Source: Ramlibacter paludis (GTDB lineage: Bacteria > Pseudomonadota > Gammaproteobacteria > Burkholderiales > Burkholderiaceae_C). Taken from it: 64,000 nucleotides of DNA. Of the stretch, positions 1-64,000 are shown piece by piece (the stretch's first letter is position 1; every line of letters begins with the position of its first letter). Below the pieces are notes generated by a model that was not told the origin of the DNA, made no database searches, and saw only the letters and a program-made list of their open reading frames with translations. The DNA is taken from positions 496,001 to 560,000 of the forward strand of contig NZ_JAKLTM010000001.1 of the NCBI RefSeq assembly GCF_022012305.1, given 5' to 3'. A program made the position numbers and the translations under genes.

Positions 1-485
1 CCGGCGAAGTGCCCAGCGATGCGGCGCGCCAGCAGGCCGAGCAGCTGGTGAGCCGCGTCGACAACGTGCGCGGCGTGAGCAACGAATTGGCGGTCCTGCC
101 GGCCAGCTCGATGACGCAGCGTTCGGCGGACACCTTCATCACCGGCCAGATCCGCGCTTCCTACGTGGACGCAGCGGACCTGCAGTCGAACGCCTTCAAG
201 GTCGTGACCGAACGCGGCACCGTCTACCTGATGGGCCGGGTTTCGCAACGCGAGGCCGACCGCGGCACGCAGATCGCCCGCCAGATCGGTGGCGTGAACA
301 AGGTGGTGCGGATGTTCGAGGTGCTGACGCCGGAAGAGATGCGGCAACTCGGGCTGACGCCGCCGGGCGCCGCGCCGGCAGCGGCCGTGGCACCGGCGCC
401 GGCCCCTGCGCCCGCGCCGGCCGCGCCGGCTGCCACCGCGCCGGCTCCGGACGCCGGCGGCGTGGTCGTGTCCCCGGTGCGCTGA
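1..485 (+). CDS. BON-domain protein, 3' part (YraP/DolP/OsmY type)
   Basis: The start lies to the left of the window; the reading frame is open from base 3. The visible part holds the tail of one BON repeat (residues VRGVSNELAVLP) and a complete second BON repeat of about 60 residues containing GTVYLMGRVSQREADRGTQ, a strand-turn-helix core typical of the family. A low-complexity Ala/Pro tail of about 45 residues ends the protein. Dual-BON proteins of this kind are exported, usually as outer-membrane lipoproteins that bind anionic phospholipid and protect envelope integrity; the signal peptide cannot be checked here. The gene converges on the dehydrogenase at 487 with one base between the stop codons, so no terminator fits in the gap. 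Family assignment is good; the exact member is uncertain. Confidence 0.85.
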   Translation, partial: GEVPSDAARQQAEQLVSRVDNVRGVSNELAVLPASSMTQRSADTFITGQIRASYVDAADLQSNAFKVVTERGTVYLMGRVSQREADRGTQIARQIGGVNKVVRMFEVLTPEEMRQLGLTPPGAAPAAAVAPAPAPAPAPAAPAATAPAPDAGGVVVSPVR

Positions 486-486
486 A

Positions 487-1392
487 CTACCGCAAGCGCT
501 TGATCAGGCTGGACGTGTCCCAGCGGTTGCCGCCCAGCGCCTGCACGTCCGCATAGAACTGGTCCACCAGCGCCGTCACCGGCAGCCGCGCGCCGTTACG
601 CTTGGCTTCGTCCAGCACCAGGCCCAGGTCCTTGCGCATCCAGTCGACGGCGAAGCCGAACGCGAACTGGTCGGCGATCATCGTCTTGCCGCGGTTGTCC
701 ATCTGCCAGCTCTGGGCGGCACCCTTGCCGATGACTTCCAGCACCTGGTTCATGTCGAGGCCGGCTTTCTGGCCGAAGGCAATGGCTTCCGACAAGCCTT
801 GCACCAGGCCGGCGATGGCGATCTGGTTGACCATCTTGGCCAGCTGGCCCGCCCCGCTCGCGCCCAGCAGCGTGCAGGCGCGCGCGAAGCTCATCACCAC
901 CGGCTTGATGCCGTCGAAGGCGGCGGGCTCGCCGCCGCACATCACCGTCAGCAGGCCGTTCTGGGCGCCGGCCTGGCCGCCGGAGACGGGGCCGTCGATG
1001 AATTGCACGCCGCGCTTCGCGGCTTCGGCCGCGAGTTCGCGCGCGACGTCGGCCGATGCGGTGGTGTGGTCGACGAACACCGCGCCGGACTTCATGCCGG
1101 CCAGCGCACCCTGCTCGCCCAGCACCACCGAGCGCAGGTCGTCGTCGTTGCCGACGCAGCAGAACACGATGTCGCAGCCGGCGGCCGCTTCGCGCGGCGT
1201 GGGCGCCGCCTTGCCGCCGAACTCGGCGACCCAGGCATCGCGCTTGGGCGCGCTGCGGTTGTAGACGGTGACGGCATGGCCGGCCCGGGCCAGGTGGCCG
1301 GCCATGGGAAAGCCCATCACGCCGAGGCCGAGGAAGGCGACCTTGCGGGCCGGCGTGGGTTCGTAGGTGCGGGGGTTGGTGCTGCTGCTCAT
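487..1392 (-). CDS. NAD(P)-dependent 3-hydroxyisobutyrate dehydrogenase family oxidoreductase
   Basis: A 301-residue beta-hydroxyacid dehydrogenase. Residues 17-30 carry the Rossmann motif VAFLGLGVMGFPMA (GxGxMG). The middle has the substrate-binding DGPVSGGQAGA segment, and the catalytic Lys lies in GAGQLAKMVNQ. Length and motifs fit 3-hydroxyisobutyrate dehydrogenase and tartronate-semialdehyde reductase, which oxidise or reduce a 3-hydroxy acid using NAD(P). The sequence alone does not separate those activities. The gene stands alone: it converges with the BON gene on one side and lies 34 bp downstream of pilU on the same strand. Two more members of the family occur at 28156 and 30044 in catabolic contexts; nothing here ties this copy to them. 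Confidence 0.85.
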   Translation of the reverse strand: MSSSTNPRTYEPTPARKVAFLGLGVMGFPMAGHLARAGHAVTVYNRSAPKRDAWVAEFGGKAAPTPREAAAGCDIVFCCVGNDDDLRSVVLGEQGALAGMKSGAVFVDHTTASADVARELAAEAAKRGVQFIDGPVSGGQAGAQNGLLTVMCGGEPAAFDGIKPVVMSFARACTLLGASGAGQLAKMVNQIAIAGLVQGLSEAIAFGQKAGLDMNQVLEVIGKGAAQSWQMDNRGKTMIADQFAFGFAVDWMRKDLGLVLDEAKRNGARLPVTALVDQFYADVQALGGNRWDTSSLIKRLR

Positions 1393-1426
1393 GGGGGCGA
1401 ACTTTAACGGGTTCGCCCCGCTGGCG

Positions 1427-2563
1427 TCAGACGATGGCCAGGTGCTCGGTGCCCGCGGACAGGTCCTGCGTCTTCGCGCGCTGGCTGTTCAGCTTGATCT
1501 GCAGGCGCAGGTCGTTCACCGAGTCGGCGTTGCGCAGCGCATCTTCGTAGCTGATGACGTTGTTCTCGTACATGTCGAACAGCGCCTGGTCGAAGGTCTG
1601 CATGCCCAGGTTGCGGCTCTTCTTCATGATCTCCTTGATCTCGGAGACCTCGCCCTTGAAGATCAGGTCGGAGATCAGCGGGGAGTTCAGCATGATCTCC
1701 ACCGCCGCGCCGCGGCCCTTGCCGTCCTGCTTGGGCACCAGGCGCTGCGAGATGAAGGCCTTCAGGTTCAGCGACAGGTCCATCAGCAGCTGCGGCCGGC
1801 GCTCTTCCGGGAAGAAGTTGATCACGCGGTCCAGCGCCTGGTTGGCGCTGTTGGCGTGCAGCGTGGCCATGCAGAGGTGGCCGGTTTCGGCGAAGGCGAT
1901 CGCGTGTTCCATGGTCTCGCGGTCGCGGATCTCGCCCATCAGGATCACGTCGGGCGCCTGGCGCAGCGTGTTCTTCAGCGCGGCTTCCCAGCTGTCGGTG
2001 TCGAGCCCCACTTCGCGCTGCGTCACCACGCAGTTCTTGTGCGGGTGCACGAATTCCACCGGGTCCTCGATGGTGATGATGTGGCCGTAGCTCTGCTCGT
2101 TGCGCCAGTCGATCATGGCCGCCAGCGTGGTCGACTTGCCCGAGCCGGTGGCGCCCACCAGCACGACCAGGCCGCGCTTGGACATCACCACGTCCTTCAG
2201 CACGGTGGGCACGCCCAGCTTGTCGATGGTCGGCAGCACCTGCGGGATCACCCGCAGCACCATGCCCACCTTGGCCTGCTGCACGAAGGCGTTGACGCGG
2301 AAGCGCCCCACGCCCGGCGGCGAGATCGCGAAGTTGCACTCCTTGGTGCGCTCGAACTCGGCGGCCTGCTTGTCGTTCATGATCGAACGGGCCAGCGCCA
2401 GCGTGTGCGAGGCGTTCAGGGGCTGCGGCGACACCTTGGTCACCTTGCCGTCCACCTTGATGGCCGGCGGGAAATCGGCCGTGATGAAGAGGTCCGAGCC
2501 GTTGCGGCCCACCATCAGCTTCAGCAGGTCGTTGATGAATTTTGTTGCCTGGTCGCGTTCCAT
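1427..2563 (-). CDS. pilU: Type IV pilus retraction accessory ATPase PilU
   Basis: A 378-residue hexameric secretion ATPase of the PilT/PilU branch, acting at the inner-membrane base of the type IV pilus to help depolymerise pilin. Visible motifs in order: Walker A GATGSGKSTT, Asp box ITIEDPVEFVH, Walker B VILMGEIRD and His box HLCMATLHANS. It follows pilT on the same strand with a 24-bp gap, the standard pilTU order. An AAGGAG ribosome site lies 7 nt before the ATG. It is assigned as PilU rather than PilT because it is the second gene of the pair, is longer, and has a C-terminal extension ending in DLSAGTEHLAIV. Twitching motility, DNA uptake and surface attachment are the usual roles. Confidence 0.93.
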   Translation of the reverse strand: MERDQATKFINDLLKLMVGRNGSDLFITADFPPAIKVDGKVTKVSPQPLNASHTLALARSIMNDKQAAEFERTKECNFAISPPGVGRFRVNAFVQQAKVGMVLRVIPQVLPTIDKLGVPTVLKDVVMSKRGLVVLVGATGSGKSTTLAAMIDWRNEQSYGHIITIEDPVEFVHPHKNCVVTQREVGLDTDSWEAALKNTLRQAPDVILMGEIRDRETMEHAIAFAETGHLCMATLHANSANQALDRVINFFPEERRPQLLMDLSLNLKAFISQRLVPKQDGKGRGAAVEIMLNSPLISDLIFKGEVSEIKEIMKKSRNLGMQTFDQALFDMYENNVISYEDALRNADSVNDLRLQIKLNSQRAKTQDLSAGTEHLAIV

Positions 2564-2587
2564 GATGGAACTCCTTCCTGAAACGGC

Positions 2588-3631
2588 TTAGCCTGGGAAA
2601 TTCTCGGGGATCTTGGCCTTGCTGCGCGCTTCGGCCGGACTGATCATGTTGCGCTTGACCAGCTCCGTCAGGTTCTGGTCCAGCGTGATCATGCCCACGC
2701 TGTTGCCGGTCTGGATGGCGGAATACATCTGCGCCACCTTCGCTTCGCGAATCAGGTTGCGGATGGCCGACGTGCCGATCATGATCTCGTGCGCCGCCAC
2801 GCGGCCGGCGCCGTCCTTGGTCTTGCACAGCGTCTGCGAGATCACCGCCTGCAGCGACTCCGACAGCATCGCGCGGACCATTTCCTTTTCCTCGGCCGGG
2901 AACACGTCGATGATCCGGTCGATGGTCTTGGCGGCGCTCGAGGTGTGCAGCGTGCCGAACACCAGGTGGCCCGTTTCCGCGGCGGTCATCGCCAGGCGGA
3001 TGGTTTCCAGGTCGCGCATTTCGCCCACCAGGATACAGTCCGGGTCCTCCCGCAGCGCGGACTTCAGCGCCGCCGCGAACGACAGCGTCATCGGGCCCAC
3101 TTCGCGCTGGTTGATCAGGCACTTCTTGGACTCGTGCACGAATTCGATCGGGTCTTCCACCGTCAGGATGTGGCCGTACTCGGTTTCGTTCAGGTGGTTG
3201 ATCATCGCCGCCAGGGTGGTCGACTTGCCCGAGCCCGTCGGGCCCGTGACGAGCACCATGCCGCGCGGCTTGAGCGCGAGGTCCTGGAAGATCTTGGGCG
3301 CGTTCAGCTGTTCCAGCGTGAGGATCTTGGACGGAATCGTCCGGAACACGGCGCCGGCGCCGCGGTTCTGGTTGAAGGCGTTGACGCGGAAACGGGCCAG
3401 GCCTTCGATCTCGAACGAGAAGTCGACCTCCAGGAACTCTTCGTAGTTCTTGCGCTGGGTGTCGTTCATGATGTCGTACACCATGGCGTGGACCTGCTTG
3501 TGGTCCATCGGATCGACGTTGATGCGGCGCACGTCGCCGTGCACCCGGATCATCGGCGGCAGCCCCGCGGAGAGGTGGAGGTCGGAAGCCTTGTTCTTGA
3601 CGCTGAATGCCAGCAGCTGGGTAATATCCAC
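2588..3631 (-). CDS. pilT: Type IV pilus twitching motility ATPase PilT
   Basis: A 347-residue retraction motor ATPase, the usual length for PilT. Motifs: N-terminal PAS-like domain with DLHLSAGLPPMIRVHG, Walker A GPTGSGKSTT, Asp box LTVEDPIEFVH, Walker B CILVGEMRD and His box HLVFGTLHTSS. The C-terminal AIRNLIRE segment is the AIRNLIRE retraction motif known from PilT. The start is GTG at 3631 with a purine-rich GAGGG just upstream. The gene diverges from yggS, leaving 60 bp between start codons, and leads a pilT-pilU pair. It powers pilus retraction by ATP hydrolysis at the inner membrane. Confidence 0.95.
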   Translation of the reverse strand: MDITQLLAFSVKNKASDLHLSAGLPPMIRVHGDVRRINVDPMDHKQVHAMVYDIMNDTQRKNYEEFLEVDFSFEIEGLARFRVNAFNQNRGAGAVFRTIPSKILTLEQLNAPKIFQDLALKPRGMVLVTGPTGSGKSTTLAAMINHLNETEYGHILTVEDPIEFVHESKKCLINQREVGPMTLSFAAALKSALREDPDCILVGEMRDLETIRLAMTAAETGHLVFGTLHTSSAAKTIDRIIDVFPAEEKEMVRAMLSESLQAVISQTLCKTKDGAGRVAAHEIMIGTSAIRNLIREAKVAQMYSAIQTGNSVGMITLDQNLTELVKRNMISPAEARSKAKIPENFPG

Positions 3632-3691
3632 GAATCCCTCTTATGTATGACCCCTCCCGCGGCGGCACCTGCCGGGGATGGCCGGTCCATT

Positions 3692-4405
3692 ATGACCACG
3701 ATTGCCAGCAACCTCCAGCGGGTGCGCGAGCGCGTCGCCCAGGCATGCGCGCAGGCCGGACGCCACGTGAACGAAGTCACGCTGCTTGCCGTGTCGAAGA
3801 CGTTCGGGCCCGACACCGTGCGCGAAGCCCATGCCGCGGGCCAGTTCGCCTTCGGCGAAAACTACATCCAGGAAGCCGTGGAGAAGATCGCCCTGCTGGC
3901 GGACCTGCCGCTGCAATGGCATTGCATCGGCCCGATCCAGAGCAACAAGACGCGGCTGGTGGCGGAGCACTTCGACTGGGCGCACACCGTGGACCGGCTG
4001 AAGATCGCCGAGCGGCTTTCGCAGCAGCGTCCCGCCGGCCTGCCGCCGCTGCAGGTCTGCCTGCAGGTGAACGTCGACGGCGGCGCCACCAAGTCCGGCG
4101 TCGCGCCGGAGGAAGCCGCGGCCCTCGCGCATGCGGTGGCTGCCTTGCCGCGGCTGCAGCTGCGCGGCCTCATGACGATTCCGGAACCGGCCGAGGATTT
4201 CGAGGCGCAACTGGCAGTGCATCGCAAGGCGCGCGCGCTGTTCGAGGCGCTGCAGGCCGAGGGCCTGGCGCTGGACACGCTCTCGATGGGAATGACGGCG
4301 GACCTGGAAGCCGCGATCCACGCCGGCAGCACGATGGTGCGGGTGGGGACCGCGATCTTCGGCGGCCGGAAGCAGGAACTGGATCCCGGGTCAAGCCCGG
4401 GATGA
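3692..4405 (+). CDS. yggS: YggS/PLPBP family pyridoxal-phosphate homeostasis protein
   Basis: A 237-residue single-domain PLP-binding protein with a TIM-barrel fold of the alanine-racemase N-domain type. The PLP lysine is in LLAVSKTF; other family marks are FGENYIQEA, WHCIGPIQSNK, VNVDGGATKSG and the phosphate-binding SMGMTADLEAAI with STMVRVGTAIFG. The family controls intracellular PLP supply and amino-acid pools and has no known catalytic reaction. The ATG at 3692 was chosen because conserved homology begins there, although the frame stays open far upstream. The last codons (DPGSSPG and stop) are supplied by a hairpin repeat at 4381-4406. The gene lies next to pilTU, a common neighbourhood in Burkholderiales. 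Confidence 0.93.
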   Translation: MTTIASNLQRVRERVAQACAQAGRHVNEVTLLAVSKTFGPDTVREAHAAGQFAFGENYIQEAVEKIALLADLPLQWHCIGPIQSNKTRLVAEHFDWAHTVDRLKIAERLSQQRPAGLPPLQVCLQVNVDGGATKSGVAPEEAAALAHAVAALPRLQLRGLMTIPEPAEDFEAQLAVHRKARALFEALQAEGLALDTLSMGMTADLEAAIHAGSTMVRVGTAIFGGRKQELDPGSSPG

Positions 4406-4406
4406 C
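4381..4406 (+). repeat. Short hairpin repeat, GTCATCCC...GGGATCC class
   Basis: An 8-bp stem (ATCCCGGG / CCCGGGAT, 4383-4390 and 4396-4403) with a 5-nt loop. Read on the minus strand it runs GTCATCCC to GGGATCC, the same layout as 57081-57106 and as each half of 26976-27035. It overlaps the end of yggS and encodes its final residues and stop codon. It sits between two convergent genes and could also act as a transcription barrier. Confidence 0.7.
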
Positions 4407-4410
4407 TTCG

Positions 4411-4962
4411 TCACTTCTTCGGCGGCGCGACCGGCTTGATGCTGCCGCAGTCGGCGGACAGCCACTTGCCGGCGGCATCCATCTCCATCGTCTCGGGCTT
4501 GCCCTTGGCGCTGGTGTTGATGACCATGTGGCTCTTGTAGGCCTCACTGCCCATGAAGGTGAACTCGCCTTCGCCGCTGGAGGGCGGCTTCGTGCAGGTG
4601 AAGGCCATCTTCATCGTGTTGCCGCTGCGCTGCTGCTTCGTCATGGTGCAGCCTTCCTGCATCGGCACGTCGTTGCGTTCGACCATCTCCTTGGTCATGC
4701 ACATCTGCATCGTCATGCCGCCGCCGGCCGCCGGCCCCGCCATGCGCATGCCGCGCTGAGCCATCATGGCTTCCATCTGCTTGCGCTGGTCCGGGGGCAT
4801 CGAGGCGAGCTGCTGCTGCATGTCCGCCATCGCCTTGTCCATCTCCCCGCTGCCCTTCATCTTGTTGCTGATTTCCCACAGCCCGGGCTTGAGCTGCTGG
4901 GCGCCGGCCGGCAGGCAGGCCACCGCGAGGGCCGCGGCAACGAGGAGGAGAGGCATGCGCAT
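4411..4962 (-). CDS. Exported DUF3617 family protein
   Basis: A 183-residue protein with a Sec signal peptide (about residues 1-21, cleavage after PAGA) followed by QQLKPGLWEISNKMKG, the characteristic start of DUF3617 proteins. The domain ends with the paired-cysteine pattern QMCMTKE...EGCTMTKQ...FTCTKPP and a final CGSIKP. A Met/Gln-rich insertion of about 50 residues (DMQQQLASMPPDQRKQMEAM) is typical of betaproteobacterial members. The function of the family is unknown; periplasmic location is inferred from the signal peptide. It converges with yggS, with 5 bp between stop codons, and lies downstream of a chemoreceptor gene on the same strand. Confidence 0.85.
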   Translation of the reverse strand: MRMPLLLVAAALAVACLPAGAQQLKPGLWEISNKMKGSGEMDKAMADMQQQLASMPPDQRKQMEAMMAQRGMRMAGPAAGGGMTMQMCMTKEMVERNDVPMQEGCTMTKQQRSGNTMKMAFTCTKPPSSGEGEFTFMGSEAYKSHMVINTSAKGKPETMEMDAAGKWLSADCGSIKPVAPPKK

Positions 4963-5004
4963 GGAGTGCTCCTGGAGAAAGCGCCGATTCTGCCGCCGCG
5001 TAGG

Positions 5005-6654
5005 CTAGGCCATCAAGGGCGCGGGTCCACTCAAAAGGGGGAAATCGGTGTGGCGGGGCTCTTCCATCGCTTCCACCGCCTCCGCCTCCCCGCCTTCCAC
5101 CTTGAACCTGGCCACCGTCTGCACCAGCACCTGCGCCTGCTGCGCCAGGTGTTCGGCGGCGCCGGCGGCCTGTTCGACGACCGTGGTGTTCTGCTGGGTG
5201 TTGCCTTCCATCTGGGCGATGGCGCGGTTCACCTGTTCGATGCCCGCGAGCTGTTCGGCGCTGGCGTGCGCGATCTCGGCCACCAGGTCGTTCACCTTCT
5301 GCACCGAGGCGACGATTTCGTCCATGGTGCGCCCGGCCGTTTCCACCTCGCGCACGCCGCCGGCGACGCGTGAAGTCGATTCCTCGATCAGCGCCTTGAT
5401 CTCCTTGGCGGCGGTGGCGGAGCGCTGCGCCAGCGAGCGCACTTCGGAGGCCACCACCGCGAAACCGCGGCCCTGCTCGCCCGCACGCGCGGCTTCGACC
5501 GCGGCGTTCAGCGCCAGGATGTTCGTCTGGAAAGCAATGCTGTCGATCACGCCGGAGATGTCGGCGATGCGGCTAGACGACTGGTGGATGCCCTGCATCG
5601 TGGCCACCACGCCGCGCACCGCTTCGCCGCCGCGGGTGGCGATGGTCGACGTGCCTTGCGCCAGCTTGTTGGCCTGGCCCGCGCCGTGCGCGTTCTGCTG
5701 CACGGTGGCCGTGAGTTCCTCCATGCTGGAGGCGGTCTCTTCCAGGCTGGCCGCCTGGTCCTCGGTCCGCGCCGCCAGGCTGACGTTGCCGCGTTCGATC
5801 TGCTGCGCGCCTTCGCGCACGCCCAGGGCGGCGGTGCGGATGTCCTTCACCGCGTCGGCCAGCGACATGCGCATCCACTCGAGCGCCCCGACCAGCTGCG
5901 CGATCTCGTCGTTGCCTTCGTATTCGACTTCCTGGCTCAGGTCGCCCTGCGCCACCTTCAGCGCCGCCTCGCGCGCGGCGTGCAAGGGCTGCACCACGCC
6001 GCGCGTGGTGAAGAAGGCGATGCTGCCGCCGACGACCACGGCCAGCAGCGTCAGGCCGGCGACGAAAAGCAGCACCATGCGCGAGCCGGCGCGGTTGCGT
6101 TCGACGGAGCCGCGCGCCTCGGCGATGGTGGCGCGGGTGAAGTCGCGCAACTGGTTCTGCAGGTCCTGCTGGCGCGGCGCCACCGTCTGCGCGACGAAGG
6201 CCTTGGCCTCCTCGAACTGGGCGTCGCCCACCTTGACGTGGACGGCCCTTTCCATGTCGGCCAGCTCGCGCTCGAGCGCGACGACCTTCTGCGCGGTTTC
6301 GCGCGAGGCGTTCACCTGCGAAGCGGCGGAGAGCGTCTCGAGCCGCCTGGAGGCGTCGACGCGGGCCTGCGTGTTGGCGTCCAGCCGCGTCTGCAGCTCG
6401 CGCCGCACGGCCGGGTTGTAGGTCATGACCAGGTCGCGGAGCATCACCGCGCGCTGACCCGCAATGTCCTGCACCTGCCCGATCGCATCGAGCAGGCCGA
6501 TGCTTTCGCTGACGAGCCCGTCAGCCTGGCGTTGGTAGGTTTGCAGACGGTCGAGGCTGACACCCGCGACCAGGAGCAGCAGGGCCAGGATCAGGCCAAA
6601 GCCACACCACAAGCGGGTGGCGATGCCCCGCGTCTGGAAAAAGCGCATGCGCAT
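5005..6654 (-). CDS. Methyl-accepting chemotaxis protein
   Basis: A transmembrane chemoreceptor of about 549 residues. Order of parts: short cytoplasmic start, TM1 ([20 protein letters not shown]), a four-helix-bundle periplasmic ligand domain of about 150 residues, TM2 near residue 195-217 ([17 protein letters not shown]), HAMP, and the signalling hairpin with the near-invariant [20 protein letters not shown] tip. The cytoplasmic part passes ligand state to CheA/CheW. I chose ATG 6654 ([10 protein letters not shown]) because the frame extends upstream only to a GTG at 6678 without a visible ribosome site; ATG 6648 is equally possible. No che genes are in the window, so the signal sensed is unknown. 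No C-terminal CheR-binding pentapeptide is visible. Confidence 0.92.
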
Positions 6655-6786
6655 GAAGATCAGGCCGACCTGGATCACAGGCGGCCTGTAACTGTGTGTT
6701 TCGGTCGCCTGGAATTTGCATCAAACCAGGAGGCCGCGCAAGCGCTGTCGCGCAACTACAACGCGCAAGCGTGGAGGAATGCGCGC

Positions 6787-7041
6787 TCAGCCCTTCAGGA
6801 GGTTGCGCGACACCTGGTCGCGCTTCGGGTCGCCCAGCAGGTCGACCGCGGAAGGCAGGTTGCCGTCATAGCGGCCGAGGACGTCCTGCAGGGCCTGCAG
6901 GGTGCGAGCGAGCTGGTCGTCGGCGCCCTGGCCCAGCTGCGAGCGGGCGTCTTCCAGGGCGCGGAACAACAGGGCGCGGGTGTTGCCGCGGATGACCAGG
7001 TTGCCGTCCGCCTGCCAGATCGCCTTGTGCATGTATTTCAT
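6787..7041 (-). CDS. Hypothetical 84-residue protein
   Basis: A small soluble protein that I do not recognise. It starts MKYMHKAIWQADGNLVIRGN, continues with an amphipathic helical middle (LFRALEDARSQLGQGADDQL) and ends DPKRDQVSRNLLKG. The ATG is preceded by GGAGA at a 6-nt spacing, which supports it as a real gene. There is no signal peptide, membrane segment or cysteine pair. It lies alone between the chemoreceptor gene and the end of the efflux operon on the same strand, with gaps of 132 and 158 bp in which I see no other gene. Confidence 0.6.
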   Translation of the reverse strand: MKYMHKAIWQADGNLVIRGNTRALLFRALEDARSQLGQGADDQLARTLQALQDVLGRYDGNLPSAVDLLGDPKRDQVSRNLLKG

Positions 7042-7199
7042 GAAGCATCTCCGTGGGATGCATCAAGGATGGACGCGGAGCCGGCTTCGCGCTGTGGGTC
7101 CGGCGAGCCTGATGGGGCCGGTGGGCGTCGGGCTCAGGCGTCGGAACAGGCGTCACCGCCGTGTTGCTTTCTGGAAGGCCGTGTCGGCGGCCTCCTGCA

Positions 7200-8765
7200 T
7201 CAGTGGGCGCCGGCGGCGGCCTCGCTCGCGCCCGGCCCGGTGGCCTTCTGCGGCTGGGTCAGCCAGACCAGGGGGATCAGGCAGAGGAACAGCACCGCCG
7301 AACCCAGGAAGATGTCGTTGGCGGCCATCATGAAAGCCTGCTGGTCGACCAGCCGGTTCACCTGCGCCAGCGCCTGCTCTGCCGACAGCCCCGCGGCCTG
7401 GAGCCCGGCCAGCGCCTGCTGCGCCGCCACGCTGCCGGCATTGACCGATTCGGCCAGCTGCGCGTGGTGCAGCGCCGCGCGGCTTTCCCACAGCGTCGTC
7501 GACACCGAAGTACCGATGGCGCCGGCGGTGATCCGCACGAAGTTGCTCAGGCCCGAGGCCGAGGGCATGCGGTCCGGCGTCATGCCCGACATCGTGATCG
7601 TCATCAGCGGGATGAAGAAGAAGGCCATCGCCACGCCCTGAACGATGGTCGGTATCAGGATCGTCCGCATGTCCGCCTGGGTGCTGAAGTTGGATCGCAT
7701 CCACAGCACCAGCGCGAACACCAGGAACGCGAAGGTCGCGTAGCGGCGCGGGTCCACCTTGGCGATGGTCTTGCCGACGATGGGCGAGAACACCAGCGCC
7801 AGCAGGCCCACCGGAGCGGTGACCAGGCCCGCGTCGGTCGCCGTGTAGCCCATGAACTGCTGCAACCACAGCGGCAGCAGCACCACGTTGCCGAAGAAGA
7901 GGCCGTAGCCCACCGACACGCTCAGCGTGCCGGCCCAGAAGTTGCGGCGCTTGAACAGGCGCAGGTCCACCACGGGGTGCTTGTCGGTCAGTTCCCAGAT
8001 CAGGAAGAAGGCGAAGCCCACCACCGCGGTGACCGCCAGCCCCACGATCAGCTGCGAGTGGAACCAGTCGTTCTCCTTGCCCAGGTCCAGCATCATCTGC
8101 ATGCAGCCGATCCACAGCACCAGCAGCGCGAGGCCGACGCGGTCGATCGGCAGCGCGTGCCGCACGCTCTCGCGCTTGTGGTAGATCGCCCAGGCGCCGA
8201 AGGCCGCGACGATGCCCACCGGGATGTTGATGTAGAAGATCCACGACCAGGTGATGTTGTCCGTGATCCAGCCGCCCAGCAGCGGGCCCATCACGGGCGC
8301 GACCAGCGTGGTCATCGACCACAAGGCCATGGCCAGCCCCGCCGCGGCGCGTGGATAGCTGGAAAGCAGCAGCGTCTGCGAAAGCGGGATCATCGGCCCG
8401 GCCACGAAGCCCTGCAGCGCGCGGAAGCCGATCAGCATCGGCATGCTCGGCGCCAGGCCGCACAGCCAGGAGGCGATGACGAACAGGATGACGCTGCCGA
8501 CAAACAGGCGCACCTGGCCGAAGCGCTGCGACAGCCAGCCGGTGAGCGGCACCGCGATCGCGTTGGCGATGGCGAAGCTGGTGATGACCCAGGTGCCCTG
8601 GTTCGGGCTGACGCCGAGGTCGCCGGCGATGGCCGGCAGCGAGACGTTGGCGATCGAGGTGTCCAGCACGTTCATGAACGTGGCCGCGGACAGCGCGATC
8701 GTGCCCCACAGCCGCGCCGAGCCTTCCAGCGGCGGGTGCGGCAGGGCCGGCGCGTTGGTCGCCAT
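7200..8765 (-). CDS. emrB: DHA2 family multidrug efflux MFS transporter, EmrB type
   Basis: A 521-residue inner-membrane drug:proton antiporter with 14 predicted helices. Marks of the DHA2 family include VLDTSIANVSLPAIAGDLG in helix 1 (motif D1), the loop RFGQVRLFVGSVI, and the antiporter motif C region GPLLGGWITDNITWSWIFYIN. It is the last gene of marR-nodT-emrA-emrB; only 3 bp separate it from emrA. With the membrane-fusion partner EmrA and the outer-membrane channel upstream it should form a tripartite pump exporting hydrophobic compounds or weak acids. Family members expel uncouplers, antibiotics and aromatic acids. The substrate here is unknown, but aromatic catabolism genes elsewhere in the window make phenolic compounds plausible. 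Confidence 0.93.
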   Translation of the reverse strand: MATNAPALPHPPLEGSARLWGTIALSAATFMNVLDTSIANVSLPAIAGDLGVSPNQGTWVITSFAIANAIAVPLTGWLSQRFGQVRLFVGSVILFVIASWLCGLAPSMPMLIGFRALQGFVAGPMIPLSQTLLLSSYPRAAAGLAMALWSMTTLVAPVMGPLLGGWITDNITWSWIFYINIPVGIVAAFGAWAIYHKRESVRHALPIDRVGLALLVLWIGCMQMMLDLGKENDWFHSQLIVGLAVTAVVGFAFFLIWELTDKHPVVDLRLFKRRNFWAGTLSVSVGYGLFFGNVVLLPLWLQQFMGYTATDAGLVTAPVGLLALVFSPIVGKTIAKVDPRRYATFAFLVFALVLWMRSNFSTQADMRTILIPTIVQGVAMAFFFIPLMTITMSGMTPDRMPSASGLSNFVRITAGAIGTSVSTTLWESRAALHHAQLAESVNAGSVAAQQALAGLQAAGLSAEQALAQVNRLVDQQAFMMAANDIFLGSAVLFLCLIPLVWLTQPQKATGPGASEAAAGAH

Positions 8766-8768
8766 GGC

Positions 8769-10079
8769 TTAGCGCGTGGTGGACGAGGCGGCGACGGCGG
8801 CACCCATCACGGCGTGCGCGACGGGCGTGGCCTTGGCGGTGCTCGCGCGCTGGGCGGTGGCGGTGGCAGCCGGCGCGCGGCCGGAGTTCTGCGCAATGAC
8901 ACGGCGCACTTCGGCGGCGGCGCCGTCGTCCTGCTTCGCATACACCTGCGTCTGCGAGGTCGAGCCGCCGCGCGGCGCGTCGGCCAGCGTCTTGCCGTCC
9001 TGCTTGCTCACGTCCACCTTGGCGTCCATCGACAGGCCCACGCGCAGCGGATGCGCGGCGAGTTCCGACGGGTTCAGCGCGATGCGCACCGGCACGCGCT
9101 GCACCACCTTGATCCAGTTGCCGGTGGCGTTCTGCGCCGGCAGCAGCGAAAAGGCCGCACCCGTGCCGACACCCAGGCCGGCGACCTTGCCCTGGTATTC
9201 CACCTTCTTGCCGTACACGTCGGCGGTCAGGGTCACCGGCTGGCCGATGCGGATCTTGCGCAGCTGCACTTCCTTGAAGTTGGCGTCGACCCAGACCTGG
9301 TTCAGCGGAATGATCGACATCACCGGCGTGCCGGCCGCGATGCGCTGGCCCAGTTGCACCGTGCGCTTGGCGACGTAGCCGTCGACCGGCGCCGGCAGCG
9401 CGGCGCGCTGCTGCGCCAGCCAGGCCTCGCGCACCTTGGCGGCGGCGGCCTGCACCTGCGGGTGCTGCTCGACGTCGGTGCCCGAGGTCATGGCCTGGTT
9501 GCTGGCCAGTTGTTCGCGCGCGCCGACCACGGCCGCCTGCGCGGCGACCAAGCTGCTGCGCGCGGCGCTCAGCTGCGACTGCGTGTGGTTCAGTTCTTCC
9601 TTCGACACGGCGCCGGTGGACACCAGCGCGGCGCGACGGTTGTAGTCGTCGGTGGCGCGCGCGACTTCGGACTGCGCCTTGGCCACGTCGGCCTCGCGCA
9701 GCGCGATCTGCGCCGACAGCGAGCCGTTGTTCGCGTAGAGCGTGCGCACCTGGCGGACCGTCTGGCCCAGGGCCGCCTCGGCCTGGTCGAGCGCCACCTG
9801 CGCATCGGCCGGATCGAGGTTCACCAGCGGCTGGCCGGCCTTCACGAAGTCGGTGTCGTCGGCGTGGATCGCCAGCACCGTGCCGCCCACCTGCGGCGTG
9901 ATCTGGATGACGTTGCCCTGCACGTAGGCGTTGTCGGTGTCTTCGTAGTGGCTGGCCACCAGCCATTCGTAGGCGACCCAGCCGAGGCCGCCGACGACGA
10001 CGATCGCGGCCAGGGCGGTGAGGGCTTTCCTGCGCTTGGGATTGCCGTTCTGGGCCGGCAGGGTTTGGACTTCGCTCAT
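8769..10079 (-). CDS. emrA: HlyD family membrane-fusion protein, EmrA type
   Basis: A 436-residue periplasmic adaptor. One N-terminal membrane anchor (ALTALAAIVVVGGLGWVAY, about residues 18-36) is followed by the lipoyl half-motif DTDNAYVQGNVIQITPQVGG, a long alpha-helical hairpin, the second lipoyl half (PVDGYVAKRTVQLGQRIAAG) and a beta-barrel domain. The tail after about residue 375 is Ala/Thr-rich and probably disordered. The start at 10079 (MSEVQTLPAQ) is preferred over the upstream in-frame ATG at 10142 because the homologous region begins here and GAGAGA lies just before it. It links the EmrB pump in the inner membrane to the NodT-like channel encoded upstream. Confidence 0.93.
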   Translation of the reverse strand: MSEVQTLPAQNGNPKRRKALTALAAIVVVGGLGWVAYEWLVASHYEDTDNAYVQGNVIQITPQVGGTVLAIHADDTDFVKAGQPLVNLDPADAQVALDQAEAALGQTVRQVRTLYANNGSLSAQIALREADVAKAQSEVARATDDYNRRAALVSTGAVSKEELNHTQSQLSAARSSLVAAQAAVVGAREQLASNQAMTSGTDVEQHPQVQAAAAKVREAWLAQQRAALPAPVDGYVAKRTVQLGQRIAAGTPVMSIIPLNQVWVDANFKEVQLRKIRIGQPVTLTADVYGKKVEYQGKVAGLGVGTGAAFSLLPAQNATGNWIKVVQRVPVRIALNPSELAAHPLRVGLSMDAKVDVSKQDGKTLADAPRGGSTSQTQVYAKQDDGAAAEVRRVIAQNSGRAPAATATAQRASTAKATPVAHAVMGAAVAASSTTR

Positions 10080-10101
10080 GGTGTTTCTCTCGGGAAGGTG
10101 T

Positions 10102-11529
10102 TCAGTGGGCGGCGACGGTGGCATCGGCGGAGTAGCCGCCACCCAGGGCGCGGTAGAGGGCGACGCGCGAATCGAGCACGCGGGCGGCCAGGTCGACGCC
10201 GAGGCGGCGCTGGTTCAGCACGGTGGTCTCGGCGGCCAGCACGTTCAGGTAGGTGCCCAGGCCGGCCTGGTAGCGCTGCACCGCGATCTGGTACGCGCCT
10301 TCGGCGGCCTGCTCGGCATCGCGCTGTTCCTTGCGCTGCTTCTCCAGCGACTGCAGGCTGCCGACCGCGTCGGCCGCTTCATGCACCGCTTCCAGCACGG
10401 CGCCGTTGTAGCTTTCGATGGCGGCGTCGAGGTCGGCCGTCTTGCCCTTGAGGTTGGCGCGCAGGCGGCCGGAGTCGAAGATCGGCAGCCGGATCGCCGG
10501 GCCGAAACCGTATTGCAGGCTGCCCATGTCGATCAGGCGGCCGAGGCCGATCGTCGACAGGCCGAGGAAGCCCACCAGGTTGATGTTGGGATAGAACTGC
10601 GCCTTCGCGTTCTTGATGTCCTCACCGGCGGCTTCCACGCGCCAGCGCGCGGCGGCCACGTCGGCGCGGCGCGCCAGCAGGTCCACGGGCAGCGCCGGCA
10701 GGCTGGTGCTGGCCGGGATCGCCTTGATGGCGGGGACGGCGGCGAGTTCGGGCACGTCGGGCTTGCCGACCAGCGCCGCCAGCGCGTTGCGCGCGGCCTG
10801 GCCCTGCTCCTGCAGCGCCTCGACCTGCTGCCGCGTCTCGGGCAGCGCGCCTTCGCTCTGGCGCAGTTCCAGGTTGGTGTCGAGACCGGCGCCCACGCGC
10901 TGGCGCACCAGCTGCAGCTGCTGGCCGCGCTGCTCCAGCGTGCGCTGCGCGACGGCGAGCTGCTCCTTCACGCGCACCAGCTGGAAGTAGCTGCGCGTTA
11001 CGTTGGCGGCCAGCACCACGCGGGCGGCATCGACGTCGGCCTGCGCGGCACGCGCCGCACCCAGCGCCGCTTCGAGCGCCGCCTTGTTCTTGTCGAAGAA
11101 GTCCAGCTCCCAGCTCGCGTTCAGCTGCAGGGTGCCGCTGTCGTTGACCGAGCCGGCCAGCGGCGGCGGATAGAGGCCGTTCTCGGTATAGAGCTGGCGC
11201 GTGACGTCCAGGCTGCCGTTCACCTGCGGCATGCGCGCGGCGTTGGCGGTCTCGGTCACGGCTTGCGCGCGGCGCAGGCGGGCCTGGGCGACGCCCAGCG
11301 ATGGGTTGCCGCGCAGCGCTTCCTCGATCAGCGCATCGAGCTGCGGATCCCCAAACTCGCGCCACCACTGCGGCGAAACGGCCGGCACATTGGACGATGC
11401 GGGTTCGGCAGCGGCCGCGGACGTGCGCATCTGGGCCTGCGGCTCGATGCCGGAGAAGCTGGCACAGCCGGCCAGCAGCAAAGCGGCGGCCAGACCGGCA
11501 AGGCGCCGGCCGGAACGGAAGTCGGTCAT
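10102..11529 (-). CDS. NodT family outer-membrane efflux lipoprotein
   Basis: A 475-residue TolC-like channel. The lipobox LLAGC places the lipidated Cys at residue 22, and two OEP repeats of long helices and beta strands follow. Family marks include QWWREFGDPQLDALIEEAL, NPSLGVAQARLRRAQA and LGVDLAARVLDSRVALYRALGGG near the C-terminus. It forms the outer-membrane exit duct of the EmrAB pump encoded next. Its ATG (11529) overlaps the stop of marR by 4 nt (ATGA), showing translational coupling. The frame runs upstream through marR in another register, so the start is taken at the lipoprotein signal. Confidence 0.92.
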   Translation of the reverse strand: MTDFRSGRRLAGLAAALLLAGCASFSGIEPQAQMRTSAAAAEPASSNVPAVSPQWWREFGDPQLDALIEEALRGNPSLGVAQARLRRAQAVTETANAARMPQVNGSLDVTRQLYTENGLYPPPLAGSVNDSGTLQLNASWELDFFDKNKAALEAALGAARAAQADVDAARVVLAANVTRSYFQLVRVKEQLAVAQRTLEQRGQQLQLVRQRVGAGLDTNLELRQSEGALPETRQQVEALQEQGQAARNALAALVGKPDVPELAAVPAIKAIPASTSLPALPVDLLARRADVAAARWRVEAAGEDIKNAKAQFYPNINLVGFLGLSTIGLGRLIDMGSLQYGFGPAIRLPIFDSGRLRANLKGKTADLDAAIESYNGAVLEAVHEAADAVGSLQSLEKQRKEQRDAEQAAEGAYQIAVQRYQAGLGTYLNVLAAETTVLNQRRLGVDLAARVLDSRVALYRALGGGYSADATVAAH

Positions 11530-12023
11530 TCGGTTTCTTCTTTCGTGGCTTCGCCCTGGCGGGCGAGGGCGTTGTCCAGGACGCGGCGCAGCAGGTCCTT
11601 GAGCTGCTCCCACTCCGCCACGCTGAGAGGCTGCAGGAACTTGTTCTGCACCTGGCACAGCACCTTCGGAATCTGGTTCGCGGTGGCCCGGCCTTCCTCG
11701 GTCAGTTCGAGGTTGACCACGCGCCGGTCCTGCGAGGAGCGGACGCGGGCGATCAGCCCCTTGGCCTCCATCCGGTCCAGCAGGCGCGTCATGGCGCCGG
11801 CGTCGAGGTTGCATTCGCGCGCCAGCTCGGCCACCGTCGACGCGATGCCCTGCTGCAGCTTGAACAGGGGAATCCACTGCGCGTGGGTGAGCCCCTGGGG
11901 CTCCAGGGCGAGGTCGACGTCCGCCGCCATGCAGGCGAGGATGCGCTTCATCAGGTAGGCAGCGCTCTCGTCCGGGTTGTAGCTGTCCGGGCGGTAGAAC
12001 TCCTTGGGCTTGGCTGGCGTCAT
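11526..12023 (-). CDS. MarR family regulator of the efflux operon
   Basis: A 165-residue winged-helix repressor. The DNA-binding core runs from about LTHAQWIPLFKLQQG through AELARECNLDAGAMTRLLDR, with the wing in RVRSSQDRRVVNLELTEEG. MarR proteins bind palindromes as dimers and release on binding phenolic ligands. It is the first gene of marR-nodT-emrA-emrB and overlaps nodT by 4 nt, so it most likely represses its own operon. The promoter and two palindromes lie immediately upstream. The ATG at 12023 is only 9 nt from the -10 box, so the transcript should be leaderless or almost so, and no Shine-Dalgarno sequence is possible. A later in-frame Met (residue 25) is less likely because it would remove the first helix. 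Confidence 0.92.
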   Translation of the reverse strand: MTPAKPKEFYRPDSYNPDESAAYLMKRILACMAADVDLALEPQGLTHAQWIPLFKLQQGIASTVAELARECNLDAGAMTRLLDRMEAKGLIARVRSSQDRRVVNLELTEEGRATANQIPKVLCQVQNKFLQPLSVAEWEQLKDLLRRVLDNALARQGEATKEETE

Positions 12024-12032
12024 GGAGCCCGG

Positions 12033-12061
12033 ATAATACTTGCCTAGGCAAATATTGTCAA
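12033..12061 (-). promoter_or_regulatory. Sigma-70 promoter of the marR efflux operon
   Basis: On the minus strand, TTGACA (12061-12056) and TATTAT (12038-12033) are separated by exactly 17 bp, a near-consensus promoter. The 12-bp palindrome TTGCCTAGGCAA lies inside the spacer, so a bound repressor would block RNA polymerase directly. From the -10 box to the marR ATG there are 9 bases, so transcription should start within about 3 bases of the A of the ATG. Confidence 0.88.
12040..12051. promoter_or_regulatory. Probable MarR operator 1 (TTGCCTAGGCAA)
   Basis: A perfect 12-bp palindrome centred in the promoter spacer. Together with the related palindrome at 12069-12082 it shares TTGCC and GGCAA half-sites, and the two centres are 30 bp apart, close to three helical turns. 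This is the arrangement expected for two MarR dimers on one DNA face. Assignment to this MarR is inferred from position. Confidence 0.8.
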
Positions 12062-12068
12062 GGCTTCC

Positions 12069-12082
12069 ATTGCCCGGGCAAT
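12069..12082. promoter_or_regulatory. Probable MarR operator 2 (ATTGCCCGGGCAAT)
   Basis: A perfect 14-bp palindrome 8 bp upstream of the -35 box of the marR promoter. Its half-sites match those of operator 1 except at the two centre bases (CG instead of TA). Confidence 0.78.
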
Positions 12083-12095
12083 CAACTCAGCCGTG

Positions 12096-13601
12096 CTACC
12101 AGCGCTCGCGCAAGTCCCGCTTCAACACCTTGCCGATGTCGCTGCGCGGCAGTTCCGGCAGGTAGCGCAGCCCCGCGAGGCGCTGCGTCTTGCCCAGTCG
12201 CTCGTTGGCCCAGGCGCGCAAGGCCTCGGGGTCCGGCGCCTCGTCGCGCGGCACCACGAAGGCAACCGGCGTCTCGCCCCACTCCGTCGAGGGCACACCC
12301 ACGACGGCCGCGTCGGCCACGCCCGGATGCTGGCGCAGCACACCCTCGAGGTCGCTCGGGTAGATGTTGAAGCCGCCGCTGATCACCATGTCCTTGCGCC
12401 GGTCCATCAGCGTGAGGAAGCCGTCCGCGTCGAAGCGGCCGACGTCGCCGGTGCGGATGAAGCGCTGCCCGTCCGCGTCGTACCACTCGGCCTCGCGCGT
12501 CTTCGCCGGCTGGTTGTTGTAGCCGGTCATCATCGAACCCGAGCGCCCGACGACTTCTCCGATCTCGCCGGGCGCGACCTGCCTGCCCTCTTCGTCGATC
12601 AGGCGGATGTCGTGGCCCTCCGCCGGCTTGCCCACCGTGGCCAGCTTGTCGGGGAAGTTGTGCGCCTCCAGGATGCAGGTGCCGCCGCCTTCGGTCATGC
12701 CGTAGTACTCCACCAACCCGCCCGGCCAGCGGGCCAGCACGTCGGCCTTCAACGCCGCCGCGAAGGGCGCGCTGGTGCAGAACTTCATGCGAAAGCGCGA
12801 CAGGTCGTACCGGTCGAACTCGGGATGCGCCATCAGCCGCGCGTATTGCACCGGCACCAGCATCGCGTGCGTGGCGCCGGTTTCCTCGGCCAGCTTCAGG
12901 TAGGCGCCCGGGTCGAAGCGGCCCTGCGTCAACACGACGCAGCCGCCCTTGGCCAGGCAGGGGAACACCGCGACCAGCGTCGTGTTGGAGCACAGCGAGG
13001 TCGCGACCAGCGCCACCGCGTCGGGCCCATAGCCGTAGTTCTCCGCGCGCGCCACGTGCGCCCAGCGCATCTGGTACGGCTGAACGATGCCCTTGGGCGT
13101 GCCGGTCGTGCCGGAGGAATAGATGATGTTGAACGGCCAGTCCGGCTGGATCGCCACCGGCTTGGGCTGCGCGCCGGCCGGCAGCAGCCAGGCGCGCAAG
13201 GCCTCCGGATCGTCCAAGCGAATGCACGGCACCTGCGTCTCCAAGGCCGGCACGCTGGCATCGGTGAAGAAGAGCTTCGCGCCGCTGTCCGCCAGCATGC
13301 CGGCCAGCTGCTGCGGCAAGGCGGTGTTGGGCAGCGGCGCCACGGCCGCGCCCGCGCGCAGGCCGCCGAGGAACAGCACCAGGTAGTCGATCGAATTGGC
13401 GCCGCAGATCGCGACGCGATCGCGCGGCTGCACGCCATCGCGCTGCAGGCTCGCCGCGACGCGCGCGACCGCTGCCTCGAGCTCGTCCCAACGCAGGCTG
13501 CGCTCGCCCTGGCGCACCGCGAGGTGGCGCGGATGCTTGCGCGCGAGTTCGCGCAGGACGTCGGGGATGGCGCGGAAAGGGGGCAGGCCTGGGGCGGTCA
13601 A
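12096..13601 (-). CDS. AMP-dependent acyl-CoA synthetase/ligase
   Basis: A 501-residue ANL-family enzyme that activates a carboxylic acid as acyl-AMP and then forms the CoA thioester. Core motifs: A3 YSSGTTGTPKG, A5 EYYGMTEGGG, A7 FIRTGDVGRFDADG, A8 DRRKDMVISGGFNIYPSDLE and the catalytic A10 lysine in DIGKVLKRDLR. The frame is open to an ATG at 13730, but that extension runs into the repeat element and has unusual composition. TTG 13601 has GGAG at an 8-nt spacing and is my choice. The acyl substrate is not evident; medium-chain fatty or aryl acids are both compatible. It reads toward the marR promoter, with 72 bp between them. Confidence 0.88.
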   Translation of the reverse strand: MTAPGLPPFRAIPDVLRELARKHPRHLAVRQGERSLRWDELEAAVARVAASLQRDGVQPRDRVAICGANSIDYLVLFLGGLRAGAAVAPLPNTALPQQLAGMLADSGAKLFFTDASVPALETQVPCIRLDDPEALRAWLLPAGAQPKPVAIQPDWPFNIIYSSGTTGTPKGIVQPYQMRWAHVARAENYGYGPDAVALVATSLCSNTTLVAVFPCLAKGGCVVLTQGRFDPGAYLKLAEETGATHAMLVPVQYARLMAHPEFDRYDLSRFRMKFCTSAPFAAALKADVLARWPGGLVEYYGMTEGGGTCILEAHNFPDKLATVGKPAEGHDIRLIDEEGRQVAPGEIGEVVGRSGSMMTGYNNQPAKTREAEWYDADGQRFIRTGDVGRFDADGFLTLMDRRKDMVISGGFNIYPSDLEGVLRQHPGVADAAVVGVPSTEWGETPVAFVVPRDEAPDPEALRAWANERLGKTQRLAGLRYLPELPRSDIGKVLKRDLRERW

Positions 13602-13644
13602 AGGGCGGGTCTCCAGTTTTTTCGACTTTATGGCACAGCCGGCG

Positions 13645-13913
13645 GGAGCCTGGGCGGCAGAGAAACGGGCTCGCGCCGGTGTCTGGAATCGCGTCAGGCT
13701 AGGCGCAGCCGACGCCGTGTGGTCAACCACTCAAGGAGGCTGTAACGACGCATGGCGCGATTCCAGGCACCGGCCCGAAGGGTTGGGCCTGCAAGGGGGC
13801 GTATGCGGCGTTGCGAAATCGGGTCAAGCCGCCCAGGCTTGACCCGATTCCGCGCCTTGCCTCCACCCCCTTGCAGACCCAACGCGGGCCCGTTTCTCTG
13901 CCGCCCAGGCTCC
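13645..13913. repeat. 269-bp nested inverted repeat (three-way-junction element)
   Basis: This fills the gene-free stretch 13602-13912. Outer arms A: 13645-13675 pairs with 13883-13913 (31 bp, one mismatch). Inside lie two side-by-side stems. Stem B: 13675-13693 pairs with 13756-13774 (19 bp, one mismatch) around a 62-nt loop that contains its own GTGGT/ACCAC hairpin. Stem C: 13782-13799 pairs with 13866-13883 (18 bp, one mismatch) and is capped by hairpin D: 13817-13830 with 13836-13849 (14 bp perfect, 5-nt loop). The stems abut with gaps of 0-7 nt, so single-stranded DNA or RNA would fold into a compact three-way junction. There is no transposase frame inside. One edge coincides with the stop codon of the gene at 13913. 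Confidence 0.85.
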
Positions 13914-14140
13914 TAGAGCTCCTCGCTCCATTCGGCGCGCTGGGGCGCCGGCTTGCGGAACACCACTTCCCCGGTCGGCACGTGGACCACGCGGATTTCG
14001 CCACGGCCGGTCATGCCCTTGGCGGCCAGGCTGACGGCGAGGTCGCGGTTGCTGACCGCGAACTGGGTGGCACCGTCCGCGGCAAGGAATCGGGCGGCAA
14101 ACGGCTGGCTGCTTTCGATCCGGTACTCGGCGGCTGTCAT
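13913..14140 (-). CDS. Hypothetical 75-residue protein
   Basis: A small soluble protein that I do not recognise. The sequence MTAAEYRIESSQPFAARFLA leads into a beta-rich middle with AVSNRDLAVSLAAKG and RGEIRVVHVPTGEVVFRK, a charged, strand-like pattern without cysteines or membrane segments. GGAGAG lies before the ATG (5'-CAGGAGAGCTTCG-ATG), supporting the start. The TAG stop coincides with the outer edge of the three-way-junction repeat, so the element follows the gene directly. No neighbour suggests a role. Confidence 0.6.
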   Translation of the reverse strand: MTAAEYRIESSQPFAARFLAADGATQFAVSNRDLAVSLAAKGMTGRGEIRVVHVPTGEVVFRKPAPQRAEWSEEL

Positions 14141-14399
14141 CGAAGCTCTCCTGTGACTGCTTGCTTGGGATTCATCCTAGGGGCCAAAAATGGCGGCGCC
14201 GTGACGTCCTTGCAAGACCGGGGTGTCACCTGTAACGCGCTGCAATGGTGCATTGCAGCGTCCGCGCCACAACCGTGGCTACCGTCTGTAGGCGCAAGCC
14301 GCTCCGTCCGTAGGACTTTTTGCCGGGCAGCCCTTGACCCGTCCGGAACGGTTGTTACAGAATGTTTGTCAGTTTGTAACAAAGTCGTCCGGAGGTCCC
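14141..14399. other. Intergenic region with a perfect hairpin and an inverted repeat
   Basis: No gene seen. It holds a perfect 10-bp stem with a 3-nt loop (CGCTGCAATG / CATTGCAGCG, 14238-14247 and 14251-14260), a short GTCC-GTA-GGAC hairpin followed by five T (14306-14321) that could stop rightward transcription, and the inverted repeat TTGTTACA / TGTAACAA (14352-14359 and 14375-14382) just upstream of the rightward gene. The region is richer in A+T than its surroundings. Confidence 0.6.
14352..14382. promoter_or_regulatory. Inverted repeat TTGTTACA-N15-TGTAACAA, candidate operator
   Basis: Perfect 8-bp half-sites whose inner edges are 15 bp apart, inside an A+T-rich patch 18 bp before the TTG start proposed at 14400. 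The layout resembles a dimer-binding site for an unidentified regulator. No convincing -35/-10 pair could be fixed around it. Confidence 0.45.
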
Positions 14400-15317
14400 T
14401 TGTCCCATCCCCAGCGCCAGCGCTCTCCCGCGATCCTGGCGTCCTGGCTGCAACGCGTGATGGCACGGGCGACCCGGCACCTGCCGGCCCTGTCGGCGCT
14501 GGGCGCCCAGCTGCACCAGCACGCCGCCTGGCATGCCGGCGGCCTCCAGTCCAGCCTGCACGCCCTGCACGACAGCGTGACCGCCGTCGAGTGGACGCCG
14601 ATGACCTCGCCGGCCGACGCGCAGGCGGCCCGCGCCAAGCTCGCCATCGACGCCTCCATCGTCAAGGACTGCGCGGACCGCGCGCTGCAGGACGGCGAGA
14701 CCTTCCTGCAGCGCAGCTCCACCGGCGCCACCCGGCTGGCCCCCCTGCTGGCGGATTTCCTGCAGGAATTCCGCGCGCTGGAAAAGGTGGTCGATCGCTG
14801 CGGCGACTGGCTGGAACAGATGGAAGAGGGCATCGCCCAGCGACGCGAGGATGCGGACGGCGAAGACCTGGAGACCCTGGACGCGCTCGCCGAACGCGCC
14901 GGCCAGTTGCGCAGCCGGCTCGCCTTGCTGCAGGCGGTGGACCGCAGCGCGCGCAACGTCCATGCCCTGGCCGACAACCTGGCCAACACCCGGCCCAAGC
15001 TGGCCGAGGCGCTGGAAGGCAAGATCAAGCCCTCGTGCGTGCTCCTCGGCGCGCGCGCCGACCACATCCTGAACGCCGGCGCGCCTTCGAGCCGCGCCGC
15101 CACCACCCTCGCCGGCGCGCGCAGCGACGCGCAGATCTGGGCGACGCAGGCGATGTCGCTGGCGCTGCGGGTGCAGACGGCCCAGGAGAGGCTGGTGCGG
15201 GAAGCGGCGGCCTTGCGGCACCGCTGCGGCCTGATGCCGCAGGCGGGGCACGACCTGGACCGGCTGGACGGGGCGCGCCTGAAGCTGCGCCGGGCGGCGG
15301 AGCTGGCCACGAATTGA
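14400..15317 (+). CDS. Hypothetical helical protein, about 305 residues
   Basis: I do not recognise this protein. It appears almost entirely alpha-helical, with long amphipathic stretches (LADFLQEFRALEKVVDRC, LDALAERAGQLRSRLALLQA) and no signal peptide or membrane segment, so it is probably cytoplasmic. Start choice: TTG 14400 has GGAGG 4 nt upstream, whereas the open frame reaches TTG 14334 and an ATG at 14460 has no ribosome site; none is certain. It stops one base from the 3' end of the tRNA gene on the other strand. The alternation of helices and charged turns would suit a coiled-coil partner or scaffold, but this is only inference. Confidence 0.6.
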   Translation: MSHPQRQRSPAILASWLQRVMARATRHLPALSALGAQLHQHAAWHAGGLQSSLHALHDSVTAVEWTPMTSPADAQAARAKLAIDASIVKDCADRALQDGETFLQRSSTGATRLAPLLADFLQEFRALEKVVDRCGDWLEQMEEGIAQRREDADGEDLETLDALAERAGQLRSRLALLQAVDRSARNVHALADNLANTRPKLAEALEGKIKPSCVLLGARADHILNAGAPSSRAATTLAGARSDAQIWATQAMSLALRVQTAQERLVREAAALRHRCGLMPQAGHDLDRLDGARLKLRRAAELATN

Positions 15318-15318
15318 C

Positions 15319-15393
15319 TGGTGCCTCCGGCGGGAATCGAACCCACATCTAGCGCTTAGGAGGCGCTCGTTCTATCCATTGAACTACGGCGGC
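15319..15393 (-). tRNA. tRNA-Arg (anticodon CCU)
   Basis: A 75-nt cloverleaf with encoded CCA. D stem GTTC/GAAC, anticodon stem AGCGC/GCGCT with loop CTCCTAA (anticodon CCU, reading AGG), T arm GTGGG-TTCGATT-CCCGC. The acceptor stem GCCGCCG pairs with CGGAGGC except for an opposed G4 and A69. A possible -10 box (TACAAT, 15407-15402) lies 8 nt upstream, inside the short gap to the VWA gene. Confidence 0.93.
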
Positions 15394-15415
15394 GGGGCCC
15401 GATTGTAGGGCGTCG

Positions 15416-16606
15416 CTATTTGGACAGCAGCCGCATCGCCTCTTCCAGCCCCTTGATCGTCAACGGATACATCCGCTGGTTCATCAACTGCTGGATGACG
15501 GAGATGCTCTGGCGGTACTGCCAGACGCCTTGCGGCTCGGGGTTGATCCAGGCGAACTTGGGGAAGGCGTTGGTCAGGCGCTGCAGCCATTCGGCGCCGG
15601 CTTCCTCGTTGTTGTATTCGACGCTGCCGCCCGGCTGCAGGATCTCGTAGGGGCTCATCGTCGCGTCGCCGACGAACACCAGCTTGTAGTCCTTGTTGTA
15701 CTTGCGGATGATGTCCCAGGTCGGGAATTTCTCGCTGAAGCGGCGCCGGTTGTTCTTCCACATGAAGTCGTAGACGCAGTTGTGGAAGTAATAGAACTCC
15801 AGGTGCTTGAACTCCGCCTTCGCCGCCGAGAACATCTCCTCCACGCGGTGGATGTGTTCGTCCATGGTGCCGCCCACGTCCATCAGCAGCAGCACCTTCA
15901 CGTTGTTGTGCTTCTCCGGCACCATCTTGATGTCCAGCCAGCCCGCGTTGGCGGCGGTCGAACGGATGGTGTCGTCGAGGTCCAGTTCGTCGGCCGCACC
16001 CTCGCGCGCGAACTTGCGCAGGCGGCGCAGCGCGATCTTGATGTTGCGCGTGCCGAGTTCCTGCGTGTCGTCGTAGTCCTTGTAGGCGCGCTGGTCCCAC
16101 ACCTTCACCGCGCTCTTGTTGCGGCTCTTGTCCTGCCCGATGCGGATGCCCTGCGGATTGACGCCGTAGGCGCCGAAGGGCGAAGTGCCGCCCGTGCCTA
16201 TCATCTTGCTGCCGCCCTCGTGGCGCTTCTTCTGCTCCTCGAAGCGCTTCTTCAGCGTCTCCATGAGCTCGTCCCAGCCCATCTTCTCGATCTTCGCCTT
16301 CTCCTCCGGCGACAGTTCGAGCTCGAGGTTCTTGCGCAGCCACTCCAGCGGCACGTCCTTGGTGAAGTCGGCGATCAGCTCCACGCCCTTGAAGTAGGCC
16401 GCGAAGGCGCGGTCGAACTTGTCGTAGTGCTTCTCGTCCTTCACCAGCGCCGTGCGGGCGAGGTAGTAGAAGTCGTCGATGGAATACGCGCCGTCGCTTT
16501 CCGGCCCGACCACGCCTTCCTTGAGCGCCTCCACCAGCGTGAGGTACTCCTTGACCGAGACCGGCAGCTTCGCGCTGCGCAGGGTGTAGAAGAAGTCGAT
16601 CAGCAT
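15416..16606 (-). CDS. VWA domain protein, CoxE/DUF58-neighbour type, MoxR partner
   Basis: A 396-residue cytoplasmic protein. The N-terminal half (DFFYTLRSAKLPVSVKEYLT) is the helical region typical of VWA proteins paired with MoxR ATPases. The von Willebrand A domain starts near residue 240 with KVLLLMDVGGTMDEH, a variant metal site with D-x-G-x-T where many VWA domains have D-x-S-x-S. The family, with its AAA+ MoxR partner, is thought to act as a chaperone that inserts metals or remodels complexes. The moxR gene is upstream on the same strand, separated by a GNAT gene and an 84-bp gap holding a repeat. The substrate complex is not in the window. Confidence 0.88.
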   Translation of the reverse strand: MLIDFFYTLRSAKLPVSVKEYLTLVEALKEGVVGPESDGAYSIDDFYYLARTALVKDEKHYDKFDRAFAAYFKGVELIADFTKDVPLEWLRKNLELELSPEEKAKIEKMGWDELMETLKKRFEEQKKRHEGGSKMIGTGGTSPFGAYGVNPQGIRIGQDKSRNKSAVKVWDQRAYKDYDDTQELGTRNIKIALRRLRKFAREGAADELDLDDTIRSTAANAGWLDIKMVPEKHNNVKVLLLMDVGGTMDEHIHRVEEMFSAAKAEFKHLEFYYFHNCVYDFMWKNNRRRFSEKFPTWDIIRKYNKDYKLVFVGDATMSPYEILQPGGSVEYNNEEAGAEWLQRLTNAFPKFAWINPEPQGVWQYRQSISVIQQLMNQRMYPLTIKGLEEAMRLLSK

Positions 16607-16612
16607 GGCCTC

Positions 16613-16690
16613 AGCCTCCGCCGAGCCGCCTCAAGGAGGCTGAAGCCCCCTCGGGGGGCAGGGAGTACACGAAGTGACGAGCGTGGGGGC
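16613..16690. repeat. Intergenic dyad-rich repeat of Comamonadaceae type
   Basis: Fills the gap between the GNAT gene and the VWA gene. It contains AGCCCCCTCGGGGGGC and a CCTCAAGGAGG dyad, and ends GAGCGTGGGGGC. From memory, sequences of this composition recur between genes in Comamonadaceae genomes. It shares the 13-mer CTCAAGGAGGCTG with the B loop of the three-way-junction element (13730-13742). Confidence 0.65.
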
Positions 16691-17299
16691 TCACGTTCCC
16701 TCCCGCGGCCTGGACAGCTGGTACAGCAGGTGCGCCTGGATCTCCGGCCACTCGCCGCGCGTCACGCTATAGAGCACGGTGTCGCGGATGGTGCCGTCGC
16801 GCCGCATGGCATGGCCGCGCAGCACGCCTTCCTTCTTGGCGCCCAGGCGTTCGATCGCGCGCTGCGAGGCGAAGTTGAAGTTGTCGGTGCGCCAGCCCAC
16901 CACGCCCGCGCCCAGCGTGTCGAAGGCGTGCCGCATCAGCAGCAGCTTGGCCGTGGTGTTGAGCGCGGTGCGCTGGCGGCTCTTCGCGTACCAGGTGTAG
17001 CCGATCTCCAGGCGCTTCACTTCCGGCAGGATGTCGTGGTAGCTGCTGGTGCCCAGCACCTGGCCGCTGGCGGCGTCGAGCACGGCGAAGGCCACGCGCT
17101 TGCCTTCCTCGTCCATCCGCAGCGCATCTTCGATGTACTTGCGGGTGTCTTCCGGGCGCGGCACCGAGGTGACGCGGATGTTCCAGAGTTCGCCGTCGGC
17201 CGCCGCGGCGCGCAGGCCGGCTTCGTGTTCCAGCGCCAGCGGCACCAGGCGGACGCCACGGTCCGCCAGTTCCACGGGCTTGACCCAGGACTGGCCCAT
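16691..17299 (-). CDS. GNAT family N-acetyltransferase (RimJ/RimL-like)
   Basis: A 202-residue acetyltransferase that transfers acetyl from acetyl-CoA to an amino group. It has the RimJ/RimL-type layout: VELADRGVRLVPLALEHEAGL at the start, LEIGYTWYAKSRQRTALNTT for strand and acetyl-CoA loop, then LLMRHAFDTLGAGVVGWRTD and NFASQRAIERLGAKKEGVLR. The target may be a protein N-terminus or a small molecule. It lies 10 bp after moxR and before the VWA gene on the same strand, splitting a pair that is usually adjacent. It is probably cotranscribed with both. Confidence 0.88.
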   Translation of the reverse strand: MGQSWVKPVELADRGVRLVPLALEHEAGLRAAAADGELWNIRVTSVPRPEDTRKYIEDALRMDEEGKRVAFAVLDAASGQVLGTSSYHDILPEVKRLEIGYTWYAKSRQRTALNTTAKLLLMRHAFDTLGAGVVGWRTDNFNFASQRAIERLGAKKEGVLRGHAMRRDGTIRDTVLYSVTRGEWPEIQAHLLYQLSRPREGT

Positions 17300-17309
17300 C
17301 GCGGTCCCC

Positions 17310-18152
17310 TCAGCGGTTGTGGCGCTGCATGAAGACGAGCTTCTCGAACAGCGTCACGTCCTGCTCGTTCTTCAAGAGCGCGCCCACCAGCGGCGGCACC
17401 GCCACCTTGTCGTCCTTGCTTTGCAGCGCCTCGGTGGGGATGTCCTCGGCGACCAGCAGCTTCAGCCAGTCCAGCAGCTCGGAGGTGCTGGGCTTCTTCT
17501 TCAGGCCGGGCAGGTTGCGCACGTCGTAGAAGGTCTTCATCGCCGCGGCCAGCAGTTCCTGCTTGAGGCCGGGGAAGTGGACGTCGACGATGCGCTTCAT
17601 CGTCTCGGCGTCCGGGAACTTGATGTAGTGGAAGAAGCAGCGGCGCAGGAAGGCGTCGGGCAGCTCCTTCTCGTTGTTGGAGGTGATGAACACCAGCGGC
17701 CGGTGCTTGGCCCGGACCAGCTCGCGCGTCTCGTAGACGTAGAACTCCATGCGATCGAGTTCGCGCAGCAGGTCGTTGGGGAATTCGATGTCGGCCTTGT
17801 CGATCTCGTCGATCAGCAGCGCGACTGGCTGGTCCGCCGTGAAGGCCTGCCAGAGCACGCCCTTGACGATGTAGTTGTGGATGTCCTTGACCTTGGCGTC
17901 GCCCAGCTGCGAGTCGCGCAGGCGGCTGACCGCGTCGTACTCGTACAGGCCCTGCTGCGCCTTGGTGGTCGACTTGATGTGCCACTGCAGCAGCGGCATG
18001 TCCAGGGCCTGGGCCACTTCCTCGGCCAGCATCGTCTTGCCGGTGCCCGGCTCCCCTTTCACCAGCAGCGGACGCTTGAGGGTGATGGCCGCGTTGACTG
18101 CCAGCATCAGGTCCTGCGTGGCAACGTAGTTCTGGGAGCCTTGGAACTTCAT
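17310..18152 (-). CDS. MoxR family AAA+ ATPase
   Basis: A 280-residue AAA+ ATPase. Walker A LVKGEPGTGKTMLAEEVA, Walker B VALLIDEIDKAD, sensor 1 VFITSNNEKELPDAFLRRC. MoxR proteins work as chaperones with VWA partners; the probable partner is two genes downstream at 15416. The ATG at 18152 (MKFQGSQNYVATQD) is chosen although the frame stays open for about 850 bp upstream through the divergent cytochrome gene, because homology begins here and GGGGGAGG lies just before it. It diverges from the cytochrome gene with 93 bp between start codons. Confidence 0.92.
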   Translation of the reverse strand: MKFQGSQNYVATQDLMLAVNAAITLKRPLLVKGEPGTGKTMLAEEVAQALDMPLLQWHIKSTTKAQQGLYEYDAVSRLRDSQLGDAKVKDIHNYIVKGVLWQAFTADQPVALLIDEIDKADIEFPNDLLRELDRMEFYVYETRELVRAKHRPLVFITSNNEKELPDAFLRRCFFHYIKFPDAETMKRIVDVHFPGLKQELLAAAMKTFYDVRNLPGLKKKPSTSELLDWLKLLVAEDIPTEALQSKDDKVAVPPLVGALLKNEQDVTLFEKLVFMQRHNR

Positions 18153-18191
18153 CGTGGTCGGGGGAGGAAAAAGGCGGCGGGGAGGCCCCGA

Positions 18192-18197
18192 TATAAT
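18192..18197 (+). promoter_or_regulatory. TATAAT -10 box for the cytochrome gene
   Basis: A consensus -10 hexamer 48 bp before the ATG of the cytochrome gene, within the divergent moxR/cytochrome intergenic region. No matching -35 hexamer is visible 16-18 bp upstream (the region reads GGGGAGGAAAAAGG), so an activator may be needed. Confidence 0.5.
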
Positions 18198-18245
18198 CGC
18201 CGGTTGATCGAAAGAAACTGACCTCCGTCGGATTGTGCGCGCAAA

Positions 18246-19004
18246 ATGAACAAGTTGTTGAACACGCTTTTCGCCCTGTCTGTCGCTTGCGCGACCAGTG
18301 TCGCAATGGCCCAGGCACCGGCCGCTTCGGCCCCCGCCGCCGCTTCCGCGCCCGCCGCTGCGGCGGCTCCGGCGGCCCCCGCCGCCCCGGCGGCCAAGCC
18401 GGTGGCCCAGGCCGCGAGCCCCAAGTCGCTGGAGGCCAAGACGGCCATGTGCTACGGCTGCCACAACATCGTGGGCTACCAGGCGAGCTTCCCCGAGGTC
18501 TACAAGGTTCCCAAGCTGGGCGGCCAGAGCGCGGGCTACATCGCCGCGGCGCTGAAGGCCTACCAGGGCGGCGAGCGCAAGCACCCGACCATGCGCGGCA
18601 TCGCCACCTCGCTGAGCGACCAGGACATCAACGACATCGCCGCCTTCTACGAGAAGCAGGGTGCCCCGGCCAAGGCCGCCGACAAGGCCAGCCGCGAGCC
18701 CGACGCCCAGGTCGCCGCGCTCCTGAACAAGGCCGCCTGCGCGTCCTGCCACGGCGCCAACTTCTCCAAGCCGATCGCGCCCAACTATCCCAAGATCGCG
18801 GGCCAGCACGCCGACTACCTGTTCGTCGCGCTCAAGTCGTACAAGACCGAGAACAACCCCGGCGTCGGCCGCAGCAACGGCGTGATGGGCGCCATCGCCA
18901 AGCAGTTCTCCAACGCCGAACTGAAGGTGCTGGCCAAGTACGTGGCGTCGCTGGACGGCGAGCTGCAGACGGTGCCGGAACCCAAGCTGCACCAGTCGCA
19001 CTGA
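18246..19004 (+). CDS. Dihaem c-type cytochrome, cytochrome c4-like
   Basis: A 252-residue periplasmic electron carrier. A signal peptide (residues 1-23, cleavage after AMAQ or AMA) is followed by an Ala/Pro-rich linker of about 35 residues and two class I cytochrome domains with haem sites CYGCH and CASCH. Axial methionines are likely those in HPTMRGIA and SNGVMGAIA. Cytochromes c4 pass electrons to terminal oxidases or other acceptors. The Ala/Pro linker ahead of the first haem is longer than in typical c4 proteins and may tether or space the domains from the membrane. The gene is a single unit ended by a strong terminator. Confidence 0.92.
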   Translation: MNKLLNTLFALSVACATSVAMAQAPAASAPAAASAPAAAAAPAAPAAPAAKPVAQAASPKSLEAKTAMCYGCHNIVGYQASFPEVYKVPKLGGQSAGYIAAALKAYQGGERKHPTMRGIATSLSDQDINDIAAFYEKQGAPAKAADKASREPDAQVAALLNKAACASCHGANFSKPIAPNYPKIAGQHADYLFVALKSYKTENNPGVGRSNGVMGAIAKQFSNAELKVLAKYVASLDGELQTVPEPKLHQSH

Positions 19005-19023
19005 CGCCGACGCGTCAATGAAG

Positions 19024-19050
19024 AAGGGCCCCGCGGGGCCCTTTTGCTTT
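19024..19050 (+). terminator. Rho-independent terminator after the cytochrome gene
   Basis: A 9-bp perfect stem (AAGGGCCCC / GGGGCCCTT, 19024-19032 and 19035-19043) with a 2-nt apex, followed by TTGCTTTTGG. The dyad and flanking A and T runs would also serve the convergent DUF1841 gene. Confidence 0.88.
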
Positions 19051-19058
19051 TGGGTGGC

Positions 19059-19493
19059 TCAGTCCTTCGTCGCCCGCCGCTGCACGCAGGCCACGTACGC
19101 ATCCCCATCCGGCGGCCGCCCGGCGCGCTGGCTCTCCCACAGCATCTGTCCCAGGCATTCCATCGCCTCGTGGTGCGCGTCGTGCAGGGAGTTGCGGCGG
19201 GCGGCCAGCAGCTCCACGGCCTGGCGGATGCCGCGCGGCTGGTCGATCGAACACTGCTCGCTGATCGACAGGTGCATCGACAGGTGCAGGAAGGGATTGC
19301 TCGCGCCGCCGGATCCGTCGTAGACGCGCGCCACCGCCGCGTCGGCGTCGGCCAGGTCGGGGTCGTATTCGGGGTGCTGCTTCAGCCATTCGCTGGCCAG
19401 CGTTTCCAGCGCGTCGAGGATCTGGCCCGCGCGCGCCTTCGCGTGCACGCCGCAGAAGAAGCGGCGCACCTCTTCCTGGGAGGGATTGAACAT
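19059..19493 (-). CDS. DUF1841 family protein
   Basis: A 144-residue cytoplasmic protein of the DUF1841 family, common in beta- and gammaproteobacteria and of unknown function. Characteristic stretches are MFNPSQEEVRRFFCGVHAKA, WLKQHPEYDPDL, NPFLHLSMHLSISEQ and LHDAHHEAMECLGQMLWESQ, a His-rich helical set that resembles a metal site but is not shown to be one. The ATG at 19493 is used because the family begins at this Met, although the frame extends upstream. It converges with the cytochrome gene across the shared terminator. Confidence 0.88.
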   Translation of the reverse strand: MFNPSQEEVRRFFCGVHAKARAGQILDALETLASEWLKQHPEYDPDLADADAAVARVYDGSGGASNPFLHLSMHLSISEQCSIDQPRGIRQAVELLAARRNSLHDAHHEAMECLGQMLWESQRAGRPPDGDAYVACVQRRATKD

Positions 19494-19615
19494 AGCCGGA
19501 CAGCGTAGCACGGGGAAAGTCTGTAGACACCCGGGCGCCATCCGCAGACAGAATGGCCCGGCAACGGCCGCACCAAGCATGCGGCGTGAGTGCTTTCTAC
19601 TTCGGAGACAAACCC

Positions 19616-20575
19616 ATGAAGTCCTGGAAATCCGCATTCCTCGCCCTGGCCGCCACCGTGGGCCTGGCCCTCGGCGTGCAAGCGCAGAACATCTCCATCG
19701 CCACCGGCGGCACCGGCGGCGTGTACTACCCGATGGGGGGCGGCCTCGCCGCGGCTCTCTCCAAGTACGTGCCCGGCATGCAGGCCACCGCCGAAGTCAC
19801 CGGCGGCTCGGTCGACAACCTCAAGCTGATCGGCAGCGGCAAGCCCTACGTCGGCTTCAGCATGACCGACGCGGCCCAGGACGCCTACAAGGGCGAGGAC
19901 AAGTTCAAGGGCAACAAGGTGCCGCTGCGCACGCTGATGGTCCTGTACCCCAACCGCATGCACGTCGTGTCGGTCGAGGGCAAGGGCATCAACAAGTTCA
20001 GCGACCTGAAGGGCAAGCGCGTTTCCACCGGCTCGCCGGGCAGCGCCACCGAGGTGATGGCCTTCCGCCTGATCGAGGCGGCCGGCATGGACAAGGACAA
20101 GGACCTCAAGCGCGAGCGCCTGGGCGCCGCCGAATCGGTGAACGCCATCAAGGACGGCAAGATCGACGCCTTCTTCTGGGTCGGCGGCCTGCCCACCGCC
20201 GCCGTGTCCGACCTCGCCAACACGCCCGGCACGAAGATCAAGATGGTCGACCACAGCGAGCTGGTTTCCGCCATGAACAAGAAGTGGGGCAACCTCTACG
20301 TCGAGGACACCATCCCCAAGGACGTGTACCGCGGCATGGACCACGACAACAAGCAGGCCACGGTGATGAACATCCTGGTGGCGCACGAGAACATGGACGA
20401 GAAGACCGCGTACAACATCGTCAAGACCATCTTCGACAAGAAGGCGGACCTGGTCGCGGTGCACAAGGAAGCGGAGAACTTCAAGCTGGAGAACCAGAAG
20501 AACGCCGCCTCGCCGATTCCCTTCCATCCGGGCGCGATCAAGTACTTCGCGGAAAAGGGCATCAAGCTGAACTGA
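19616..20575 (+). CDS. TAXI family TRAP transporter substrate-binding protein
   Basis: A 319-residue periplasmic binding protein. Signal peptide residues 1-23 (cleavage after VQA), then the TAXI hallmark ISIATGGTGGVYYPMGGGLA and EVTGGSVDNLKLIGSGK. The conserved lobe segment KGKRVSTGSPGSATEVMA and the FFWVGGLPTAAV loop match the family. It delivers an organic acid to the fused permease encoded 19 bp downstream. GGAGA at a 7-nt spacing fixes the ATG. With the two aldolase-like genes that follow it probably serves uptake and breakdown of a dicarboxylate or sugar-acid-like compound; the ligand is unknown. Confidence 0.93.
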   Translation: MKSWKSAFLALAATVGLALGVQAQNISIATGGTGGVYYPMGGGLAAALSKYVPGMQATAEVTGGSVDNLKLIGSGKPYVGFSMTDAAQDAYKGEDKFKGNKVPLRTLMVLYPNRMHVVSVEGKGINKFSDLKGKRVSTGSPGSATEVMAFRLIEAAGMDKDKDLKRERLGAAESVNAIKDGKIDAFFWVGGLPTAAVSDLANTPGTKIKMVDHSELVSAMNKKWGNLYVEDTIPKDVYRGMDHDNKQATVMNILVAHENMDEKTAYNIVKTIFDKKADLVAVHKEAENFKLENQKNAASPIPFHPGAIKYFAEKGIKLN

Positions 20576-20594
20576 CGCGAACCGCCCAGAAAAA

Positions 20595-22634
20595 ATGACA
20601 CAACGCCAGGCGGGGAACCAGGCCGAGAGGGTGGCGGTCAGCGAGGCCGTGAGCGAAGCCGCGCTGCAGAAGGCCGAGGAATACATCGAGCAGGAGGAAG
20701 GCGCCGCCAACAAGTTCAAGGGCTTGATGGCGGTCTTCATCACGCTCACGGCGGTGGTGATGTCCGCCTTCCACCTCTACACGGCCTATGCCATCGTGCC
20801 CACGCAGACGCTGCGGCCGGTGCACGTGGCCTTCGTGCTGTTCCTGTCCTTCCTGGTGTTCCCGGTGGCCGCGCGCTACCGGCACCGCACCATGTGGTGG
20901 GACTGGATCGCGGCGCTGCTGTCGGTGGCGGTCGCGGTCTACCTGATCCAGGGCGGCGACGACATCACCGACCGCAACACCTCGCCGCTGCCCTGGGACA
21001 TCTTCTTCGGCATCTGCCTGGTCGGGCTGGTGCTCGAAGCGATGCGCCGCACGGCCGGCTGGATCATGCCGGCGATCTGCTGCGCCTTCATCGCCTATGC
21101 GCTCGCCGGCCCGTTGCTGCCCGCGCCGTGGACGCACAAGGGCTACGAGGTCGGCCGCCTGGTCGGCGTGATGTACATGACGCTGGAAGGCATCTACGGC
21201 ACGGCCGTCGACGTCTCGTCCTCGCTGATCATCCTGTTCACCATCTTCGGCGCCTTCCTGCAGTATTCGGGCGCGGGCAAGTTCTACATCGACTTCTCGT
21301 TCTCCGCGATGGGCGGCAAGCCGACCGGCGCCGGCCGCACGGTGGTGCTCGCGTCCTTCCTGCTGGGCGGCCCTTCGGGCTCGGGCGTGGCGACCACCGT
21401 GACGCTGGGCTCGGTCGCCTACCCCATGCTCGCGAAAGTGGGCTACGAGAAGAACGCCGCCGGCGGGCTGCTCGCGGCCGGCGGGCTGGGCGCGATCATC
21501 TCGCCGCCGGTGCTGGGCGCCGCGGCCTTCCTGATCGCCGAGTTCCTGAAGATCTCCTACCTCGACGTGCTGCTGATGGCGTGCATCCCCACGCTGCTGT
21601 TCTACTTCGCGCTCTTCCTCATGGTGGAGATCGACGCGCGCAAGTACGGCATGGGCAACACGGTCTTCGAGAAGGCCGACACGGTCTGGAACCTCACGCG
21701 CAAGTACTGGTTCCACTTCCTGTCGCTGGTGTCCATCATCTTCTTCATGATGTGGGGCTTCTCGCCGGTGCTGTCCGTGTTCTGGGCCACGGTGGTGTCC
21801 TTCTTCACCAGCTTCCTGCGGCGCGACACGGCGCTCATCCCCTACGACAGCTTCCGCGGGCCGGGCATCGCGAAGAAGCTGTGGAACTCGCCCTTCATCA
21901 AGGCCATGGAAGGCGGATCGATCGGCGTGCTGAACGTGGCCGCGACCTGCGCAGGCGCCGGCATCATCGTCGGCGTCGTGACGCTCACGGGCCTGGGCCT
22001 CAAGTTCAGCACCATCGTCATCGACTACGCCAACGGCTCGCTGCTGCTGACGGCGATCTTCACCTCGCTGGTGGTGTGGATCGTCGGCCTGGCGGTGCCG
22101 GTCACAGCCTCGTACATCATCTGCGCGGTGATCGCGGCGCCGGCGCTCACGAAGCTGGGCGTGCCGGACTTCGCGGCGCACATGTTCATCTTCTACTACG
22201 CGGTGCTGTCCGAGGTGTCGCCGCCGACCGCGCTGTCGCCTTTCGCGGCGGCGGCCATCACCGGCGGCGATCCCTACAAGACCACGCTGCAGTGCTGGAA
22301 GTACACCGTGCCGGCCTTCCTCGTCCCGTTCGTGTTCGTGCTGGACCCGAGCGGACAGGGCCTGCTGCTGATGGGATCGAGCAAGGCGCTGGCCCATGCC
22401 GACTGGTGGTCGATCGCGGAAGTCACCATCACCTGCGCGCTGGGCATCGCCGCGCTGGCCGCCGGCTTCCAGGGCTGGGCCTTCCGCAAGACCAGCCGGC
22501 TGGAACGCGTGCTGCTGATCGTGGCCGGCTTCGCACTGGCCTATCCCGGCTGGATCGCCGACCTGGTGGGCATCGCGCTGGTGCTGGCGGTGCTGGCGAT
22601 GCAGCTGATGCGGCCGGTGCCGCAACCGGCGTAG
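20595..22634 (+). CDS. TRAP transporter permease, fused DctQ/DctM (TAXI type)
   Basis: A 679-residue inner-membrane permease with a charged N-terminus of about 45 residues, four DctQ-like helices, then the large DctM-like domain. Signature parts are GGKPTGAGRTVVLASFLLGG, SGSGVATTVTLGSVAYPML, NAAGGLLAAGGLGAIISPPV and SEVSPPTALSPFAAAAITGG. It imports the ligand bound by the upstream TAXI protein using an ion gradient. Single-chain 4TM/12TM fusions are the normal form for TAXI systems. It is the second gene of a probable five-gene stretch running to the CoA-transferase genes. Confidence 0.93.
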   Translation: MTQRQAGNQAERVAVSEAVSEAALQKAEEYIEQEEGAANKFKGLMAVFITLTAVVMSAFHLYTAYAIVPTQTLRPVHVAFVLFLSFLVFPVAARYRHRTMWWDWIAALLSVAVAVYLIQGGDDITDRNTSPLPWDIFFGICLVGLVLEAMRRTAGWIMPAICCAFIAYALAGPLLPAPWTHKGYEVGRLVGVMYMTLEGIYGTAVDVSSSLIILFTIFGAFLQYSGAGKFYIDFSFSAMGGKPTGAGRTVVLASFLLGGPSGSGVATTVTLGSVAYPMLAKVGYEKNAAGGLLAAGGLGAIISPPVLGAAAFLIAEFLKISYLDVLLMACIPTLLFYFALFLMVEIDARKYGMGNTVFEKADTVWNLTRKYWFHFLSLVSIIFFMMWGFSPVLSVFWATVVSFFTSFLRRDTALIPYDSFRGPGIAKKLWNSPFIKAMEGGSIGVLNVAATCAGAGIIVGVVTLTGLGLKFSTIVIDYANGSLLLTAIFTSLVVWIVGLAVPVTASYIICAVIAAPALTKLGVPDFAAHMFIFYYAVLSEVSPPTALSPFAAAAITGGDPYKTTLQCWKYTVPAFLVPFVFVLDPSGQGLLLMGSSKALAHADWWSIAEVTITCALGIAALAAGFQGWAFRKTSRLERVLLIVAGFALAYPGWIADLVGIALVLAVLAMQLMRPVPQPA

Positions 22635-22643
22635 CATCGCGGC

Positions 22644-23576
22644 ATGCAACTCGATCGCGCCGCCAAAGGCGTCTACCTCATCACCGTCACGCCCTTCACC
22701 GACAGCGGTGCGCTGGACCTCGCCAGCACCGACCGCATGGTGGACTTCTGCCTGGAAAAAGGCGTCACCGGCCTCACCGTGCTGGGCATCATGGGCGAGG
22801 CCAACAAGCTCACCGCCGAAGAGTCCAGGGTGTTCGTCCGGCAGGTGCTGGCGCGCGTGGGCGGCAAGGTGCCCGTGGTGGTGGGCGCGTCCGCGCCCGG
22901 CTTTGCCGCCATGAAGGAGCTCACCGATTCGGTGATGGCGCTCGGCGCCTCCGGCGTGATGGTCGCTCCGCCGCCCAGCGTGCGCACCGACGACCAGATC
23001 GCCGCCTACTTCGCCATGGTGGCGGAGACCGTCGGCCCGCAAGTGCCCTGGGTGCTGCAGGACCATCCCGTGTCGACCACCGTGCAGATGTCGACCGCTG
23101 TCATGCTGCGCATCCTGAAGAACGCGGCGAACTGCGTGATGGTCAAGCACGAGGACTGGCCGGGCCTCGCCAAGCTCTCGGCGCTGCGCGCCGCCAGCGA
23201 CAAGGGCGAGGTGCAGCGCGTCTCCATCCTCACCGGCAACGGCGGCGGCCTCTTCCTGCCGGAAGAACTGACGCGCGGCGCCGACGGCGCCATGACCGGC
23301 TTCGCCTATCCGGAGATGATGGTCGACGTGGTGGCGGCGCATGCGCGCGGCGACCGCGAACGCGCGCACGACCTGTTCGACGCCTACCTGCCGCTCGCGC
23401 GCTACGAGCAGCAGGCCGGCATCGGCCTGGCGGTGCGCAAGCGCCTGTTCAAGGACCGAGGCGTGATCGCCTCGGACTTCGTGCGCAAGCCCGGCCCCAA
23501 GCTCTCGGCCGCCGACGTGGCGGACATCGCGCTGCTGGTGCGCCGCCAGGACAAGCGCCTGCGTGAACTGAACTGA
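22644..23576 (+). CDS. Dihydrodipicolinate synthase (DapA) family lyase
   Basis: A 310-residue class I aldolase-fold protein. The Schiff-base lysine is K168 in NCVMVKHEDWPG. Two usual residues differ: the GTTGE loop is GIMGE (residues 48-52), and the catalytic Tyr of the YNxP segment is replaced, the sequence being VLQDHPVST (D140). It is therefore unlikely to make dihydrodipicolinate; a retro-aldolase or decarboxylating dehydratase on a 2-oxo acid is more likely. It starts 9 bp after the TRAP permease and is followed 12 bp later by an RraA-type lyase, so both probably act on the imported compound. Confidence 0.85.
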   Translation: MQLDRAAKGVYLITVTPFTDSGALDLASTDRMVDFCLEKGVTGLTVLGIMGEANKLTAEESRVFVRQVLARVGGKVPVVVGASAPGFAAMKELTDSVMALGASGVMVAPPPSVRTDDQIAAYFAMVAETVGPQVPWVLQDHPVSTTVQMSTAVMLRILKNAANCVMVKHEDWPGLAKLSALRAASDKGEVQRVSILTGNGGGLFLPEELTRGADGAMTGFAYPEMMVDVVAAHARGDRERAHDLFDAYLPLARYEQQAGIGLAVRKRLFKDRGVIASDFVRKPGPKLSAADVADIALLVRRQDKRLRELN

Positions 23577-23588
23577 CGGAGATTTCCC

Positions 23589-24323
23589 GTGCCCATGCCT
23601 GCCAGCGAACCGGTCCCGTCCATGGACCTGGACCCCGCCATCGTCGCCACCCTGTCGCAGGTGACGACGGCCACCTTGACCACCGTGTTGTTGAAGAAAG
23701 GCCTGCGCAACGTCTGGATGCGCGGCGCCCGGCCGATCCGCACCGGCCAGCCGCGCCTGGTGGGCCGCGCCTTCACGCTGCGCTTCGTGCCGGCGCGCGA
23801 GGACCTGGCCACGCCCGCGTCCTGGGGCTCGCCGATCTCGACGCGCGCCGCCATCGAGGACATGCCGGCCGGCTGCATCGCCGTGGTCGACTCCATGGGC
23901 GTGCAGGACGCCGGCATCTTCGGCGACATCCTCTGCGCGCGCATGGCCAAGCGCGGCATCACGGCGCTGGTCACCGACGGCGTGGTGCGTGACGTGCACG
24001 GCGTGCTGGGCACGAACCTGCCGGTCTGGTGCAGCGGCGCCGCGGCCCCGCCTTCCGTGGCCGGCCTGACCTTCGTGGCCTGGCAGCAGCCGATCGGCTG
24101 CGGCGGCGTCGCGGTGTTTCCCGGCGACGTGGTGGTGGCGGACGACGACGGCTGCGTGCTCATCCCCGCCGCCTCCCTAGCCCACGTGCTGGCGGAAGCG
24201 CCGGAGCAGGAGCGCTTCGAGGGCTGGCTGATGGAGGAAGTGAACAAGGGCGCGGCGCTGCCGGGGCTGTATCCGCCGAATGCGGAGAACAAGGCCCGCT
24301 ACGAGGCGACGAAGAAGAAGTAG
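23589..24323 (+). CDS. RraA/HMG-aldolase family protein
   Basis: A 244-residue protein of the RraA-like fold, which includes 4-hydroxy-4-methyl-2-oxoglutarate aldolase and oxaloacetate decarboxylase. The key pair is present: a glycine loop in QDAGIFGDILCARMAKRG and the Arg-Asp of LVTDGVVRDVHG that bind divalent metal and substrate carboxylates, followed by VFPGDVVVADDDGCVLIP. A C-terminal extension of about 45 residues ends KYEATKKK-like in sequence. GTG 23589 has GGAG 7 nt upstream; ATG 23595 is an alternative. Placed after a DapA-like lyase and before pcaIJ, it plausibly cleaves a hydroxy-oxo acid to pyruvate. Confidence 0.85.
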   Translation: MPMPASEPVPSMDLDPAIVATLSQVTTATLTTVLLKKGLRNVWMRGARPIRTGQPRLVGRAFTLRFVPAREDLATPASWGSPISTRAAIEDMPAGCIAVVDSMGVQDAGIFGDILCARMAKRGITALVTDGVVRDVHGVLGTNLPVWCSGAAAPPSVAGLTFVAWQQPIGCGGVAVFPGDVVVADDDGCVLIPAASLAHVLAEAPEQERFEGWLMEEVNKGAALPGLYPPNAENKARYEATKKK

Positions 24324-24402
24324 CGCTCCGCCTGAAAAGCAGTTTTGCGCGACGCCGCCGCCGCGCCGGCGGGATAATTCCCCGTCACCCCAGGAGTGAG
24401 AA

Positions 24403-25104
24403 TTGATCGACAAGATCGCCCCATCCATCGCCGAGGCGCTGCAAGGCGTGCGCGACGGCGCCACGGTGCTGATCGGCGGCTTCGGCACCTCCGGCATTCC
24501 CGGCGAGCTGATCGAGGGGCTGCTGGAACAAGGCGCCAGGGACCTCACCGTCGTCAACAACAATGCCGGCAACGGCGACACCGGCCTCGCCGCACTGCTG
24601 GTCGCGGGCCGGGTGCGCAAGATCATCTGCAGCTTCCCGCGCCAGGTCGACAGCCACGTCTTCGACGGCCTCTATCGCAGCGGCAAGATCGAGCTGGAGC
24701 TGGTGCCGCAAGGCAACCTGGCCGAGCGCATGCGCGCCGCCGGCGCCGGCATCGGCGCCTTCTTCGGCCCCAGCAGCTATGGCACGCCGCTGGCCGAGGG
24801 CAAGGAAACGCGCGAGATCGACGGCAAGCACTACGTGCTGGAGTACCCGATCCGCGGCGACGTCGCGCTGATCAAGGCCGAGCGCGGTGACCGCTGGGGC
24901 AACCTGGTCTACCGCAAGGCCGCGCGCAACTTCGGCCCGGTGATGGCGATGGCGGCCAAGAAGACCATCGCCAGCGTCTACGACATCGCCGAACTCGGCG
25001 AACTCGATCCGGAGAGCGTGGTGACGCCCGGCATCTTCGTCAGCAAGATCGTCAAGATCCCGCGCGTGGCGACGCAGGCCGGCGGCTTCAGGAAGGCGGC
25101 CTGA
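24403..25104 (+). CDS. pcaI: 3-oxoadipate CoA-transferase subunit A
   Basis: A 233-residue alpha subunit of a class I CoA-transferase. The oxyanion/CoA loop VLIGGFGTSGIPGELI and the segment VVNNNAGNGDTGLAALL, typical of PcaI rather than of acetoacetate transferases, are clear. With PcaJ it moves CoA from succinyl-CoA to 3-oxoadipate. The start is TTG with GGAG at 6 nt spacing; no nearby ATG fits. It leads pcaI-pcaJ-pcaF with gaps of 2 and 20 bp. The 3-oxoadipate could come from hydroxyquinol through the maleylacetate reductase encoded at 35476. Confidence 0.92.
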   Translation: MIDKIAPSIAEALQGVRDGATVLIGGFGTSGIPGELIEGLLEQGARDLTVVNNNAGNGDTGLAALLVAGRVRKIICSFPRQVDSHVFDGLYRSGKIELELVPQGNLAERMRAAGAGIGAFFGPSSYGTPLAEGKETREIDGKHYVLEYPIRGDVALIKAERGDRWGNLVYRKAARNFGPVMAMAAKKTIASVYDIAELGELDPESVVTPGIFVSKIVKIPRVATQAGGFRKAA

Positions 25105-25106
25105 CC

Positions 25107-25748
25107 ATGGCTTACGAAAAACGCAGCAAGGACCAGCTGGCCCAGCGCGTGGCGCGCGACATCCACGACGGCGCCTACGTCAACCTCGGCATCGGCATGC
25201 CCACAGCCGTGGCCAACCACCTGCCGGCCGGCATCGAGATCGTGCTGCATTCGGAGAACGGCATCCTCGGCATGGGCCCTGCGCCTGCGGCGGGCGCGGA
25301 AGATTACGACCTGATCAACGCCGGCAAGCAGCCCGTGACCTTGCTGCCCGGCGGCGCCTACTTCCACCACGCCGACTCCTTCGCGATGATGCGCGGCGGC
25401 CATCTCGACATCTGCGTGCTGGGCGCCTTCCAGGTCTCGGCCACCGGCGACCTCGCCAACTGGAGCACCGGCGAGCCCGGCGCCATTCCCGCTGTCGGCG
25501 GGGCGATGGACCTGGCGATCGGCGCCAAGCAGACCTGGGTGATGATGGACCTGCTCACCAAGAAGGGCGAAAGCAAGATCGTCGAGCGCTGCACCTATCC
25601 GCTCACCGGTGTCGCCTGCGTGAAGCGCATCTACACCGAACTCTGTACGCTGGAGTGCACGCCGCAGGGCCTGAAGCTGGTCGACACGGTCCCCGGCCTC
25701 TCGCACGCCGAACTGGAACAACTCGTGGGCCTGCCGATCGCAGCCTGA
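25107..25748 (+). CDS. pcaJ: 3-oxoadipate CoA-transferase subunit B
   Basis: A 213-residue beta subunit carrying the catalytic glutamate in LHSENGILGMGP. Family segments NLGIGMPTAVANHLP, PGGAYFHHADSFAMMRGGHL and TEVCTLECTPQG-like residues (TELCTLECTPQGLK) are present. It begins 2 bp after pcaI, so the two are translated together. Succinyl-CoA:3-oxoacid transferases are close relatives; the neighbouring PcaF-like thiolase favours the 3-oxoadipate role. Confidence 0.92.
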   Translation: MAYEKRSKDQLAQRVARDIHDGAYVNLGIGMPTAVANHLPAGIEIVLHSENGILGMGPAPAAGAEDYDLINAGKQPVTLLPGGAYFHHADSFAMMRGGHLDICVLGAFQVSATGDLANWSTGEPGAIPAVGGAMDLAIGAKQTWVMMDLLTKKGESKIVERCTYPLTGVACVKRIYTELCTLECTPQGLKLVDTVPGLSHAELEQLVGLPIAA

Positions 25749-25768
25749 ACCCCGTTGGAGAACCTCCC

Positions 25769-26974
<1,206 letters not shown>

Positions 26975-26975
26975 C

Positions 26976-27035
26976 GTCATCCCCGCGGAGGCGGGGATCC
27001 AGGGCGCCCTGGATTCCCGCCTTCGCGGGAATGAC
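26976..27035. repeat. 60-bp double-hairpin repeat
   Basis: The whole segment is an imperfect palindrome (three mismatches between 30-bp halves) centred on CCAGGGCGCCCTGG. Each half also folds alone: ATCCCCGC/GCGGGGAT and ATTCCCGC/GCGGGAAT. It begins one base after the pcaF stop. The arms share the GTCATCCC...GGGATCC layout with 4381-4406 and 57081-57106, so it looks like a paired copy of the same repeat and may act as a bidirectional barrier to transcription. Confidence 0.8.
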
Positions 27036-27115
27036 AAATCTCTTCCGAGCGCCGGAAAACTGAATTCCGCCGCACCTCCTTGCACCCGCGCGGGGCGCGC
27101 AAGACACTGCGCCCC

Positions 27116-28138
27116 ATGGAGACAAACAAGATTCGCCGCCGCGGCCTGCTCGCGGCCGCCTCGGGCGCCGCGCTGGCCGGCCTGGCCGGCTGCGCGGCCA
27201 CCGTGCCGCTCACCCCCCAACCCATCTCGGTCATCAGCTTCGGCGGCGGCTTCAACCTGCCGCTGTGGGCCGCGCGCGACCAGGGCTTCTTCGCGAAGCA
27301 CGGGCTCGTGGCCGACCTGCAGGTCACGCCCGACTCGAAGAACGTCTTCAACGGCCTGATGGAAGGCCGCTACCAGGTCGCCATCACCGCCTTCGACAAC
27401 ATCGTCGCCTACCAGGAAGGCCAGGGCGAGCTGAAGTTCGATCCGCCCAGCGACTTCTTCGCCTTCATGGGCTCGGACGACGGCTTCCTGAGCCTGGTCG
27501 CCGTGCCCGAGGTGAAGAGCGTCGCGCAGCTCAAAGGCAAGACCGTGTCGGTCGACGCCATGAGCAACGGCTTCTCCTTCGCGCTGCGCGAGATGCTGGC
27601 GCGCAACGGCGTCGCCGAGTCCGACGTCAAATGGGCGCGTGCCGGCGGCACCGACCGCCGCTTCGCCGCGCTGATGGAGCGCCAGCACGACGCGACGATG
27701 CTGCGCGCGCCCTTCGACCTGCAGGCCACCAACCGCGGATTCAACCAGCTCGCGACCGCGCGCGAGGTGATCGGTCCTTACCTGGGCATCGTGGGCGCCG
27801 CGCGCCGCAGCTGGGCGCGCGAGCATCCGGCCCAGGTCGTCGCATTCATCCGCGCGTACCGCGATGCGGTGCGCTGGCTGGAGGACCCCGCCAACCGCTC
27901 CGCCGCCGAGGCGCTGCTGGTGCGCAACGTGCCGAACATGAGCCCGCAGATCGCGCAGCAGTCCGCGGCGCTGATGCTGGACCCGAAGAGCGGCTTCTTC
28001 GCCGACGCCGGCATGGAGCCGCGCGCGGTGCAGGCCGTGCTGGCGCTGCGCGGCAAGCTGGGCGAGCCGGCGCGCACGCTGGACAACCCCGACAAGTACC
28101 TCGACCGCCGCTACTGGCGCGAGGCCATGGCGCGTTGA
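27116..28138 (+). CDS. NMT1/THI5-like ABC transporter substrate-binding lipoprotein
   Basis: A 340-residue binding protein. The N-terminus has consecutive arginines (KIRRRGLLAAASG), as in Tat signals, and a lipobox LAGC at about residue 26, so it should be lipid-anchored. The fold matches the NMT1/SsuA type: FGGGFNLPLWAARDQGFFAKHGL, GRYQVAITAFDNIVAYQ, KGKTVSVDAMSNGFSFALRE. Such proteins bind nitrate, sulphonates, taurine, pyrimidine precursors or aromatic acids. No ABC permease or ATPase is adjacent, so it either uses a distant transporter or acts as a sensor. It is followed within 20 bp by a dehydrogenase gene. Confidence 0.87.
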   Translation: METNKIRRRGLLAAASGAALAGLAGCAATVPLTPQPISVISFGGGFNLPLWAARDQGFFAKHGLVADLQVTPDSKNVFNGLMEGRYQVAITAFDNIVAYQEGQGELKFDPPSDFFAFMGSDDGFLSLVAVPEVKSVAQLKGKTVSVDAMSNGFSFALREMLARNGVAESDVKWARAGGTDRRFAALMERQHDATMLRAPFDLQATNRGFNQLATAREVIGPYLGIVGAARRSWAREHPAQVVAFIRAYRDAVRWLEDPANRSAAEALLVRNVPNMSPQIAQQSAALMLDPKSGFFADAGMEPRAVQAVLALRGKLGEPARTLDNPDKYLDRRYWREAMAR

Positions 28139-28155
28139 TGCAAGGAAGACAAGGG

Positions 28156-29088
28156 ATGGCGAACGCAATCGGATGGATAGGCCTGGGCCGCATGGGCGAG
28201 GCGATGGTCAAGCGGCTGCTGAAGGCCGGCCACGGCGTCAGCGTGTGGAACCGCACGCGCAGCAAGGCCGAACCGCTGGCCGATTACGGCGCGGAGATCG
28301 TGCGCGACAAGACGGATCTCGCCGCCTGCGAATTGGTCTTCACCATGGTGTCGACGACCGACGACCTCAAGGAGGTGTTGTTCGGCGAGGGTGGCCTGGT
28401 GAGCGGGGCGAAGAAGCCCAAGGTCGTGGTCGATTCCTCCTCGATCTCGCAGGAGGGCTCGGCCGAGATCCGCGAGCGGCTCGAAGCGATGAACGTCGCC
28501 TACCTCTGCACGCCGGTCTCCGGCAACGCCAAGGTGGCCAAGGCGGGCAAGCTGCTGATCGTCGCTTCCGGACCCAAGGCGCTGTACGAGCGCGCCCAGC
28601 CCTACCTGCAGGCCATGGGCCGCAAGGCGATGTGGGTGGGCGAGGGCGAGCTGGCGCGCATCTGGAAGATCGCGCACAACACCATGTTCGGCGTGATCAT
28701 CCAGAACCTGTGCGAGATCACGGTGCTGGCCGAGAAGGCGGGCATTCCGCGCCACGTGTTCCTGGAGAGCATCAACGACTCGGTGCTCGGCTCCATGTAC
28801 ACGAAGTACAAGACGCCCATGCTCACCAACCTCACCTTCGACCAGGTCACCTTCACGCCCAAGCTGCTGCTGAAGGACATGGACCTGGGCATGGGCGCGG
28901 CCAAGGCGCATGGCGTCGCCATGCCGGCCGCCGCGGCGACGCGTGAATCGGTGGCGCGGCTGGTCGGTCGCGGCTACGAAGACATCGACTTCGCGGTGCT
29001 GCTGCTGGAGATGGCCAAGGACGCCGGCGTGGAGCTCAAGCCCGACAACGTGAAGATGACCGACGGCCTCGAAGGAGACAACAAATGA
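28156..29088 (+). CDS. NAD(P)-dependent 3-hydroxyisobutyrate dehydrogenase family oxidoreductase
   Basis: A 310-residue beta-hydroxyacid dehydrogenase. Rossmann motif IGWIGLGRMGEAMVKRLL at the start, substrate loop CTPVSGNAKVAKAGK, and the catalytic Lys in ARIWKIAHNTMFG. The middle differs from the copy at 487 in having SGNAKV where the usual SGG occurs. I use ATG 28156, which has GGAAG 7 nt upstream; ATG 28138 overlaps the previous stop and would add six residues. Its stop overlaps the start of the Bug gene by 4 nt. The set binding protein-dehydrogenase-Bug protein-dehydrogenase suggests uptake and oxidation of a hydroxy acid. Confidence 0.88.
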   Translation: MANAIGWIGLGRMGEAMVKRLLKAGHGVSVWNRTRSKAEPLADYGAEIVRDKTDLAACELVFTMVSTTDDLKEVLFGEGGLVSGAKKPKVVVDSSSISQEGSAEIRERLEAMNVAYLCTPVSGNAKVAKAGKLLIVASGPKALYERAQPYLQAMGRKAMWVGEGELARIWKIAHNTMFGVIIQNLCEITVLAEKAGIPRHVFLESINDSVLGSMYTKYKTPMLTNLTFDQVTFTPKLLLKDMDLGMGAAKAHGVAMPAAAATRESVARLVGRGYEDIDFAVLLLEMAKDAGVELKPDNVKMTDGLEGDNK

Positions 29089-30044
29089 AGCGACTCATTG
29101 CCCTCGTCGCCGCCACGCTCGTGGCCGGCGGCGCTTTCGCCCAAGGCGCGTGGCCCAGCAAGCCGATCAGGCTGGTGGTGCCGTTCACCGCCGGCAGCGG
29201 CACGGACATCATTGCCCGCACCGTCGGTGACGTCATGGCCAAGGGCCTGGGCCAGCCGGTGATCGTCGACAACAAGCCGGGCGCGGGCGGCACGATAGGC
29301 GCCGCGCAGGTGGCCAAGAGCGAGCCTGATGGCTACACGGTGCTGATCCACTCCTCGGGCCACGCGCTCAATCCGGCGATCTATCCGAGCCTGTCCTACG
29401 ACACCATCAAGGACCTGACGGGCGTCACGCCGCTGGCGGCCTTGCCCAACGTGATGGTCGTGTCGCCCACGCGCGGCTGGAAGACGGTGGCGGACGTCGT
29501 CGCCGCCGCCAAGGCCAAGCCGGGCCAGCTGAACTACGCGTCCGCCGGCGTCGGCAGCGCGACGCACCTCAACGCAGAGAAGTTCAAGTTGCAGGCCGGG
29601 ATCGATGCCGTGCACGTGCCCTTCAAGGGAACGCCGGAGGCATTGAGCGACGTGATCGGCGGCCGCAACGACTGGTTCTTCGCGCCGCTGTCTTCCGCAC
29701 TGCCGCTGATCAAGGACGGCAAGCTGCAGGCGCTGGCGGTCAGCACGGCCAAGCGCTCCCCTTCGCTGCCCGACGTGCCGACCACGGTGGAAGCCGGCGT
29801 GCCCGGCTCGGACTACACCTTCTGGGTCGGCATGATCGTGCCGGCCGCGACGCCGGCGCCGGTGGTCAAGCGCCTGCACGACGAAGCGCTCAAGGCGCTG
29901 GCCAGTCCCGAAGTGAAGGAGCGCATGGCCAGGCTGGGCGCCGACGCCTTCACGATGGAGCCGGCTGCCTTCAACGCCTACATCAAGACCGAGATGGACG
30001 CGGCGGCCACCATCGCCAAGGCCGCGAACCTCAAGGCGCAGTGA
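29085..30044 (+). CDS. Tripartite tricarboxylate transporter (Bug) substrate-binding protein
   Basis: A 319-residue periplasmic protein of the Bug/TctC family. Signal peptide about 1-19 (cleavage after AFA), then WPSKPIRLVVPFTAGSGTD, the usual N-terminal strand, and the two water-mediated ligand loops VDNKPGAGGTIGAAQVAK and HVPFKGTPEAL. Bug proteins bind carboxylated compounds for TctAB or for signalling. No TctA or TctB is in the window, which is common for the many orphan Bug genes of Burkholderiales. Start and stop are both fused to dehydrogenase genes, so it belongs to one operon with them. Confidence 0.92.
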   Translation: MKRLIALVAATLVAGGAFAQGAWPSKPIRLVVPFTAGSGTDIIARTVGDVMAKGLGQPVIVDNKPGAGGTIGAAQVAKSEPDGYTVLIHSSGHALNPAIYPSLSYDTIKDLTGVTPLAALPNVMVVSPTRGWKTVADVVAAAKAKPGQLNYASAGVGSATHLNAEKFKLQAGIDAVHVPFKGTPEALSDVIGGRNDWFFAPLSSALPLIKDGKLQALAVSTAKRSPSLPDVPTTVEAGVPGSDYTFWVGMIVPAATPAPVVKRLHDEALKALASPEVKERMARLGADAFTMEPAAFNAYIKTEMDAAATIAKAANLKAQ

Positions 30045-30904
30045 TGCGCCTGCACATCGTCGGCGCCGGCAAGATGGGGCTGCCGATGGCGCGGCACTTC
30101 GCCGCGGCCGGCCATGCGGTGAGCGTGCACGACGCGGATGCGCAGCGCCTGGCGCTGGCGCGTGCGGCGGGGCTGGAGGTCGCGGCCGCCGGGCTCGCAT
30201 CCGCCGACGTCGTGCTGTCGTCCTTGCCGCACGACGCGGCCCTGCTGGCGGTCGGCGAAGAAGTTGCGCGCGGCGCACCACGCGGCGCGCTCTACGTCGA
30301 CACCAGCACGGTCTCGCAGGAGGCTTCGGCGCGGGTCGCCGCGCAATGCGATGCGGCCGGCGTGCGCTACCTGCGTGCCACCGTTTCCGGCAATAACCAC
30401 ATGGCCGAAGCCGCGCAGCTGAGGGTGATGGCTTCCGGCCCGCGCGAGGCCTACGAAGCCGCGCTGCCGCTGTTCCGTTTGCTGGGCCCCGCGCAGTTCT
30501 ACCTGGGCGACGCCGAGCAGGCGCGGCTGATGAAGCTGGTGGTCAACCTGATGATCGCGCAGACCAGCGCCATGCTCGCCGAGGCGCTGGCGCTGGGCCG
30601 CAAGGGCGGCCTGCAGTGGTCGGACATGTGGGAGGTGCTGGGCGCCAGCGCGGTGGCCTCGCCCATCGTCAAGGCCAAGGCCGTGCAGCTGTCGCGGCGC
30701 GACTTCACGCCGACCTTCACCGTCGAACAGATGACCAAGGACCTGGGCCTGATCCTCGACGCGGGCGCCGTCGCACACGTGCCTTTGCCGCAGACGGCCG
30801 CCACGCTGCAGCTGATGCAGGCGGCCATCGCGCAAGGCGACGGCGGCGCCGATTACGCGGCGATCATCAAGACCGTGGAGCGCGCTGCCGGCCTGGTTCC
30901 CTGA
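30044..30904 (+). CDS. NAD(P)-binding beta-hydroxyacid dehydrogenase
   Basis: A 286-residue relative of 3-hydroxyisobutyrate dehydrogenase, with LHIVGAGKMGLPMARHFAA as Rossmann motif, RATVSGNNHMAEAAQL as substrate loop and the catalytic Lys in ARLMKLVVNLMIAQ. The loop again reads SGN rather than SGG, like the copy at 28156, and the two may act on related substrates. Its ATG shares one base with the stop of the Bug gene (TGATG). It ends the operon; 90 bp without a clear terminator follow before the DUF4142 gene. Confidence 0.87.
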   Translation: MRLHIVGAGKMGLPMARHFAAAGHAVSVHDADAQRLALARAAGLEVAAAGLASADVVLSSLPHDAALLAVGEEVARGAPRGALYVDTSTVSQEASARVAAQCDAAGVRYLRATVSGNNHMAEAAQLRVMASGPREAYEAALPLFRLLGPAQFYLGDAEQARLMKLVVNLMIAQTSAMLAEALALGRKGGLQWSDMWEVLGASAVASPIVKAKAVQLSRRDFTPTFTVEQMTKDLGLILDAGAVAHVPLPQTAATLQLMQAAIAQGDGGADYAAIIKTVERAAGLVP

Positions 30905-30994
30905 GCTGCCCGGCAGTTCTATGGGCGGCGTCCTACGTCGCAGGGCTTCGGCGTCTTCGACGATGGGAGACCCATTCCCCCGATCAAGGTGCCC

Positions 30995-31498
30995 ATGAAA
31001 CGCTTTCTCATTTCCGCCATGGCCGCGGCCGTCGCCATTGCCAGCCCCGCGGTCTTCGCCGCCGTCAGCAAGAAGGACCAGGAGTTCTTCACCAAGGCCG
31101 CCGGTGGCGGCATGTTCGAAGTGGAGGCCGGCAAGCTGGCCCAGAGCAAGGGCCAGAGCGACGGCGTCAAGTCCTTCGGCAGCATGCTGGAGAAGGACCA
31201 CGGCGCCGCCAACGAGGAACTGAAGGCGCTGGCGGCCAAGAAGGGCGCCAAGCTGCCGGACGCCGTCCCCGCGAAGATGCAGAAGACGCTGGACAAGCTG
31301 GCCAAGTCGAAGCACTTCGACCAGGACTTCGTCAAGGAAGTGGGCCTGCACGACCACAAGACCGACATCGCCCTGTTCGAGAAGACCGCCAAGGGCGCCT
31401 CCGACGCCGACGTCAAGGCCTTCGCTTCCAAGACCTTGCCCACGCTGAAGGAACACCTGAAGCACGCCGAAGGCCTGAAGAAGGGCGGCAAGCACTGA
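30995..31498 (+). CDS. Exported DUF4142 protein
   Basis: A 167-residue exported protein. A signal peptide (residues 1-20, cleavage after VFA) is followed by a single DUF4142 domain, a ferritin-like helical bundle: KKDQEFFTKAAGGGMFEVEA, MLEKDHGAANEELKALA, VGLHDHKTDIALFEKTA. No metal-ligand set is complete enough to claim an oxidase. Members are induced by stress in several proteobacteria, but the function is unknown. An in-frame GTG lies two codons before the ATG; the ATG is preferred for its normal signal peptide. It precedes a secreted DsrE-like gene by 36 bp. Confidence 0.88.
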   Translation: MKRFLISAMAAAVAIASPAVFAAVSKKDQEFFTKAAGGGMFEVEAGKLAQSKGQSDGVKSFGSMLEKDHGAANEELKALAAKKGAKLPDAVPAKMQKTLDKLAKSKHFDQDFVKEVGLHDHKTDIALFEKTAKGASDADVKAFASKTLPTLKEHLKHAEGLKKGGKH

Positions 31499-31534
31499 TC
31501 CGTTAGGATCGCGGGCATCGAAGGAGATGCCCGC

Positions 31535-31975
31535 ATGAAGACCCCTGCCGTTTCCCGCCGCGCCTTTGCCACCGGCGCCGTCGCCCTGGCCCTCGTGGCG
31601 GCGCTGCCCGCGCTGGCGCAGAAGCCCGCGCACAAGAACCAGGTCGTGATGCAGGTCAGCGACAACGACCCGGCCAAGTGGAACCTCGCGCTGAACAACG
31701 CGGCCAACCTGCAGAAGGACCTGGGGATGGACGACGTCGAGCTCGAGATCGTCGCCTATGGCCCGGGCATCGGCATGCTGAAGGCCGACTCGCCGGTGGC
31801 CGCGCGCATCTCCAGCGCGCTGGGCAACGGCGTCAAGGTCGTGGCGTGCGAGAACACCATGGCCGGCCAGAAGCTGCAGAAGTCGGACATGCTGCCGAAC
31901 ATCGGCTACGTGCAGGCCGGCGTCGTCGAGTTGATGAAGAAGCAGCAGCAGGGCTGGGCGTACATCCGCCCGTAG
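31535..31975 (+). CDS. Exported DsrE/DsrF-like protein
   Basis: A 146-residue protein with a Tat-like signal (VSRRAFATGAVALALVAALP, cleavage after ALA) and a DsrE-type alpha/beta domain: NQVVMQVSDNDPAKWNLALN, VELEIVAYGPGIGMLKAD, VACENTMAGQKL. A single Cys is in the position of the sulfur-carrying cysteine of DsrE (VVACENTM). The cytoplasmic DsrEFH proteins relay sulfur; exported single-domain relatives are common in Burkholderiales and unassigned. GGAGA at a 4-6 nt spacing supports the start. The gene converges with lysR at 31982. Confidence 0.85.
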   Translation: MKTPAVSRRAFATGAVALALVAALPALAQKPAHKNQVVMQVSDNDPAKWNLALNNAANLQKDLGMDDVELEIVAYGPGIGMLKADSPVAARISSALGNGVKVVACENTMAGQKLQKSDMLPNIGYVQAGVVELMKKQQQGWAYIRP

Positions 31976-31981
31976 CCCCCC

Positions 31982-32908
31982 TCAATACCCGAACCGCGCC
32001 GTCCACTTCCGCTCGTACTCCATCCGCTCGAAGTGCTCGGCGATGAAGTCGATGAAGGTCCGCACCTTCGCCGACAGGTGCTTGCGGCTCGGGTAGGCGA
32101 GGTTGATCGTCAGCCGCGGCAGGTCCCAGGCGTCCAGCACCGGCACCAGCCGGCCGGCGACGATGTCGTCGTAGAGGATGTAGGTCGGCTGCACCAGGAT
32201 GCCCAGCCCCTCCAGCGCCGCGGCGCGCAGCACCTGGCCGTCGTTCGATTCCAGCACGCCTTTCACCGCCACCGTGGTGGTCTCGCCGTCGCGCGTGAAG
32301 CGCAGCTCGTGCGGATGGTTGGCATAGGTGTAGACCAGCAGCGCGTGCTTGGCCAGGTCGTCCAGCCCCTGGGGCGTGCCGGCTTTCGCCAGGTAGCCAG
32401 GCGAGGCGGCGAGGATGCGGCGCGTTTCCGCCAGCCGCCGGATGCTGATGTTCGAGTCCGGCTCCATCTCGCGCGTGCGGATGGCGACGTCGATGTTGTT
32501 GTCGATCAGGTCCAGGTAGCGGTTGGCCGTCTCCACGTGCACGCTCACGTTCGGGTAGCGCCGCGTGTACTCGGGCAGCAGCGGCGCGATGTGGTGCATC
32601 GAGAACGACAGCGAAGCCGTCACCCGCAGCGTGCCCGTGGGGTTGAGCGTGGACGCGTTGACCGCCGATTCGGCATCCTGCAGGTCGGCCAGGATGGACT
32701 TGCTGCGGCGCAGGAACTCCTGCCCCGGCTCGGTGAGGAACAGCCGCCGCGTGTTGCGCTCCACCAGGCGCGCGCCCAGCCGCTCCTCCAGCGCCGACAG
32801 GTGGCGGCTGGCGGCGGCATTGGACAGCCCCAGGGCGTCCGCGGCGCGGCTCAGGCTGCCGGTTTCGGCCACCTGCACGAACAGTTCCATCTCGGTCCAG
32901 CGATCCAA
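31982..32908 (-). CDS. LysR family regulator of the hydroxyquinol cluster
   Basis: A 308-residue LysR regulator. N-terminal winged helix ELFVQVAETGSLSRAADALG followed by SNAAASRHLSALEERLGARL, then a two-lobed effector domain beginning GTLRVTASLSFSMHHIAPLL. I take TTG 32908 with GGAG at 8 nt spacing as start; the next ATG (MELFVQ, six codons in) would also give a full domain. It diverges from the intradiol dioxygenase at 32993 with 84 bp between, the classic layout for LysR control of a ring-cleavage operon. The likely inducer is the ring-cleavage substrate or its product. Confidence 0.9.
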   Translation of the reverse strand: MDRWTEMELFVQVAETGSLSRAADALGLSNAAASRHLSALEERLGARLVERNTRRLFLTEPGQEFLRRSKSILADLQDAESAVNASTLNPTGTLRVTASLSFSMHHIAPLLPEYTRRYPNVSVHVETANRYLDLIDNNIDVAIRTREMEPDSNISIRRLAETRRILAASPGYLAKAGTPQGLDDLAKHALLVYTYANHPHELRFTRDGETTTVAVKGVLESNDGQVLRAAALEGLGILVQPTYILYDDIVAGRLVPVLDAWDLPRLTINLAYPSRKHLSAKVRTFIDFIAEHFERMEYERKWTARFGY

Positions 32909-32941
32909 GACTGCGTCTCCTTTGCGCGCGGCGGAAAACTC

Positions 32942-32967
32942 ATTTGCCCAGCCGCGCTTTCCCAAAT
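32942..32967. promoter_or_regulatory. Candidate LysR site ATTTG-N16-CAAAT
   Basis: A short dyad in the 84-bp divergent region between the lysR gene and the intradiol dioxygenase, ending 25 bp before the dioxygenase ATG. It is in the right place for a LysR site, but the half-sites are short and the T-N11-A spacing is not exact. Confidence 0.35.
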
Positions 32968-32992
32968 TATGGCCTCGCCCTAGAGTGCTCCC

Positions 32993-33832
32993 ATGCGCAA
33001 CCTCACCCAGGACAACATCACCCAGGCCGTCATCGCGCGCCTGGCGCAGACGCCCGACCCGCGATTGAAGGCGATCCTGACCAGCCTGGTGCAGCACCTG
33101 CACGCCTTCGCGCGCGAGGTGAAGCTGACCGAGGGCGAGTGGATGCAGGGCATCGAATTCCTCACGCGGGTGGGCCACATCACCGACGCCCAGCGGCAGG
33201 AGTTCATCCTGCTGTCGGACACGCTGGGCCTGTCGATGCTGACCGTGGCGATGAACAACGACAAGCCGGCCGGCTGCACCGAAGCCACCGTGTTCGGCCC
33301 CTTCTACGTGGAAGACGCGCCGAGCTTCGACCTGGGCGAAGACGTCGCGCGCGGCGCCCCCGGCGAGCCCTGCGACGTGAGCGGCGTGGTGCGCGGGCTG
33401 GGCGGCGAGCCGGTGGCCGGGGCCGAGATCCACGTCTGGCAAGCCGACGCCGAAGGCAAGTACGACGTGCAGCGCGGCGAGGCGCACGGCCACCGGGCGC
33501 GCGGCGTGCTGCATGCCAACGGCAAGGGCGAGTACCACTTCCGCTCCATCCTGGCCGAGGCCTACCCGATTCCCGACGACGGCCCGGTGGGCGACATGCT
33601 CAAGGCCACCGGGCGCCATCCGTGGCGACCGGCGCACCTGCACTTCATGATCAAGGCGCCAGGCTACGAGACGCTGATCACGCACGTGTTCCGCAACGGC
33701 GACCCTTATCTCGATTCGGATGCGGTGTTCGGCGTGCGCCAGTCGCTGGTGGCCGACTGGGTGAAGCAGCCGGACGGCCGGTACAAGGTCGAATACGACT
33801 TCGTGCTGAATCCCGCAGGAGAAGCGCGTTGA
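32993..33832 (+). CDS. Intradiol ring-cleavage dioxygenase, probable hydroxyquinol 1,2-dioxygenase
   Basis: A 279-residue non-haem Fe(III) dioxygenase. An N-terminal helical domain (residues 24-90, with EFILLSDTLGLSMLTVAMNN) precedes the beta-sandwich. Predicted iron ligands are Y157 (GKYDVQ), Y191 (EAYPIPDDGPVG), H215 and H217 (RPAHLHF). The N-terminal domain and overall length match hydroxyquinol and catechol 1,2-dioxygenases and not protocatechuate 3,4-dioxygenase. The maleylacetate reductase in the same operon favours hydroxyquinol, giving maleylacetate. It overlaps the Dabb gene by 4 nt. A second copy is at 50227. Confidence 0.9.
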   Translation: MRNLTQDNITQAVIARLAQTPDPRLKAILTSLVQHLHAFAREVKLTEGEWMQGIEFLTRVGHITDAQRQEFILLSDTLGLSMLTVAMNNDKPAGCTEATVFGPFYVEDAPSFDLGEDVARGAPGEPCDVSGVVRGLGGEPVAGAEIHVWQADAEGKYDVQRGEAHGHRARGVLHANGKGEYHFRSILAEAYPIPDDGPVGDMLKATGRHPWRPAHLHFMIKAPGYETLITHVFRNGDPYLDSDAVFGVRQSLVADWVKQPDGRYKVEYDFVLNPAGEAR

Positions 33833-34131
33833 TCCGCCACGTGGTGATGTGGAACGTGCGCGGCGCCAACCAGGCGGAGAAGGACGCGGCCGTCGCCCAG
33901 CTGCGCCGCAGCTTCCTCAGCCTGCGCGGCCGCGTGCCGGGCCTGCTGGAGCTGGAGGTCGGCGCCGATTCGAGCCGGGTCGACTACGCCTGCGACGTCG
34001 TGCTGCTGACGCTCTTCGATTCGCAGGTGGCGCTGGACGCCTATGCGAACCATCCCGAGCACCTGCGGGTGAAGCAGGAGATCGGCGACCTGCGCATCGC
34101 CCGGCACCAGGTCGATTACGAGGTGGATTGA
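33829..34131 (+). CDS. Dabb (stress-responsive A/B barrel) domain protein
   Basis: A 100-residue ferredoxin-like dimeric alpha/beta-barrel protein. It starts IRHVVMWNVRG, the family N-terminus, and has RVPGLLELEVGAD and VVLLTLFDSQVALDAYANHP, followed by KQEIGDL and RHQVDYEVD. Dabb proteins act as small oligomeric enzymes or binding partners in aromatic or polyketide metabolism. The start is TTG 33829 with AGGAGA upstream, overlapping the dioxygenase stop; a start that skips TTG would lose the first strand. It is in one operon with the dioxygenase, amidohydrolase and maleylacetate reductase, so a role in isomerising or hydrolysing a ring-cleavage intermediate is possible. Confidence 0.87.
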   Translation: MIRHVVMWNVRGANQAEKDAAVAQLRRSFLSLRGRVPGLLELEVGADSSRVDYACDVVLLTLFDSQVALDAYANHPEHLRVKQEIGDLRIARHQVDYEVD

Positions 34132-34132
34132 G

Positions 34133-35479
34133 ATGGCACGACAGACCCTGATCCGCGGCGCGACGGTCATCACCATGGACCGCCAGGGCGACTTGCCGGT
34201 GGCCGACGTGCTGGTGCGCGGCGACACCCTCCTGGAGATCGCGCCCTCGCTGCAGGTGGAGGACGCCGAGGTGGTCGACGCCGCCGGCTGCATCGTCATT
34301 CCCGGCCTGGTCAACGCGCACATGCACACCTGGCAGACGGCGCTGCGCGGCGTGGCCGCCAACTGGACGCTGCTGGAGTACTTCCAGAAGATGCATGCCG
34401 GCCTGGCCACCGTCTTCACGCCGGCCGACCTGCGCATTGCCACCCGCATGGGCGCACTGAATCAGTTGAATTGCGGCACCACCACGCTGGCCGACTGGTG
34501 CCACAACAACCCGACGCCGGCGCACAACGACGCCGCCATCGAGGGCCTGCGCGCCAGCGGCATCCGCGCCGCCTTCTTCCACGGCACGCCCAAGCCCGAT
34601 CCCAAGCCGGGGCAGGTGCCGTTCTGGGAAGTGCCGCATCCGCGCGCGGAAGTCGAGCGCCTCCTGAAGGCGCACCAGGGCGACCCGCTGCTCACCATCC
34701 ATGCCGCGGTGCTCGGCCCGCACTATTCGACCCTGCCGGTGGCGCTGCACGACTTCCGCATGGCGCGCGAGCTGGGCATCATCGCTTCGCTGCACCAGGG
34801 CGGCGGTCCGGCGCGCACCCCCGATGGCTGGGAGCGGCTGGAGCAGGAAGGCCTGCTCGGGCCGCAGATCAACATCGTGCACGGCCACGCCTTGAGCGAC
34901 GCGCAGCTGGAACGCTTCTGCGCGCTCGGCATGAGCTTCTCCGCGGCGGCGGAAAGCGAGATGTCGCAAGGCCACGGCCATCCGCTCACCGGACGCTTGC
35001 GGCAATTCGGCCGCGCGCCATCGCTGGGCGTCGACCTGGAGAGCGTGCTTTCCGGCGACATGCTCACGCAGGCCCGCGTGGCGCTGGGCATCCAGCGCAG
35101 CCTGGACAACGTGGCCTACCGCGCCGAGCACGGCAGCATTCCGCCGACCTCCACCATCACCACGCGCGAGGCGCTGGCCTGGGTCACCATCGAAGGCGCG
35201 CGCATGCTGCAGCAGCAGGACCGCATCGGTTCGCTCGCCGCCGGCAAGCAGGCGGACCTGGTCGTGATCCGCGCCAGCGACCTCAACATGCAGCCGGTGC
35301 ACGACGCGGTGAGTTCGGTGGTCTTCCAGGCGTCGCTCGCGAACATCGACAGCGTGATGGTGGCCGGCCAGTGGAAGAAGCGTGGCGGCAAGCTGGTGGG
35401 CGTGGATCTCGCGCCCGGGCTGGAGGAGCTGCGTGCGTCGGGCCGCAAGATCACCGCGGCGCTCGGACTGGCGCCATGA
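34133..35479 (+). CDS. Amidohydrolase family protein (deaminase/chlorohydrolase-like)
   Basis: A 448-residue metal-dependent hydrolase of the ATZ/SAH-deaminase type. The metal site starts with GLVNAHMHTWQTALRG; other motifs are NCGTTTLADWCHNN, IASLHQGGG, NIVHGHALSD and GSLAAGKQADLVVIRA. The family hydrolyses amino groups or halides from ring-type N-heterocycles and nucleobases. Here it lies between a Dabb gene (1 bp) and maleylacetate reductase (ATGA overlap), so it is in the hydroxyquinol operon. This suggests the pathway starts from a substituted aromatic or heterocyclic compound that needs deamination or ring-amide hydrolysis; the substrate is not known. Confidence 0.88.
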   Translation: MARQTLIRGATVITMDRQGDLPVADVLVRGDTLLEIAPSLQVEDAEVVDAAGCIVIPGLVNAHMHTWQTALRGVAANWTLLEYFQKMHAGLATVFTPADLRIATRMGALNQLNCGTTTLADWCHNNPTPAHNDAAIEGLRASGIRAAFFHGTPKPDPKPGQVPFWEVPHPRAEVERLLKAHQGDPLLTIHAAVLGPHYSTLPVALHDFRMARELGIIASLHQGGGPARTPDGWERLEQEGLLGPQINIVHGHALSDAQLERFCALGMSFSAAAESEMSQGHGHPLTGRLRQFGRAPSLGVDLESVLSGDMLTQARVALGIQRSLDNVAYRAEHGSIPPTSTITTREALAWVTIEGARMLQQQDRIGSLAAGKQADLVVIRASDLNMQPVHDAVSSVVFQASLANIDSVMVAGQWKKRGGKLVGVDLAPGLEELRASGRKITAALGLAP

Positions 35480-36534
35480 ATCCCTTCACCTACATCGCCC
35501 GCCCGGCCCGCGTGCTGTTCGGTGCCGGCACCCTTCAGCAACTGCCTGCCGAGGTCGACCGGCTGGGCGCGCGCAAGGCGATCGTGCTGTCCACGCCGGA
35601 GCAGCGCGCTTCGGCGCAGCAGGTGGCCGATCTCCTGGGCACGCGCGCCGCGGGGATCTTCGACCGTGCCGTGATGCACGTGCCGATCGAGACCGCGCGC
35701 GAAGCGCGTGCCTTCGCAGCCAGCCACGGCGCCGACTGCGCGGTGGCCATCGGCGGCGGTTCCACGGTGGGCCTCGGCAAGGCCATCGCGCTCGAATCGG
35801 CGCTGCCCGTCATCGCCATCCCGACCACCTACGCCGGCTCGGAGATGACCACCATCTACGGCATCACGGAAGGCGGCATGAAGAAGACGGGGCGCGCCGA
35901 CCAGGTGCTGCCGCGCACGGTGCTGTACGACCCCGAGCTCTCCGCCGGACTGCCGGTGGGCCTGAGCATCACCAGCGGCATCAACGCCATCGCGCATGCC
36001 GCAGAAGGCCTGTACTCGGTGACCACCAATCCCATCATCGAGATCATGGCGCAGCAGGGCATGGAGGCGCTGGGGCGCGCGCTGCCGCGCATCAAGGCGA
36101 ACGCGCGCGACATGGAGGCGCGCAGCGATGCGCTCTATGGCGCGTGGCTGTGCGGCACGGTGCTGGCGTCGGTCGACATGGCCTTGCACCACAAGCTGTG
36201 CCACACGCTGGGCGGCAGCTTCAACCTGCCGCATGCCGAGACCCACACCATCGTGCTGCCGCATGCGCTGGCCTACAACGCCGCGGCGGCGCCGGAGGCC
36301 ATGCGCAAGATCGCGCAGGCACTCCAAGGCAGCAGCGCCGCGCAGGCGGTCTACGACCTGGCGCACGACAACGGCGCGCCCGTGGCGCTGAAGGACATCG
36401 GGATGCGCGAGACCGACCTGGACCAGGCCTGCGACATCGCCTTGTCCAACCAGTACCCGAACCCGCGGCCGCTGGAACGCGCCGCGATCCGGCAGCTGCT
36501 GCAGGACGCCTGGGAAGGCCGGCGTCCCGGCTAG
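35476..36534 (+). CDS. Maleylacetate reductase
   Basis: A 352-residue member of the iron-containing alcohol dehydrogenase fold. It has FGAGTLQQLPAEVDRLGARK at the N-terminus, the NADH loop VAIGGGSTVGLGKAIALE, and IAIPTTYAGSEMTTIYGITE, the stretch that marks maleylacetate reductases. It reduces maleylacetate to 3-oxoadipate with NADH. The ATG overlaps the amidohydrolase stop by 4 nt. With the dioxygenase (32993) and pcaIJF (24403-26974) it completes a route from hydroxyquinol to succinyl-CoA and acetyl-CoA. Confidence 0.93.
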   Translation: MNPFTYIARPARVLFGAGTLQQLPAEVDRLGARKAIVLSTPEQRASAQQVADLLGTRAAGIFDRAVMHVPIETAREARAFAASHGADCAVAIGGGSTVGLGKAIALESALPVIAIPTTYAGSEMTTIYGITEGGMKKTGRADQVLPRTVLYDPELSAGLPVGLSITSGINAIAHAAEGLYSVTTNPIIEIMAQQGMEALGRALPRIKANARDMEARSDALYGAWLCGTVLASVDMALHHKLCHTLGGSFNLPHAETHTIVLPHALAYNAAAAPEAMRKIAQALQGSSAAQAVYDLAHDNGAPVALKDIGMRETDLDQACDIALSNQYPNPRPLERAAIRQLLQDAWEGRRPG

Positions 36535-36541
36535 CGGCTAG

Positions 36542-39613
<3,072 letters not shown>

Positions 39614-39647
39614 TCGCACGCCAGCGGCGAGGTGGGACCAAGGTCCC

Positions 39648-42600
39648 ATGGTGGGCCGCGCCCGCCGGCCCATGATGAACTCCATGTGGCCGCGCATCCT
39701 GAAGGTCGCGCGCAGCCTGCCGGTGCTGGCAGTCGCCGGACTGTTCGTGGCCTGGCTGCTCGCCGGCTTCTTCCTCGTCGATCCGCTCGCGCGCAAGCTG
39801 CTGCCCTGGGCCGGCGAACGCTACCTGGCCAGCCGGCTGCAGGCGCAGCGCGTCGACTTCAATCCGCTCACGCTGGAGTTGCGCGTGCAGGGCCTCGCGC
39901 TGGCGGAGCCCGGCGGCGAGCCGCTGGCGGGCGTCGAGAACCTCTACCTCGACCTCGGCGTCGACGGCCTCGCGCGCTGGGCCTGGCGCATCCATGCCAT
40001 CGAACTGCAGCGGCCCCATGCGCGCTTCGTGGTCCGGCAGGGCGGCGCCTCGAACTGGAATGCCTTGATCGCCAGGCTGCGCGAAGACGCCGGGCCGCCG
40101 TCCGACCGGATGGCGCGCCTGCTCATCGACCGCATCCGCATCGCCGACGGCGACATCCTCTACAGCGACGCCGACCGGCCCGGGGAGCCGTTCGAGGCTG
40201 CGTTCAAGCCGCTGGGCATCGAGCTCGCCGCGATTTCCACCTTGCCCGAGGACCGCGGCGAGTACCTCATCGCCGCGCGCCTGCCGCAGCAGGGTGCCAC
40301 CTTGCGCTGGAAGGGCGACATCGCGCTGAACCCGCTGGTTTCGCAGGGCGAGGTGGCACTGGAAGGCGCGCATCTCGAACGCCTGCGCCGGCTGGTGGAG
40401 GACCGCATCGGGCTGGCGCCCAGCGGCACGCTGGCGGCGGCGCTGCACTACCGCTTCGCGCTGCTGCGCGCGCGCTCGCACGCGGACGTTCCCTCGCTGG
40501 TCGTCACGGGCGCCAACCTGCAGGTGCGCGACTTCGCGCTGGCGCCGCGCGACGGCGGCGAGCCGCTGCTGCAACTCGCCGAGGCGCGCGTGAGCGATGC
40601 CGCCTTCGATCTCCTCAAGCGCGAGATCGCGGTCGGCGCGCTGCACCTGCAAGGCGGCAAGGTGAGGGCCAGCCGCGACGCGCAGGGCGTGCTGGATTGG
40701 CAGGCGCTACTGGCGTCCGCGCCGGCAAGCGGCAGCAATGCGGCGGCGGCTGGAGACGATGCCCCGCCCTGGAAATTCGCGCTGCGCGACTTGCGCCTCA
40801 CCGATTGGTCCGCCCGCTTCACCGACCATGGCTATGCCACGCCGCTGGAAGCCAGCGCCGAGGCCTTCGAACTGAGCGCCGCGGTTGCCGGAGAGCTTGG
40901 CGCCACGCCGCTGCTGGGCGTGGGACCGGTGAATGCTTCGGCCGGCCCGGTGCGGCTGGTGTCGGGGGCGCAGCAGGTGGCGCAGCTGCAGCGCGTCGCC
41001 TTGAGCAACGGGCTGCTGGCCCTGCCGGAGAACCGGCTGCGCATCGACGCCATCGCACTGACCGGCGCGCGCGCGGAAGTTCTGCGCGACAAGGACCAGC
41101 GCGTCAACTGGATGGAAATCCTGCGCAGGAGCGTGGAGCCGCCCGCCGCGGCGACGCCGGCCTCTGCGCCGCCCGACCTGCGCGTCGCGCGCCTGAGTGC
41201 GGACGACATCCAGCTGCGCGTGAGCGACTCCGCCGGCGGCACGCCGGTCACGCTGGACCTGGCCGGCGGCCGCGTCGCGCTCAGCGACGTCGGCCTGGAT
41301 CTGGAGCGCGCGATCCCGCTGGAGGCCGCCTTCTCGCTGCAGCAGGGCGGGCGCTTCGAAGCGAAAGGCACGATCACGCCGGCACGGCCTGCGGGGCGGC
41401 TCGACCTGAAGCTGGCCGGCCTGGCGCTCGCGCCCTTCGCACCTTACGTCAACCAGTTCGCGCGCCTGAAGCTGCAGTCGGGATCGGCCGGCGTGCAGGG
41501 CAAGCTGGCCTTCGCGCCGGCCAAGGCCGGCGTGGGCCTGGCTTTCAACGGCGGCTTCCAGGTGGACGACCTGGCCATCGTGGAGGAAGAGGGCGGGGCG
41601 CCTTTCCTCGGCTGGAAGAAGCTGTCGTCGGGCAGCACCAGCATCTCGCTGGGCCCCGACCGCGTGCACATCGGCGAAGTGGTGGCCGTCAAGCCGCTGG
41701 TGAAGGTGATCATCTTCGAGGACCAGTCGCTCAACCTCACGCGCATGCTGCGGACGAGCGCGGCGCTGCCCGCAGCCGCGCCCGCGCCCGCGCAGCAGCA
41801 GGCGCAGGCTGTGTTCCCGGTTGCGATCGAGCGCCTGCGCATCGTCGACGCCGATGCGGAATTCGCCGACCTGTCGCTGCGGCCGCAGTTCGGCACCGGC
41901 ATGCACGCGCTGAACGGCGTGGTCACCGGGCTTTCGAGCGATCCCGCCGCGAACGCGCAGGTCGAACTCGATGGCAAGGTCGAGGAGTTCGGCTCGGCGC
42001 GCATCCGCGGCGCGATCCAGCCTTTCCGCGCCACCGAGTTCACCGACCTCGGCCTCGCCTTCCGCAACCTGGAGATGACGCGGCTGACGCCGTACTCCGG
42101 CAAGTTCGCGGGCCGCCGCATCGAGTCGGGCCGGCTTTCCGTGGACCTGCAGTACAAGGTGCAGGCGCGCCAGCTGGCCGGCGCCAACAAGTTCGTGATC
42201 CAGAAGCTGCGGCTGGGCGAGAACGTGGACAGCCCAGGCGCGATGAAGCTGCCGCTGGACCTGGCCATTGCGCTGCTGGAGGACAGCGACGGCGTGATCG
42301 ACCTCGACCTGCCGGTCTCCGGCAGCCTCGACGATCCGCAATTCAGCTATGGCGCCATCGTCTGGAAGGCCGTCGTCAACGTGCTCAAGAAACTGGTGAC
42401 GGCGCCGTTCCGCGCGCTCGGCGCCGCGCTGGGGATGAACACCGACACGCTGGAAGCGGTGGGCTTCGATCCGGGCAGCAGCGTGCTGCTGCCGCCGGAA
42501 CAGGAAAAGCTGAAGCTGCTGGCCGAAGCGCTCGCGAAGCGGCCGGCCCTGACCGTGACAATCGCGCCGGGCTACGACCCGGGAGCCGACCGGCGGGCGC

Positions 42601-43151
42601 TGCAGGAGACGGCGATGCGGCGCGAGGCGGCGACGGCGGCCAGCCTCAAGCTCACACCGGGCCAGGATCCGGGGCCGGTGGACGTCAACAACTACAAGGT
42701 GCAGACCTGGCTGGAGGAGCGCTATGCGGCAAGCGCCGGCAAGCAGGACTACCAGCAGCTGCGCGCGGGCTACCAGGACAAGGACGCGGGTGCGGTCACG
42801 CGCCTGCTGCAGTCACAGACGCTGGAGCGCCTGGGCCGCAGCTTCAAGGAACGCGATGCCGGGCCGGCTTCGGCCTTCCACGCCGAGCTGCTGGAGCGCC
42901 TGACGGTCCAGGTGGCCGTGGCCGACGACGCGCTGCTGGCGCTGGCGCAGCAGCGCGCGCAGGCGATGCGCGAAGCGGTCGTGAAACTGGGCTTGCAGGA
43001 AAGCCGGGTGGCGGTCGGCGCACCTGCGCCGCACGCGCTCAAGGACAAGATGGTGGCCAGCGGACTGGCGCTGGGCGCGGGCAGCGCGGCCCCGGCGCGT
43101 CCGCCGACCGCGCAAAGCCCTGCGCCTACTTCAGCAGGTACTCCCGGATGA
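39648..43151 (+). CDS. DUF748/AsmA-like envelope protein
   Basis: A 1167-residue protein. One N-terminal membrane anchor (SLPVLAVAGLFVAWLLAGFF) and a long beta-rich periplasmic body follow, as in the DUF748 and AsmA families thought to bridge membranes for lipid transport or outer-membrane assembly. Segments IPLEAAFSLQQGGRFEAKGT and LDLKLAGLALAPFAPYVNQF are the repeating strand motif, and the C-terminal part (LPPEQEKLKLLAEALAKRPA) is OmpA-like in outline. Start uncertain: ATG 39648, or 39672/39675 (MMNSMW), with no good ribosome site for any. Its last 26 bp overlap the convergent S9 peptidase gene. Confidence 0.88.
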   Translation: MVGRARRPMMNSMWPRILKVARSLPVLAVAGLFVAWLLAGFFLVDPLARKLLPWAGERYLASRLQAQRVDFNPLTLELRVQGLALAEPGGEPLAGVENLYLDLGVDGLARWAWRIHAIELQRPHARFVVRQGGASNWNALIARLREDAGPPSDRMARLLIDRIRIADGDILYSDADRPGEPFEAAFKPLGIELAAISTLPEDRGEYLIAARLPQQGATLRWKGDIALNPLVSQGEVALEGAHLERLRRLVEDRIGLAPSGTLAAALHYRFALLRARSHADVPSLVVTGANLQVRDFALAPRDGGEPLLQLAEARVSDAAFDLLKREIAVGALHLQGGKVRASRDAQGVLDWQALLASAPASGSNAAAAGDDAPPWKFALRDLRLTDWSARFTDHGYATPLEASAEAFELSAAVAGELGATPLLGVGPVNASAGPVRLVSGAQQVAQLQRVALSNGLLALPENRLRIDAIALTGARAEVLRDKDQRVNWMEILRRSVEPPAAATPASAPPDLRVARLSADDIQLRVSDSAGGTPVTLDLAGGRVALSDVGLDLERAIPLEAAFSLQQGGRFEAKGTITPARPAGRLDLKLAGLALAPFAPYVNQFARLKLQSGSAGVQGKLAFAPAKAGVGLAFNGGFQVDDLAIVEEEGGAPFLGWKKLSSGSTSISLGPDRVHIGEVVAVKPLVKVIIFEDQSLNLTRMLRTSAALPAAAPAPAQQQAQAVFPVAIERLRIVDADAEFADLSLRPQFGTGMHALNGVVTGLSSDPAANAQVELDGKVEEFGSARIRGAIQPFRATEFTDLGLAFRNLEMTRLTPYSGKFAGRRIESGRLSVDLQYKVQARQLAGANKFVIQKLRLGENVDSPGAMKLPLDLAIALLEDSDGVIDLDLPVSGSLDDPQFSYGAIVWKAVVNVLKKLVTAPFRALGAALGMNTDTLEAVGFDPGSSVLLPPEQEKLKLLAEALAKRPALTVTIAPGYDPGADRRALQETAMRREAATAASLKLTPGQDPGPVDVNNYKVQTWLEERYAASAGKQDYQQLRAGYQDKDAGAVTRLLQSQTLERLGRSFKERDAGPASAFHAELLERLTVQVAVADDALLALAQQRAQAMREAVVKLGLQESRVAVGAPAPHALKDKMVASGLALGAGSAAPARPPTAQSPAPTSAGTPG

Positions 43152-45063
43152 ACATCACCGTGGCGTAGAACTGGAAGTCCTGGTTCGGCTTCTTGCCGAA
43201 GCCATGACCCTCGTTGTTGGCGGTGAGGAACCACACCGGCGCGCCGTTGGCGCGGATGGTGCGCACCATCTGGTCCGATTCGCTCCACGGCACGCGCGGG
43301 TCGTTCTTGCCCTGCACCACGAACACGGGATGCCGGATCTTCGCGGCATGCGTCATGGGCGCGATGCGCTGCAGGAACTCGCGCATCTTCGGGTCGCGCT
43401 CGTCGCCGTATTCCACCCGCCGCAGGTCGCGGCGGTAGGACTCGGTGTTCTCCAGGAAGGTGACCAGGTTGGACATGCCCACCACCGGCAGCGCCGCGCG
43501 CAGGCGATCGCTGTACAGGTAGGAGAGCGCCCAGGTCATGTGGCCGCCGTAGCTGCCGCCGGTGACCATCACGCGCGAGGCATCCAGGTCGGGCTGCTGC
43601 GCGATCCAGTCCAGCAGCGCGCCTATGTCCTTGTACGTGTTCTCGCGCAGCATGCCGTTGTCCAGCGCGACGAAGGTCTTGCCGAAGCCGGTGGAGCCGC
43701 GCACGTTCGGGTCGATCACCGCCACGCCCAGCTCGTTGACGAAGTAGTTGCGCCGGCCCTTGTACGAAGGCAGCGACTGGCCTTCGGGCCCGCCATGGAT
43801 GTCGATGATCACCGGCCGCTTGCCGGTGAACTTCGCCGGCGGCTGCGTCAGCCAGCCCGAGATTTCCAGGCCGTCGAAGCTTTTCCACTTCACCAGCTTC
43901 GGGACCTGGATCGCATCGCGATTGAGGCCGCCCAACTCGCTTTCGGTCCAGGGCCGCGCGCGGTTGGTCGCGAGGTCGACCGACCAGGCGTCGCCCGGCG
44001 TGCGCGGGTTGTACGACTGCACGGCCAGTTCGCAGCCGTCCTTGTGGAACTTGGGGCGGCCGAGGATGCCGGGCGGCAATCCTTCCACCGTGCGCTCGCG
44101 CCCGCTGGCCACGTCGCGCAGGCGCACGACGAAGTTGCCGGCTTCGTTGCTGGTGTAGGCAATGCTGCGGCCGTCCTCGCTGACGTCGAAGTCGGCGATG
44201 TCCCAAGGCACGTGGGTGCTGAGGTAGTCGTAGCGGCCGGTGGCGAGGTCGAGGCGCGCGAGGCGCTGGAACTCGAAGTCGCGATCGGTGGTGACCCACA
44301 GGCCGCGGCCATCGACGGTGAACCGGGCGCCGCCGTACGCCACCTTGGCGCCGCCCTTGGGCGTGACGAGTTTCTTCGTCCCGGTCTTCAGGTCGGCCAG
44401 CCAGAGGTAGCTCTCGTTGATCGAAATGAACTCCTGCAGCACCAGCTGCATGCCGTCGCGCGACCAGTCCTGCACTTCCCAGCCGCCGCCTTCCAGCTGC
44501 AGCACGAGCTTGTCGCTGCGCGGGTCGCGCGGGTCCATCACGTACAGGTCGGCGTCCTTGCGGTTGCGGCGGGTCGAGTGGTAGGCGATGCGCTCGCCGT
44601 CCTGCGACCACGTCGCGCCGGTGTTGCGCGATGCGCCGTCGGTCAGCAGCGTCACGCGGCCATCGGCCATGTCCTGGCGGTAGTACTGGTACCACTCGCC
44701 GCCGCCAACGTCCTTGCTGAAGATGAAGAAGTCGCCGCGGGTCGGTTGCCACAGCGCGGCGCCGACGCGCTCGTTGAAGAAGGTCAGCTGCGTGCGCGCC
44801 CCGAGCGGCGCGCGCACCAGGTGCACCTGCGGCGTTTCGGCAAAGCGGGTGGAGACCAGCATCTCGTGGCGCACCGGGTGCCAGTCGAGGAAGCGGGCGG
44901 AGCGGGCTTCGGTGTAGCGGCGCACTTCCTCGGCCAGGGCGGCGGGAATCGGCGGAATGCCTTCGGCAACCAGGTTTTCGTTGGGCGACAGCACCGCCGG
45001 GGCCGGCTGCGCGTGGACTGCGCCGGCTGCCAGCAGCAGCGCCGCGAGCGTGAATCGAAGCAT
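43126..45063 (-). CDS. Exported S9 family prolyl oligopeptidase/dipeptidyl peptidase
   Basis: A 645-residue serine peptidase. Signal peptide residues 1-18 (cleavage after VHA). A beta-propeller with repeated TARF-type blades (DGRSIAYTSNEAGNFVVRLR) precedes the alpha/beta-hydrolase domain. The triad is near residues 500 (Ser in TGGSYGGHMTW), 586 (Asp in VQGKNDPRVPW) and 619 (His in NNEGHGFGKK). It releases short peptides in the periplasm. Stop codons of this gene and the DUF748 gene overlap by 26 bp in convergent orientation. It is 77 bp downstream of a hypothetical gene on the same strand. Confidence 0.92.
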   Translation of the reverse strand: MLRFTLAALLLAAGAVHAQPAPAVLSPNENLVAEGIPPIPAALAEEVRRYTEARSARFLDWHPVRHEMLVSTRFAETPQVHLVRAPLGARTQLTFFNERVGAALWQPTRGDFFIFSKDVGGGEWYQYYRQDMADGRVTLLTDGASRNTGATWSQDGERIAYHSTRRNRKDADLYVMDPRDPRSDKLVLQLEGGGWEVQDWSRDGMQLVLQEFISINESYLWLADLKTGTKKLVTPKGGAKVAYGGARFTVDGRGLWVTTDRDFEFQRLARLDLATGRYDYLSTHVPWDIADFDVSEDGRSIAYTSNEAGNFVVRLRDVASGRERTVEGLPPGILGRPKFHKDGCELAVQSYNPRTPGDAWSVDLATNRARPWTESELGGLNRDAIQVPKLVKWKSFDGLEISGWLTQPPAKFTGKRPVIIDIHGGPEGQSLPSYKGRRNYFVNELGVAVIDPNVRGSTGFGKTFVALDNGMLRENTYKDIGALLDWIAQQPDLDASRVMVTGGSYGGHMTWALSYLYSDRLRAALPVVGMSNLVTFLENTESYRRDLRRVEYGDERDPKMREFLQRIAPMTHAAKIRHPVFVVQGKNDPRVPWSESDQMVRTIRANGAPVWFLTANNEGHGFGKKPNQDFQFYATVMFIREYLLK

Positions 45064-45139
45064 GGGAACCGGCTCCTGCCGACAAAACGGCGGATTGTAG
45101 GGTGGGTTCGCGCCAGCGACCCCACCGCCGCCCCGGCAC

Positions 45140-45703
45140 TTACCCGCGATTGAAGCGCTTCTTCAGGTCCGCCATGCAGCTGTCACGCTCTTCGCCCAGC
45201 AAGCCGCAGCGCGCCTTTTCCGAGGCGAACTTCTCTTCCTGCGTGGCCTGGACCGGTGCCGCCGCGTGGGCGGACTTCTGCAGCCGCCGCGAGGCTTCCA
45301 CCCGCTCGATCTTGGCGCGCCGCACGGCGGCTTCATGCACGTGGTCGGCCTTCGCCTTGCAGGCGTCCTTGGCCGGGCCCTTGGCATCGTCGCACTTCTG
45401 CTTGGCGACGTCGTACTCTGCGTCCGCCAGCGCCATCATCTTGCCGCGGTCGGCTTCGGGGCTGGGCTGGTATTCGGCCTTCAGGTCGGCCAGCGCCACC
45501 CGCGCCCGTCCCTTGGCGGCGGCGCGGCAGATGTCCTTGGCGTTGCCCTGCGATTTGTCGCAGGCCTGGAGCTCGGTGTCCTGCTTCGCTTCGATGCGGT
45601 CTTTCATCGCCTTGTAGGCGTCCTTGCTCATGCCGCCGCCGCCCGCAAAGGCGCTGCCGGCGGCCGCGATGCAGATTGCGGTGAGGAGGGTGCGTGCATT
45701 CAT
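45140..45703 (-). CDS. Hypothetical exported Cys-motif protein
   Basis: I do not recognise this 187-residue protein. A signal peptide (residues 1-20, cleavage after SAFA) precedes a highly charged, helical body. An internal duplication is visible: QACDKSQGNAKDICRAAAKG and KQKCDDAKGPAKDACKAKA each carry two cysteines eleven residues apart, and a third, shorter pair (RCGLLGEERDSCM) is near the end. If exported to the periplasm, each pair could form a local disulfide. Charge and Ala/Lys content resemble coiled-coil envelope proteins. The ATG 45703 is chosen for the signal peptide; an ATG 18 bp upstream is in frame. Confidence 0.65.
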   Translation of the reverse strand: MNARTLLTAICIAAAGSAFAGGGGMSKDAYKAMKDRIEAKQDTELQACDKSQGNAKDICRAAAKGRARVALADLKAEYQPSPEADRGKMMALADAEYDVAKQKCDDAKGPAKDACKAKADHVHEAAVRRAKIERVEASRRLQKSAHAAAPVQATQEEKFASEKARCGLLGEERDSCMADLKKRFNRG

Positions 45704-45721
45704 GGTGTCGCACTGTGGCAC

Positions 45722-45787
45722 TGCGCGGCCGTGGCGCCCGCAGGCGGGCGCAGTCCCATCTTGTGGGAGTACACCGACAAGATTCCC
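45722..45787. repeat. Intergenic hairpins between two minus-strand genes
   Basis: Holds a strong 8-bp stem GCGCCCGC / GCGGGCGC (45734-45741 and 45744-45751, stem almost without loop) and a weaker CCCATCTTGTGGG dyad (45755-45767). No run of T follows the stronger stem on either strand, so a terminator is not certain. Confidence 0.5.
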
Positions 45788-46705
45788 TCAGGCGGGGCGG
45801 CGCCTCGCCAATTGCGGGCCGACGAGAACGCAGGCCAGCGCGCAGAACACCAGCAGCGCGCCCAGCCATTGCAGCCCCGTCACGCGCTCCCCCAGCAGCA
45901 GGATGCCGGCCAGCAGGCCGATCAGCGGCACGCCCAGGCTGAAGGGCGCGACGCGGCTGGCGGGAAAGCGCTTGAGCAGGCCGGTCCACAGGCCATAGGC
46001 GAGGTTGGTGGCCAGCCAGCCGAGGATGGCCAGGGCGCCCCAGGCCTGCCAGGGCGCGTGCAGCCAGTTTGCCTGGGCCGCCGGCGGATCCAGCAGCCAG
46101 CTCAGGCCCAGGAAGGGCAGGATGGGCACCGCGCTGGCCCAGGCGACGAAGGAGAGCGGCTCGAAGGCGCTGCCTTCCTGCTGCGCCTTGCGCACGACGA
46201 TGTTGGAGGCGGCCCAGCTCGCGGCGGACGCCAGGTTCAGCACGAGGCCCCAGCCGGTCACCGCGCTGCTGCCGGGCGCCAGCGCGAAGTTCGCGGCAAA
46301 GCAGGCCAGGCCGAGGGCCGCGCAGGCCATGCCGCCTTTCAGCGCGCCGCCGATGCGCTCGTGCAGCAGCAGCACGCCGAGCAGCGCGGTGAAGAAGACC
46401 TGCGTCTGCATCAGCACCGAGGCCAGGGCCGCCGTCATGCCGACATGCAGCGCGACGAACAGGAAGCCGAACTGGCCCAGGCCCTGCGTCAGCCCGAAAG
46501 CGAGTACCCAGCGCGCCCGCACGCTGGGCCGCGGCACCAGCAAGGCAAGCGGCAGGAAGGCAAAGACGAAGCGACCGGCGCCCATCTGGAAGGGCGTGAA
46601 CGACGCCAGGCCGACCTTCATCACGACGAAGTTCATGCCCCAGACCAGGACCACGACGAGGATGGCAAGGATGTCGCGTGGCTTGAGCTGGGGTGCGGCT
46701 TGCAT
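45788..46705 (-). CDS. EamA/DMT family transporter
   Basis: A 305-residue inner-membrane exporter of the drug/metabolite transporter superfamily with ten predicted helices in two EamA repeats (first from ILAILVVVLVWGMNFVVMKV, second from GWGLVLNLASAASWAASNIV). EamA proteins export amino acids or other metabolites; the substrate here is not predictable. The ATG 46705 is used although the frame extends upstream through the next gene. The 17-bp gap to the Spy-like gene upstream suggests cotranscription. Confidence 0.9.
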   Translation of the reverse strand: MQAAPQLKPRDILAILVVVLVWGMNFVVMKVGLASFTPFQMGAGRFVFAFLPLALLVPRPSVRARWVLAFGLTQGLGQFGFLFVALHVGMTAALASVLMQTQVFFTALLGVLLLHERIGGALKGGMACAALGLACFAANFALAPGSSAVTGWGLVLNLASAASWAASNIVVRKAQQEGSAFEPLSFVAWASAVPILPFLGLSWLLDPPAAQANWLHAPWQAWGALAILGWLATNLAYGLWTGLLKRFPASRVAPFSLGVPLIGLLAGILLLGERVTGLQWLGALLVFCALACVLVGPQLARRRPA

Positions 46706-46722
46706 GCCGCGATTGTCGGCGC

Positions 46723-47256
46723 TCAGCGCACGAGCGGCCGGCCGCGCATGCCATGCGGTCCCGCGCCGGCGTCCAGCAGCAGGCGCGGCAGGGCCTCGTT
46801 GGCGGCGGCGAGCTGCTTCTCGTCCAGTTTCGCGAGCAGGGTCTTCAGGGCTTCGGACAGTTCCTCGGTGCGCGCATAGCCGTTCTGCGCCGCGCCCAGC
46901 CGCATCTGCATGGCTTGCTGCGCCGTGACCGCACCGTCGTCGGGGCCGCGTTGCGGCGGAACGGCCCGCAGCGCGAGGTAGGCGGCGTGGAAGCGTTCCC
47001 ACGCCGGGGATTGCTCCGGCGTCACCAGCAGCCGCATGCGCACCTGGTACAGCTGGTCGGCCGGCGAGGGCGCTGCGATCTCCGCCGGCATGTCGCGCAT
47101 GGGCTCGCCGCCGCGCGGTCCGCCGCGCATGGGGCCGCCCATCGAGCCCCCCGTGCCGCCGGGAAAGCCCATCTGCGCCGCGGCGGGCAGCGCCAGGCAG
47201 GTTGCGAAAGCGAGGGCCGCAAGCCCGCGCGCAGGAGAAGAGGGGAGGTAGGCCAT
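46723..47256 (-). CDS. Exported Spy/CpxP-like (LTXXQ) protein
   Basis: A 177-residue exported protein. Signal peptide about 1-27 (cleavage after PAAA), then a Gly/Met/Arg-rich stretch (GGTGGSMGGPMRGGPRGGEP) and a helical domain with VTPEQSPAWERFHAAYLALR, similar to the LTxxQ motif of Spy and CpxP, and a second helix set (GAAQNGYARTEELSEALKTL). Such proteins are periplasmic chaperones induced by envelope stress or metals. The ars operon starts 86 bp away on the other strand, so metal or arsenite control is possible. The similarity is weak, so function is tentative. Confidence 0.65.
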   Translation of the reverse strand: MAYLPSSPARGLAALAFATCLALPAAAQMGFPGGTGGSMGGPMRGGPRGGEPMRDMPAEIAAPSPADQLYQVRMRLLVTPEQSPAWERFHAAYLALRAVPPQRGPDDGAVTAQQAMQMRLGAAQNGYARTEELSEALKTLLAKLDEKQLAAANEALPRLLLDAGAGPHGMRGRPLVR

Positions 47257-47319
47257 GGTGGAATCCTGCGCCGCAATCTTGCAGACATCTGGGAGCCGGG
47301 CGCAACGCGCAAACTCTTT

Positions 47320-47343
47320 ATATTTCGACTATTATCGAAATAT
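47320..47343. promoter_or_regulatory. Probable ArsR operator ATATTTCGA-N6-TCGAAATAT
   Basis: A perfect 9-bp inverted repeat with a 6-bp centre that overlaps the first two bases of the arsR ATG (47342). Bound ArsR would cover the start region. The TATTAT at 47330-47335 inside it could serve as -10 box, which would place the start of the RNA at or next to the ATG; no -35 box is evident. Confidence 0.8.
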
Positions 47344-47668
47344 GGAAGAAACAGAAGTCGTCCGCGCGCTGGCCGCCCTGGCCCATCCGGCCCGCCTGCA
47401 GGCTTTCCGCGCCCTGGTCGTCGTCGGCCAGGCCGGCCTCACGCCCGCCACCATGGCCGAGGGCCTGGGCATGCCCGGCGCGACGCTGTCCTTCCACCTG
47501 AAGGAATTGATGAACGCCGGCCTGGTCACGCAGGAGCGGGTGGGCCGCAACCTGGTCTACCGGGCCGGCTACGAACTCATGAACGGCGTGCTGGCGTACC
47601 TGACGGCGCATTGCTGCCAGGGCGCCGCGTACGCCGTCGAAACCCCCGCCGCAGGCTGCGGCTGCTGA
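47342..47668 (+). CDS. arsR: ArsR family arsenite-responsive repressor
   Basis: A 108-residue winged-helix repressor. The DNA-recognition helix is in GLTPATMAEGLGMPGATLSFH. The arsenite site is C-terminal, as in the Acidithiobacillus type: C91 and C92 (TAHCCQG) and C106/C108 (AGCGC). Arsenite binding should release it from the palindrome overlapping its start codon. It is the first gene of arsR-arsI-arsC-aquaporin, with gaps of 12 bp or less and overlaps. The short distance from the possible -10 box to the ATG leaves no room for a Shine-Dalgarno sequence. Confidence 0.92.
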   Translation: MEETEVVRALAALAHPARLQAFRALVVVGQAGLTPATMAEGLGMPGATLSFHLKELMNAGLVTQERVGRNLVYRAGYELMNGVLAYLTAHCCQGAAYAVETPAAGCGC

Positions 47669-47680
47669 AAGGAGAGTCCC

Positions 47681-48088
47681 ATGAAGCGTTTCCACGTCCA
47701 CGTCCACGTCGACGACCTGCAGAAGAACATCGCCTTCTATTCCGCCATGTTCGGCGCGCAGCCCACGCGCGTCGAGTCCGATTACGCCAAGTGGATGCTC
47801 GAGGACCCGCGCATCAACTTCGCGATCAGCAGCCGTGGGCGCAAGGCGGGCGTGGGCCACCTGGGGATGCAGGTGGACAGCGAGGAGGAACTGGCCGCGC
47901 TGAAGGCGCAAGCCCGTGAAGCGGACATGGCGCTGCTGGACCAGGGCGAAACCTCCTGCTGCTACGCCCGCAGCGACAAGTACTGGGTGACCGATCCCCA
48001 GGGCGTGGCTTGGGAGCAGTTCCACACCTTGTCGAACATCCCTTTGTTCGGAGGCGAGCCGGCCGGCGCGAAGGCCTGCTGTGGCTGA
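47681..48088 (+). CDS. arsI: ArsI/CadI family C-As lyase or metal-resistance glyoxalase-fold protein
   Basis: A 135-residue vicinal-oxygen-chelate enzyme. Probable iron ligands are one of H5/H7/H9 (FHVHVHV), H60 (VGHLGMQ) and E112 (AWEQF). The vicinal pair C93-C94 (TSCCYARSDKYWV) is where ArsI binds trivalent organoarsenicals. ArsI cleaves the C-As bond of methylarsenite using oxygen; the related CadI proteins are less defined. GGAGAG lies 7 nt before the ATG. It is in the ars operon and overlaps arsC by 8 nt. Confidence 0.88.
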   Translation: MKRFHVHVHVDDLQKNIAFYSAMFGAQPTRVESDYAKWMLEDPRINFAISSRGRKAGVGHLGMQVDSEEELAALKAQAREADMALLDQGETSCCYARSDKYWVTDPQGVAWEQFHTLSNIPLFGGEPAGAKACCG

Positions 48089-48575
48089 ATGGAACGTCCT
48101 GTTCCTCTGCACGCACAACTCGGCGCGCAGCATCCTGGCCGAAGCGTCGCTCAACGCCCTGGGCCAGGGCCGCTTCCGCGCGTTCTCCGCCGGCAGCAGC
48201 CCGCGCGAGAACCAGCAGCCGAATCCGCTGGCGCTCGCGGTGCTGGACGAGGCGGGCTATGCCACGGCCGGCCTTTCGAGCAAGAGCTGGGACGTGTTTG
48301 CCGCGGCCGGTGCACCGGCCATGGACCTCGTGATCACCGTGTGCGACAGCGCGGCCGGCGAAACCTGTCCGGTCTGGCCGGGCCATCCGGCGACCGCGCA
48401 CTGGAGCTACGCCGACCCGTCGGAGGTGCAGGGCTCGGAGCGGGAGCGCAAGGATGCTTTCCGGCGGACCTTGCAGGCCATCCGTCAGCGGATCGAACTG
48501 TTCGTGCAGTTGCCGCCAGAGCAGTTGCAGAAGCCGCGCCTGCAACAGGCGGCCCGCGCGCTGGCGGGCCGGTGA
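48081..48575 (+). CDS. arsC: Arsenate reductase, low-molecular-weight phosphatase type
   Basis: A 164-residue arsenate reductase of the LMW-PTPase fold. P-loop C10-THNSA-R16-S17 binds arsenate; two more cysteines (VCDSAAGETC) complete the relay to thioredoxin. It reduces As(V) to As(III). The start is GTG 48081, overlapping arsI by 8 nt, so the two are coupled. Its stop shares GTGA with the aquaporin start. There is no ArsA, ArsB or Acr3 here; the next gene is an aquaporin. Confidence 0.92.
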   Translation: MAEWNVLFLCTHNSARSILAEASLNALGQGRFRAFSAGSSPRENQQPNPLALAVLDEAGYATAGLSSKSWDVFAAAGAPAMDLVITVCDSAAGETCPVWPGHPATAHWSYADPSEVQGSERERKDAFRRTLQAIRQRIELFVQLPPEQLQKPRLQQAARALAGR

Positions 48576-49243
48576 GCGGCGCGCGCCTGCGCCGCGGCCT
48601 GCTGGCGGAATTCCTCGGCACGCTGCTGCTGCTCACAGCCGTCATCGGCTCGGGAATCATGGCGGAGCGGCTGGCCGGCGGCAATGCCGCGGTGGCCTTG
48701 CTGGCCAATACCTTGGCGACCGTGTTCGCGCTGTTCGTGCTGATCGAAGTGCTGGGGCCCGTGAGCGGCGCGCATTTCAATCCCGTGGTGACTTTGGCCT
48801 TCGGCCGCAAGGCGGGACTGGCGTCGTCGTCGCAAGCGGCCTATGTCGCCGTTCAGCTGCTGGGCGCGCTGGCGGGGGCGGCCCTGGCCAATGCCATGTT
48901 CGAGTTGCCGCTGCTCGGCTTCGCGGCCAAGGCGCGCGGTGGCTACGGCCAGTGGATCGCCGAAGCGGTGGCGACGGCGGGCCTGGTGCTGGTGATCGCG
49001 CGGGCCGGCGCAACGCGGGCGCCGGCGCTGGTGGCGGCCTACATCGGCGCGGCCTACTGGTTCACTTCGTCCACCTCGTTCGCCAATCCGGCTGCGGCCT
49101 TCGGTCGGATGTTCAGCGATTCGTTCGCGGGCATCGCGCCGGCTTCGGTGCTGGGGTTCCTGGCGGCGCAGGCGGTCGGCGGGGTGATCGGATTGCTGCT
49201 GGCCCGGGCCCTGGGACAAGGGGAGCAGCCTACGCCGGATTGA
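48572..49243 (+). CDS. aqpS: Aquaporin family channel (AqpS-type) of the ars operon
   Basis: A 223-residue MIP channel. Both pore motifs are seen: SGAHFNPVV in loop B (NPV) and SFANPAAAFGR in loop E (NPA). Helices include LLAEFLGTLLLLTAVIGSGI at the N-terminus. In Sinorhizobium an AqpS beside arsC lets arsenite leave down its gradient and replaces an ArsB pump; the same role fits here because no pump gene is seen. The start is GTG 48572 overlapping arsC by 4 nt. The 3' end overlaps the lysR gene at 49230 by 14 bp, convergent. Confidence 0.9.
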   Translation: MSGARLRRGLLAEFLGTLLLLTAVIGSGIMAERLAGGNAAVALLANTLATVFALFVLIEVLGPVSGAHFNPVVTLAFGRKAGLASSSQAAYVAVQLLGALAGAALANAMFELPLLGFAAKARGGYGQWIAEAVATAGLVLVIARAGATRAPALVAAYIGAAYWFTSSTSFANPAAAFGRMFSDSFAGIAPASVLGFLAAQAVGGVIGLLLARALGQGEQPTPD

Positions 49244-50114
49244 CCGCGGCGCGGCGGATGATCTCCGCGAAGTGCTTCAACACCGGCGAGCGCGCCGCGC
49301 CCTTGGGCCACAGCAGGCCAGGCGTGCGGATCGGCGTCGGGTCTTCCAGCGGAATCACGCGCAGGTCCGCCGTCTGCGAAACGGCGGTCTCCGTGATGAT
49401 CCCCGCCAGGTCGGTCTGCCGGATCAGCTCGATCATCGGCGCCACCGAATTGATCTGCGCGGCGACGACGGGTTTCGCGCCCGCCTGCTCGAAGCAGTCG
49501 TCCAGCAGCTTGCGGGTGAGGAACTGGCCGGGCAGCAGCACCATGCGCACGCCATGCAGTTCCACCATGCGCACGCGGCGGCGGCGCGCCAGCGGATGCG
49601 ACTTGCCGACCACCAGGCGCAGCTCCTCGTTGTAGAGAGGCTCGAACCAGAGGTCGCTGCCTTCGCCGGGCGGATAGGCCACTGCGATGTCCAGGTGGCC
49701 GGAGCGCAGGCGCTTGAGGATCTGGCCGGCGGCGAGTTCCTCCACGCTGACCTGGATGCCCGGGTAGGCATTCAGCAGCGTGGCCACGCATTGCGGAACC
49801 ATGCGCGTGTTGAAGCTCGAGGTGGTGCCCAGGCGGATGCTGCCGGTGATGGCCTCGGCCGGCGCGCGCAGCGCCTGCAGTCCGAGGTCGATCTTCTCCA
49901 GTGCCGGCGTCATGTGGCTGCGCAGGATCTCGCCGGCCTCCGTCATGCGCACGTGCTTGGCGCTGCGGTCGAACAAGGGCGTGCCCAGTTCGTCTTCCAG
50001 CTGCTTGATCTGGTGCGACAGCGTCGACTGCGTGACGTGCAGGCGCTCCGCCGCACGGGTGAAGTTGAGCGTCTCGGCGACGGCGTCGAAGTAGCGCAGG
50101 TGGCGCAGTTCCAT
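49230..50114 (-). CDS. LysR family regulator of the second ring-cleavage operon
   Basis: A 294-residue LysR regulator. Winged helix MELRHLRYFDAVAETLNFTR then AAERLHVTQSTLSHQIKQLE; the effector domain begins GSIRLGTTSSFNTRMVPQCV. It resembles CynR/CatM-like regulators. I take ATG 50114 as start because conserved sequence begins there; ATG 50147 lies inside the probable operator and is unlikely. It diverges from the operon at 50227-58578, the usual relation for an activator of aromatic catabolism. It overlaps the aquaporin gene by 14 bp at its 3' end. Confidence 0.9.
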   Translation of the reverse strand: MELRHLRYFDAVAETLNFTRAAERLHVTQSTLSHQIKQLEDELGTPLFDRSAKHVRMTEAGEILRSHMTPALEKIDLGLQALRAPAEAITGSIRLGTTSSFNTRMVPQCVATLLNAYPGIQVSVEELAAGQILKRLRSGHLDIAVAYPPGEGSDLWFEPLYNEELRLVVGKSHPLARRRRVRMVELHGVRMVLLPGQFLTRKLLDDCFEQAGAKPVVAAQINSVAPMIELIRQTDLAGIITETAVSQTADLRVIPLEDPTPIRTPGLLWPKGAARSPVLKHFAEIIRRAAVNPA

Positions 50115-50135
50115 GTGCGGGTTCGCCCGGATTGC

Positions 50136-50152
50136 GATCGATGGCATCGATC
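50136..50152. promoter_or_regulatory. LysR box GATCGATG-G-CATCGATC
   Basis: A perfect 17-bp palindrome 22 bp upstream of the lysR ATG and 74 bp before the dioxygenase ATG. It contains T-N11-A and ATC-N9-GAT, both typical of LysR-type recognition sites. Position and symmetry make it the probable binding site of the LysR protein encoded at 49230. Confidence 0.8.
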
Positions 50153-50226
50153 ATAACCGTCGAAATTCATCACTTTCATGCTGGGCCGCTCCGACCTAGA
50201 CTCCGCCGCAACCGCAGGAGGTAAGC

Positions 50227-51117
50227 ATGGCGCAACTGGAAGCCGCAGATTTCGCGCAGGCCGTGATCGACCGCATGGGCGAGTGCAAGGACGCCCGTTT
50301 CAAGCAGGTGATGAGCGCACTGGTTCGCCACGCGCATGCCTTCGCCCGCGAAGTGGACCTGACCCCCGACGAGTGGATGGACGCCATCCAGTTCCTCACC
50401 GCCACCGGGAAGAAGTGCGACGAGAAGCGGCAGGAGTTCATCCTGCTGTCGGACACGCTGGGCATGTCGATGCTGGTCGTGGCGCTGGAGCAGGCGCGCG
50501 GCGCCAAGGCCCTGGCCGACCAGCCCGGCGAGCGTCCGACCGAAGCCACCGTGCAAGGCCCGTTCTTCTGGCCGGGCGCGCCGAAGAAGGAGCTGGGCGC
50601 CGACATCGGCGAAGGCCTGGGCGAGCCCACCCTGTACCACGGCCGCGTGACCGACACCTTCGGCAAGCCTTTGGCAAACTGCGAGCTCGATGTCTGGTCG
50701 GGCGACGAGGGCGGCCTCTACGACATGCAGAAGGGCGACAGCATGAGCCTGCGCGCCCAGTTCCGTACCGACGCCGAAGGCAACTACCGCTTCTGGTCGA
50801 TCAAGCCGACCTTCTACCCCGTGCCCGGCGACGGGCCGGTGGGCGGCATGCTGGCGCGCATGGGCCGCCACCTCAACCGCCCCGGCCACATGCACATGAT
50901 GCTGAACGCGCCGGGCCACGAGCGGCTGGTGACACACATCTTCGTCAAGGACAGCCCTTACCTCGACTCCGACGCCGTCTTCGGCGTGCGCAACAGCCTG
51001 ATCGTCGACTTTCCCAAGCATCCGCCGGGCAAGGCGCCCGACGGGCGCACGATGGACAAGCCGTTCTACACGGCGAAGTACGACTTCCGGCTGGTGCCGT
51101 CCGGGAGGACCGCGTGA
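50227..51117 (+). CDS. Intradiol ring-cleavage dioxygenase, hydroxyquinol type, second copy
   Basis: A 296-residue Fe(III) dioxygenase. N-terminal helical domain (FILLSDTLGMSMLVVALEQA), then beta-sandwich with predicted ligands Y165 (GLYDMQ), Y197 (TFYPVPGDGPVG), H221 and H223 (RPGHMHM). It shares the N-terminal domain with the copy at 32993 but differs in the lid region (EQARGAKALADQPGERPTEA) and has GHMH instead of AHLH, so its substrate may differ. AGGAGG lies before the ATG. It is the first gene of a long operon and overlaps the citrate-synthase-like gene by 4 nt (GTGA). Confidence 0.88.
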   Translation: MAQLEAADFAQAVIDRMGECKDARFKQVMSALVRHAHAFAREVDLTPDEWMDAIQFLTATGKKCDEKRQEFILLSDTLGMSMLVVALEQARGAKALADQPGERPTEATVQGPFFWPGAPKKELGADIGEGLGEPTLYHGRVTDTFGKPLANCELDVWSGDEGGLYDMQKGDSMSLRAQFRTDAEGNYRFWSIKPTFYPVPGDGPVGGMLARMGRHLNRPGHMHMMLNAPGHERLVTHIFVKDSPYLDSDAVFGVRNSLIVDFPKHPPGKAPDGRTMDKPFYTAKYDFRLVPSGRTA

Positions 51118-51914
51118 AGATCGGCAAGGCCACGGTGCCGCGCTCGGCGATCTGCACCTCCAACGAAGACACCATCGTCGTGCGCGGGCACGACCTGGCG
51201 CGCGAGCTGATCGGCAAGGTCAACTTCGGCGACTACTTCTTCCTGCTGCTCACCGGCCGCAAGCCCGATGCGGCGGCCAGCACGGTCCTCAACGCCACGC
51301 TGGTGGCGATCGCGGAACACGGCCTCGTGCCCAGCGTGCAGGCCGCGCGCATGACCCTCGCGGCCGCGCCCGATGCGATGCAAGGCGCGGTGGCGGCCGG
51401 CCTGCTCGGCTCCGGCTCGGTGATCCTCGGCGCATCGGAAACCGCGGGCCGCCTGTTCGTCGAGATCGACGAGCGCGCGCAAGCCAGCGGCGGCGACCTG
51501 CGCGCGGCCGCGCACGCGGTCGTGGCGGAAAAGCGCGAGAAGCGCATTCCCATCGCCGGCTACGGCCATCCCGAACACAAGCGCCGCGATCCTCGCGTCG
51601 ATGCGCTGTTCGAAGTTTCGGCGCGCGCCGGTGGCGGCCAGCATTTCGTCGAGATCGCCAAGGTGGTCGAGGACGTGATTCCCGCCATCCTGGGGCGCGA
51701 CCTCAAGCTCAACGTGTCGGCGGCGATCCCCGCGGTGCTGCTGGGCGTCGGCTTCCCGGTCAACGCGCTGCGCGGCGTGCCGATGCTGGCGCGCACCGCC
51801 AGCCTGATCGCGCACCTCAACGAGGAGCTGGCCGATCCGATCGGCTTCGCGCTCTCCTACCAGGCCACGCGCGAATTCCAGTACACGGGCGAGATGCCGG
51901 GAGCGGCAGAGTGA
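51114..51914 (+). CDS. Citrate-synthase-fold lyase (citryl-CoA lyase-like)
   Basis: A 266-residue protein of the citrate synthase superfamily but much shorter than citrate synthase. The catalytic His region VAIAEHGLVPSVQAAR and the segment GYGHPEHKRRDPRVDALFEV, which supplies the second His and Arg, are present, as is the final FALSYQATREFQYTGE region. Such short forms are annotated as citryl-CoA lyases, splitting a hydroxyacyl-CoA to acetyl-CoA and an oxo acid. The start is GTG 51114. It sits between a dioxygenase and a CoA-transferase, so an aromatic-derived hydroxy-CoA thioester is a possible substrate; this is inference. Confidence 0.82.
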   Translation: MKIGKATVPRSAICTSNEDTIVVRGHDLARELIGKVNFGDYFFLLLTGRKPDAAASTVLNATLVAIAEHGLVPSVQAARMTLAAAPDAMQGAVAAGLLGSGSVILGASETAGRLFVEIDERAQASGGDLRAAAHAVVAEKREKRIPIAGYGHPEHKRRDPRVDALFEVSARAGGGQHFVEIAKVVEDVIPAILGRDLKLNVSAAIPAVLLGVGFPVNALRGVPMLARTASLIAHLNEELADPIGFALSYQATREFQYTGEMPGAAE

Positions 51915-53074
51915 TCAAGGTCCTGGACGGCGTGCGCGTGCTGGAGCACGGCACCTTCATCACCGGCCCCGCCGCCTCCATGCTGCTGGCGGACCTGGGC
52001 GCCGACGTGGTCAAGGTGGAACTGCCCGGCACCGGCGACCCTTTCCGCGCCTTCAAGGGCGGGCTCTACTCACCGCACTACCAGACGGTGAACCGCAACA
52101 AGCGCAGCATCACGCTCAACACCAAGCAGCCGGCGGACCTGGCGCAGTTCGACGCGCTGGTGAAGGATGCCGACGTCTACATCCAGAATTTCCGCCCCGG
52201 CTTCGCCGAGCAGATCAACACCGGCTTCGAGCGGCTGCGCGGGATCAACGAAAAGCTGATCTACTGCGCCATCAGCGGCTTCGGCGCGACCGGCCCGGCG
52301 GCGCACCGCCCGACCTACGACAGCGTCGCGCAGGCGGCCAGCGGCTACCTGCGGCTGCTGGTGAACCCGGCCAATCCGCGCGTGGTTGGTCCGGCCATCG
52401 CCGATTTCGTCACCGGCTTCTACGCGGCCTACGGCATCCTCGGCGCCCTCTACGAGCGCGAGCGCACCGGCACGGCGCGCAAGGTCGAACTGTCGATGTT
52501 CGAGGCCATGACGCACTTCAACCTCGACGCCTTCCAGCACCTGTTCTCGGCCGACGAAGTCATGGGCCCGTTCAGCCGGCCGAGCGTGTCGCAGTCGTAC
52601 GTGCTCGAGTGCGGCGACGGCAAGTGGATCGCGCTGCACATGTCCTCGCCCGAGAAGTTCTGGCAGGGCCTGGCCACGGCCATGGAGCGCCCGGACATCT
52701 TCCAGGACCCGCGCTTCGCCAGCCGCCAGGCCCGCATCGAGAACCAGGAAGACCTGATCTCGGTGATGCGGCCGGTGTTCGCGCGCCACGATCGCGCCGA
52801 ATGGTGCCGCCGCCTCGACGCCAACGACGTGCCGCATTCCCCCATGTACACGACCGCCGAAGTACCGGAAGATGAACAGGCCAGGCACCTGCAGCTGTTC
52901 GTCGAGACCGAGCATCCCACGGTGGGCACTTTCCGCACGGTGCGCTCGCCGGTCTCCTTCGACGGCCAGCGGCCGCTGGAAGTGACGGCGCCGCCGGTGC
53001 TGGGCGAACACAACGAGGAGCTGCGCGCCGGCTGGCGGCCGCGCGGCCAGGTACAGAAGGAGACGAGGAAGTGA
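51911..53074 (+). CDS. CaiB/BaiF (class III) CoA-transferase
   Basis: A 387-residue CoA-transferase. It starts VLDGVRVLEHGTFITGPAAS and has DLGADVVKVELPGTGDPFRA and NRNKRSITLNTKQPADLAQF; the predicted catalytic Asp is in RPTYDSVAQAASG. It probably moves CoA to an acid made by the upstream ring cleavage so that the lyase at 51114 can act. Acceptor and donor are unknown. The start is GTG 51911, sharing GTGA with the lyase stop; the stop overlaps the Bug gene by 4 nt. Confidence 0.9.
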   Translation: MIKVLDGVRVLEHGTFITGPAASMLLADLGADVVKVELPGTGDPFRAFKGGLYSPHYQTVNRNKRSITLNTKQPADLAQFDALVKDADVYIQNFRPGFAEQINTGFERLRGINEKLIYCAISGFGATGPAAHRPTYDSVAQAASGYLRLLVNPANPRVVGPAIADFVTGFYAAYGILGALYERERTGTARKVELSMFEAMTHFNLDAFQHLFSADEVMGPFSRPSVSQSYVLECGDGKWIALHMSSPEKFWQGLATAMERPDIFQDPRFASRQARIENQEDLISVMRPVFARHDRAEWCRRLDANDVPHSPMYTTAEVPEDEQARHLQLFVETEHPTVGTFRTVRSPVSFDGQRPLEVTAPPVLGEHNEELRAGWRPRGQVQKETRK

Positions 53075-54039
53075 CATTACGCCGTTCCGTCCTGGCCACC
53101 CTGGCCGCTTTCGCGCTGGCGGCACCCGCCTTCGCGCAGGACTTCCCGACCCGCCCGGTCAAGCTGGTCGTGCCTTTCGGCCCCGGCACCACCACCGACA
53201 TCATTTCGCGCGTGTTTGCCGAGGCGCTGGCCAAGCCGCTCGGACAGCCGGTGGTGGTGGAGAACAAGTCCGGCGCCGGCGGCAACATCGGCGCCGACCT
53301 GGTCGCCAAGGCGCAGCCGGACGGCTACACGATCGTGATGGGCACGGTGGGCACGCATGCGATCAACCCGGGTCTGTATCGCAAGATGCCGTACGACGCG
53401 CTGAAGGACTTCGCGCCCATCGGCTTCGCGGGCTACACGCCGACACTGCTGGTGGTGGCTGCCAATTCGCCGCTCAAGTCGCTGAAGGACCTGCAGGCGC
53501 AGGCGCAGGCGGCCAAGGGCGGCGTGAGCTTCGCCTCCGCGGGCAACGGCACCTCGGGCCACCTGGCCGGCGAACTGCTCAAGGCGCGCCTGGGTGGCGA
53601 GATGGTGCACGTGCCTTACAAGGAAGGCGGCCTGGCGATGTCCGACGTGATGGCGGGCCAGGTGCAGTTCATGTTCTACCACCCGGCCGCCGTGGTGCCG
53701 CAGATCAAGGCCGGCAAGCTGCGCGCGCTGGGCGTGTCGAGCGCGAAGCGCAGCGCCGCCGCGCCGGACGTGCCCACCGTCAGCGAACAAGGCTTCGGCG
53801 AGTTCGACCTGGTCGCGTGGTTCATGCTGTACGCGCCGGCCGCGACGCCGGCGCCGGTGCTGGCGAAGCTGCGCGATGCGGTGAACCAGGCCGTCGCCAA
53901 CCCCGAGGTCAAGGCCAAGCTGGCCGCGCAGGGCCTGGAAGTGCCGGCGCTCAAACCGGACGAACTGGCCGCCTTCGGCCGGGTCGAGATCGCGAAGTGG
54001 TCCGAGCTGGTCAAGCGCTCGGGCGCGCAGGTGGATTGA
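53071..54039 (+). CDS. Bug family (tripartite tricarboxylate) substrate-binding protein
   Basis: A 322-residue periplasmic Bug protein. Signal peptide residues 1-22 (cleavage after AFA), FPTRPVKLVVPFGPGTTTDI, and ligand loops VENKSGAGGNIGADLVAK and HVPYKEGGLAMSD. It starts with GTG 53071 overlapping the CoA-transferase stop by 4 nt. It lies in an operon that also has a complete ABC importer. Because no TctAB is nearby it may act in sensing or with a distant TctAB. Confidence 0.9.
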   Translation: MTLRRSVLATLAAFALAAPAFAQDFPTRPVKLVVPFGPGTTTDIISRVFAEALAKPLGQPVVVENKSGAGGNIGADLVAKAQPDGYTIVMGTVGTHAINPGLYRKMPYDALKDFAPIGFAGYTPTLLVVAANSPLKSLKDLQAQAQAAKGGVSFASAGNGTSGHLAGELLKARLGGEMVHVPYKEGGLAMSDVMAGQVQFMFYHPAAVVPQIKAGKLRALGVSSAKRSAAAPDVPTVSEQGFGEFDLVAWFMLYAPAATPAPVLAKLRDAVNQAVANPEVKAKLAAQGLEVPALKPDELAAFGRVEIAKWSELVKRSGAQVD

Positions 54040-54074
54040 TTCCTTCCGCTGAAAAAACATCAGGAGACCAGGCC

Positions 54075-55277
54075 ATGACGATTTCCCGCCGCCGCATCCT
54101 TTCCGCCACCGGCGCTGCCGCCGGTGCGCTGCTTGCCGGCCCCGTGCTGGCCCAGCCGGGCGCGCCCGTGCGCATCGGCAGCACGCTTGCCCTCACCGGC
54201 CCGCTGTCGGCCACCGCGCTCACCCACAAGCTGGTGGGCGAGATCTACGTGGAGCAGTTGAACAAGCGCGGGGGCCTGCTGGGACGCAAGGTGGAGTGGA
54301 TCGTCAAGGACGACCAGTCCAAGCCCGAACTTGCGCGCACGCTGTACGAGCAGCTGATCACCTCCGACAAGGTCGACCTGCTGATGGGACCGTACGCCAC
54401 CGGCGCCATCCTGTCGGCGATGGGCGTGGCCCAGCGCTACAACAAGGTGCTGGTGCACCACACCTTCGGCATTCCCTCGCTGGCCAAGTACGACATGCAG
54501 TTTCCGGCCTGGTCGCTCGGCCCCGATCCGCAGAACACGGTGTCGAACTCGCTGTTCGACCTGATGGCCACGGCCAAGCAGCCGCCCAAGACCATCGCCA
54601 TCGTCACCAGCAAGTTCCCGTCGATCCACTTCATGTCGCTGGGCGGGCGCGAAGTGGCCAAGAAGCGCGGCTACAAGGAAGTGCTGTTCCTCGAATGGGA
54701 CTTCGGCAACCGCGACTTCGGCCCGATCGCCGCGCGCGTGAAGGATGCCAAGCCCGACCTGCTGTGGATCGGCGACATCGGCCTGGAAGGCAACATGCTG
54801 CTGGAGGCGATGAAGAAGATCGACTACGTGCCGCCGCTGCACTTCCACCTGTATCCCGCGCCGGGCCCGATGACCAAGTCGCCCGAAGGCGCCAACGCGC
54901 TGGCCGTGACGATCTTCGAGGAGCACACGCCGTTCACCAATTCGGGCGTGGCCGCCGACTTCGTCAGCACCTTCAACCAGCGCGCGGCGGCGGCCGGCCT
55001 GCCCGATACGCACGTCGAGGTGCAGGCCGCGGCTTCGTACTCCGCCTGGCAGATCCTCGAGGCCGGCGTGGTCGGCGCGAAAAGCCTCGACGACAAGCAG
55101 ATCGCCGCCTTCCTGCGCAAGAACAAGGTCGACACCATCCAGGGGCGGCTGCGCTTCGACGGGCCGGGCAACTACGGCGACGACCTGATGAAGATCAAGC
55201 AGGTGCAGGGCGGCGCCTGGAAGGTGATCTGGCCCGAGTCGTGGGCGGCGCCGGGCGCGCGACTGCAGGTCCGCTGA
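54075..55277 (+). CDS. Branched-chain-type ABC transporter substrate-binding protein (LivK family)
   Basis: A 400-residue periplasmic binding protein. A Tat-type signal (ISRRRILSATGAAAGALLAG) ends near residue 27. Two-lobed fold: VRIGSTLALTGPLSATALTH, LIMGPYATGAILS-like residues (LLMGPYATGAILSAMGVAQR) and VTSKFPSIHFMSLGGREVAK. Many relatives bind aromatic acids or amides rather than leucine. GGAGA precedes the ATG at 54075 and the upstream gap is 35 bp, the largest in the operon. It feeds the permeases encoded immediately downstream. Confidence 0.92.
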   Translation: MTISRRRILSATGAAAGALLAGPVLAQPGAPVRIGSTLALTGPLSATALTHKLVGEIYVEQLNKRGGLLGRKVEWIVKDDQSKPELARTLYEQLITSDKVDLLMGPYATGAILSAMGVAQRYNKVLVHHTFGIPSLAKYDMQFPAWSLGPDPQNTVSNSLFDLMATAKQPPKTIAIVTSKFPSIHFMSLGGREVAKKRGYKEVLFLEWDFGNRDFGPIAARVKDAKPDLLWIGDIGLEGNMLLEAMKKIDYVPPLHFHLYPAPGPMTKSPEGANALAVTIFEEHTPFTNSGVAADFVSTFNQRAAAAGLPDTHVEVQAAASYSAWQILEAGVVGAKSLDDKQIAAFLRKNKVDTIQGRLRFDGPGNYGDDLMKIKQVQGGAWKVIWPESWAAPGARLQVR

Positions 55278-55281
55278 GCCG

Positions 55282-56145
55282 ATGTCGCTTCCCAGCTTCA
55301 ACCTGCTGGCGCAGTCCATCCTGTCCGGCGTCTTCATCGGCGCCCTCTACGGACTCATCGGCCTGGGGCTGGGACTCACCTGGGGCCTGCTGCGGCAGAT
55401 CAACCTGTCGCACTTCGGCCTCGTGTTCCTCGGCGGCTACCTGAGCTACCAGATGGCGCACAGCTGGCACATGGACCCGCTGCTGGCGCTGCTGCTGGTG
55501 CCGCCGCTGTTCTTCTTCATCGGGGTGGCAATGCAGTGGGTGCTGTCGCGCTTTGCCATCTCGCCCTTCAACTCTCTGCTGGTCACATTCGGCATCACGG
55601 TGGTCATCGAAAGCGGCATCCAGGGCGTGTGGACGGCCGACTATCGCAAGCTCGAGTCGCCCTACAACGCGATGAAGTTCATGGTGGGCAGCCTGTACGT
55701 GCCGGTGCCGGAACTGCTGACGCTGGTGCTGGCGCTCGCCGTGTCCTTCGGCATCTGGGCCGCGATGCGCTACACCGACCTGGGCAAGGCGATGCGAGCG
55801 ATGGCGGAGGACGGGCCGATCGCCGCGGCGTTCGGCGTGAATTCGCGTTCGCTCGCGCTGCTGCTGGCCGGCGCGTGCGCCGCGCTGGCGGGCGTGGCGG
55901 GCGTGTGCCTCGCGCTGACCTTCACGCTGGCGCCGTCGCAGATCTTCGCGTGGGTGGGCGTCGTGTTCGCGGCGGTGATGCTCGGCGGCCTCGGCAGCGC
56001 CCTCGGACCCCTGGTCGCGGGCGTGATCATCGGCGTGAGCGAGGCGGTGACCATGGCAGTGGCTTCGCCCTCCTGGGCGCCGATCGTGTCCTTCTCGCTG
56101 CTGATCGTGATGCTGTTGCTGCGGCCGGCGAAGGTCGGCGCATGA
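55282..56145 (+). CDS. livH: Branched-chain-type ABC transporter permease LivH
   Basis: A 287-residue inner-membrane permease with about eight helices. Family motifs: SGVFIGALYGLIGLGLGLTW, MRYTDLGKAMRAMAEDGPIA and AAFGVNSRSLALLLAGACAA, the cytoplasmic coupling loop. It begins 4 bp after the binding-protein gene and overlaps livM-G by 4 nt (ATGA). With the LivM-LivG fusion and LivF it makes the ABC importer. Confidence 0.93.
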   Translation: MSLPSFNLLAQSILSGVFIGALYGLIGLGLGLTWGLLRQINLSHFGLVFLGGYLSYQMAHSWHMDPLLALLLVPPLFFFIGVAMQWVLSRFAISPFNSLLVTFGITVVIESGIQGVWTADYRKLESPYNAMKFMVGSLYVPVPELLTLVLALAVSFGIWAAMRYTDLGKAMRAMAEDGPIAAAFGVNSRSLALLLAGACAALAGVAGVCLALTFTLAPSQIFAWVGVVFAAVMLGGLGSALGPLVAGVIIGVSEAVTMAVASPSWAPIVSFSLLIVMLLLRPAKVGA

Positions 56146-57881
56146 ACCGCAACGTCATCGGCATCCTCCTCGGCGGGGCGGCGCTGGCCTGCGTGCCCTG
56201 GCTGGGGCTGCCGTCCTTCTACGAGTCCTTCCTTTACCTGGTGTGCCACTGGGCGGTGCTCGCGCTGTCGTGGAACATCCTCTCGGGCTACTCGGGCTAC
56301 TTCTCCTTCGGCCACGGCGCATGGTTCGGCATCGGCATGTATGCGACCGCCGTGCTGGCGGGACGTTTCAACTGGCCTTTCCTGGCGACCCTGCCGGCGG
56401 CGGCCGCGGTGCCCGCGCTGCTGGGGCTGGGCTTGGGCTTCGTGGTGTTCCGCGTGAAGGCGGTGCGCGGCGAACTGTTCGCGCTGCTCACGCTGGCCGT
56501 CACCTTCGTGGTGGCGACCATCATCCTCAACACGCCCATCGACGGTGGGCCCGGGATCTACCTGAACACGGTGGCCGTGCCGGCGCTCGGTCCGACTCCT
56601 TCCGCGTCGCTGTACCTGCTGATCCTGCTGGCCGCCATCGCCACCTTGCTGGTGGCGTGGTGGGTGCGCGTGAGCAAGCTGGGCACGGGCCTGTTCGCGA
56701 TCCACGACGACGAGGACGTGGCCGAGGTGATGGGCGTGCCGACCTTCCGCTACAAGCTGCTCGCCTTTGCCCTCTCCTGCGGCCTGGCCGGCGTGGCGGG
56801 CGGCATCCACGCGCTGTTCGTCTCGTACGTGACGGCCGGCGAGACCTTCAACATCACCGTGCCGCTCACGGTCGTGCTCATGAGCGTGCTGGGCGGCACG
56901 CGCTTCTGGGGCGGGCCCGCCGTGGGCGCCGCGGCGATCACCGGCCTGCTGTATCTCTTCACCGCCGGCGACCACGCCGTGGCGGGCAAGGCCGCGGTCG
57001 GCGTGATCCTGGTGCTGGTGATCCTGTTCATGCCGAACGGCATCCTGGGCTTCGTGCATCGCAAGAAGCAGCCGGCGAACGTCATCCCGGCCCCGAGCCG
57101 GGATCCATCTCCGGCATCCGCCGCCCCCGCCGCACCCGCCGTCGTCACCGGCAAGCCCTTGCTCGAAGTGCGCGGCCTGTCCAAATCCTTCAAGGGCGTC
57201 CAGGCGCTCGACAAGGTCAGCCTCCAGGTGCGCCAGGGCGAGATCCTCGGCCTGCTCGGTCCCAACGGCTCCGGCAAGTCCACCTTCATCAACGTCGTCA
57301 GCGGCCACTATCCGTTGTCCGGCGGCGAGATCGTCTTCGACGGCCGCGTGCTCACCGGCCAACCCGCGCACCGCATGGCGCAGGCCGGCATCGCCCGCAC
57401 CTACCAGATCCCGCGGCCCTTCAAGCACATGACGGTGCTGGAGAACGTGGCCATGGTGGCGATGTTCGGCTGCGCCGCGCTCGACCGGCAGCAGGCGCAG
57501 CGCGAAGCCTGGAAGTGGCTGGAGTTCACCGGCCTGCAGGCCCGCGCGCATGCGCTGCCCGACGACCTGAACCTGCACCAGCGCAAGTTCCTCGAGCTGG
57601 CGCGCGCGCTGGCCGCGCGGCCGCGCCTGGTGCTGCTGGACGAAGTGCTCTCGGGCCTGACGCCGGGCGAGATCAACGAAGCCATAGCCCTGATCCGCCG
57701 CATCCGCGACCAGGGTTCCACCATCGTGTTCGTCGAGCACGTGATGCGCGCCGTGATGGCGCTCACCGACCGCATCGTGGTGCTGAACCACGGCAAGCTG
57801 ATCGCCCAGGGCGAGGCCACCGCGGTGATGCAGGACAGCGAAGTGATGAGCGCCTACCTGGGACGACCCGCCCATGCTTGA
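56142..57881 (+). CDS. Fused LivM permease and LivG ATPase
   Basis: A 579-residue single chain. Residues 1-310 are a LivM permease (HWAVLALSWNILSGYSGYFS, AGGIHALFVSYVTAGETFNI). A linker around residues 312-334 (VIPAPSRDPSPASAAP) is followed by a LivG ATPase: Walker A GLLGPNGSGKSTF, the degenerate signature DDLNLHQRKFLELARAL usual in LivG, and Walker B LVLLDEVLSGL. Separate genes are the usual form; fusions exist in Burkholderiales. Part of the linker is encoded by a hairpin repeat (57081-57106). The 3' end overlaps livF by 8 nt. Confidence 0.92.
   Translation: MNRNVIGILLGGAALACVPWLGLPSFYESFLYLVCHWAVLALSWNILSGYSGYFSFGHGAWFGIGMYATAVLAGRFNWPFLATLPAAAAVPALLGLGLGFVVFRVKAVRGELFALLTLAVTFVVATIILNTPIDGGPGIYLNTVAVPALGPTPSASLYLLILLAAIATLLVAWWVRVSKLGTGLFAIHDDEDVAEVMGVPTFRYKLLAFALSCGLAGVAGGIHALFVSYVTAGETFNITVPLTVVLMSVLGGTRFWGGPAVGAAAITGLLYLFTAGDHAVAGKAAVGVILVLVILFMPNGILGFVHRKKQPANVIPAPSRDPSPASAAPAAPAVVTGKPLLEVRGLSKSFKGVQALDKVSLQVRQGEILGLLGPNGSGKSTFINVVSGHYPLSGGEIVFDGRVLTGQPAHRMAQAGIARTYQIPRPFKHMTVLENVAMVAMFGCAALDRQQAQREAWKWLEFTGLQARAHALPDDLNLHQRKFLELARALAARPRLVLLDEVLSGLTPGEINEAIALIRRIRDQGSTIVFVEHVMRAVMALTDRIVVLNHGKLIAQGEATAVMQDSEVMSAYLGRPAHA
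57081..57106 (+). repeat. Hairpin repeat inside the LivM-LivG linker
   Basis: The sequence from GTCATCCC to GGGATCC has an 8-bp stem (ATCCCGGC / GCCGGGAT, 57084-57091 and 57097-57104) with a 5-nt loop. It is the same class as 4381-4406 and 26976-27035. In frame it encodes VIPAPSRDP of the linker between permease and ATPase. Confidence 0.7.
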
Positions 57882-58578
57882 AGTCGACGACCTGAAGGTG
57901 AACTACGGCGCCGCGCCGGCCTTGTGGGGCGTGTCGCTGCGCGTGGAACCGGGTGAACTGGTCTGCGTGGTGGGGCCCAACGGCGCCGGCAAGAGCACGC
58001 TGATCAACGTGATCGCCGGCCTGCACAGGGCGCGCGCGGGGCAGCTGCGCTTCAACGGGCAGGACATCACGCAGCTGGCCAGCCACCGTTTCTGCACGCA
58101 CGGCATCGCCATCGTGCCCGAGGGCCGGCGCCTCTTCACCGGCATGAGCGTGCGCGACAACCTGGAGCTGGGAAGCTACTTGCCTGGTCCCCGGGCGCAG
58201 CGCGCGGAGTCGCTCGCGCGCGTGCTCGCGCTGTTCCCGGCCCTGGAGCAGAAGCTGGCGCAGCCGGCGGGATCGCTTTCCGGCGGCCAGCAGCAGATGG
58301 TGGCGATCGGCCGCGCGATGATGAGCCGGCCGCAGTTGCTGCTGCTGGACGAGCCTTCGCTGGGCCTGGCGCCGCTGATCGTGCAGTCGATGTTCCAGGC
58401 CATCCGCCAGATCAATGCGGAAGGCACCTCGGTGCTGCTGGTGGAACAGAACGTGGCGATGGCGATGGAGCTTGCGCAACGCGCCTATGTCATGGAGGAA
58501 GGCCGCATCGTCGCCGAAGGTCCCGCCGGCGAACTCATGGAACGGCCGGAGATCCAGAAGGCCTACCTGGGCGTGTAA
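57874..58578 (+). CDS. livF: Branched-chain-type ABC transporter ATPase LivF
   Basis: A 234-residue ABC ATPase of the LivF type. Walker A VVGPNGAGKSTLINVI, signature SLSGGQQQMVAIGRAM, Walker B LLLLDEPSLGLAP and switch LVEQNVAMAME. It completes the ABC importer as second ATPase beside LivG. Its start overlaps the LivM-LivG stop by 8 nt. The stop overlaps the monooxygenase gene by 16 bp in convergent orientation, so no terminator separates them. Confidence 0.94.
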   Translation: MLEVDDLKVNYGAAPALWGVSLRVEPGELVCVVGPNGAGKSTLINVIAGLHRARAGQLRFNGQDITQLASHRFCTHGIAIVPEGRRLFTGMSVRDNLELGSYLPGPRAQRAESLARVLALFPALEQKLAQPAGSLSGGQQQMVAIGRAMMSRPQLLLLDEPSLGLAPLIVQSMFQAIRQINAEGTSVLLVEQNVAMAMELAQRAYVMEEGRIVAEGPAGELMERPEIQKAYLGV

Positions 58579-60182
58579 GTCGCTGCATCGGCGCCGCGCC
58601 AGGCCACGACCTGGTCGGGGCGGATCAGCACCAGCGGCGCTTCGTACAACGCGCGCAGGGCGGGGTCCTCGTGGCGCACGACGGCGAGGTCCAGGCCGAG
58701 TCGCGTGAACGGTGCCACGTCGGGCGCATCGCCGCCCAGTACCAGCAGCGTCCACTCCGGCCCGAAGGTGTCGTACAGCGAGCGGCCGTCGGCCAGCCAT
58801 GCGTGGGGAGGGCGGCCGCCGGGACAGGCCGTGGGCACGTAGACGTTCGCTTCGTCCGGCGGCGGCGTGGTGCCGTCCGGCACGATGGCCGGCGAGCCGT
58901 CGTAGCGCCCGCCGAAGGTGACGCCGGGAATGTTGAACTCCATGCGGACATGCGCGGACAGATGGCGCGCCGCCTCCGCGCGCGCGGCCTCGCCCGCGGG
59001 ACCCTCGGCTTCGAGTTCCGGCCTGGCGCTGAACAGGCCCACCGAGTCCGCGAAGCGGCGCGCATACGCCGTGTTGCGCAGCGCCAGCGGACGCCGCTCG
59101 ATCTCGTAGCTTTCCAGCAGGCTGGGCGCGCTCACGCCGCGCAGCACCTGCGCCAGCTTCCAGCCCAGGTTCACCGCATCCTCGACCGCCGTGTTGTAGC
59201 CCAGGCCGCCCGTGGGCGTGAACAGGTGGGCGGCATCGCCGCCGATGAACACCCGGCCCTTCCCGAAAGCCTGGGCGACCAGCGAGTGCCCGGCGGTCCA
59301 GGTGCCCAGCGACAGGATCTCGATGGGAAGATCGCGCCCCACCGCCTCGGCAAACACGCGCCGTGCATCGTCGGGCGTCCAGCGGTCCGCGTCCTCGCCG
59401 GGATGCACCGCGGCGTGGAAGGCAAACTCGCTGCGTCCATCCACTGACGCCATGAAGGCGCGCCGCTCGGCATTGACGCTCACGTACATCCACGCGCGTG
59501 CATGGGGAAACACGTCGTAGAACCCGGGGGCCCGGATGTACGCGGCGAACATCTGGCCGCCCATGAAATCGCGCTTGATGCCGGAGTGGCCGGCCCACGC
59601 GATGCCCAGCGCGTTGCGCACCATGCTGCGCGCGCCGTCCGCGCCCACCAGGTACTTGGCGCGCACCGGCACCGGCGCGCCGGCCCCCACCGGCTGCACG
59701 AGGGCTTCGACGTGCGTCGCGCGGTCCTCGAACGACAGCAGTTGCCAGCCATAGCGGATGTCGTTGGCGGGCAGGGCCTGCGCGTGCCGGCGCAGCACCG
59801 CCTCGACGAACTTCTGCGAGACGCGGTGCGGCAGCTCCGCCGCGCTCCACGAGCCCGCCAGGGTCTTCACGTTGCGCACGGCTTCGGCCGCAGTGGGAAG
59901 GGTCAGGCGGGCCAGCTCCCACGCGGTGAAGCGCGTGAAGTAGGCGATGTCGGTCGGGTGATCGGGGGGCAGCCCGAGCGCGCGCACCTCGTCCGCGAAT
60001 CCGAGCCGGCGGAAGTGCTCCATGGTCCGCGCCTGCGTGGCGTTGGCCTGCGGATTGAAGGCGGTCGAAGGCTTCGCGTCGACGACCAGCGTGCGCACGC
60101 CGCGCCGCCCCAGCTCGTTGGCGAGCATGAGGCCGAAAGGCCCGCCGCCTGCGACCAGCACCTCGGTGTCCAGCACTTGCAT
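58563..60182 (-). CDS. FAD-dependent aromatic-ring monooxygenase (phenol hydroxylase/TfdB type)
   Basis: A 539-residue class A flavoprotein hydroxylase. FAD motif EVLVAGGGPFGLMLANELGR (GxGxxG), the DG motif YLVGADGARSMVRNALG and the second FAD motif RVFIGGDAAHLFTPTGGLGY. It inserts one oxygen into a phenolic ring using NADPH. The C-terminal thioredoxin-like part fits PheA/TfdB/MhpA relatives. The substrate is not clear. It converges with the ring-cleavage operon at 50227-58578 and could make its hydroxyquinol- or catechol-type substrate, but a link by regulation is not seen. Confidence 0.9.
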   Translation of the reverse strand: MQVLDTEVLVAGGGPFGLMLANELGRRGVRTLVVDAKPSTAFNPQANATQARTMEHFRRLGFADEVRALGLPPDHPTDIAYFTRFTAWELARLTLPTAAEAVRNVKTLAGSWSAAELPHRVSQKFVEAVLRRHAQALPANDIRYGWQLLSFEDRATHVEALVQPVGAGAPVPVRAKYLVGADGARSMVRNALGIAWAGHSGIKRDFMGGQMFAAYIRAPGFYDVFPHARAWMYVSVNAERRAFMASVDGRSEFAFHAAVHPGEDADRWTPDDARRVFAEAVGRDLPIEILSLGTWTAGHSLVAQAFGKGRVFIGGDAAHLFTPTGGLGYNTAVEDAVNLGWKLAQVLRGVSAPSLLESYEIERRPLALRNTAYARRFADSVGLFSARPELEAEGPAGEAARAEAARHLSAHVRMEFNIPGVTFGGRYDGSPAIVPDGTTPPPDEANVYVPTACPGGRPPHAWLADGRSLYDTFGPEWTLLVLGGDAPDVAPFTRLGLDLAVVRHEDPALRALYEAPLVLIRPDQVVAWRGADAATYTPR

Positions 60183-60206
60183 GCCGCCGAGGTTACCAAG
60201 CCCGGG

Positions 60207-61226
60207 TCAGGTCGCGCCTTGTCCCATCAGGCGCAGGCGCCGCTGCGCCAGCGGCGCGAAGCGCCCCGCGGGAAAGGTCTTCAGGAATTCGAGGAAGTCC
60301 GCGGCGTCCTCCGACTCCTTGATGTCCTTCCAGTACTCGAGCTCGAGCTCCAGCGCGATCGTGCTTTCGACGCGCGCTTGCGGCTCCGCTGCCGGCACCT
60401 TCACCGGCGACAGCGCGGCCAGCGCGTGGCCGAATTCGGCGGCCGAAGCGAAGCGGGCCGCCTTGTCCTTGGCGAGCGCGCGGGCGAGGATCGCGTCCAG
60501 CGCCCCCGGCAAGGCCGGATCCAGCTGCGAAGGCGCGGGCGGCTGCAGCGTCACGATGCGCTGGATGGTCGCGAAGGGGTTGTCGCCCTCGAACGGGCAG
60601 GCGCCGGTGAGCAGCTCGTACAGGACGACGCCGGCGCTGAACAGGTCGGAGCGGAACTCCAGCGGCTGTCCTTGCACCTGCTCGGGCGACATGTAGCGCG
60701 TGCCCACGGCCAGCACCCCCAGCTTGGCGCCGGTGGTTGCTTCGGATTGCTGGATGCAGGCCATGCCCAGGCCGGCCAACTTGATGCGGCCGTCGGCCAG
60801 CAGCAGGTGCGCTGGCCGCACGCTGCGATGCACGATGCCGCAGGCGTGGGCATGCCCCAGCGCATCGAGCAGGTCCTTGACCAGGGCGACGGCCGCCGGC
60901 CAGGCCATGCGTTCGCCGCGCTCCAGGCGCGCCTTGAGCGTTTCGCCGTCGACGTGCTGCACGACCAGGTAGGCCAGGTCGTCGGTGCGGCCGAAATCGG
61001 CGATGCCGACGATGCCCGGGTGCGACACGCGCGAGGTGGCGGCGGCTTCGTCCTGGAAGCGCTCCGTGAATTCGTGGGCCGCTTGCGGCGACAGGTCGTG
61101 CAGGTCCACGCAGTGCAGGACCACCTTGCGCTGCAGCACGGCGTCGCGGCCCTCGTAGACGGGGCCCCATGGTGCGTTCTCCAGCGCGCGGACGATCTCG
61201 TAGCGTCCCAGGCTCTTGCGGTCCAT
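60207..61226 (-). CDS. Ser/Thr protein kinase-like pseudokinase
   Basis: A 339-residue Hanks-type kinase fold without catalytic residues. It starts LGRYEIVRALENAPWGPVYE, in which the glycine-rich loop is largely lost. The VAIK lysine is replaced by H38 (RKVVLHCVDL), the HRD aspartate by S135 (IVHRSVRPAHLLL) and the DFG motif reads GLG (152-154, KLAGLGMA). The alpha-C Glu (E60) and the APE-type YMSPEQ remain, so the fold is probably intact. After about residue 275 a short repeat-like tail (EYWKDIKESEDAADFLEFLK) resembles a motif found after kinase and caspase domains. ATG 61226 has GGAGG upstream; ATG 61253 does not. Confidence 0.85.
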   Translation of the reverse strand: MDRKSLGRYEIVRALENAPWGPVYEGRDAVLQRKVVLHCVDLHDLSPQAAHEFTERFQDEAAATSRVSHPGIVGIADFGRTDDLAYLVVQHVDGETLKARLERGERMAWPAAVALVKDLLDALGHAHACGIVHRSVRPAHLLLADGRIKLAGLGMACIQQSEATTGAKLGVLAVGTRYMSPEQVQGQPLEFRSDLFSAGVVLYELLTGACPFEGDNPFATIQRIVTLQPPAPSQLDPALPGALDAILARALAKDKAARFASAAEFGHALAALSPVKVPAAEPQARVESTIALELELEYWKDIKESEDAADFLEFLKTFPAGRFAPLAQRRLRLMGQGAT

Positions 61227-61358
61227 AGCCCCCTCCGACTCGTTTGCGGCCATTCTGGGGCGGGGTGCCGCCCGGCGGCGCCGGGCTCCTCCAGGCGGCA
61301 GCTGGGTTCCGACAGGCGTAGCGGCGCGCGTCGCGTCGCGGATGCGGAAGCAGCGGTT
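61227..61358. other. Intergenic gap between the pseudokinase gene and lplT
   Basis: A 132-bp GC-rich gap on the leading side of the pseudokinase gene (both flanking genes are on the minus strand). I see no gene, hairpin with T tract, or clear promoter; it must hold the pseudokinase promoter if that gene has its own. Confidence 0.5.
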
Positions 61359-62546
61359 TCAGGCGCTGCGCAAGCGCGCCGTCCCCGCCATCGCCACGAT
61401 CACCAGCGCGCCGAGCATCACCACCATGGGCAATACGGCCGCGTGCAGCCAGACCGCGGCTCCGTACACTGCCAGGCCCACGAGCGACGCCAGGTTCTCG
61501 CTGCCGTTCTGCACCGCGACCGCCAGCCCGCCGTGCGCCAGCGCCAGCCCGCGCCGCTGCAGCTGCGTGTTGGCGGGCACGACCAGCAAGCCCGAGAGCG
61601 TGCCGATCGCGAACAGCAGCGCCGCGGCCATGGGGACGCTGCGCACGAGGGCCATCGCGGCCAGCAAGCCGCCCAGCGCGAGTCCCAGCGGCAGCAGCGC
61701 CGCCATGCGCTCGTCGCGCACCCAGCGACCCGCTGCCGCGGCGCCCGCGATCATTCCGCAAGCCACCGCCGCCTGCAGCAAGCCCGCGCCCGACAGGGCG
61801 AGACCCAGCCGCTCGATCGCCCAGCGCAGGACGAGGAACTGCAGGACTGCGGCGGCGGCCCAGAACGTGCAGGTCACGGCGAGCGCATCGCGCGCCTGCG
61901 GGTCACGCCACAGCAGCCGCGCGCAGCGCAGGAACTCGCGCAGCAACAGGGCCGGCTGGCGTAATGCCCGCGGTTGGCTGGCACCCTGGCCATGCACGGG
62001 CAGCGTGCACAGCGCCGCCAGCAGGTAGGCGCAGGCGAGTGTCCACGCCGCCGCGGACGCAGTGCTGCCGGCCATCGGCAGCACGGCCACCCCCTCCAGC
62101 ATCAGGCTGCCCCACAGCGTTCCGAGCAGCAGGGCCAGCACGGTCGCCACTTCCATCCACGCGTTCGCGGCCAACAGGGCGCCGGGTTGGGCCACCTCGG
62201 CCAGGATGCCGTAGCGCGCGGGCGCATGGGCTGCCGCGCCGAGGCCGACCAGGCCGTAGGCGAACAAGGGATTCACCTGCGTGAGCAGCAGCGCGCCGCC
62301 GCCCACCTTGAGCAGGTTGATACCAAGCAACAGGCGCTTCTTCGGCCAGGCATCGGCGGCCGCGCCGCCGAAGGCGGAGAGCAGCACGTAGGCGCCGTAG
62401 AAGACGAGGCGCAGCGCGGGCGCGTTCCAGGCCGGCGCATGCCGTTCCACCAGCAAGGCGATCGCCACCAGCAGCAAGGCGTTGTCGGCCAGCGCGCCCA
62501 GGAACTGGCCGGCCAGCACCCAGCCCAGGTCGCGCCGGTCGTTCAC
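61359..62546 (-). CDS. lplT: Lysophospholipid transporter LplT-like MFS protein
   Basis: A 395-residue inner-membrane flippase of the LplT family with about twelve helices: GWVLAGQFLGALADNALLLV, FYGAYVLLSAFGGAAADAWP, LGAAAHAPARYGILAEVAQP and LAVAVQNGSENLASLVGLAV are characteristic. LplT moves lysophospholipids inward for re-acylation; no acyltransferase aas gene is adjacent. The start is GTG 62546, overlapping olsB by 4 nt, so the genes are translated together. A role with ornithine-lipid synthesis, suggested by olsB next to it, is plausible. Confidence 0.88.
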   Translation of the reverse strand: MNDRRDLGWVLAGQFLGALADNALLLVAIALLVERHAPAWNAPALRLVFYGAYVLLSAFGGAAADAWPKKRLLLGINLLKVGGGALLLTQVNPLFAYGLVGLGAAAHAPARYGILAEVAQPGALLAANAWMEVATVLALLLGTLWGSLMLEGVAVLPMAGSTASAAAWTLACAYLLAALCTLPVHGQGASQPRALRQPALLLREFLRCARLLWRDPQARDALAVTCTFWAAAAVLQFLVLRWAIERLGLALSGAGLLQAAVACGMIAGAAAAGRWVRDERMAALLPLGLALGGLLAAMALVRSVPMAAALLFAIGTLSGLLVVPANTQLQRRGLALAHGGLAVAVQNGSENLASLVGLAVYGAAVWLHAAVLPMVVMLGALVIVAMAGTARLRSA

Positions 62547-63388
62547 GCGGTCGCGAGGAAGTGGCGGCGGTAGCGCGGCGCCATGTCCGCCAGCCGCAGC
62601 ATCATCGGCAGGTCGGCGGTGTTGAAGGCCGCGTCCAGCGCCGGCGGCCCGAGCACGCGCGCGCCGCAACGCAGGTAGCCCTTGACCAGGGGCGGGGCTT
62701 CGGGCAATCCGCGAGGCGCCGGCGTCGCCGACGGTGTGTCCAGCGCCGCTGCGCCAGGGAGCCCATGCCGCGGCTGCACCCGCCAGTGCGGCGGCGCCAG
62801 GTGGGTGTGCCGCAGGTGCTCCCACAGCGCCAGCGCGGGCAGGGTGCCGGGCGCGACGCTGATGCTGGCGCAGCCGACCATCGTTTCGAGGCGATGCCGC
62901 ACCATGTAGCCGGCCAGCGCGGTCCACATGCCCATGATCACGCCGCCGCTGCGCCAGCGCGCATCCACGCAGGAGCGTCCGAGCTCCAGCGCGCGCGGCC
63001 GCAGCGCCGCCAGCGGCGCGAGGTCGAATTCGGCGTCGCTGTAGAAACCGCCGGCGGCGCGTGCCTGCGCCGGTGGCAGCACGCGGTAGGTGCCGACGAC
63101 AGGGCCGCGTTCGCCGTCGACACGCGCCGCTGCTCGCACCAGGAGGTGATCGCAGTAAGGGTCGAAGCGGTCGGCGTCCAGGCCGGGCGGCGTGCCGGGT
63201 GGCGGCGCGAGGTGCGCGCCCATCTCCTGCGCGAAGACCCGGAAGCGCAGGCGCTGCGCTTCGCGCAAATCGGCTTCGCTGTTCGCCCATTCGATGGCGA
63301 AGCCGGGCGCATGCGCCCGGCGCGCCGTTGCGGAGGGCGCACGCATGACGGCGGGCGTGGCGGTGGTGGCGGTGTCGCAGTCCGGCAA
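62543..63388 (-). CDS. olsB: OlsB-like ornithine N-acyltransferase
   Basis: A 281-residue GNAT-fold acyltransferase of the OlsB family, which makes lyso-ornithine lipid from ornithine and acyl-ACP. Core: LRFRVFAQEMGAHLAPPPGT, GPVVGTYRVLPPAQARAAGG and ALELGRSCVDARWRSGGVIM, typical of OlsB. No OlsA gene is visible; the lplT gene follows and an ATP-grasp enzyme precedes it (10-bp gap). The start may be 63388 or the Met at residue 15 (63346). The C-terminal region after YLRCGARVLGPPA is as in the family. Confidence 0.85.
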   Translation of the reverse strand: MPDCDTATTATPAVMRAPSATARRAHAPGFAIEWANSEADLREAQRLRFRVFAQEMGAHLAPPPGTPPGLDADRFDPYCDHLLVRAAARVDGERGPVVGTYRVLPPAQARAAGGFYSDAEFDLAPLAALRPRALELGRSCVDARWRSGGVIMGMWTALAGYMVRHRLETMVGCASISVAPGTLPALALWEHLRHTHLAPPHWRVQPRHGLPGAAALDTPSATPAPRGLPEAPPLVKGYLRCGARVLGPPALDAAFNTADLPMMLRLADMAPRYRRHFLATA

Positions 63389-63398
63389 GTCGGCTCCC

Positions 63399-64000
63399 TC
63401 AATTGGACGGCGGGTACAGGGCGATCAGCCGGTACTGCCGGCGGTTGAGGCGCGCCAATTCCAGCAGCCCGATCGGCCGCACGCCTTCGCGCCGGCGTGC
63501 GGCGCCGATGGCGAACAGCAGCGCCTGCTTGCGGAAGATCGTGCGCAGGCCGGCGACGAGGCCGGTGGATGGGTCCCAGGCCTCGATGGCTTCCGAGCCT
63601 GCTCCGTTGACCTCCATGATGCGCAGGCCCGTGCCGGCGCGCAGGCCGGCCAGGCTGTCGTAGCGCACGTCGAAGCGGCCGAAGTGGAACTGCGGCATGT
63701 CGCGCGCGATGGCGTCGACGGCCGCCACCAGCTGCGGCGTGATGCAGGCGGCGCCGTCGCGGTAGAGGCCGCCCACGCGGGTCGAACCGATGGTCGCGAG
63801 CCGAACGGTTTCGCCTACGGCGGGCACGGCGCGCCCATCGAAAACGCAATCGTGCCGCGCCGACCCTGCGATGCGGCGCGCCCGAGGGTCGGCGGCAACC
63901 AGTTCGGCCACCGTGCGCACGCCGTCGCCGGTGACCTGCGGGAAGTCGCGCAAGGCCAGGCCGATGATCTTGCCTTCGCCGCTGGCCGGGTCGCGCGCAT
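63399..64000 (-). CDS. ATP-grasp family enzyme, partial C-terminal region
   Basis: The gene continues past the right end of the window, so the start is missing. The 200 visible residues include DPASGEGKIIGLALRDFPQV and TGDGVRTVAELV near the edge, then HFGRFDVRYDSLAGL and LRIMEVNGAGSEAIEAWDP, the metal and carboxylate site of ATP-grasp ligases of the carboxylate-amine ligase type. Such enzymes join an acid to an amine or amino acid using ATP. It precedes olsB and lplT on the same strand with small gaps and may belong to the same operon. The substrate is unknown. Confidence 0.8.
   Translation of the reverse strand, partial: ARDPASGEGKIIGLALRDFPQVTGDGVRTVAELVAADPRARRIAGSARHDCVFDGRAVPAVGETVRLATIGSTRVGGLYRDGAACITPQLVAAVDAIARDMPQFHFGRFDVRYDSLAGLRAGTGLRIMEVNGAGSEAIEAWDPSTGLVAGLRTIFRKQALLFAIGAARRREGVRPIGLLELARLNRRQYRLIALYPPSN

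Follow-up and report, generated by a model that had tools for sequence, protein, structure and literature searches.

Gene content of the operon and the route it may encode

A compact gene cluster in the 64,000-nt stretch of DNA analysed here (the window) raises the question of why an aromatic ring-cleavage dioxygenase should be encoded side by side with a CoA-transferase, a protein with the citrate synthase fold and an importer. The operon comprises eight genes (positions 50227-58578), with successive junctions of -4, -4, -4, +35, +4, -4 and -8 nt; coordinates, Pfam content and junctions agree with the original prediction, which had described eight genes linked by overlaps of 4-8 nt or gaps of 4-35 nt. 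Domains of the encoded proteins were assigned using Pfam and subfamily names using NCBIfam. The operon and the two genes that flank it are as follows:

49230..50114, - strand, LysR-type regulator, divergent to the operon (Pfam HTH_1 and LysR_substrate)
50227..51117, + strand, intradiol ring-cleavage dioxygenase, from a group distinct from the solved hydroxyquinol dioxygenases (Pfam)
51114..51914, + strand, citrate-synthase-fold protein, hereafter CSL, of the NCBIfam PRK06224 'citryl-CoA lyase' subfamily, without the catalytic Asp (Pfam, NF004868, Foldseek)
51911..53074, + strand, class III CoA-transferase (PF02515, 341 bits)
53071..54039, + strand, Bug (TctC) periplasmic binding protein (PF03401)
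54075..55277, + strand, LivK-type substrate-binding protein (PF13458, Peripla_BP_6)
55282..56145, + strand, LivH-type permease (PF02653, BPD_transp_2)
56142..57881, + strand, fused LivM permease-LivG ATPase (PF02653 and PF00005)
57874..58578, + strand, LivF-type ATPase (PF00005, ABC_tran)
58563..60182, - strand, FAD aromatic hydroxylase, convergent to the operon (FAD_binding_3 and Rng_hyd_C)

The explanation that we favour, with a confidence that falls just short of even, is a self-contained LysR regulon for the degradation of an aromatic compound by ring cleavage, CoA transfer and release of acetyl-CoA and a small acid by CSL. The Liv ABC transporter would import the aromatic compound or a precursor, and the dioxygenase would cleave a polyhydroxylated ring in the intradiol mode to a dicarboxylic acid with a 3-oxo (enol) or 3-hydroxy group. 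The CoA-transferase would then place CoA, probably from succinyl-CoA, onto this acid, whereupon CSL would break the C2-C3 bond, yielding acetyl-CoA and a small acid that enters central metabolism. For the last step, we prefer hydrolytic retro-Claisen cleavage of a 3-oxoacyl-CoA, on the grounds that ring opening of a 4-hydroxylated catechol directly yields a 3-oxo acid and the operon encodes no hydratase. With hydroxyquinol as the substrate, the products would be acetyl-CoA and maleate, and with 1,2,3,5-tetrahydroxybenzene, acetyl-CoA and oxaloacetate. We infer every substrate in this route, as well as the C-C bond cleavage by CSL.

Conservation of the module in relatives

Conservation was assessed across 63 loci of CSL relatives with sufficient flanking sequence, with 22 loci of CSL paralogues, treated with identical cut-offs, as the control. 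The class III CoA-transferase is present in 61 of the 63 CSL loci versus 1 of the 22 paralogue loci, the control being limited to close transferases (a class III match of some kind, mostly 24-33% identical, is present at 9 of 30 paralogue loci). The dioxygenase is found in 46 CSL loci and in none of the paralogue loci, whereas the Bug protein is present in 53 CSL loci yet also in 18 of the 22 controls. A LysR homologue (at least 40% identity, within 8 kb) accompanies CSL in 50 of the 63 loci, and a LivK-type binding protein in 23. By Pfam, seven hand-picked neighbours of paralogues are acyl-CoA dehydrogenases, MaoC, AMP-ligases and one enoyl-CoA hydratase. The same gene run was found again in other genomes, for example, in Ramlibacter (L068 and L071) and Polaromonas (L072 and L079), which argues that the operon is not a product of chance, and gene order varies among the CSL loci that carry the dioxygenase.

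CoA activation appears to be integral to the module. Asp165 of the class III CoA-transferase, which we take to be the catalytic Asp of this class, is kept in 71 of 71 sequences. Locus L112, with no match to the transferase, encodes an AMP-binding CoA ligase immediately downstream of CSL; on the Cupriavidus necator N-1 plasmid pBB2, too, such a ligase immediately follows CSL, and both genes lie next to one for an intradiol dioxygenase. A neighbouring cluster of pBB2 encodes a CoA-transferase, an HMGL-family lyase and LeuC, the first two of which form what is, judging by analogy, a comparable transferase-lyase pair.

By contrast, the notion that the core requires the dioxygenase is not borne out: 7 of the 18 genomes in which the module is without a dioxygenase have no intradiol match, so that the enzyme seems to be an optional supplier of substrate to a core unit for acid degradation. 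At locus L113, CSL seemed to stand alone, yet the dioxygenase and transferase are encoded on another contig of the same genome.

These genomes bear on an alternative that we consider unlikely but worth weighing, namely, that the core (LysR, transferase, CSL and Bug) breaks down a tertiary 3-hydroxy dicarboxylic acid, for instance, a citramalate-like one, through CoA transfer and retro-aldol cleavage to acetyl-CoA and a 2-oxo acid, with LeuCD or another hydratase making the hydroxy acid and the dioxygenase being one of several feeders. A few loci, including L116, one on a Burkholderia glumae plasmid (L166; order dioxygenase-CSL-hydroxylase-transferase-LeuC-LeuD) and one in Caballeronia (L168), encode LeuC and LeuD next to the core, and L053 encodes LeuC alone. 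Furthermore, Sinorhizobium and Neorhizobium plasmids encode a class III extradiol enzyme after CSL and the transferase, and 3-oxo acids would presumably be unstable if imported. The logic would also resemble that of the itaconate degradation cluster, with its CoA transferase, hydratase and (S)-citramalyl-CoA lyase (PMC12290011). However, LeuC is found in just 1 of the 63 counted loci, the operon itself lacks a hydratase, and the loss of the catalytic Asp from CSL speaks against a plain citryl-type retro-aldol reaction.

The citrate-synthase-like protein

CSL scores 328 bits against NF004868 (cut-off 193), and the best Foldseek match of its AF2 model (pLDDT 85.6) is the citryl-CoA lyase 6hxp (E 3.9e-12, TMq 0.79); the predicted fold is that of citryl-CoA lyase. 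Residues H69, H152, D159, R161 and R227 are kept in 57 of 57 orthologues, and the conserved His and Arg positions presumably make up the oxo-acid site. The position of the family's essential Asp, which is retained in 6hxp and 6nzy, is occupied in all 57 by Ser (Ser202 in CSL), and Ile or Val takes the place of His in the SAHGG motif. The Asp is also missing from 26 of the 30 paralogue rows, the four that retain it (L062-L065) being below the cut-off.

The corresponding residue of human ATP-citrate lyase (ACLY), D1026, is, we assume, the Asp of the NVD motif. Its replacement by Ala stops the formation of acetyl-CoA, although the role of the Asp is debated (PMC10115795). Given that the essential Asp is Ser in all 57 orthologues, the label 'citryl-CoA lyase' appears doubtful at the level of sequence, and the loss of both the Asp and the SAHGG His, taken together with the ACLY result, suggests that CSL may not be a lyase. 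Of the scheme originally put forward, CoA activation followed by a lyase, the first part survives, in that what is conserved at the core is activation (by the transferase, or by a ligase in L112 and pBB2) next to a protein with a lyase fold, whereas operation of CSL as a citryl-CoA-type lyase is not supported.

Regulation

The LysR gene is located 112 nt upstream of the operon, and the intervening region contains one further feature:

50137..50151, + strand, palindromic operator-like site ATCGATGGCATCGAT (also written ATCGATnnnATCGAT), between the LysR and dioxygenase genes

This is the sole match in the window even when one mismatch is allowed (chance mean 0.03), with no match at the maleylacetate reductase cluster (35476) described below. 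The exact form occurs once in the 5-Mb genome, which additionally contains three one-mismatch sites (L178, L179 and L180), that of L179 having no recognisable target. Among 65 homologous intergenic regions, the site is exact in 37, with one mismatch in 20 and with two mismatches in 6. Of 15 relatives, 11 contain a longer form, in each case within the module, and one genome has a single additional site. The operon thus looks like a single-target LysR regulon, as far as can be judged from the distribution of the site. Promoter or terminator signals clearly above chance were not found.

The dioxygenase and the classical hydroxyquinol genes of the window

A classical hydroxyquinol gene set lies 14-26 kb upstream of the operon:

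24403-26974, class I CoA-transferase pair and thiolase (Pfam)
32993..33832, + strand, HQDO2, a second, canonical-type hydroxyquinol dioxygenase, across the tree branch from the operon enzyme (TVFGP and RPAH motifs)
35476..36534, + strand, maleylacetate reductase belonging to a classical cluster distinct from the operon (scores of 380 bits with 3w5s and 379 bits with 3hl0, two entries of this name)

The thiolase is 69% identical to that of L118, which passes the pcaF model, and the CoA-transferase pair would correspond to PcaI/PcaJ. This set had been overlooked in the original prediction, so that the reported absence of a maleylacetate reductase holds within the operon but not within the window. 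The convergent FAD hydroxylase gene overlaps the 3' end of the operon by 16 nt, and relatives of this hydroxylase occur near the HQDO2 gene in L072, L074 and L079; it is a possible supplier of the operon's ring substrate.

The operon dioxygenase contains intradiol domains (Pfam), and Y165, Y197, H221 and H223, which we take to be the Tyr2His2 iron ligands, are kept in 59 of 59 sequences. In a tree of 100 rows, the 61 CSL-linked rows and L146 are separated from five solved hydroxyquinol dioxygenases by a branch with support of 97/99, and in a cleaner rebuild, 32 rows are separated from 24 (100/100), the separation being read in both as one branch and three of the five solved rows having long branches. 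The tree does not place the group among the characterised hydroxyquinol dioxygenases, although these are its nearest solved relatives. Instead of TVFGP, the pocket motif is TV(Q/L/E)GP (Q, L and E in 43, 10 and 6 of the 59), and instead of RPAH, it is RPGH in all 59; the reference motifs are those of 1tmx, 3n9t and HQDO2, with 1tmx itself having RASH. By sequence, the operon dioxygenase represents a group of its own with a changed pocket. A vicinal triol (gallate or pyrogallol) is a possible substrate, considered because intradiol and extradiol cleavage would yield an identical product and a LigB-type enzyme follows the CSL-transferase pair in L169 and L172, but it is not preferred, given that the dioxygenase is closest to hydroxyquinol enzymes.

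A maleylacetate reductase is encoded within 8 kb of CSL in 14 of the 63 loci. Among the 15 loci for which one is listed, seven have an HQDO2-type gene and eight do not, suggesting that the reductase may serve the operon's route; in five of the eight (L076, L078, L081, L118 and L141), the CSL-linked dioxygenase is the only one, and three (L097, L099 and L125) have no dioxygenase in the stretch, with no intradiol match at all in the genomes of L099 and L125. In L118 and L141, dioxygenase-CSL-transferase-PcaF genes are located opposite CatJ-CatI-reductase. These loci would fit a route that converges on maleylacetate, in which a compound such as a catechol bearing a CH2COOH group (homoprotocatechuate) is cleaved, hydrated, activated by CoA transfer and split by CSL to acetyl-CoA and maleylacetate, the reductase and 3-oxoadipate genes completing the degradation. 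We consider this improbable: a hydration step to which no gene is assigned would be needed, no reductase is encoded within 8 kb at 49 of the 63 loci, and the operator-like site is absent at the window's reductase cluster. Least probable is an ordinary hydroxyquinol dioxygenase that feeds the upstream reductase, with the transferase-CSL pair merely co-induced for an unrelated imported acid, as might be suggested by the nearest solved relatives and the full classical set in the same window, given that the enzyme belongs to a separate group with altered pocket motifs and accompanies CSL in 46 of the 63 loci despite differing gene orders, and that the genome already carries the canonical HQDO2 gene.

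A RutE-like protein is encoded in 19 of the 63 loci; as a step of the operon's route, it was set aside, being encoded together with HQDO2 and reductase genes in a 3.8-kb stretch (L150).

Relation to known systems

The favoured route, via retro-Claisen cleavage, shares with the hydroxyquinol (maleylacetate/3-oxoadipate) pathway a related intradiol dioxygenase and the use of a CoA-transferase, but the operon lacks a reductase and thiolase, encodes a class III rather than class I transferase and a citrate-synthase-fold protein, and its dioxygenase belongs to a separate group. CSL resembles Hydrogenobacter citryl-CoA lyase (6hxp) and the citrate synthase module of ATP-citrate lyase in fold, length and His and Arg positions, but differs in the NVD Asp (Ser), GHR (GHP) and SAHGG His (Ile/Val), and in having a class III transferase as its partner. 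The lyase of the itaconate degradation cluster is of the CitE/HpcH type, a family other than that of CSL, and ring cleavage is absent from that cluster. What the two systems have in common is CoA activation of a dicarboxylic acid followed by release of acetyl-CoA by a C-C lyase (PMC12290011).

In the open-access literature, the titles and abstract beginnings among the matches listed contain no description of this gene set; citryl-CoA lyase together with hydroxyquinol was not found, and citrate synthase, hydroxyquinol and CoA transferase in combination gave unrelated work only. The set for import, ring opening, CoA attachment and splitting in this soil bacterium looks like an undescribed degradation route. 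The more specific proposition, that an aerobic route combines an intradiol product, a class III CoA-transferase and an Asp-less citrate-synthase-fold enzyme acting by hydrolytic retro-Claisen cleavage to yield acetyl-CoA and a C4 acid directly, bypassing maleylacetate reductase and 3-oxoadipyl-CoA thiolase, is possible rather than probable. If true, oxygenolytic opening of the ring and CoA-dependent cleavage of C-C bonds, which are usually separate, would be united in one three-enzyme regulon of many Burkholderiales. The automatic name of a subfamily annotated as 'citryl-CoA lyase' but devoid of the Asp required for citryl-CoA cleavage may be wrong, and the dioxygenase, transferase and CSL offer a compact set for finding its true reaction.

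The importer has all five functional parts (binding protein, two permeases and two ATPases), and the best NCBIfam match of its LivF-type ATPase is LivF, below the cut-off of that model. Like Liv (branched-chain amino acid type) ABC importers, it is thus a complete set, but unlike the usual ones, it is linked to aromatic catabolic genes and combines LivM and LivG in one chain, a single 579-aa frame with PF02653 at residues 28-294 and PF00005 at 356-502.

Organization of the operon and its surroundings

The eight genes at 50227-58578 are arranged as originally predicted, with families assigned by Pfam and junctions measured (-4, -4, -4, +35, +4, -4 and -8 nt): intradiol dioxygenase, citrate-synthase-like protein (CSL; 51114..51914, + strand), class III CoA-transferase, Bug, LivK, LivH, a LivM-LivG fusion (one 579-aa frame holding both domains by Pfam) and LivF. 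A divergent LysR gene lies 112 nt away. Among the matches listed, the best ones to CSL are from Ramlibacter. The predicted absence of maleylacetate reductase holds for the operon but not for the region. The whole 5.0-Mb genome contains two intradiol dioxygenase genes, that of the operon and a canonical-type hydroxyquinol dioxygenase (HQDO2), which is followed by a small Dabb-like frame (identified by eye), an amidohydrolase and the reductase.

HQDO2 and associated genes in the window
24403-26974, class I CoA-transferase pair and thiolase, upstream of the HQDO2 group
32993-33832, HQDO2, intradiol dioxygenase
35476-36534, maleylacetate reductase, following the amidohydrolase

Together, these genes apparently encode a classical hydroxyquinol route 14-26 kb upstream of the operon. 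Besides the genes already named, this second aromatic cluster (22644-36534) contains a DHDPS-like gene, an RraA-like aldolase, Bug, an HIBADH-like dehydrogenase and LysR (by eye). The Dabb-like frame (33829-34131) overlaps HQDO2, and small Dabb, YciI and SnoaL-like proteins are found repeatedly near HQDO2 in related loci. The window also encodes a TRAP-type transporter, including a 679-aa DctM protein, beside the aldolase genes of this cluster (19553-22634); an ArsR-like HTH protein, a glyoxalase and an ArsC-type low-molecular-weight phosphatase (47255-49243), likely an arsenic resistance group judging from Pfam and position; and a frame with a protein kinase domain (60207-61253) adjoining the FAD hydroxylase that converges on the operon.

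Conservation of the module

A CSL scan yielded at least 595 stretches, at least 466 of them relatives, and the best 80 were retained. Neighbours were counted within 8 kb (minimum identity 38%, but 30% in the case of Bug and 40% in that of LysR) in the 63 of these best 80 loci with at least 4.5 kb on each side. The transferase is present in 61 of the 63, Bug in 53, LysR in 50, the dioxygenase in 46, LivK in 23, a RutE-like gene in 19, and HQDO2 and maleylacetate reductase in 14 each. The gene set recurs in relatives and is more than a chance cluster. The order itself varies (dioxygenase-CSL-transferase, transferase-dioxygenase-CSL or transferase-CSL), implying that the association goes beyond a single inherited block. 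Two loci from other genomes lack the transferase: in L112, an AMP-binding CoA ligase directly follows CSL, and in L113, the dioxygenase and transferase sit on another contig of the same genome.

As a control, 30 paralogue loci were collected with the same NCBI family model, some below its cut-off. Among the 22 with sufficient flanks, the transferase was found in one, the dioxygenase in none and Bug in 18; Bug is therefore no specific mark of the module. Relaxing the cut-off revealed some class III transferase match in 9 of the 30, mostly 24-33% identical, so that such pairing also occurs outside the module and only the close transferase is specific to it.

The CSL protein

NCBIfam names CSL a citryl-CoA lyase (328 bits versus a cut-off of 193), and the predicted model (mean pLDDT 85.6) best matches the citryl-CoA lyase structure 6hxp (TM-score 0.79). 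In all 57 CSL sequences, Ser replaces the Asp of the NVD motif, presumably equivalent to D1026 of human ATP-citrate lyase (ACLY); Ile or Val stands at the His position of SAHGG. In a study of human ACLY, D1026A abolished acetyl-CoA formation, and the role of D1026 was argued to be allosteric (PMC10115795). His69, His152, Asp159, Arg161 and Arg227 are invariant (57/57), indicating strong constraint on the protein. His155, likewise invariant and aligned with a Tyr in 6hxp, may be a new acid-base residue. The NVD Asp is also missing from 26 of 30 paralogue rows, being kept by L062-L065, which fall below the family cut-off; seven neighbours of paralogues, picked by hand, comprise CoA ligases, acyl-CoA dehydrogenases, MaoC and an enoyl-CoA hydratase. 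Judging from the lost Asp and these neighbours, the family probably acts on CoA esters, but by other than the textbook citryl-CoA mechanism.

The dioxygenase

Four residues, which we take to be the iron ligands, are intact in 59/59 dioxygenase sequences. In a 100-row tree, a branch (support 97/99) separates all 61 CSL-linked sequences plus L146 from five solved hydroxyquinol dioxygenases and 19 HQDO2 rows; rebuilt with 56 rows, the tree splits 32 versus 24 (100/100), again with all five solved enzymes opposite the CSL-linked rows, three of the five being on long branches in these trees. The pocket motifs are TV(Q/L/E)GP in place of TVFGP and RPGH in place of RPAH. The split and the altered motifs argue that the enzyme is more than a mere second copy of hydroxyquinol dioxygenase. 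Near CSL-linked dioxygenases of L112, L118, L141 and L144 is a single-domain MetE-like protein, which could imply methoxylated substrates; in L101, L143 and L169, the gene next to that of the dioxygenase or CSL encodes an NADPH-dependent FMN reductase, which would fit a quinone-forming substrate.

A putative operator

A 15-nt palindrome, ATCGATnnnATCGAT (50137-50151), lies between LysR and the first operon gene and is the sole match in the window even allowing one mismatch (chance mean 0.03); the genome has this one exact match and three other places with one mismatch. Among 65 intergenic regions extractable from 88 loci, 37 contain it exactly, 20 with one mismatch, six with two and two only with five, versus at least three mismatches in every shuffled control (one shuffle per region). 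A longer pattern matches 11 of 15 related genomes, with one match inside the module in all 11 and a second site in one. From these counts, the module looks like a single-target regulon. Exact sites are found both where the module includes the dioxygenase and in some modules that lack it (L053, L111, L125, L167 and L168), so that the two forms probably share an inducer.

Proposed pathway and its feeders

The predicted outline, CoA activation followed by C-C cleavage, remains the best reading, but the citryl-CoA lyase label is doubtful given the Ser in CSL. The transferase, with Asp165 conserved in 71/71, would form the CoA ester of an acid, a role supported by the CoA ligase occupying the same place in L112 and on pBB2, a plasmid of C. 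necator N-1. CSL would then most likely cleave this ester, releasing acetyl-CoA together with a smaller acid. Where the dioxygenase is present, we favour hydrolytic cleavage of a 3-oxoacyl-CoA; in dioxygenase-less forms with LeuCD, retro-aldol cleavage of a 3-hydroxyacyl-CoA would be more natural. The Liv importer, found in 23 of the 63 loci (from the best 80 of at least 466 relatives), co-occurs with the dioxygenase in all but L097, L102 and L122, which suggests that it carries an aromatic compound. Bug accompanies the core, and the operon has no TctA/TctB partner.

Alternatively, maleylacetate reductase may be part of the CSL route in some strains, the pathway converging on maleylacetate and being finished by the reductase and 3-oxoadipate genes, since 8 of the 15 loci listing the reductase are without HQDO2 (the other seven have it). 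In five of the eight (L076, L078, L081, L118 and L141), the CSL-linked dioxygenase is the only one; L097 (one weak 62-residue match), L099 and L125 have no dioxygenase in the stretch.

We rate the operon as a variation on established catabolic logic that stands a fair chance of representing a new pathway; open-access literature searches turned up no description of this gene set among the records listed. When 18 genomes with dioxygenase-less modules (completeness not stated) were searched for intradiol genes, seven gave no match, four gave matches that were all weak (E 5e-7 to 5e-11), one had the true dioxygenase elsewhere (84%) and six had other relatives at 46-52%. The core would so be LysR-transferase-CSL-Bug, with ring cleavage as an optional feeder. 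Another feeder is a class III extradiol LigB-type enzyme, on one Sinorhizobium and one Neorhizobium plasmid. LeuC-LeuD adjoin the core in L116, B. glumae L166 and Caballeronia L168, and LeuC in L053. The B. glumae set (LysR, dioxygenase, CSL, FAD hydroxylase, transferase, LeuC and LeuD) could carry a phenol through to a hydroxy acid of four or five carbons with no need of maleylacetate reductase. On pBB2 (L173), CSL-ligase-intradiol dioxygenase adjoins a separate cluster of CoA-transferase, HMGL-like lyase and LeuC.
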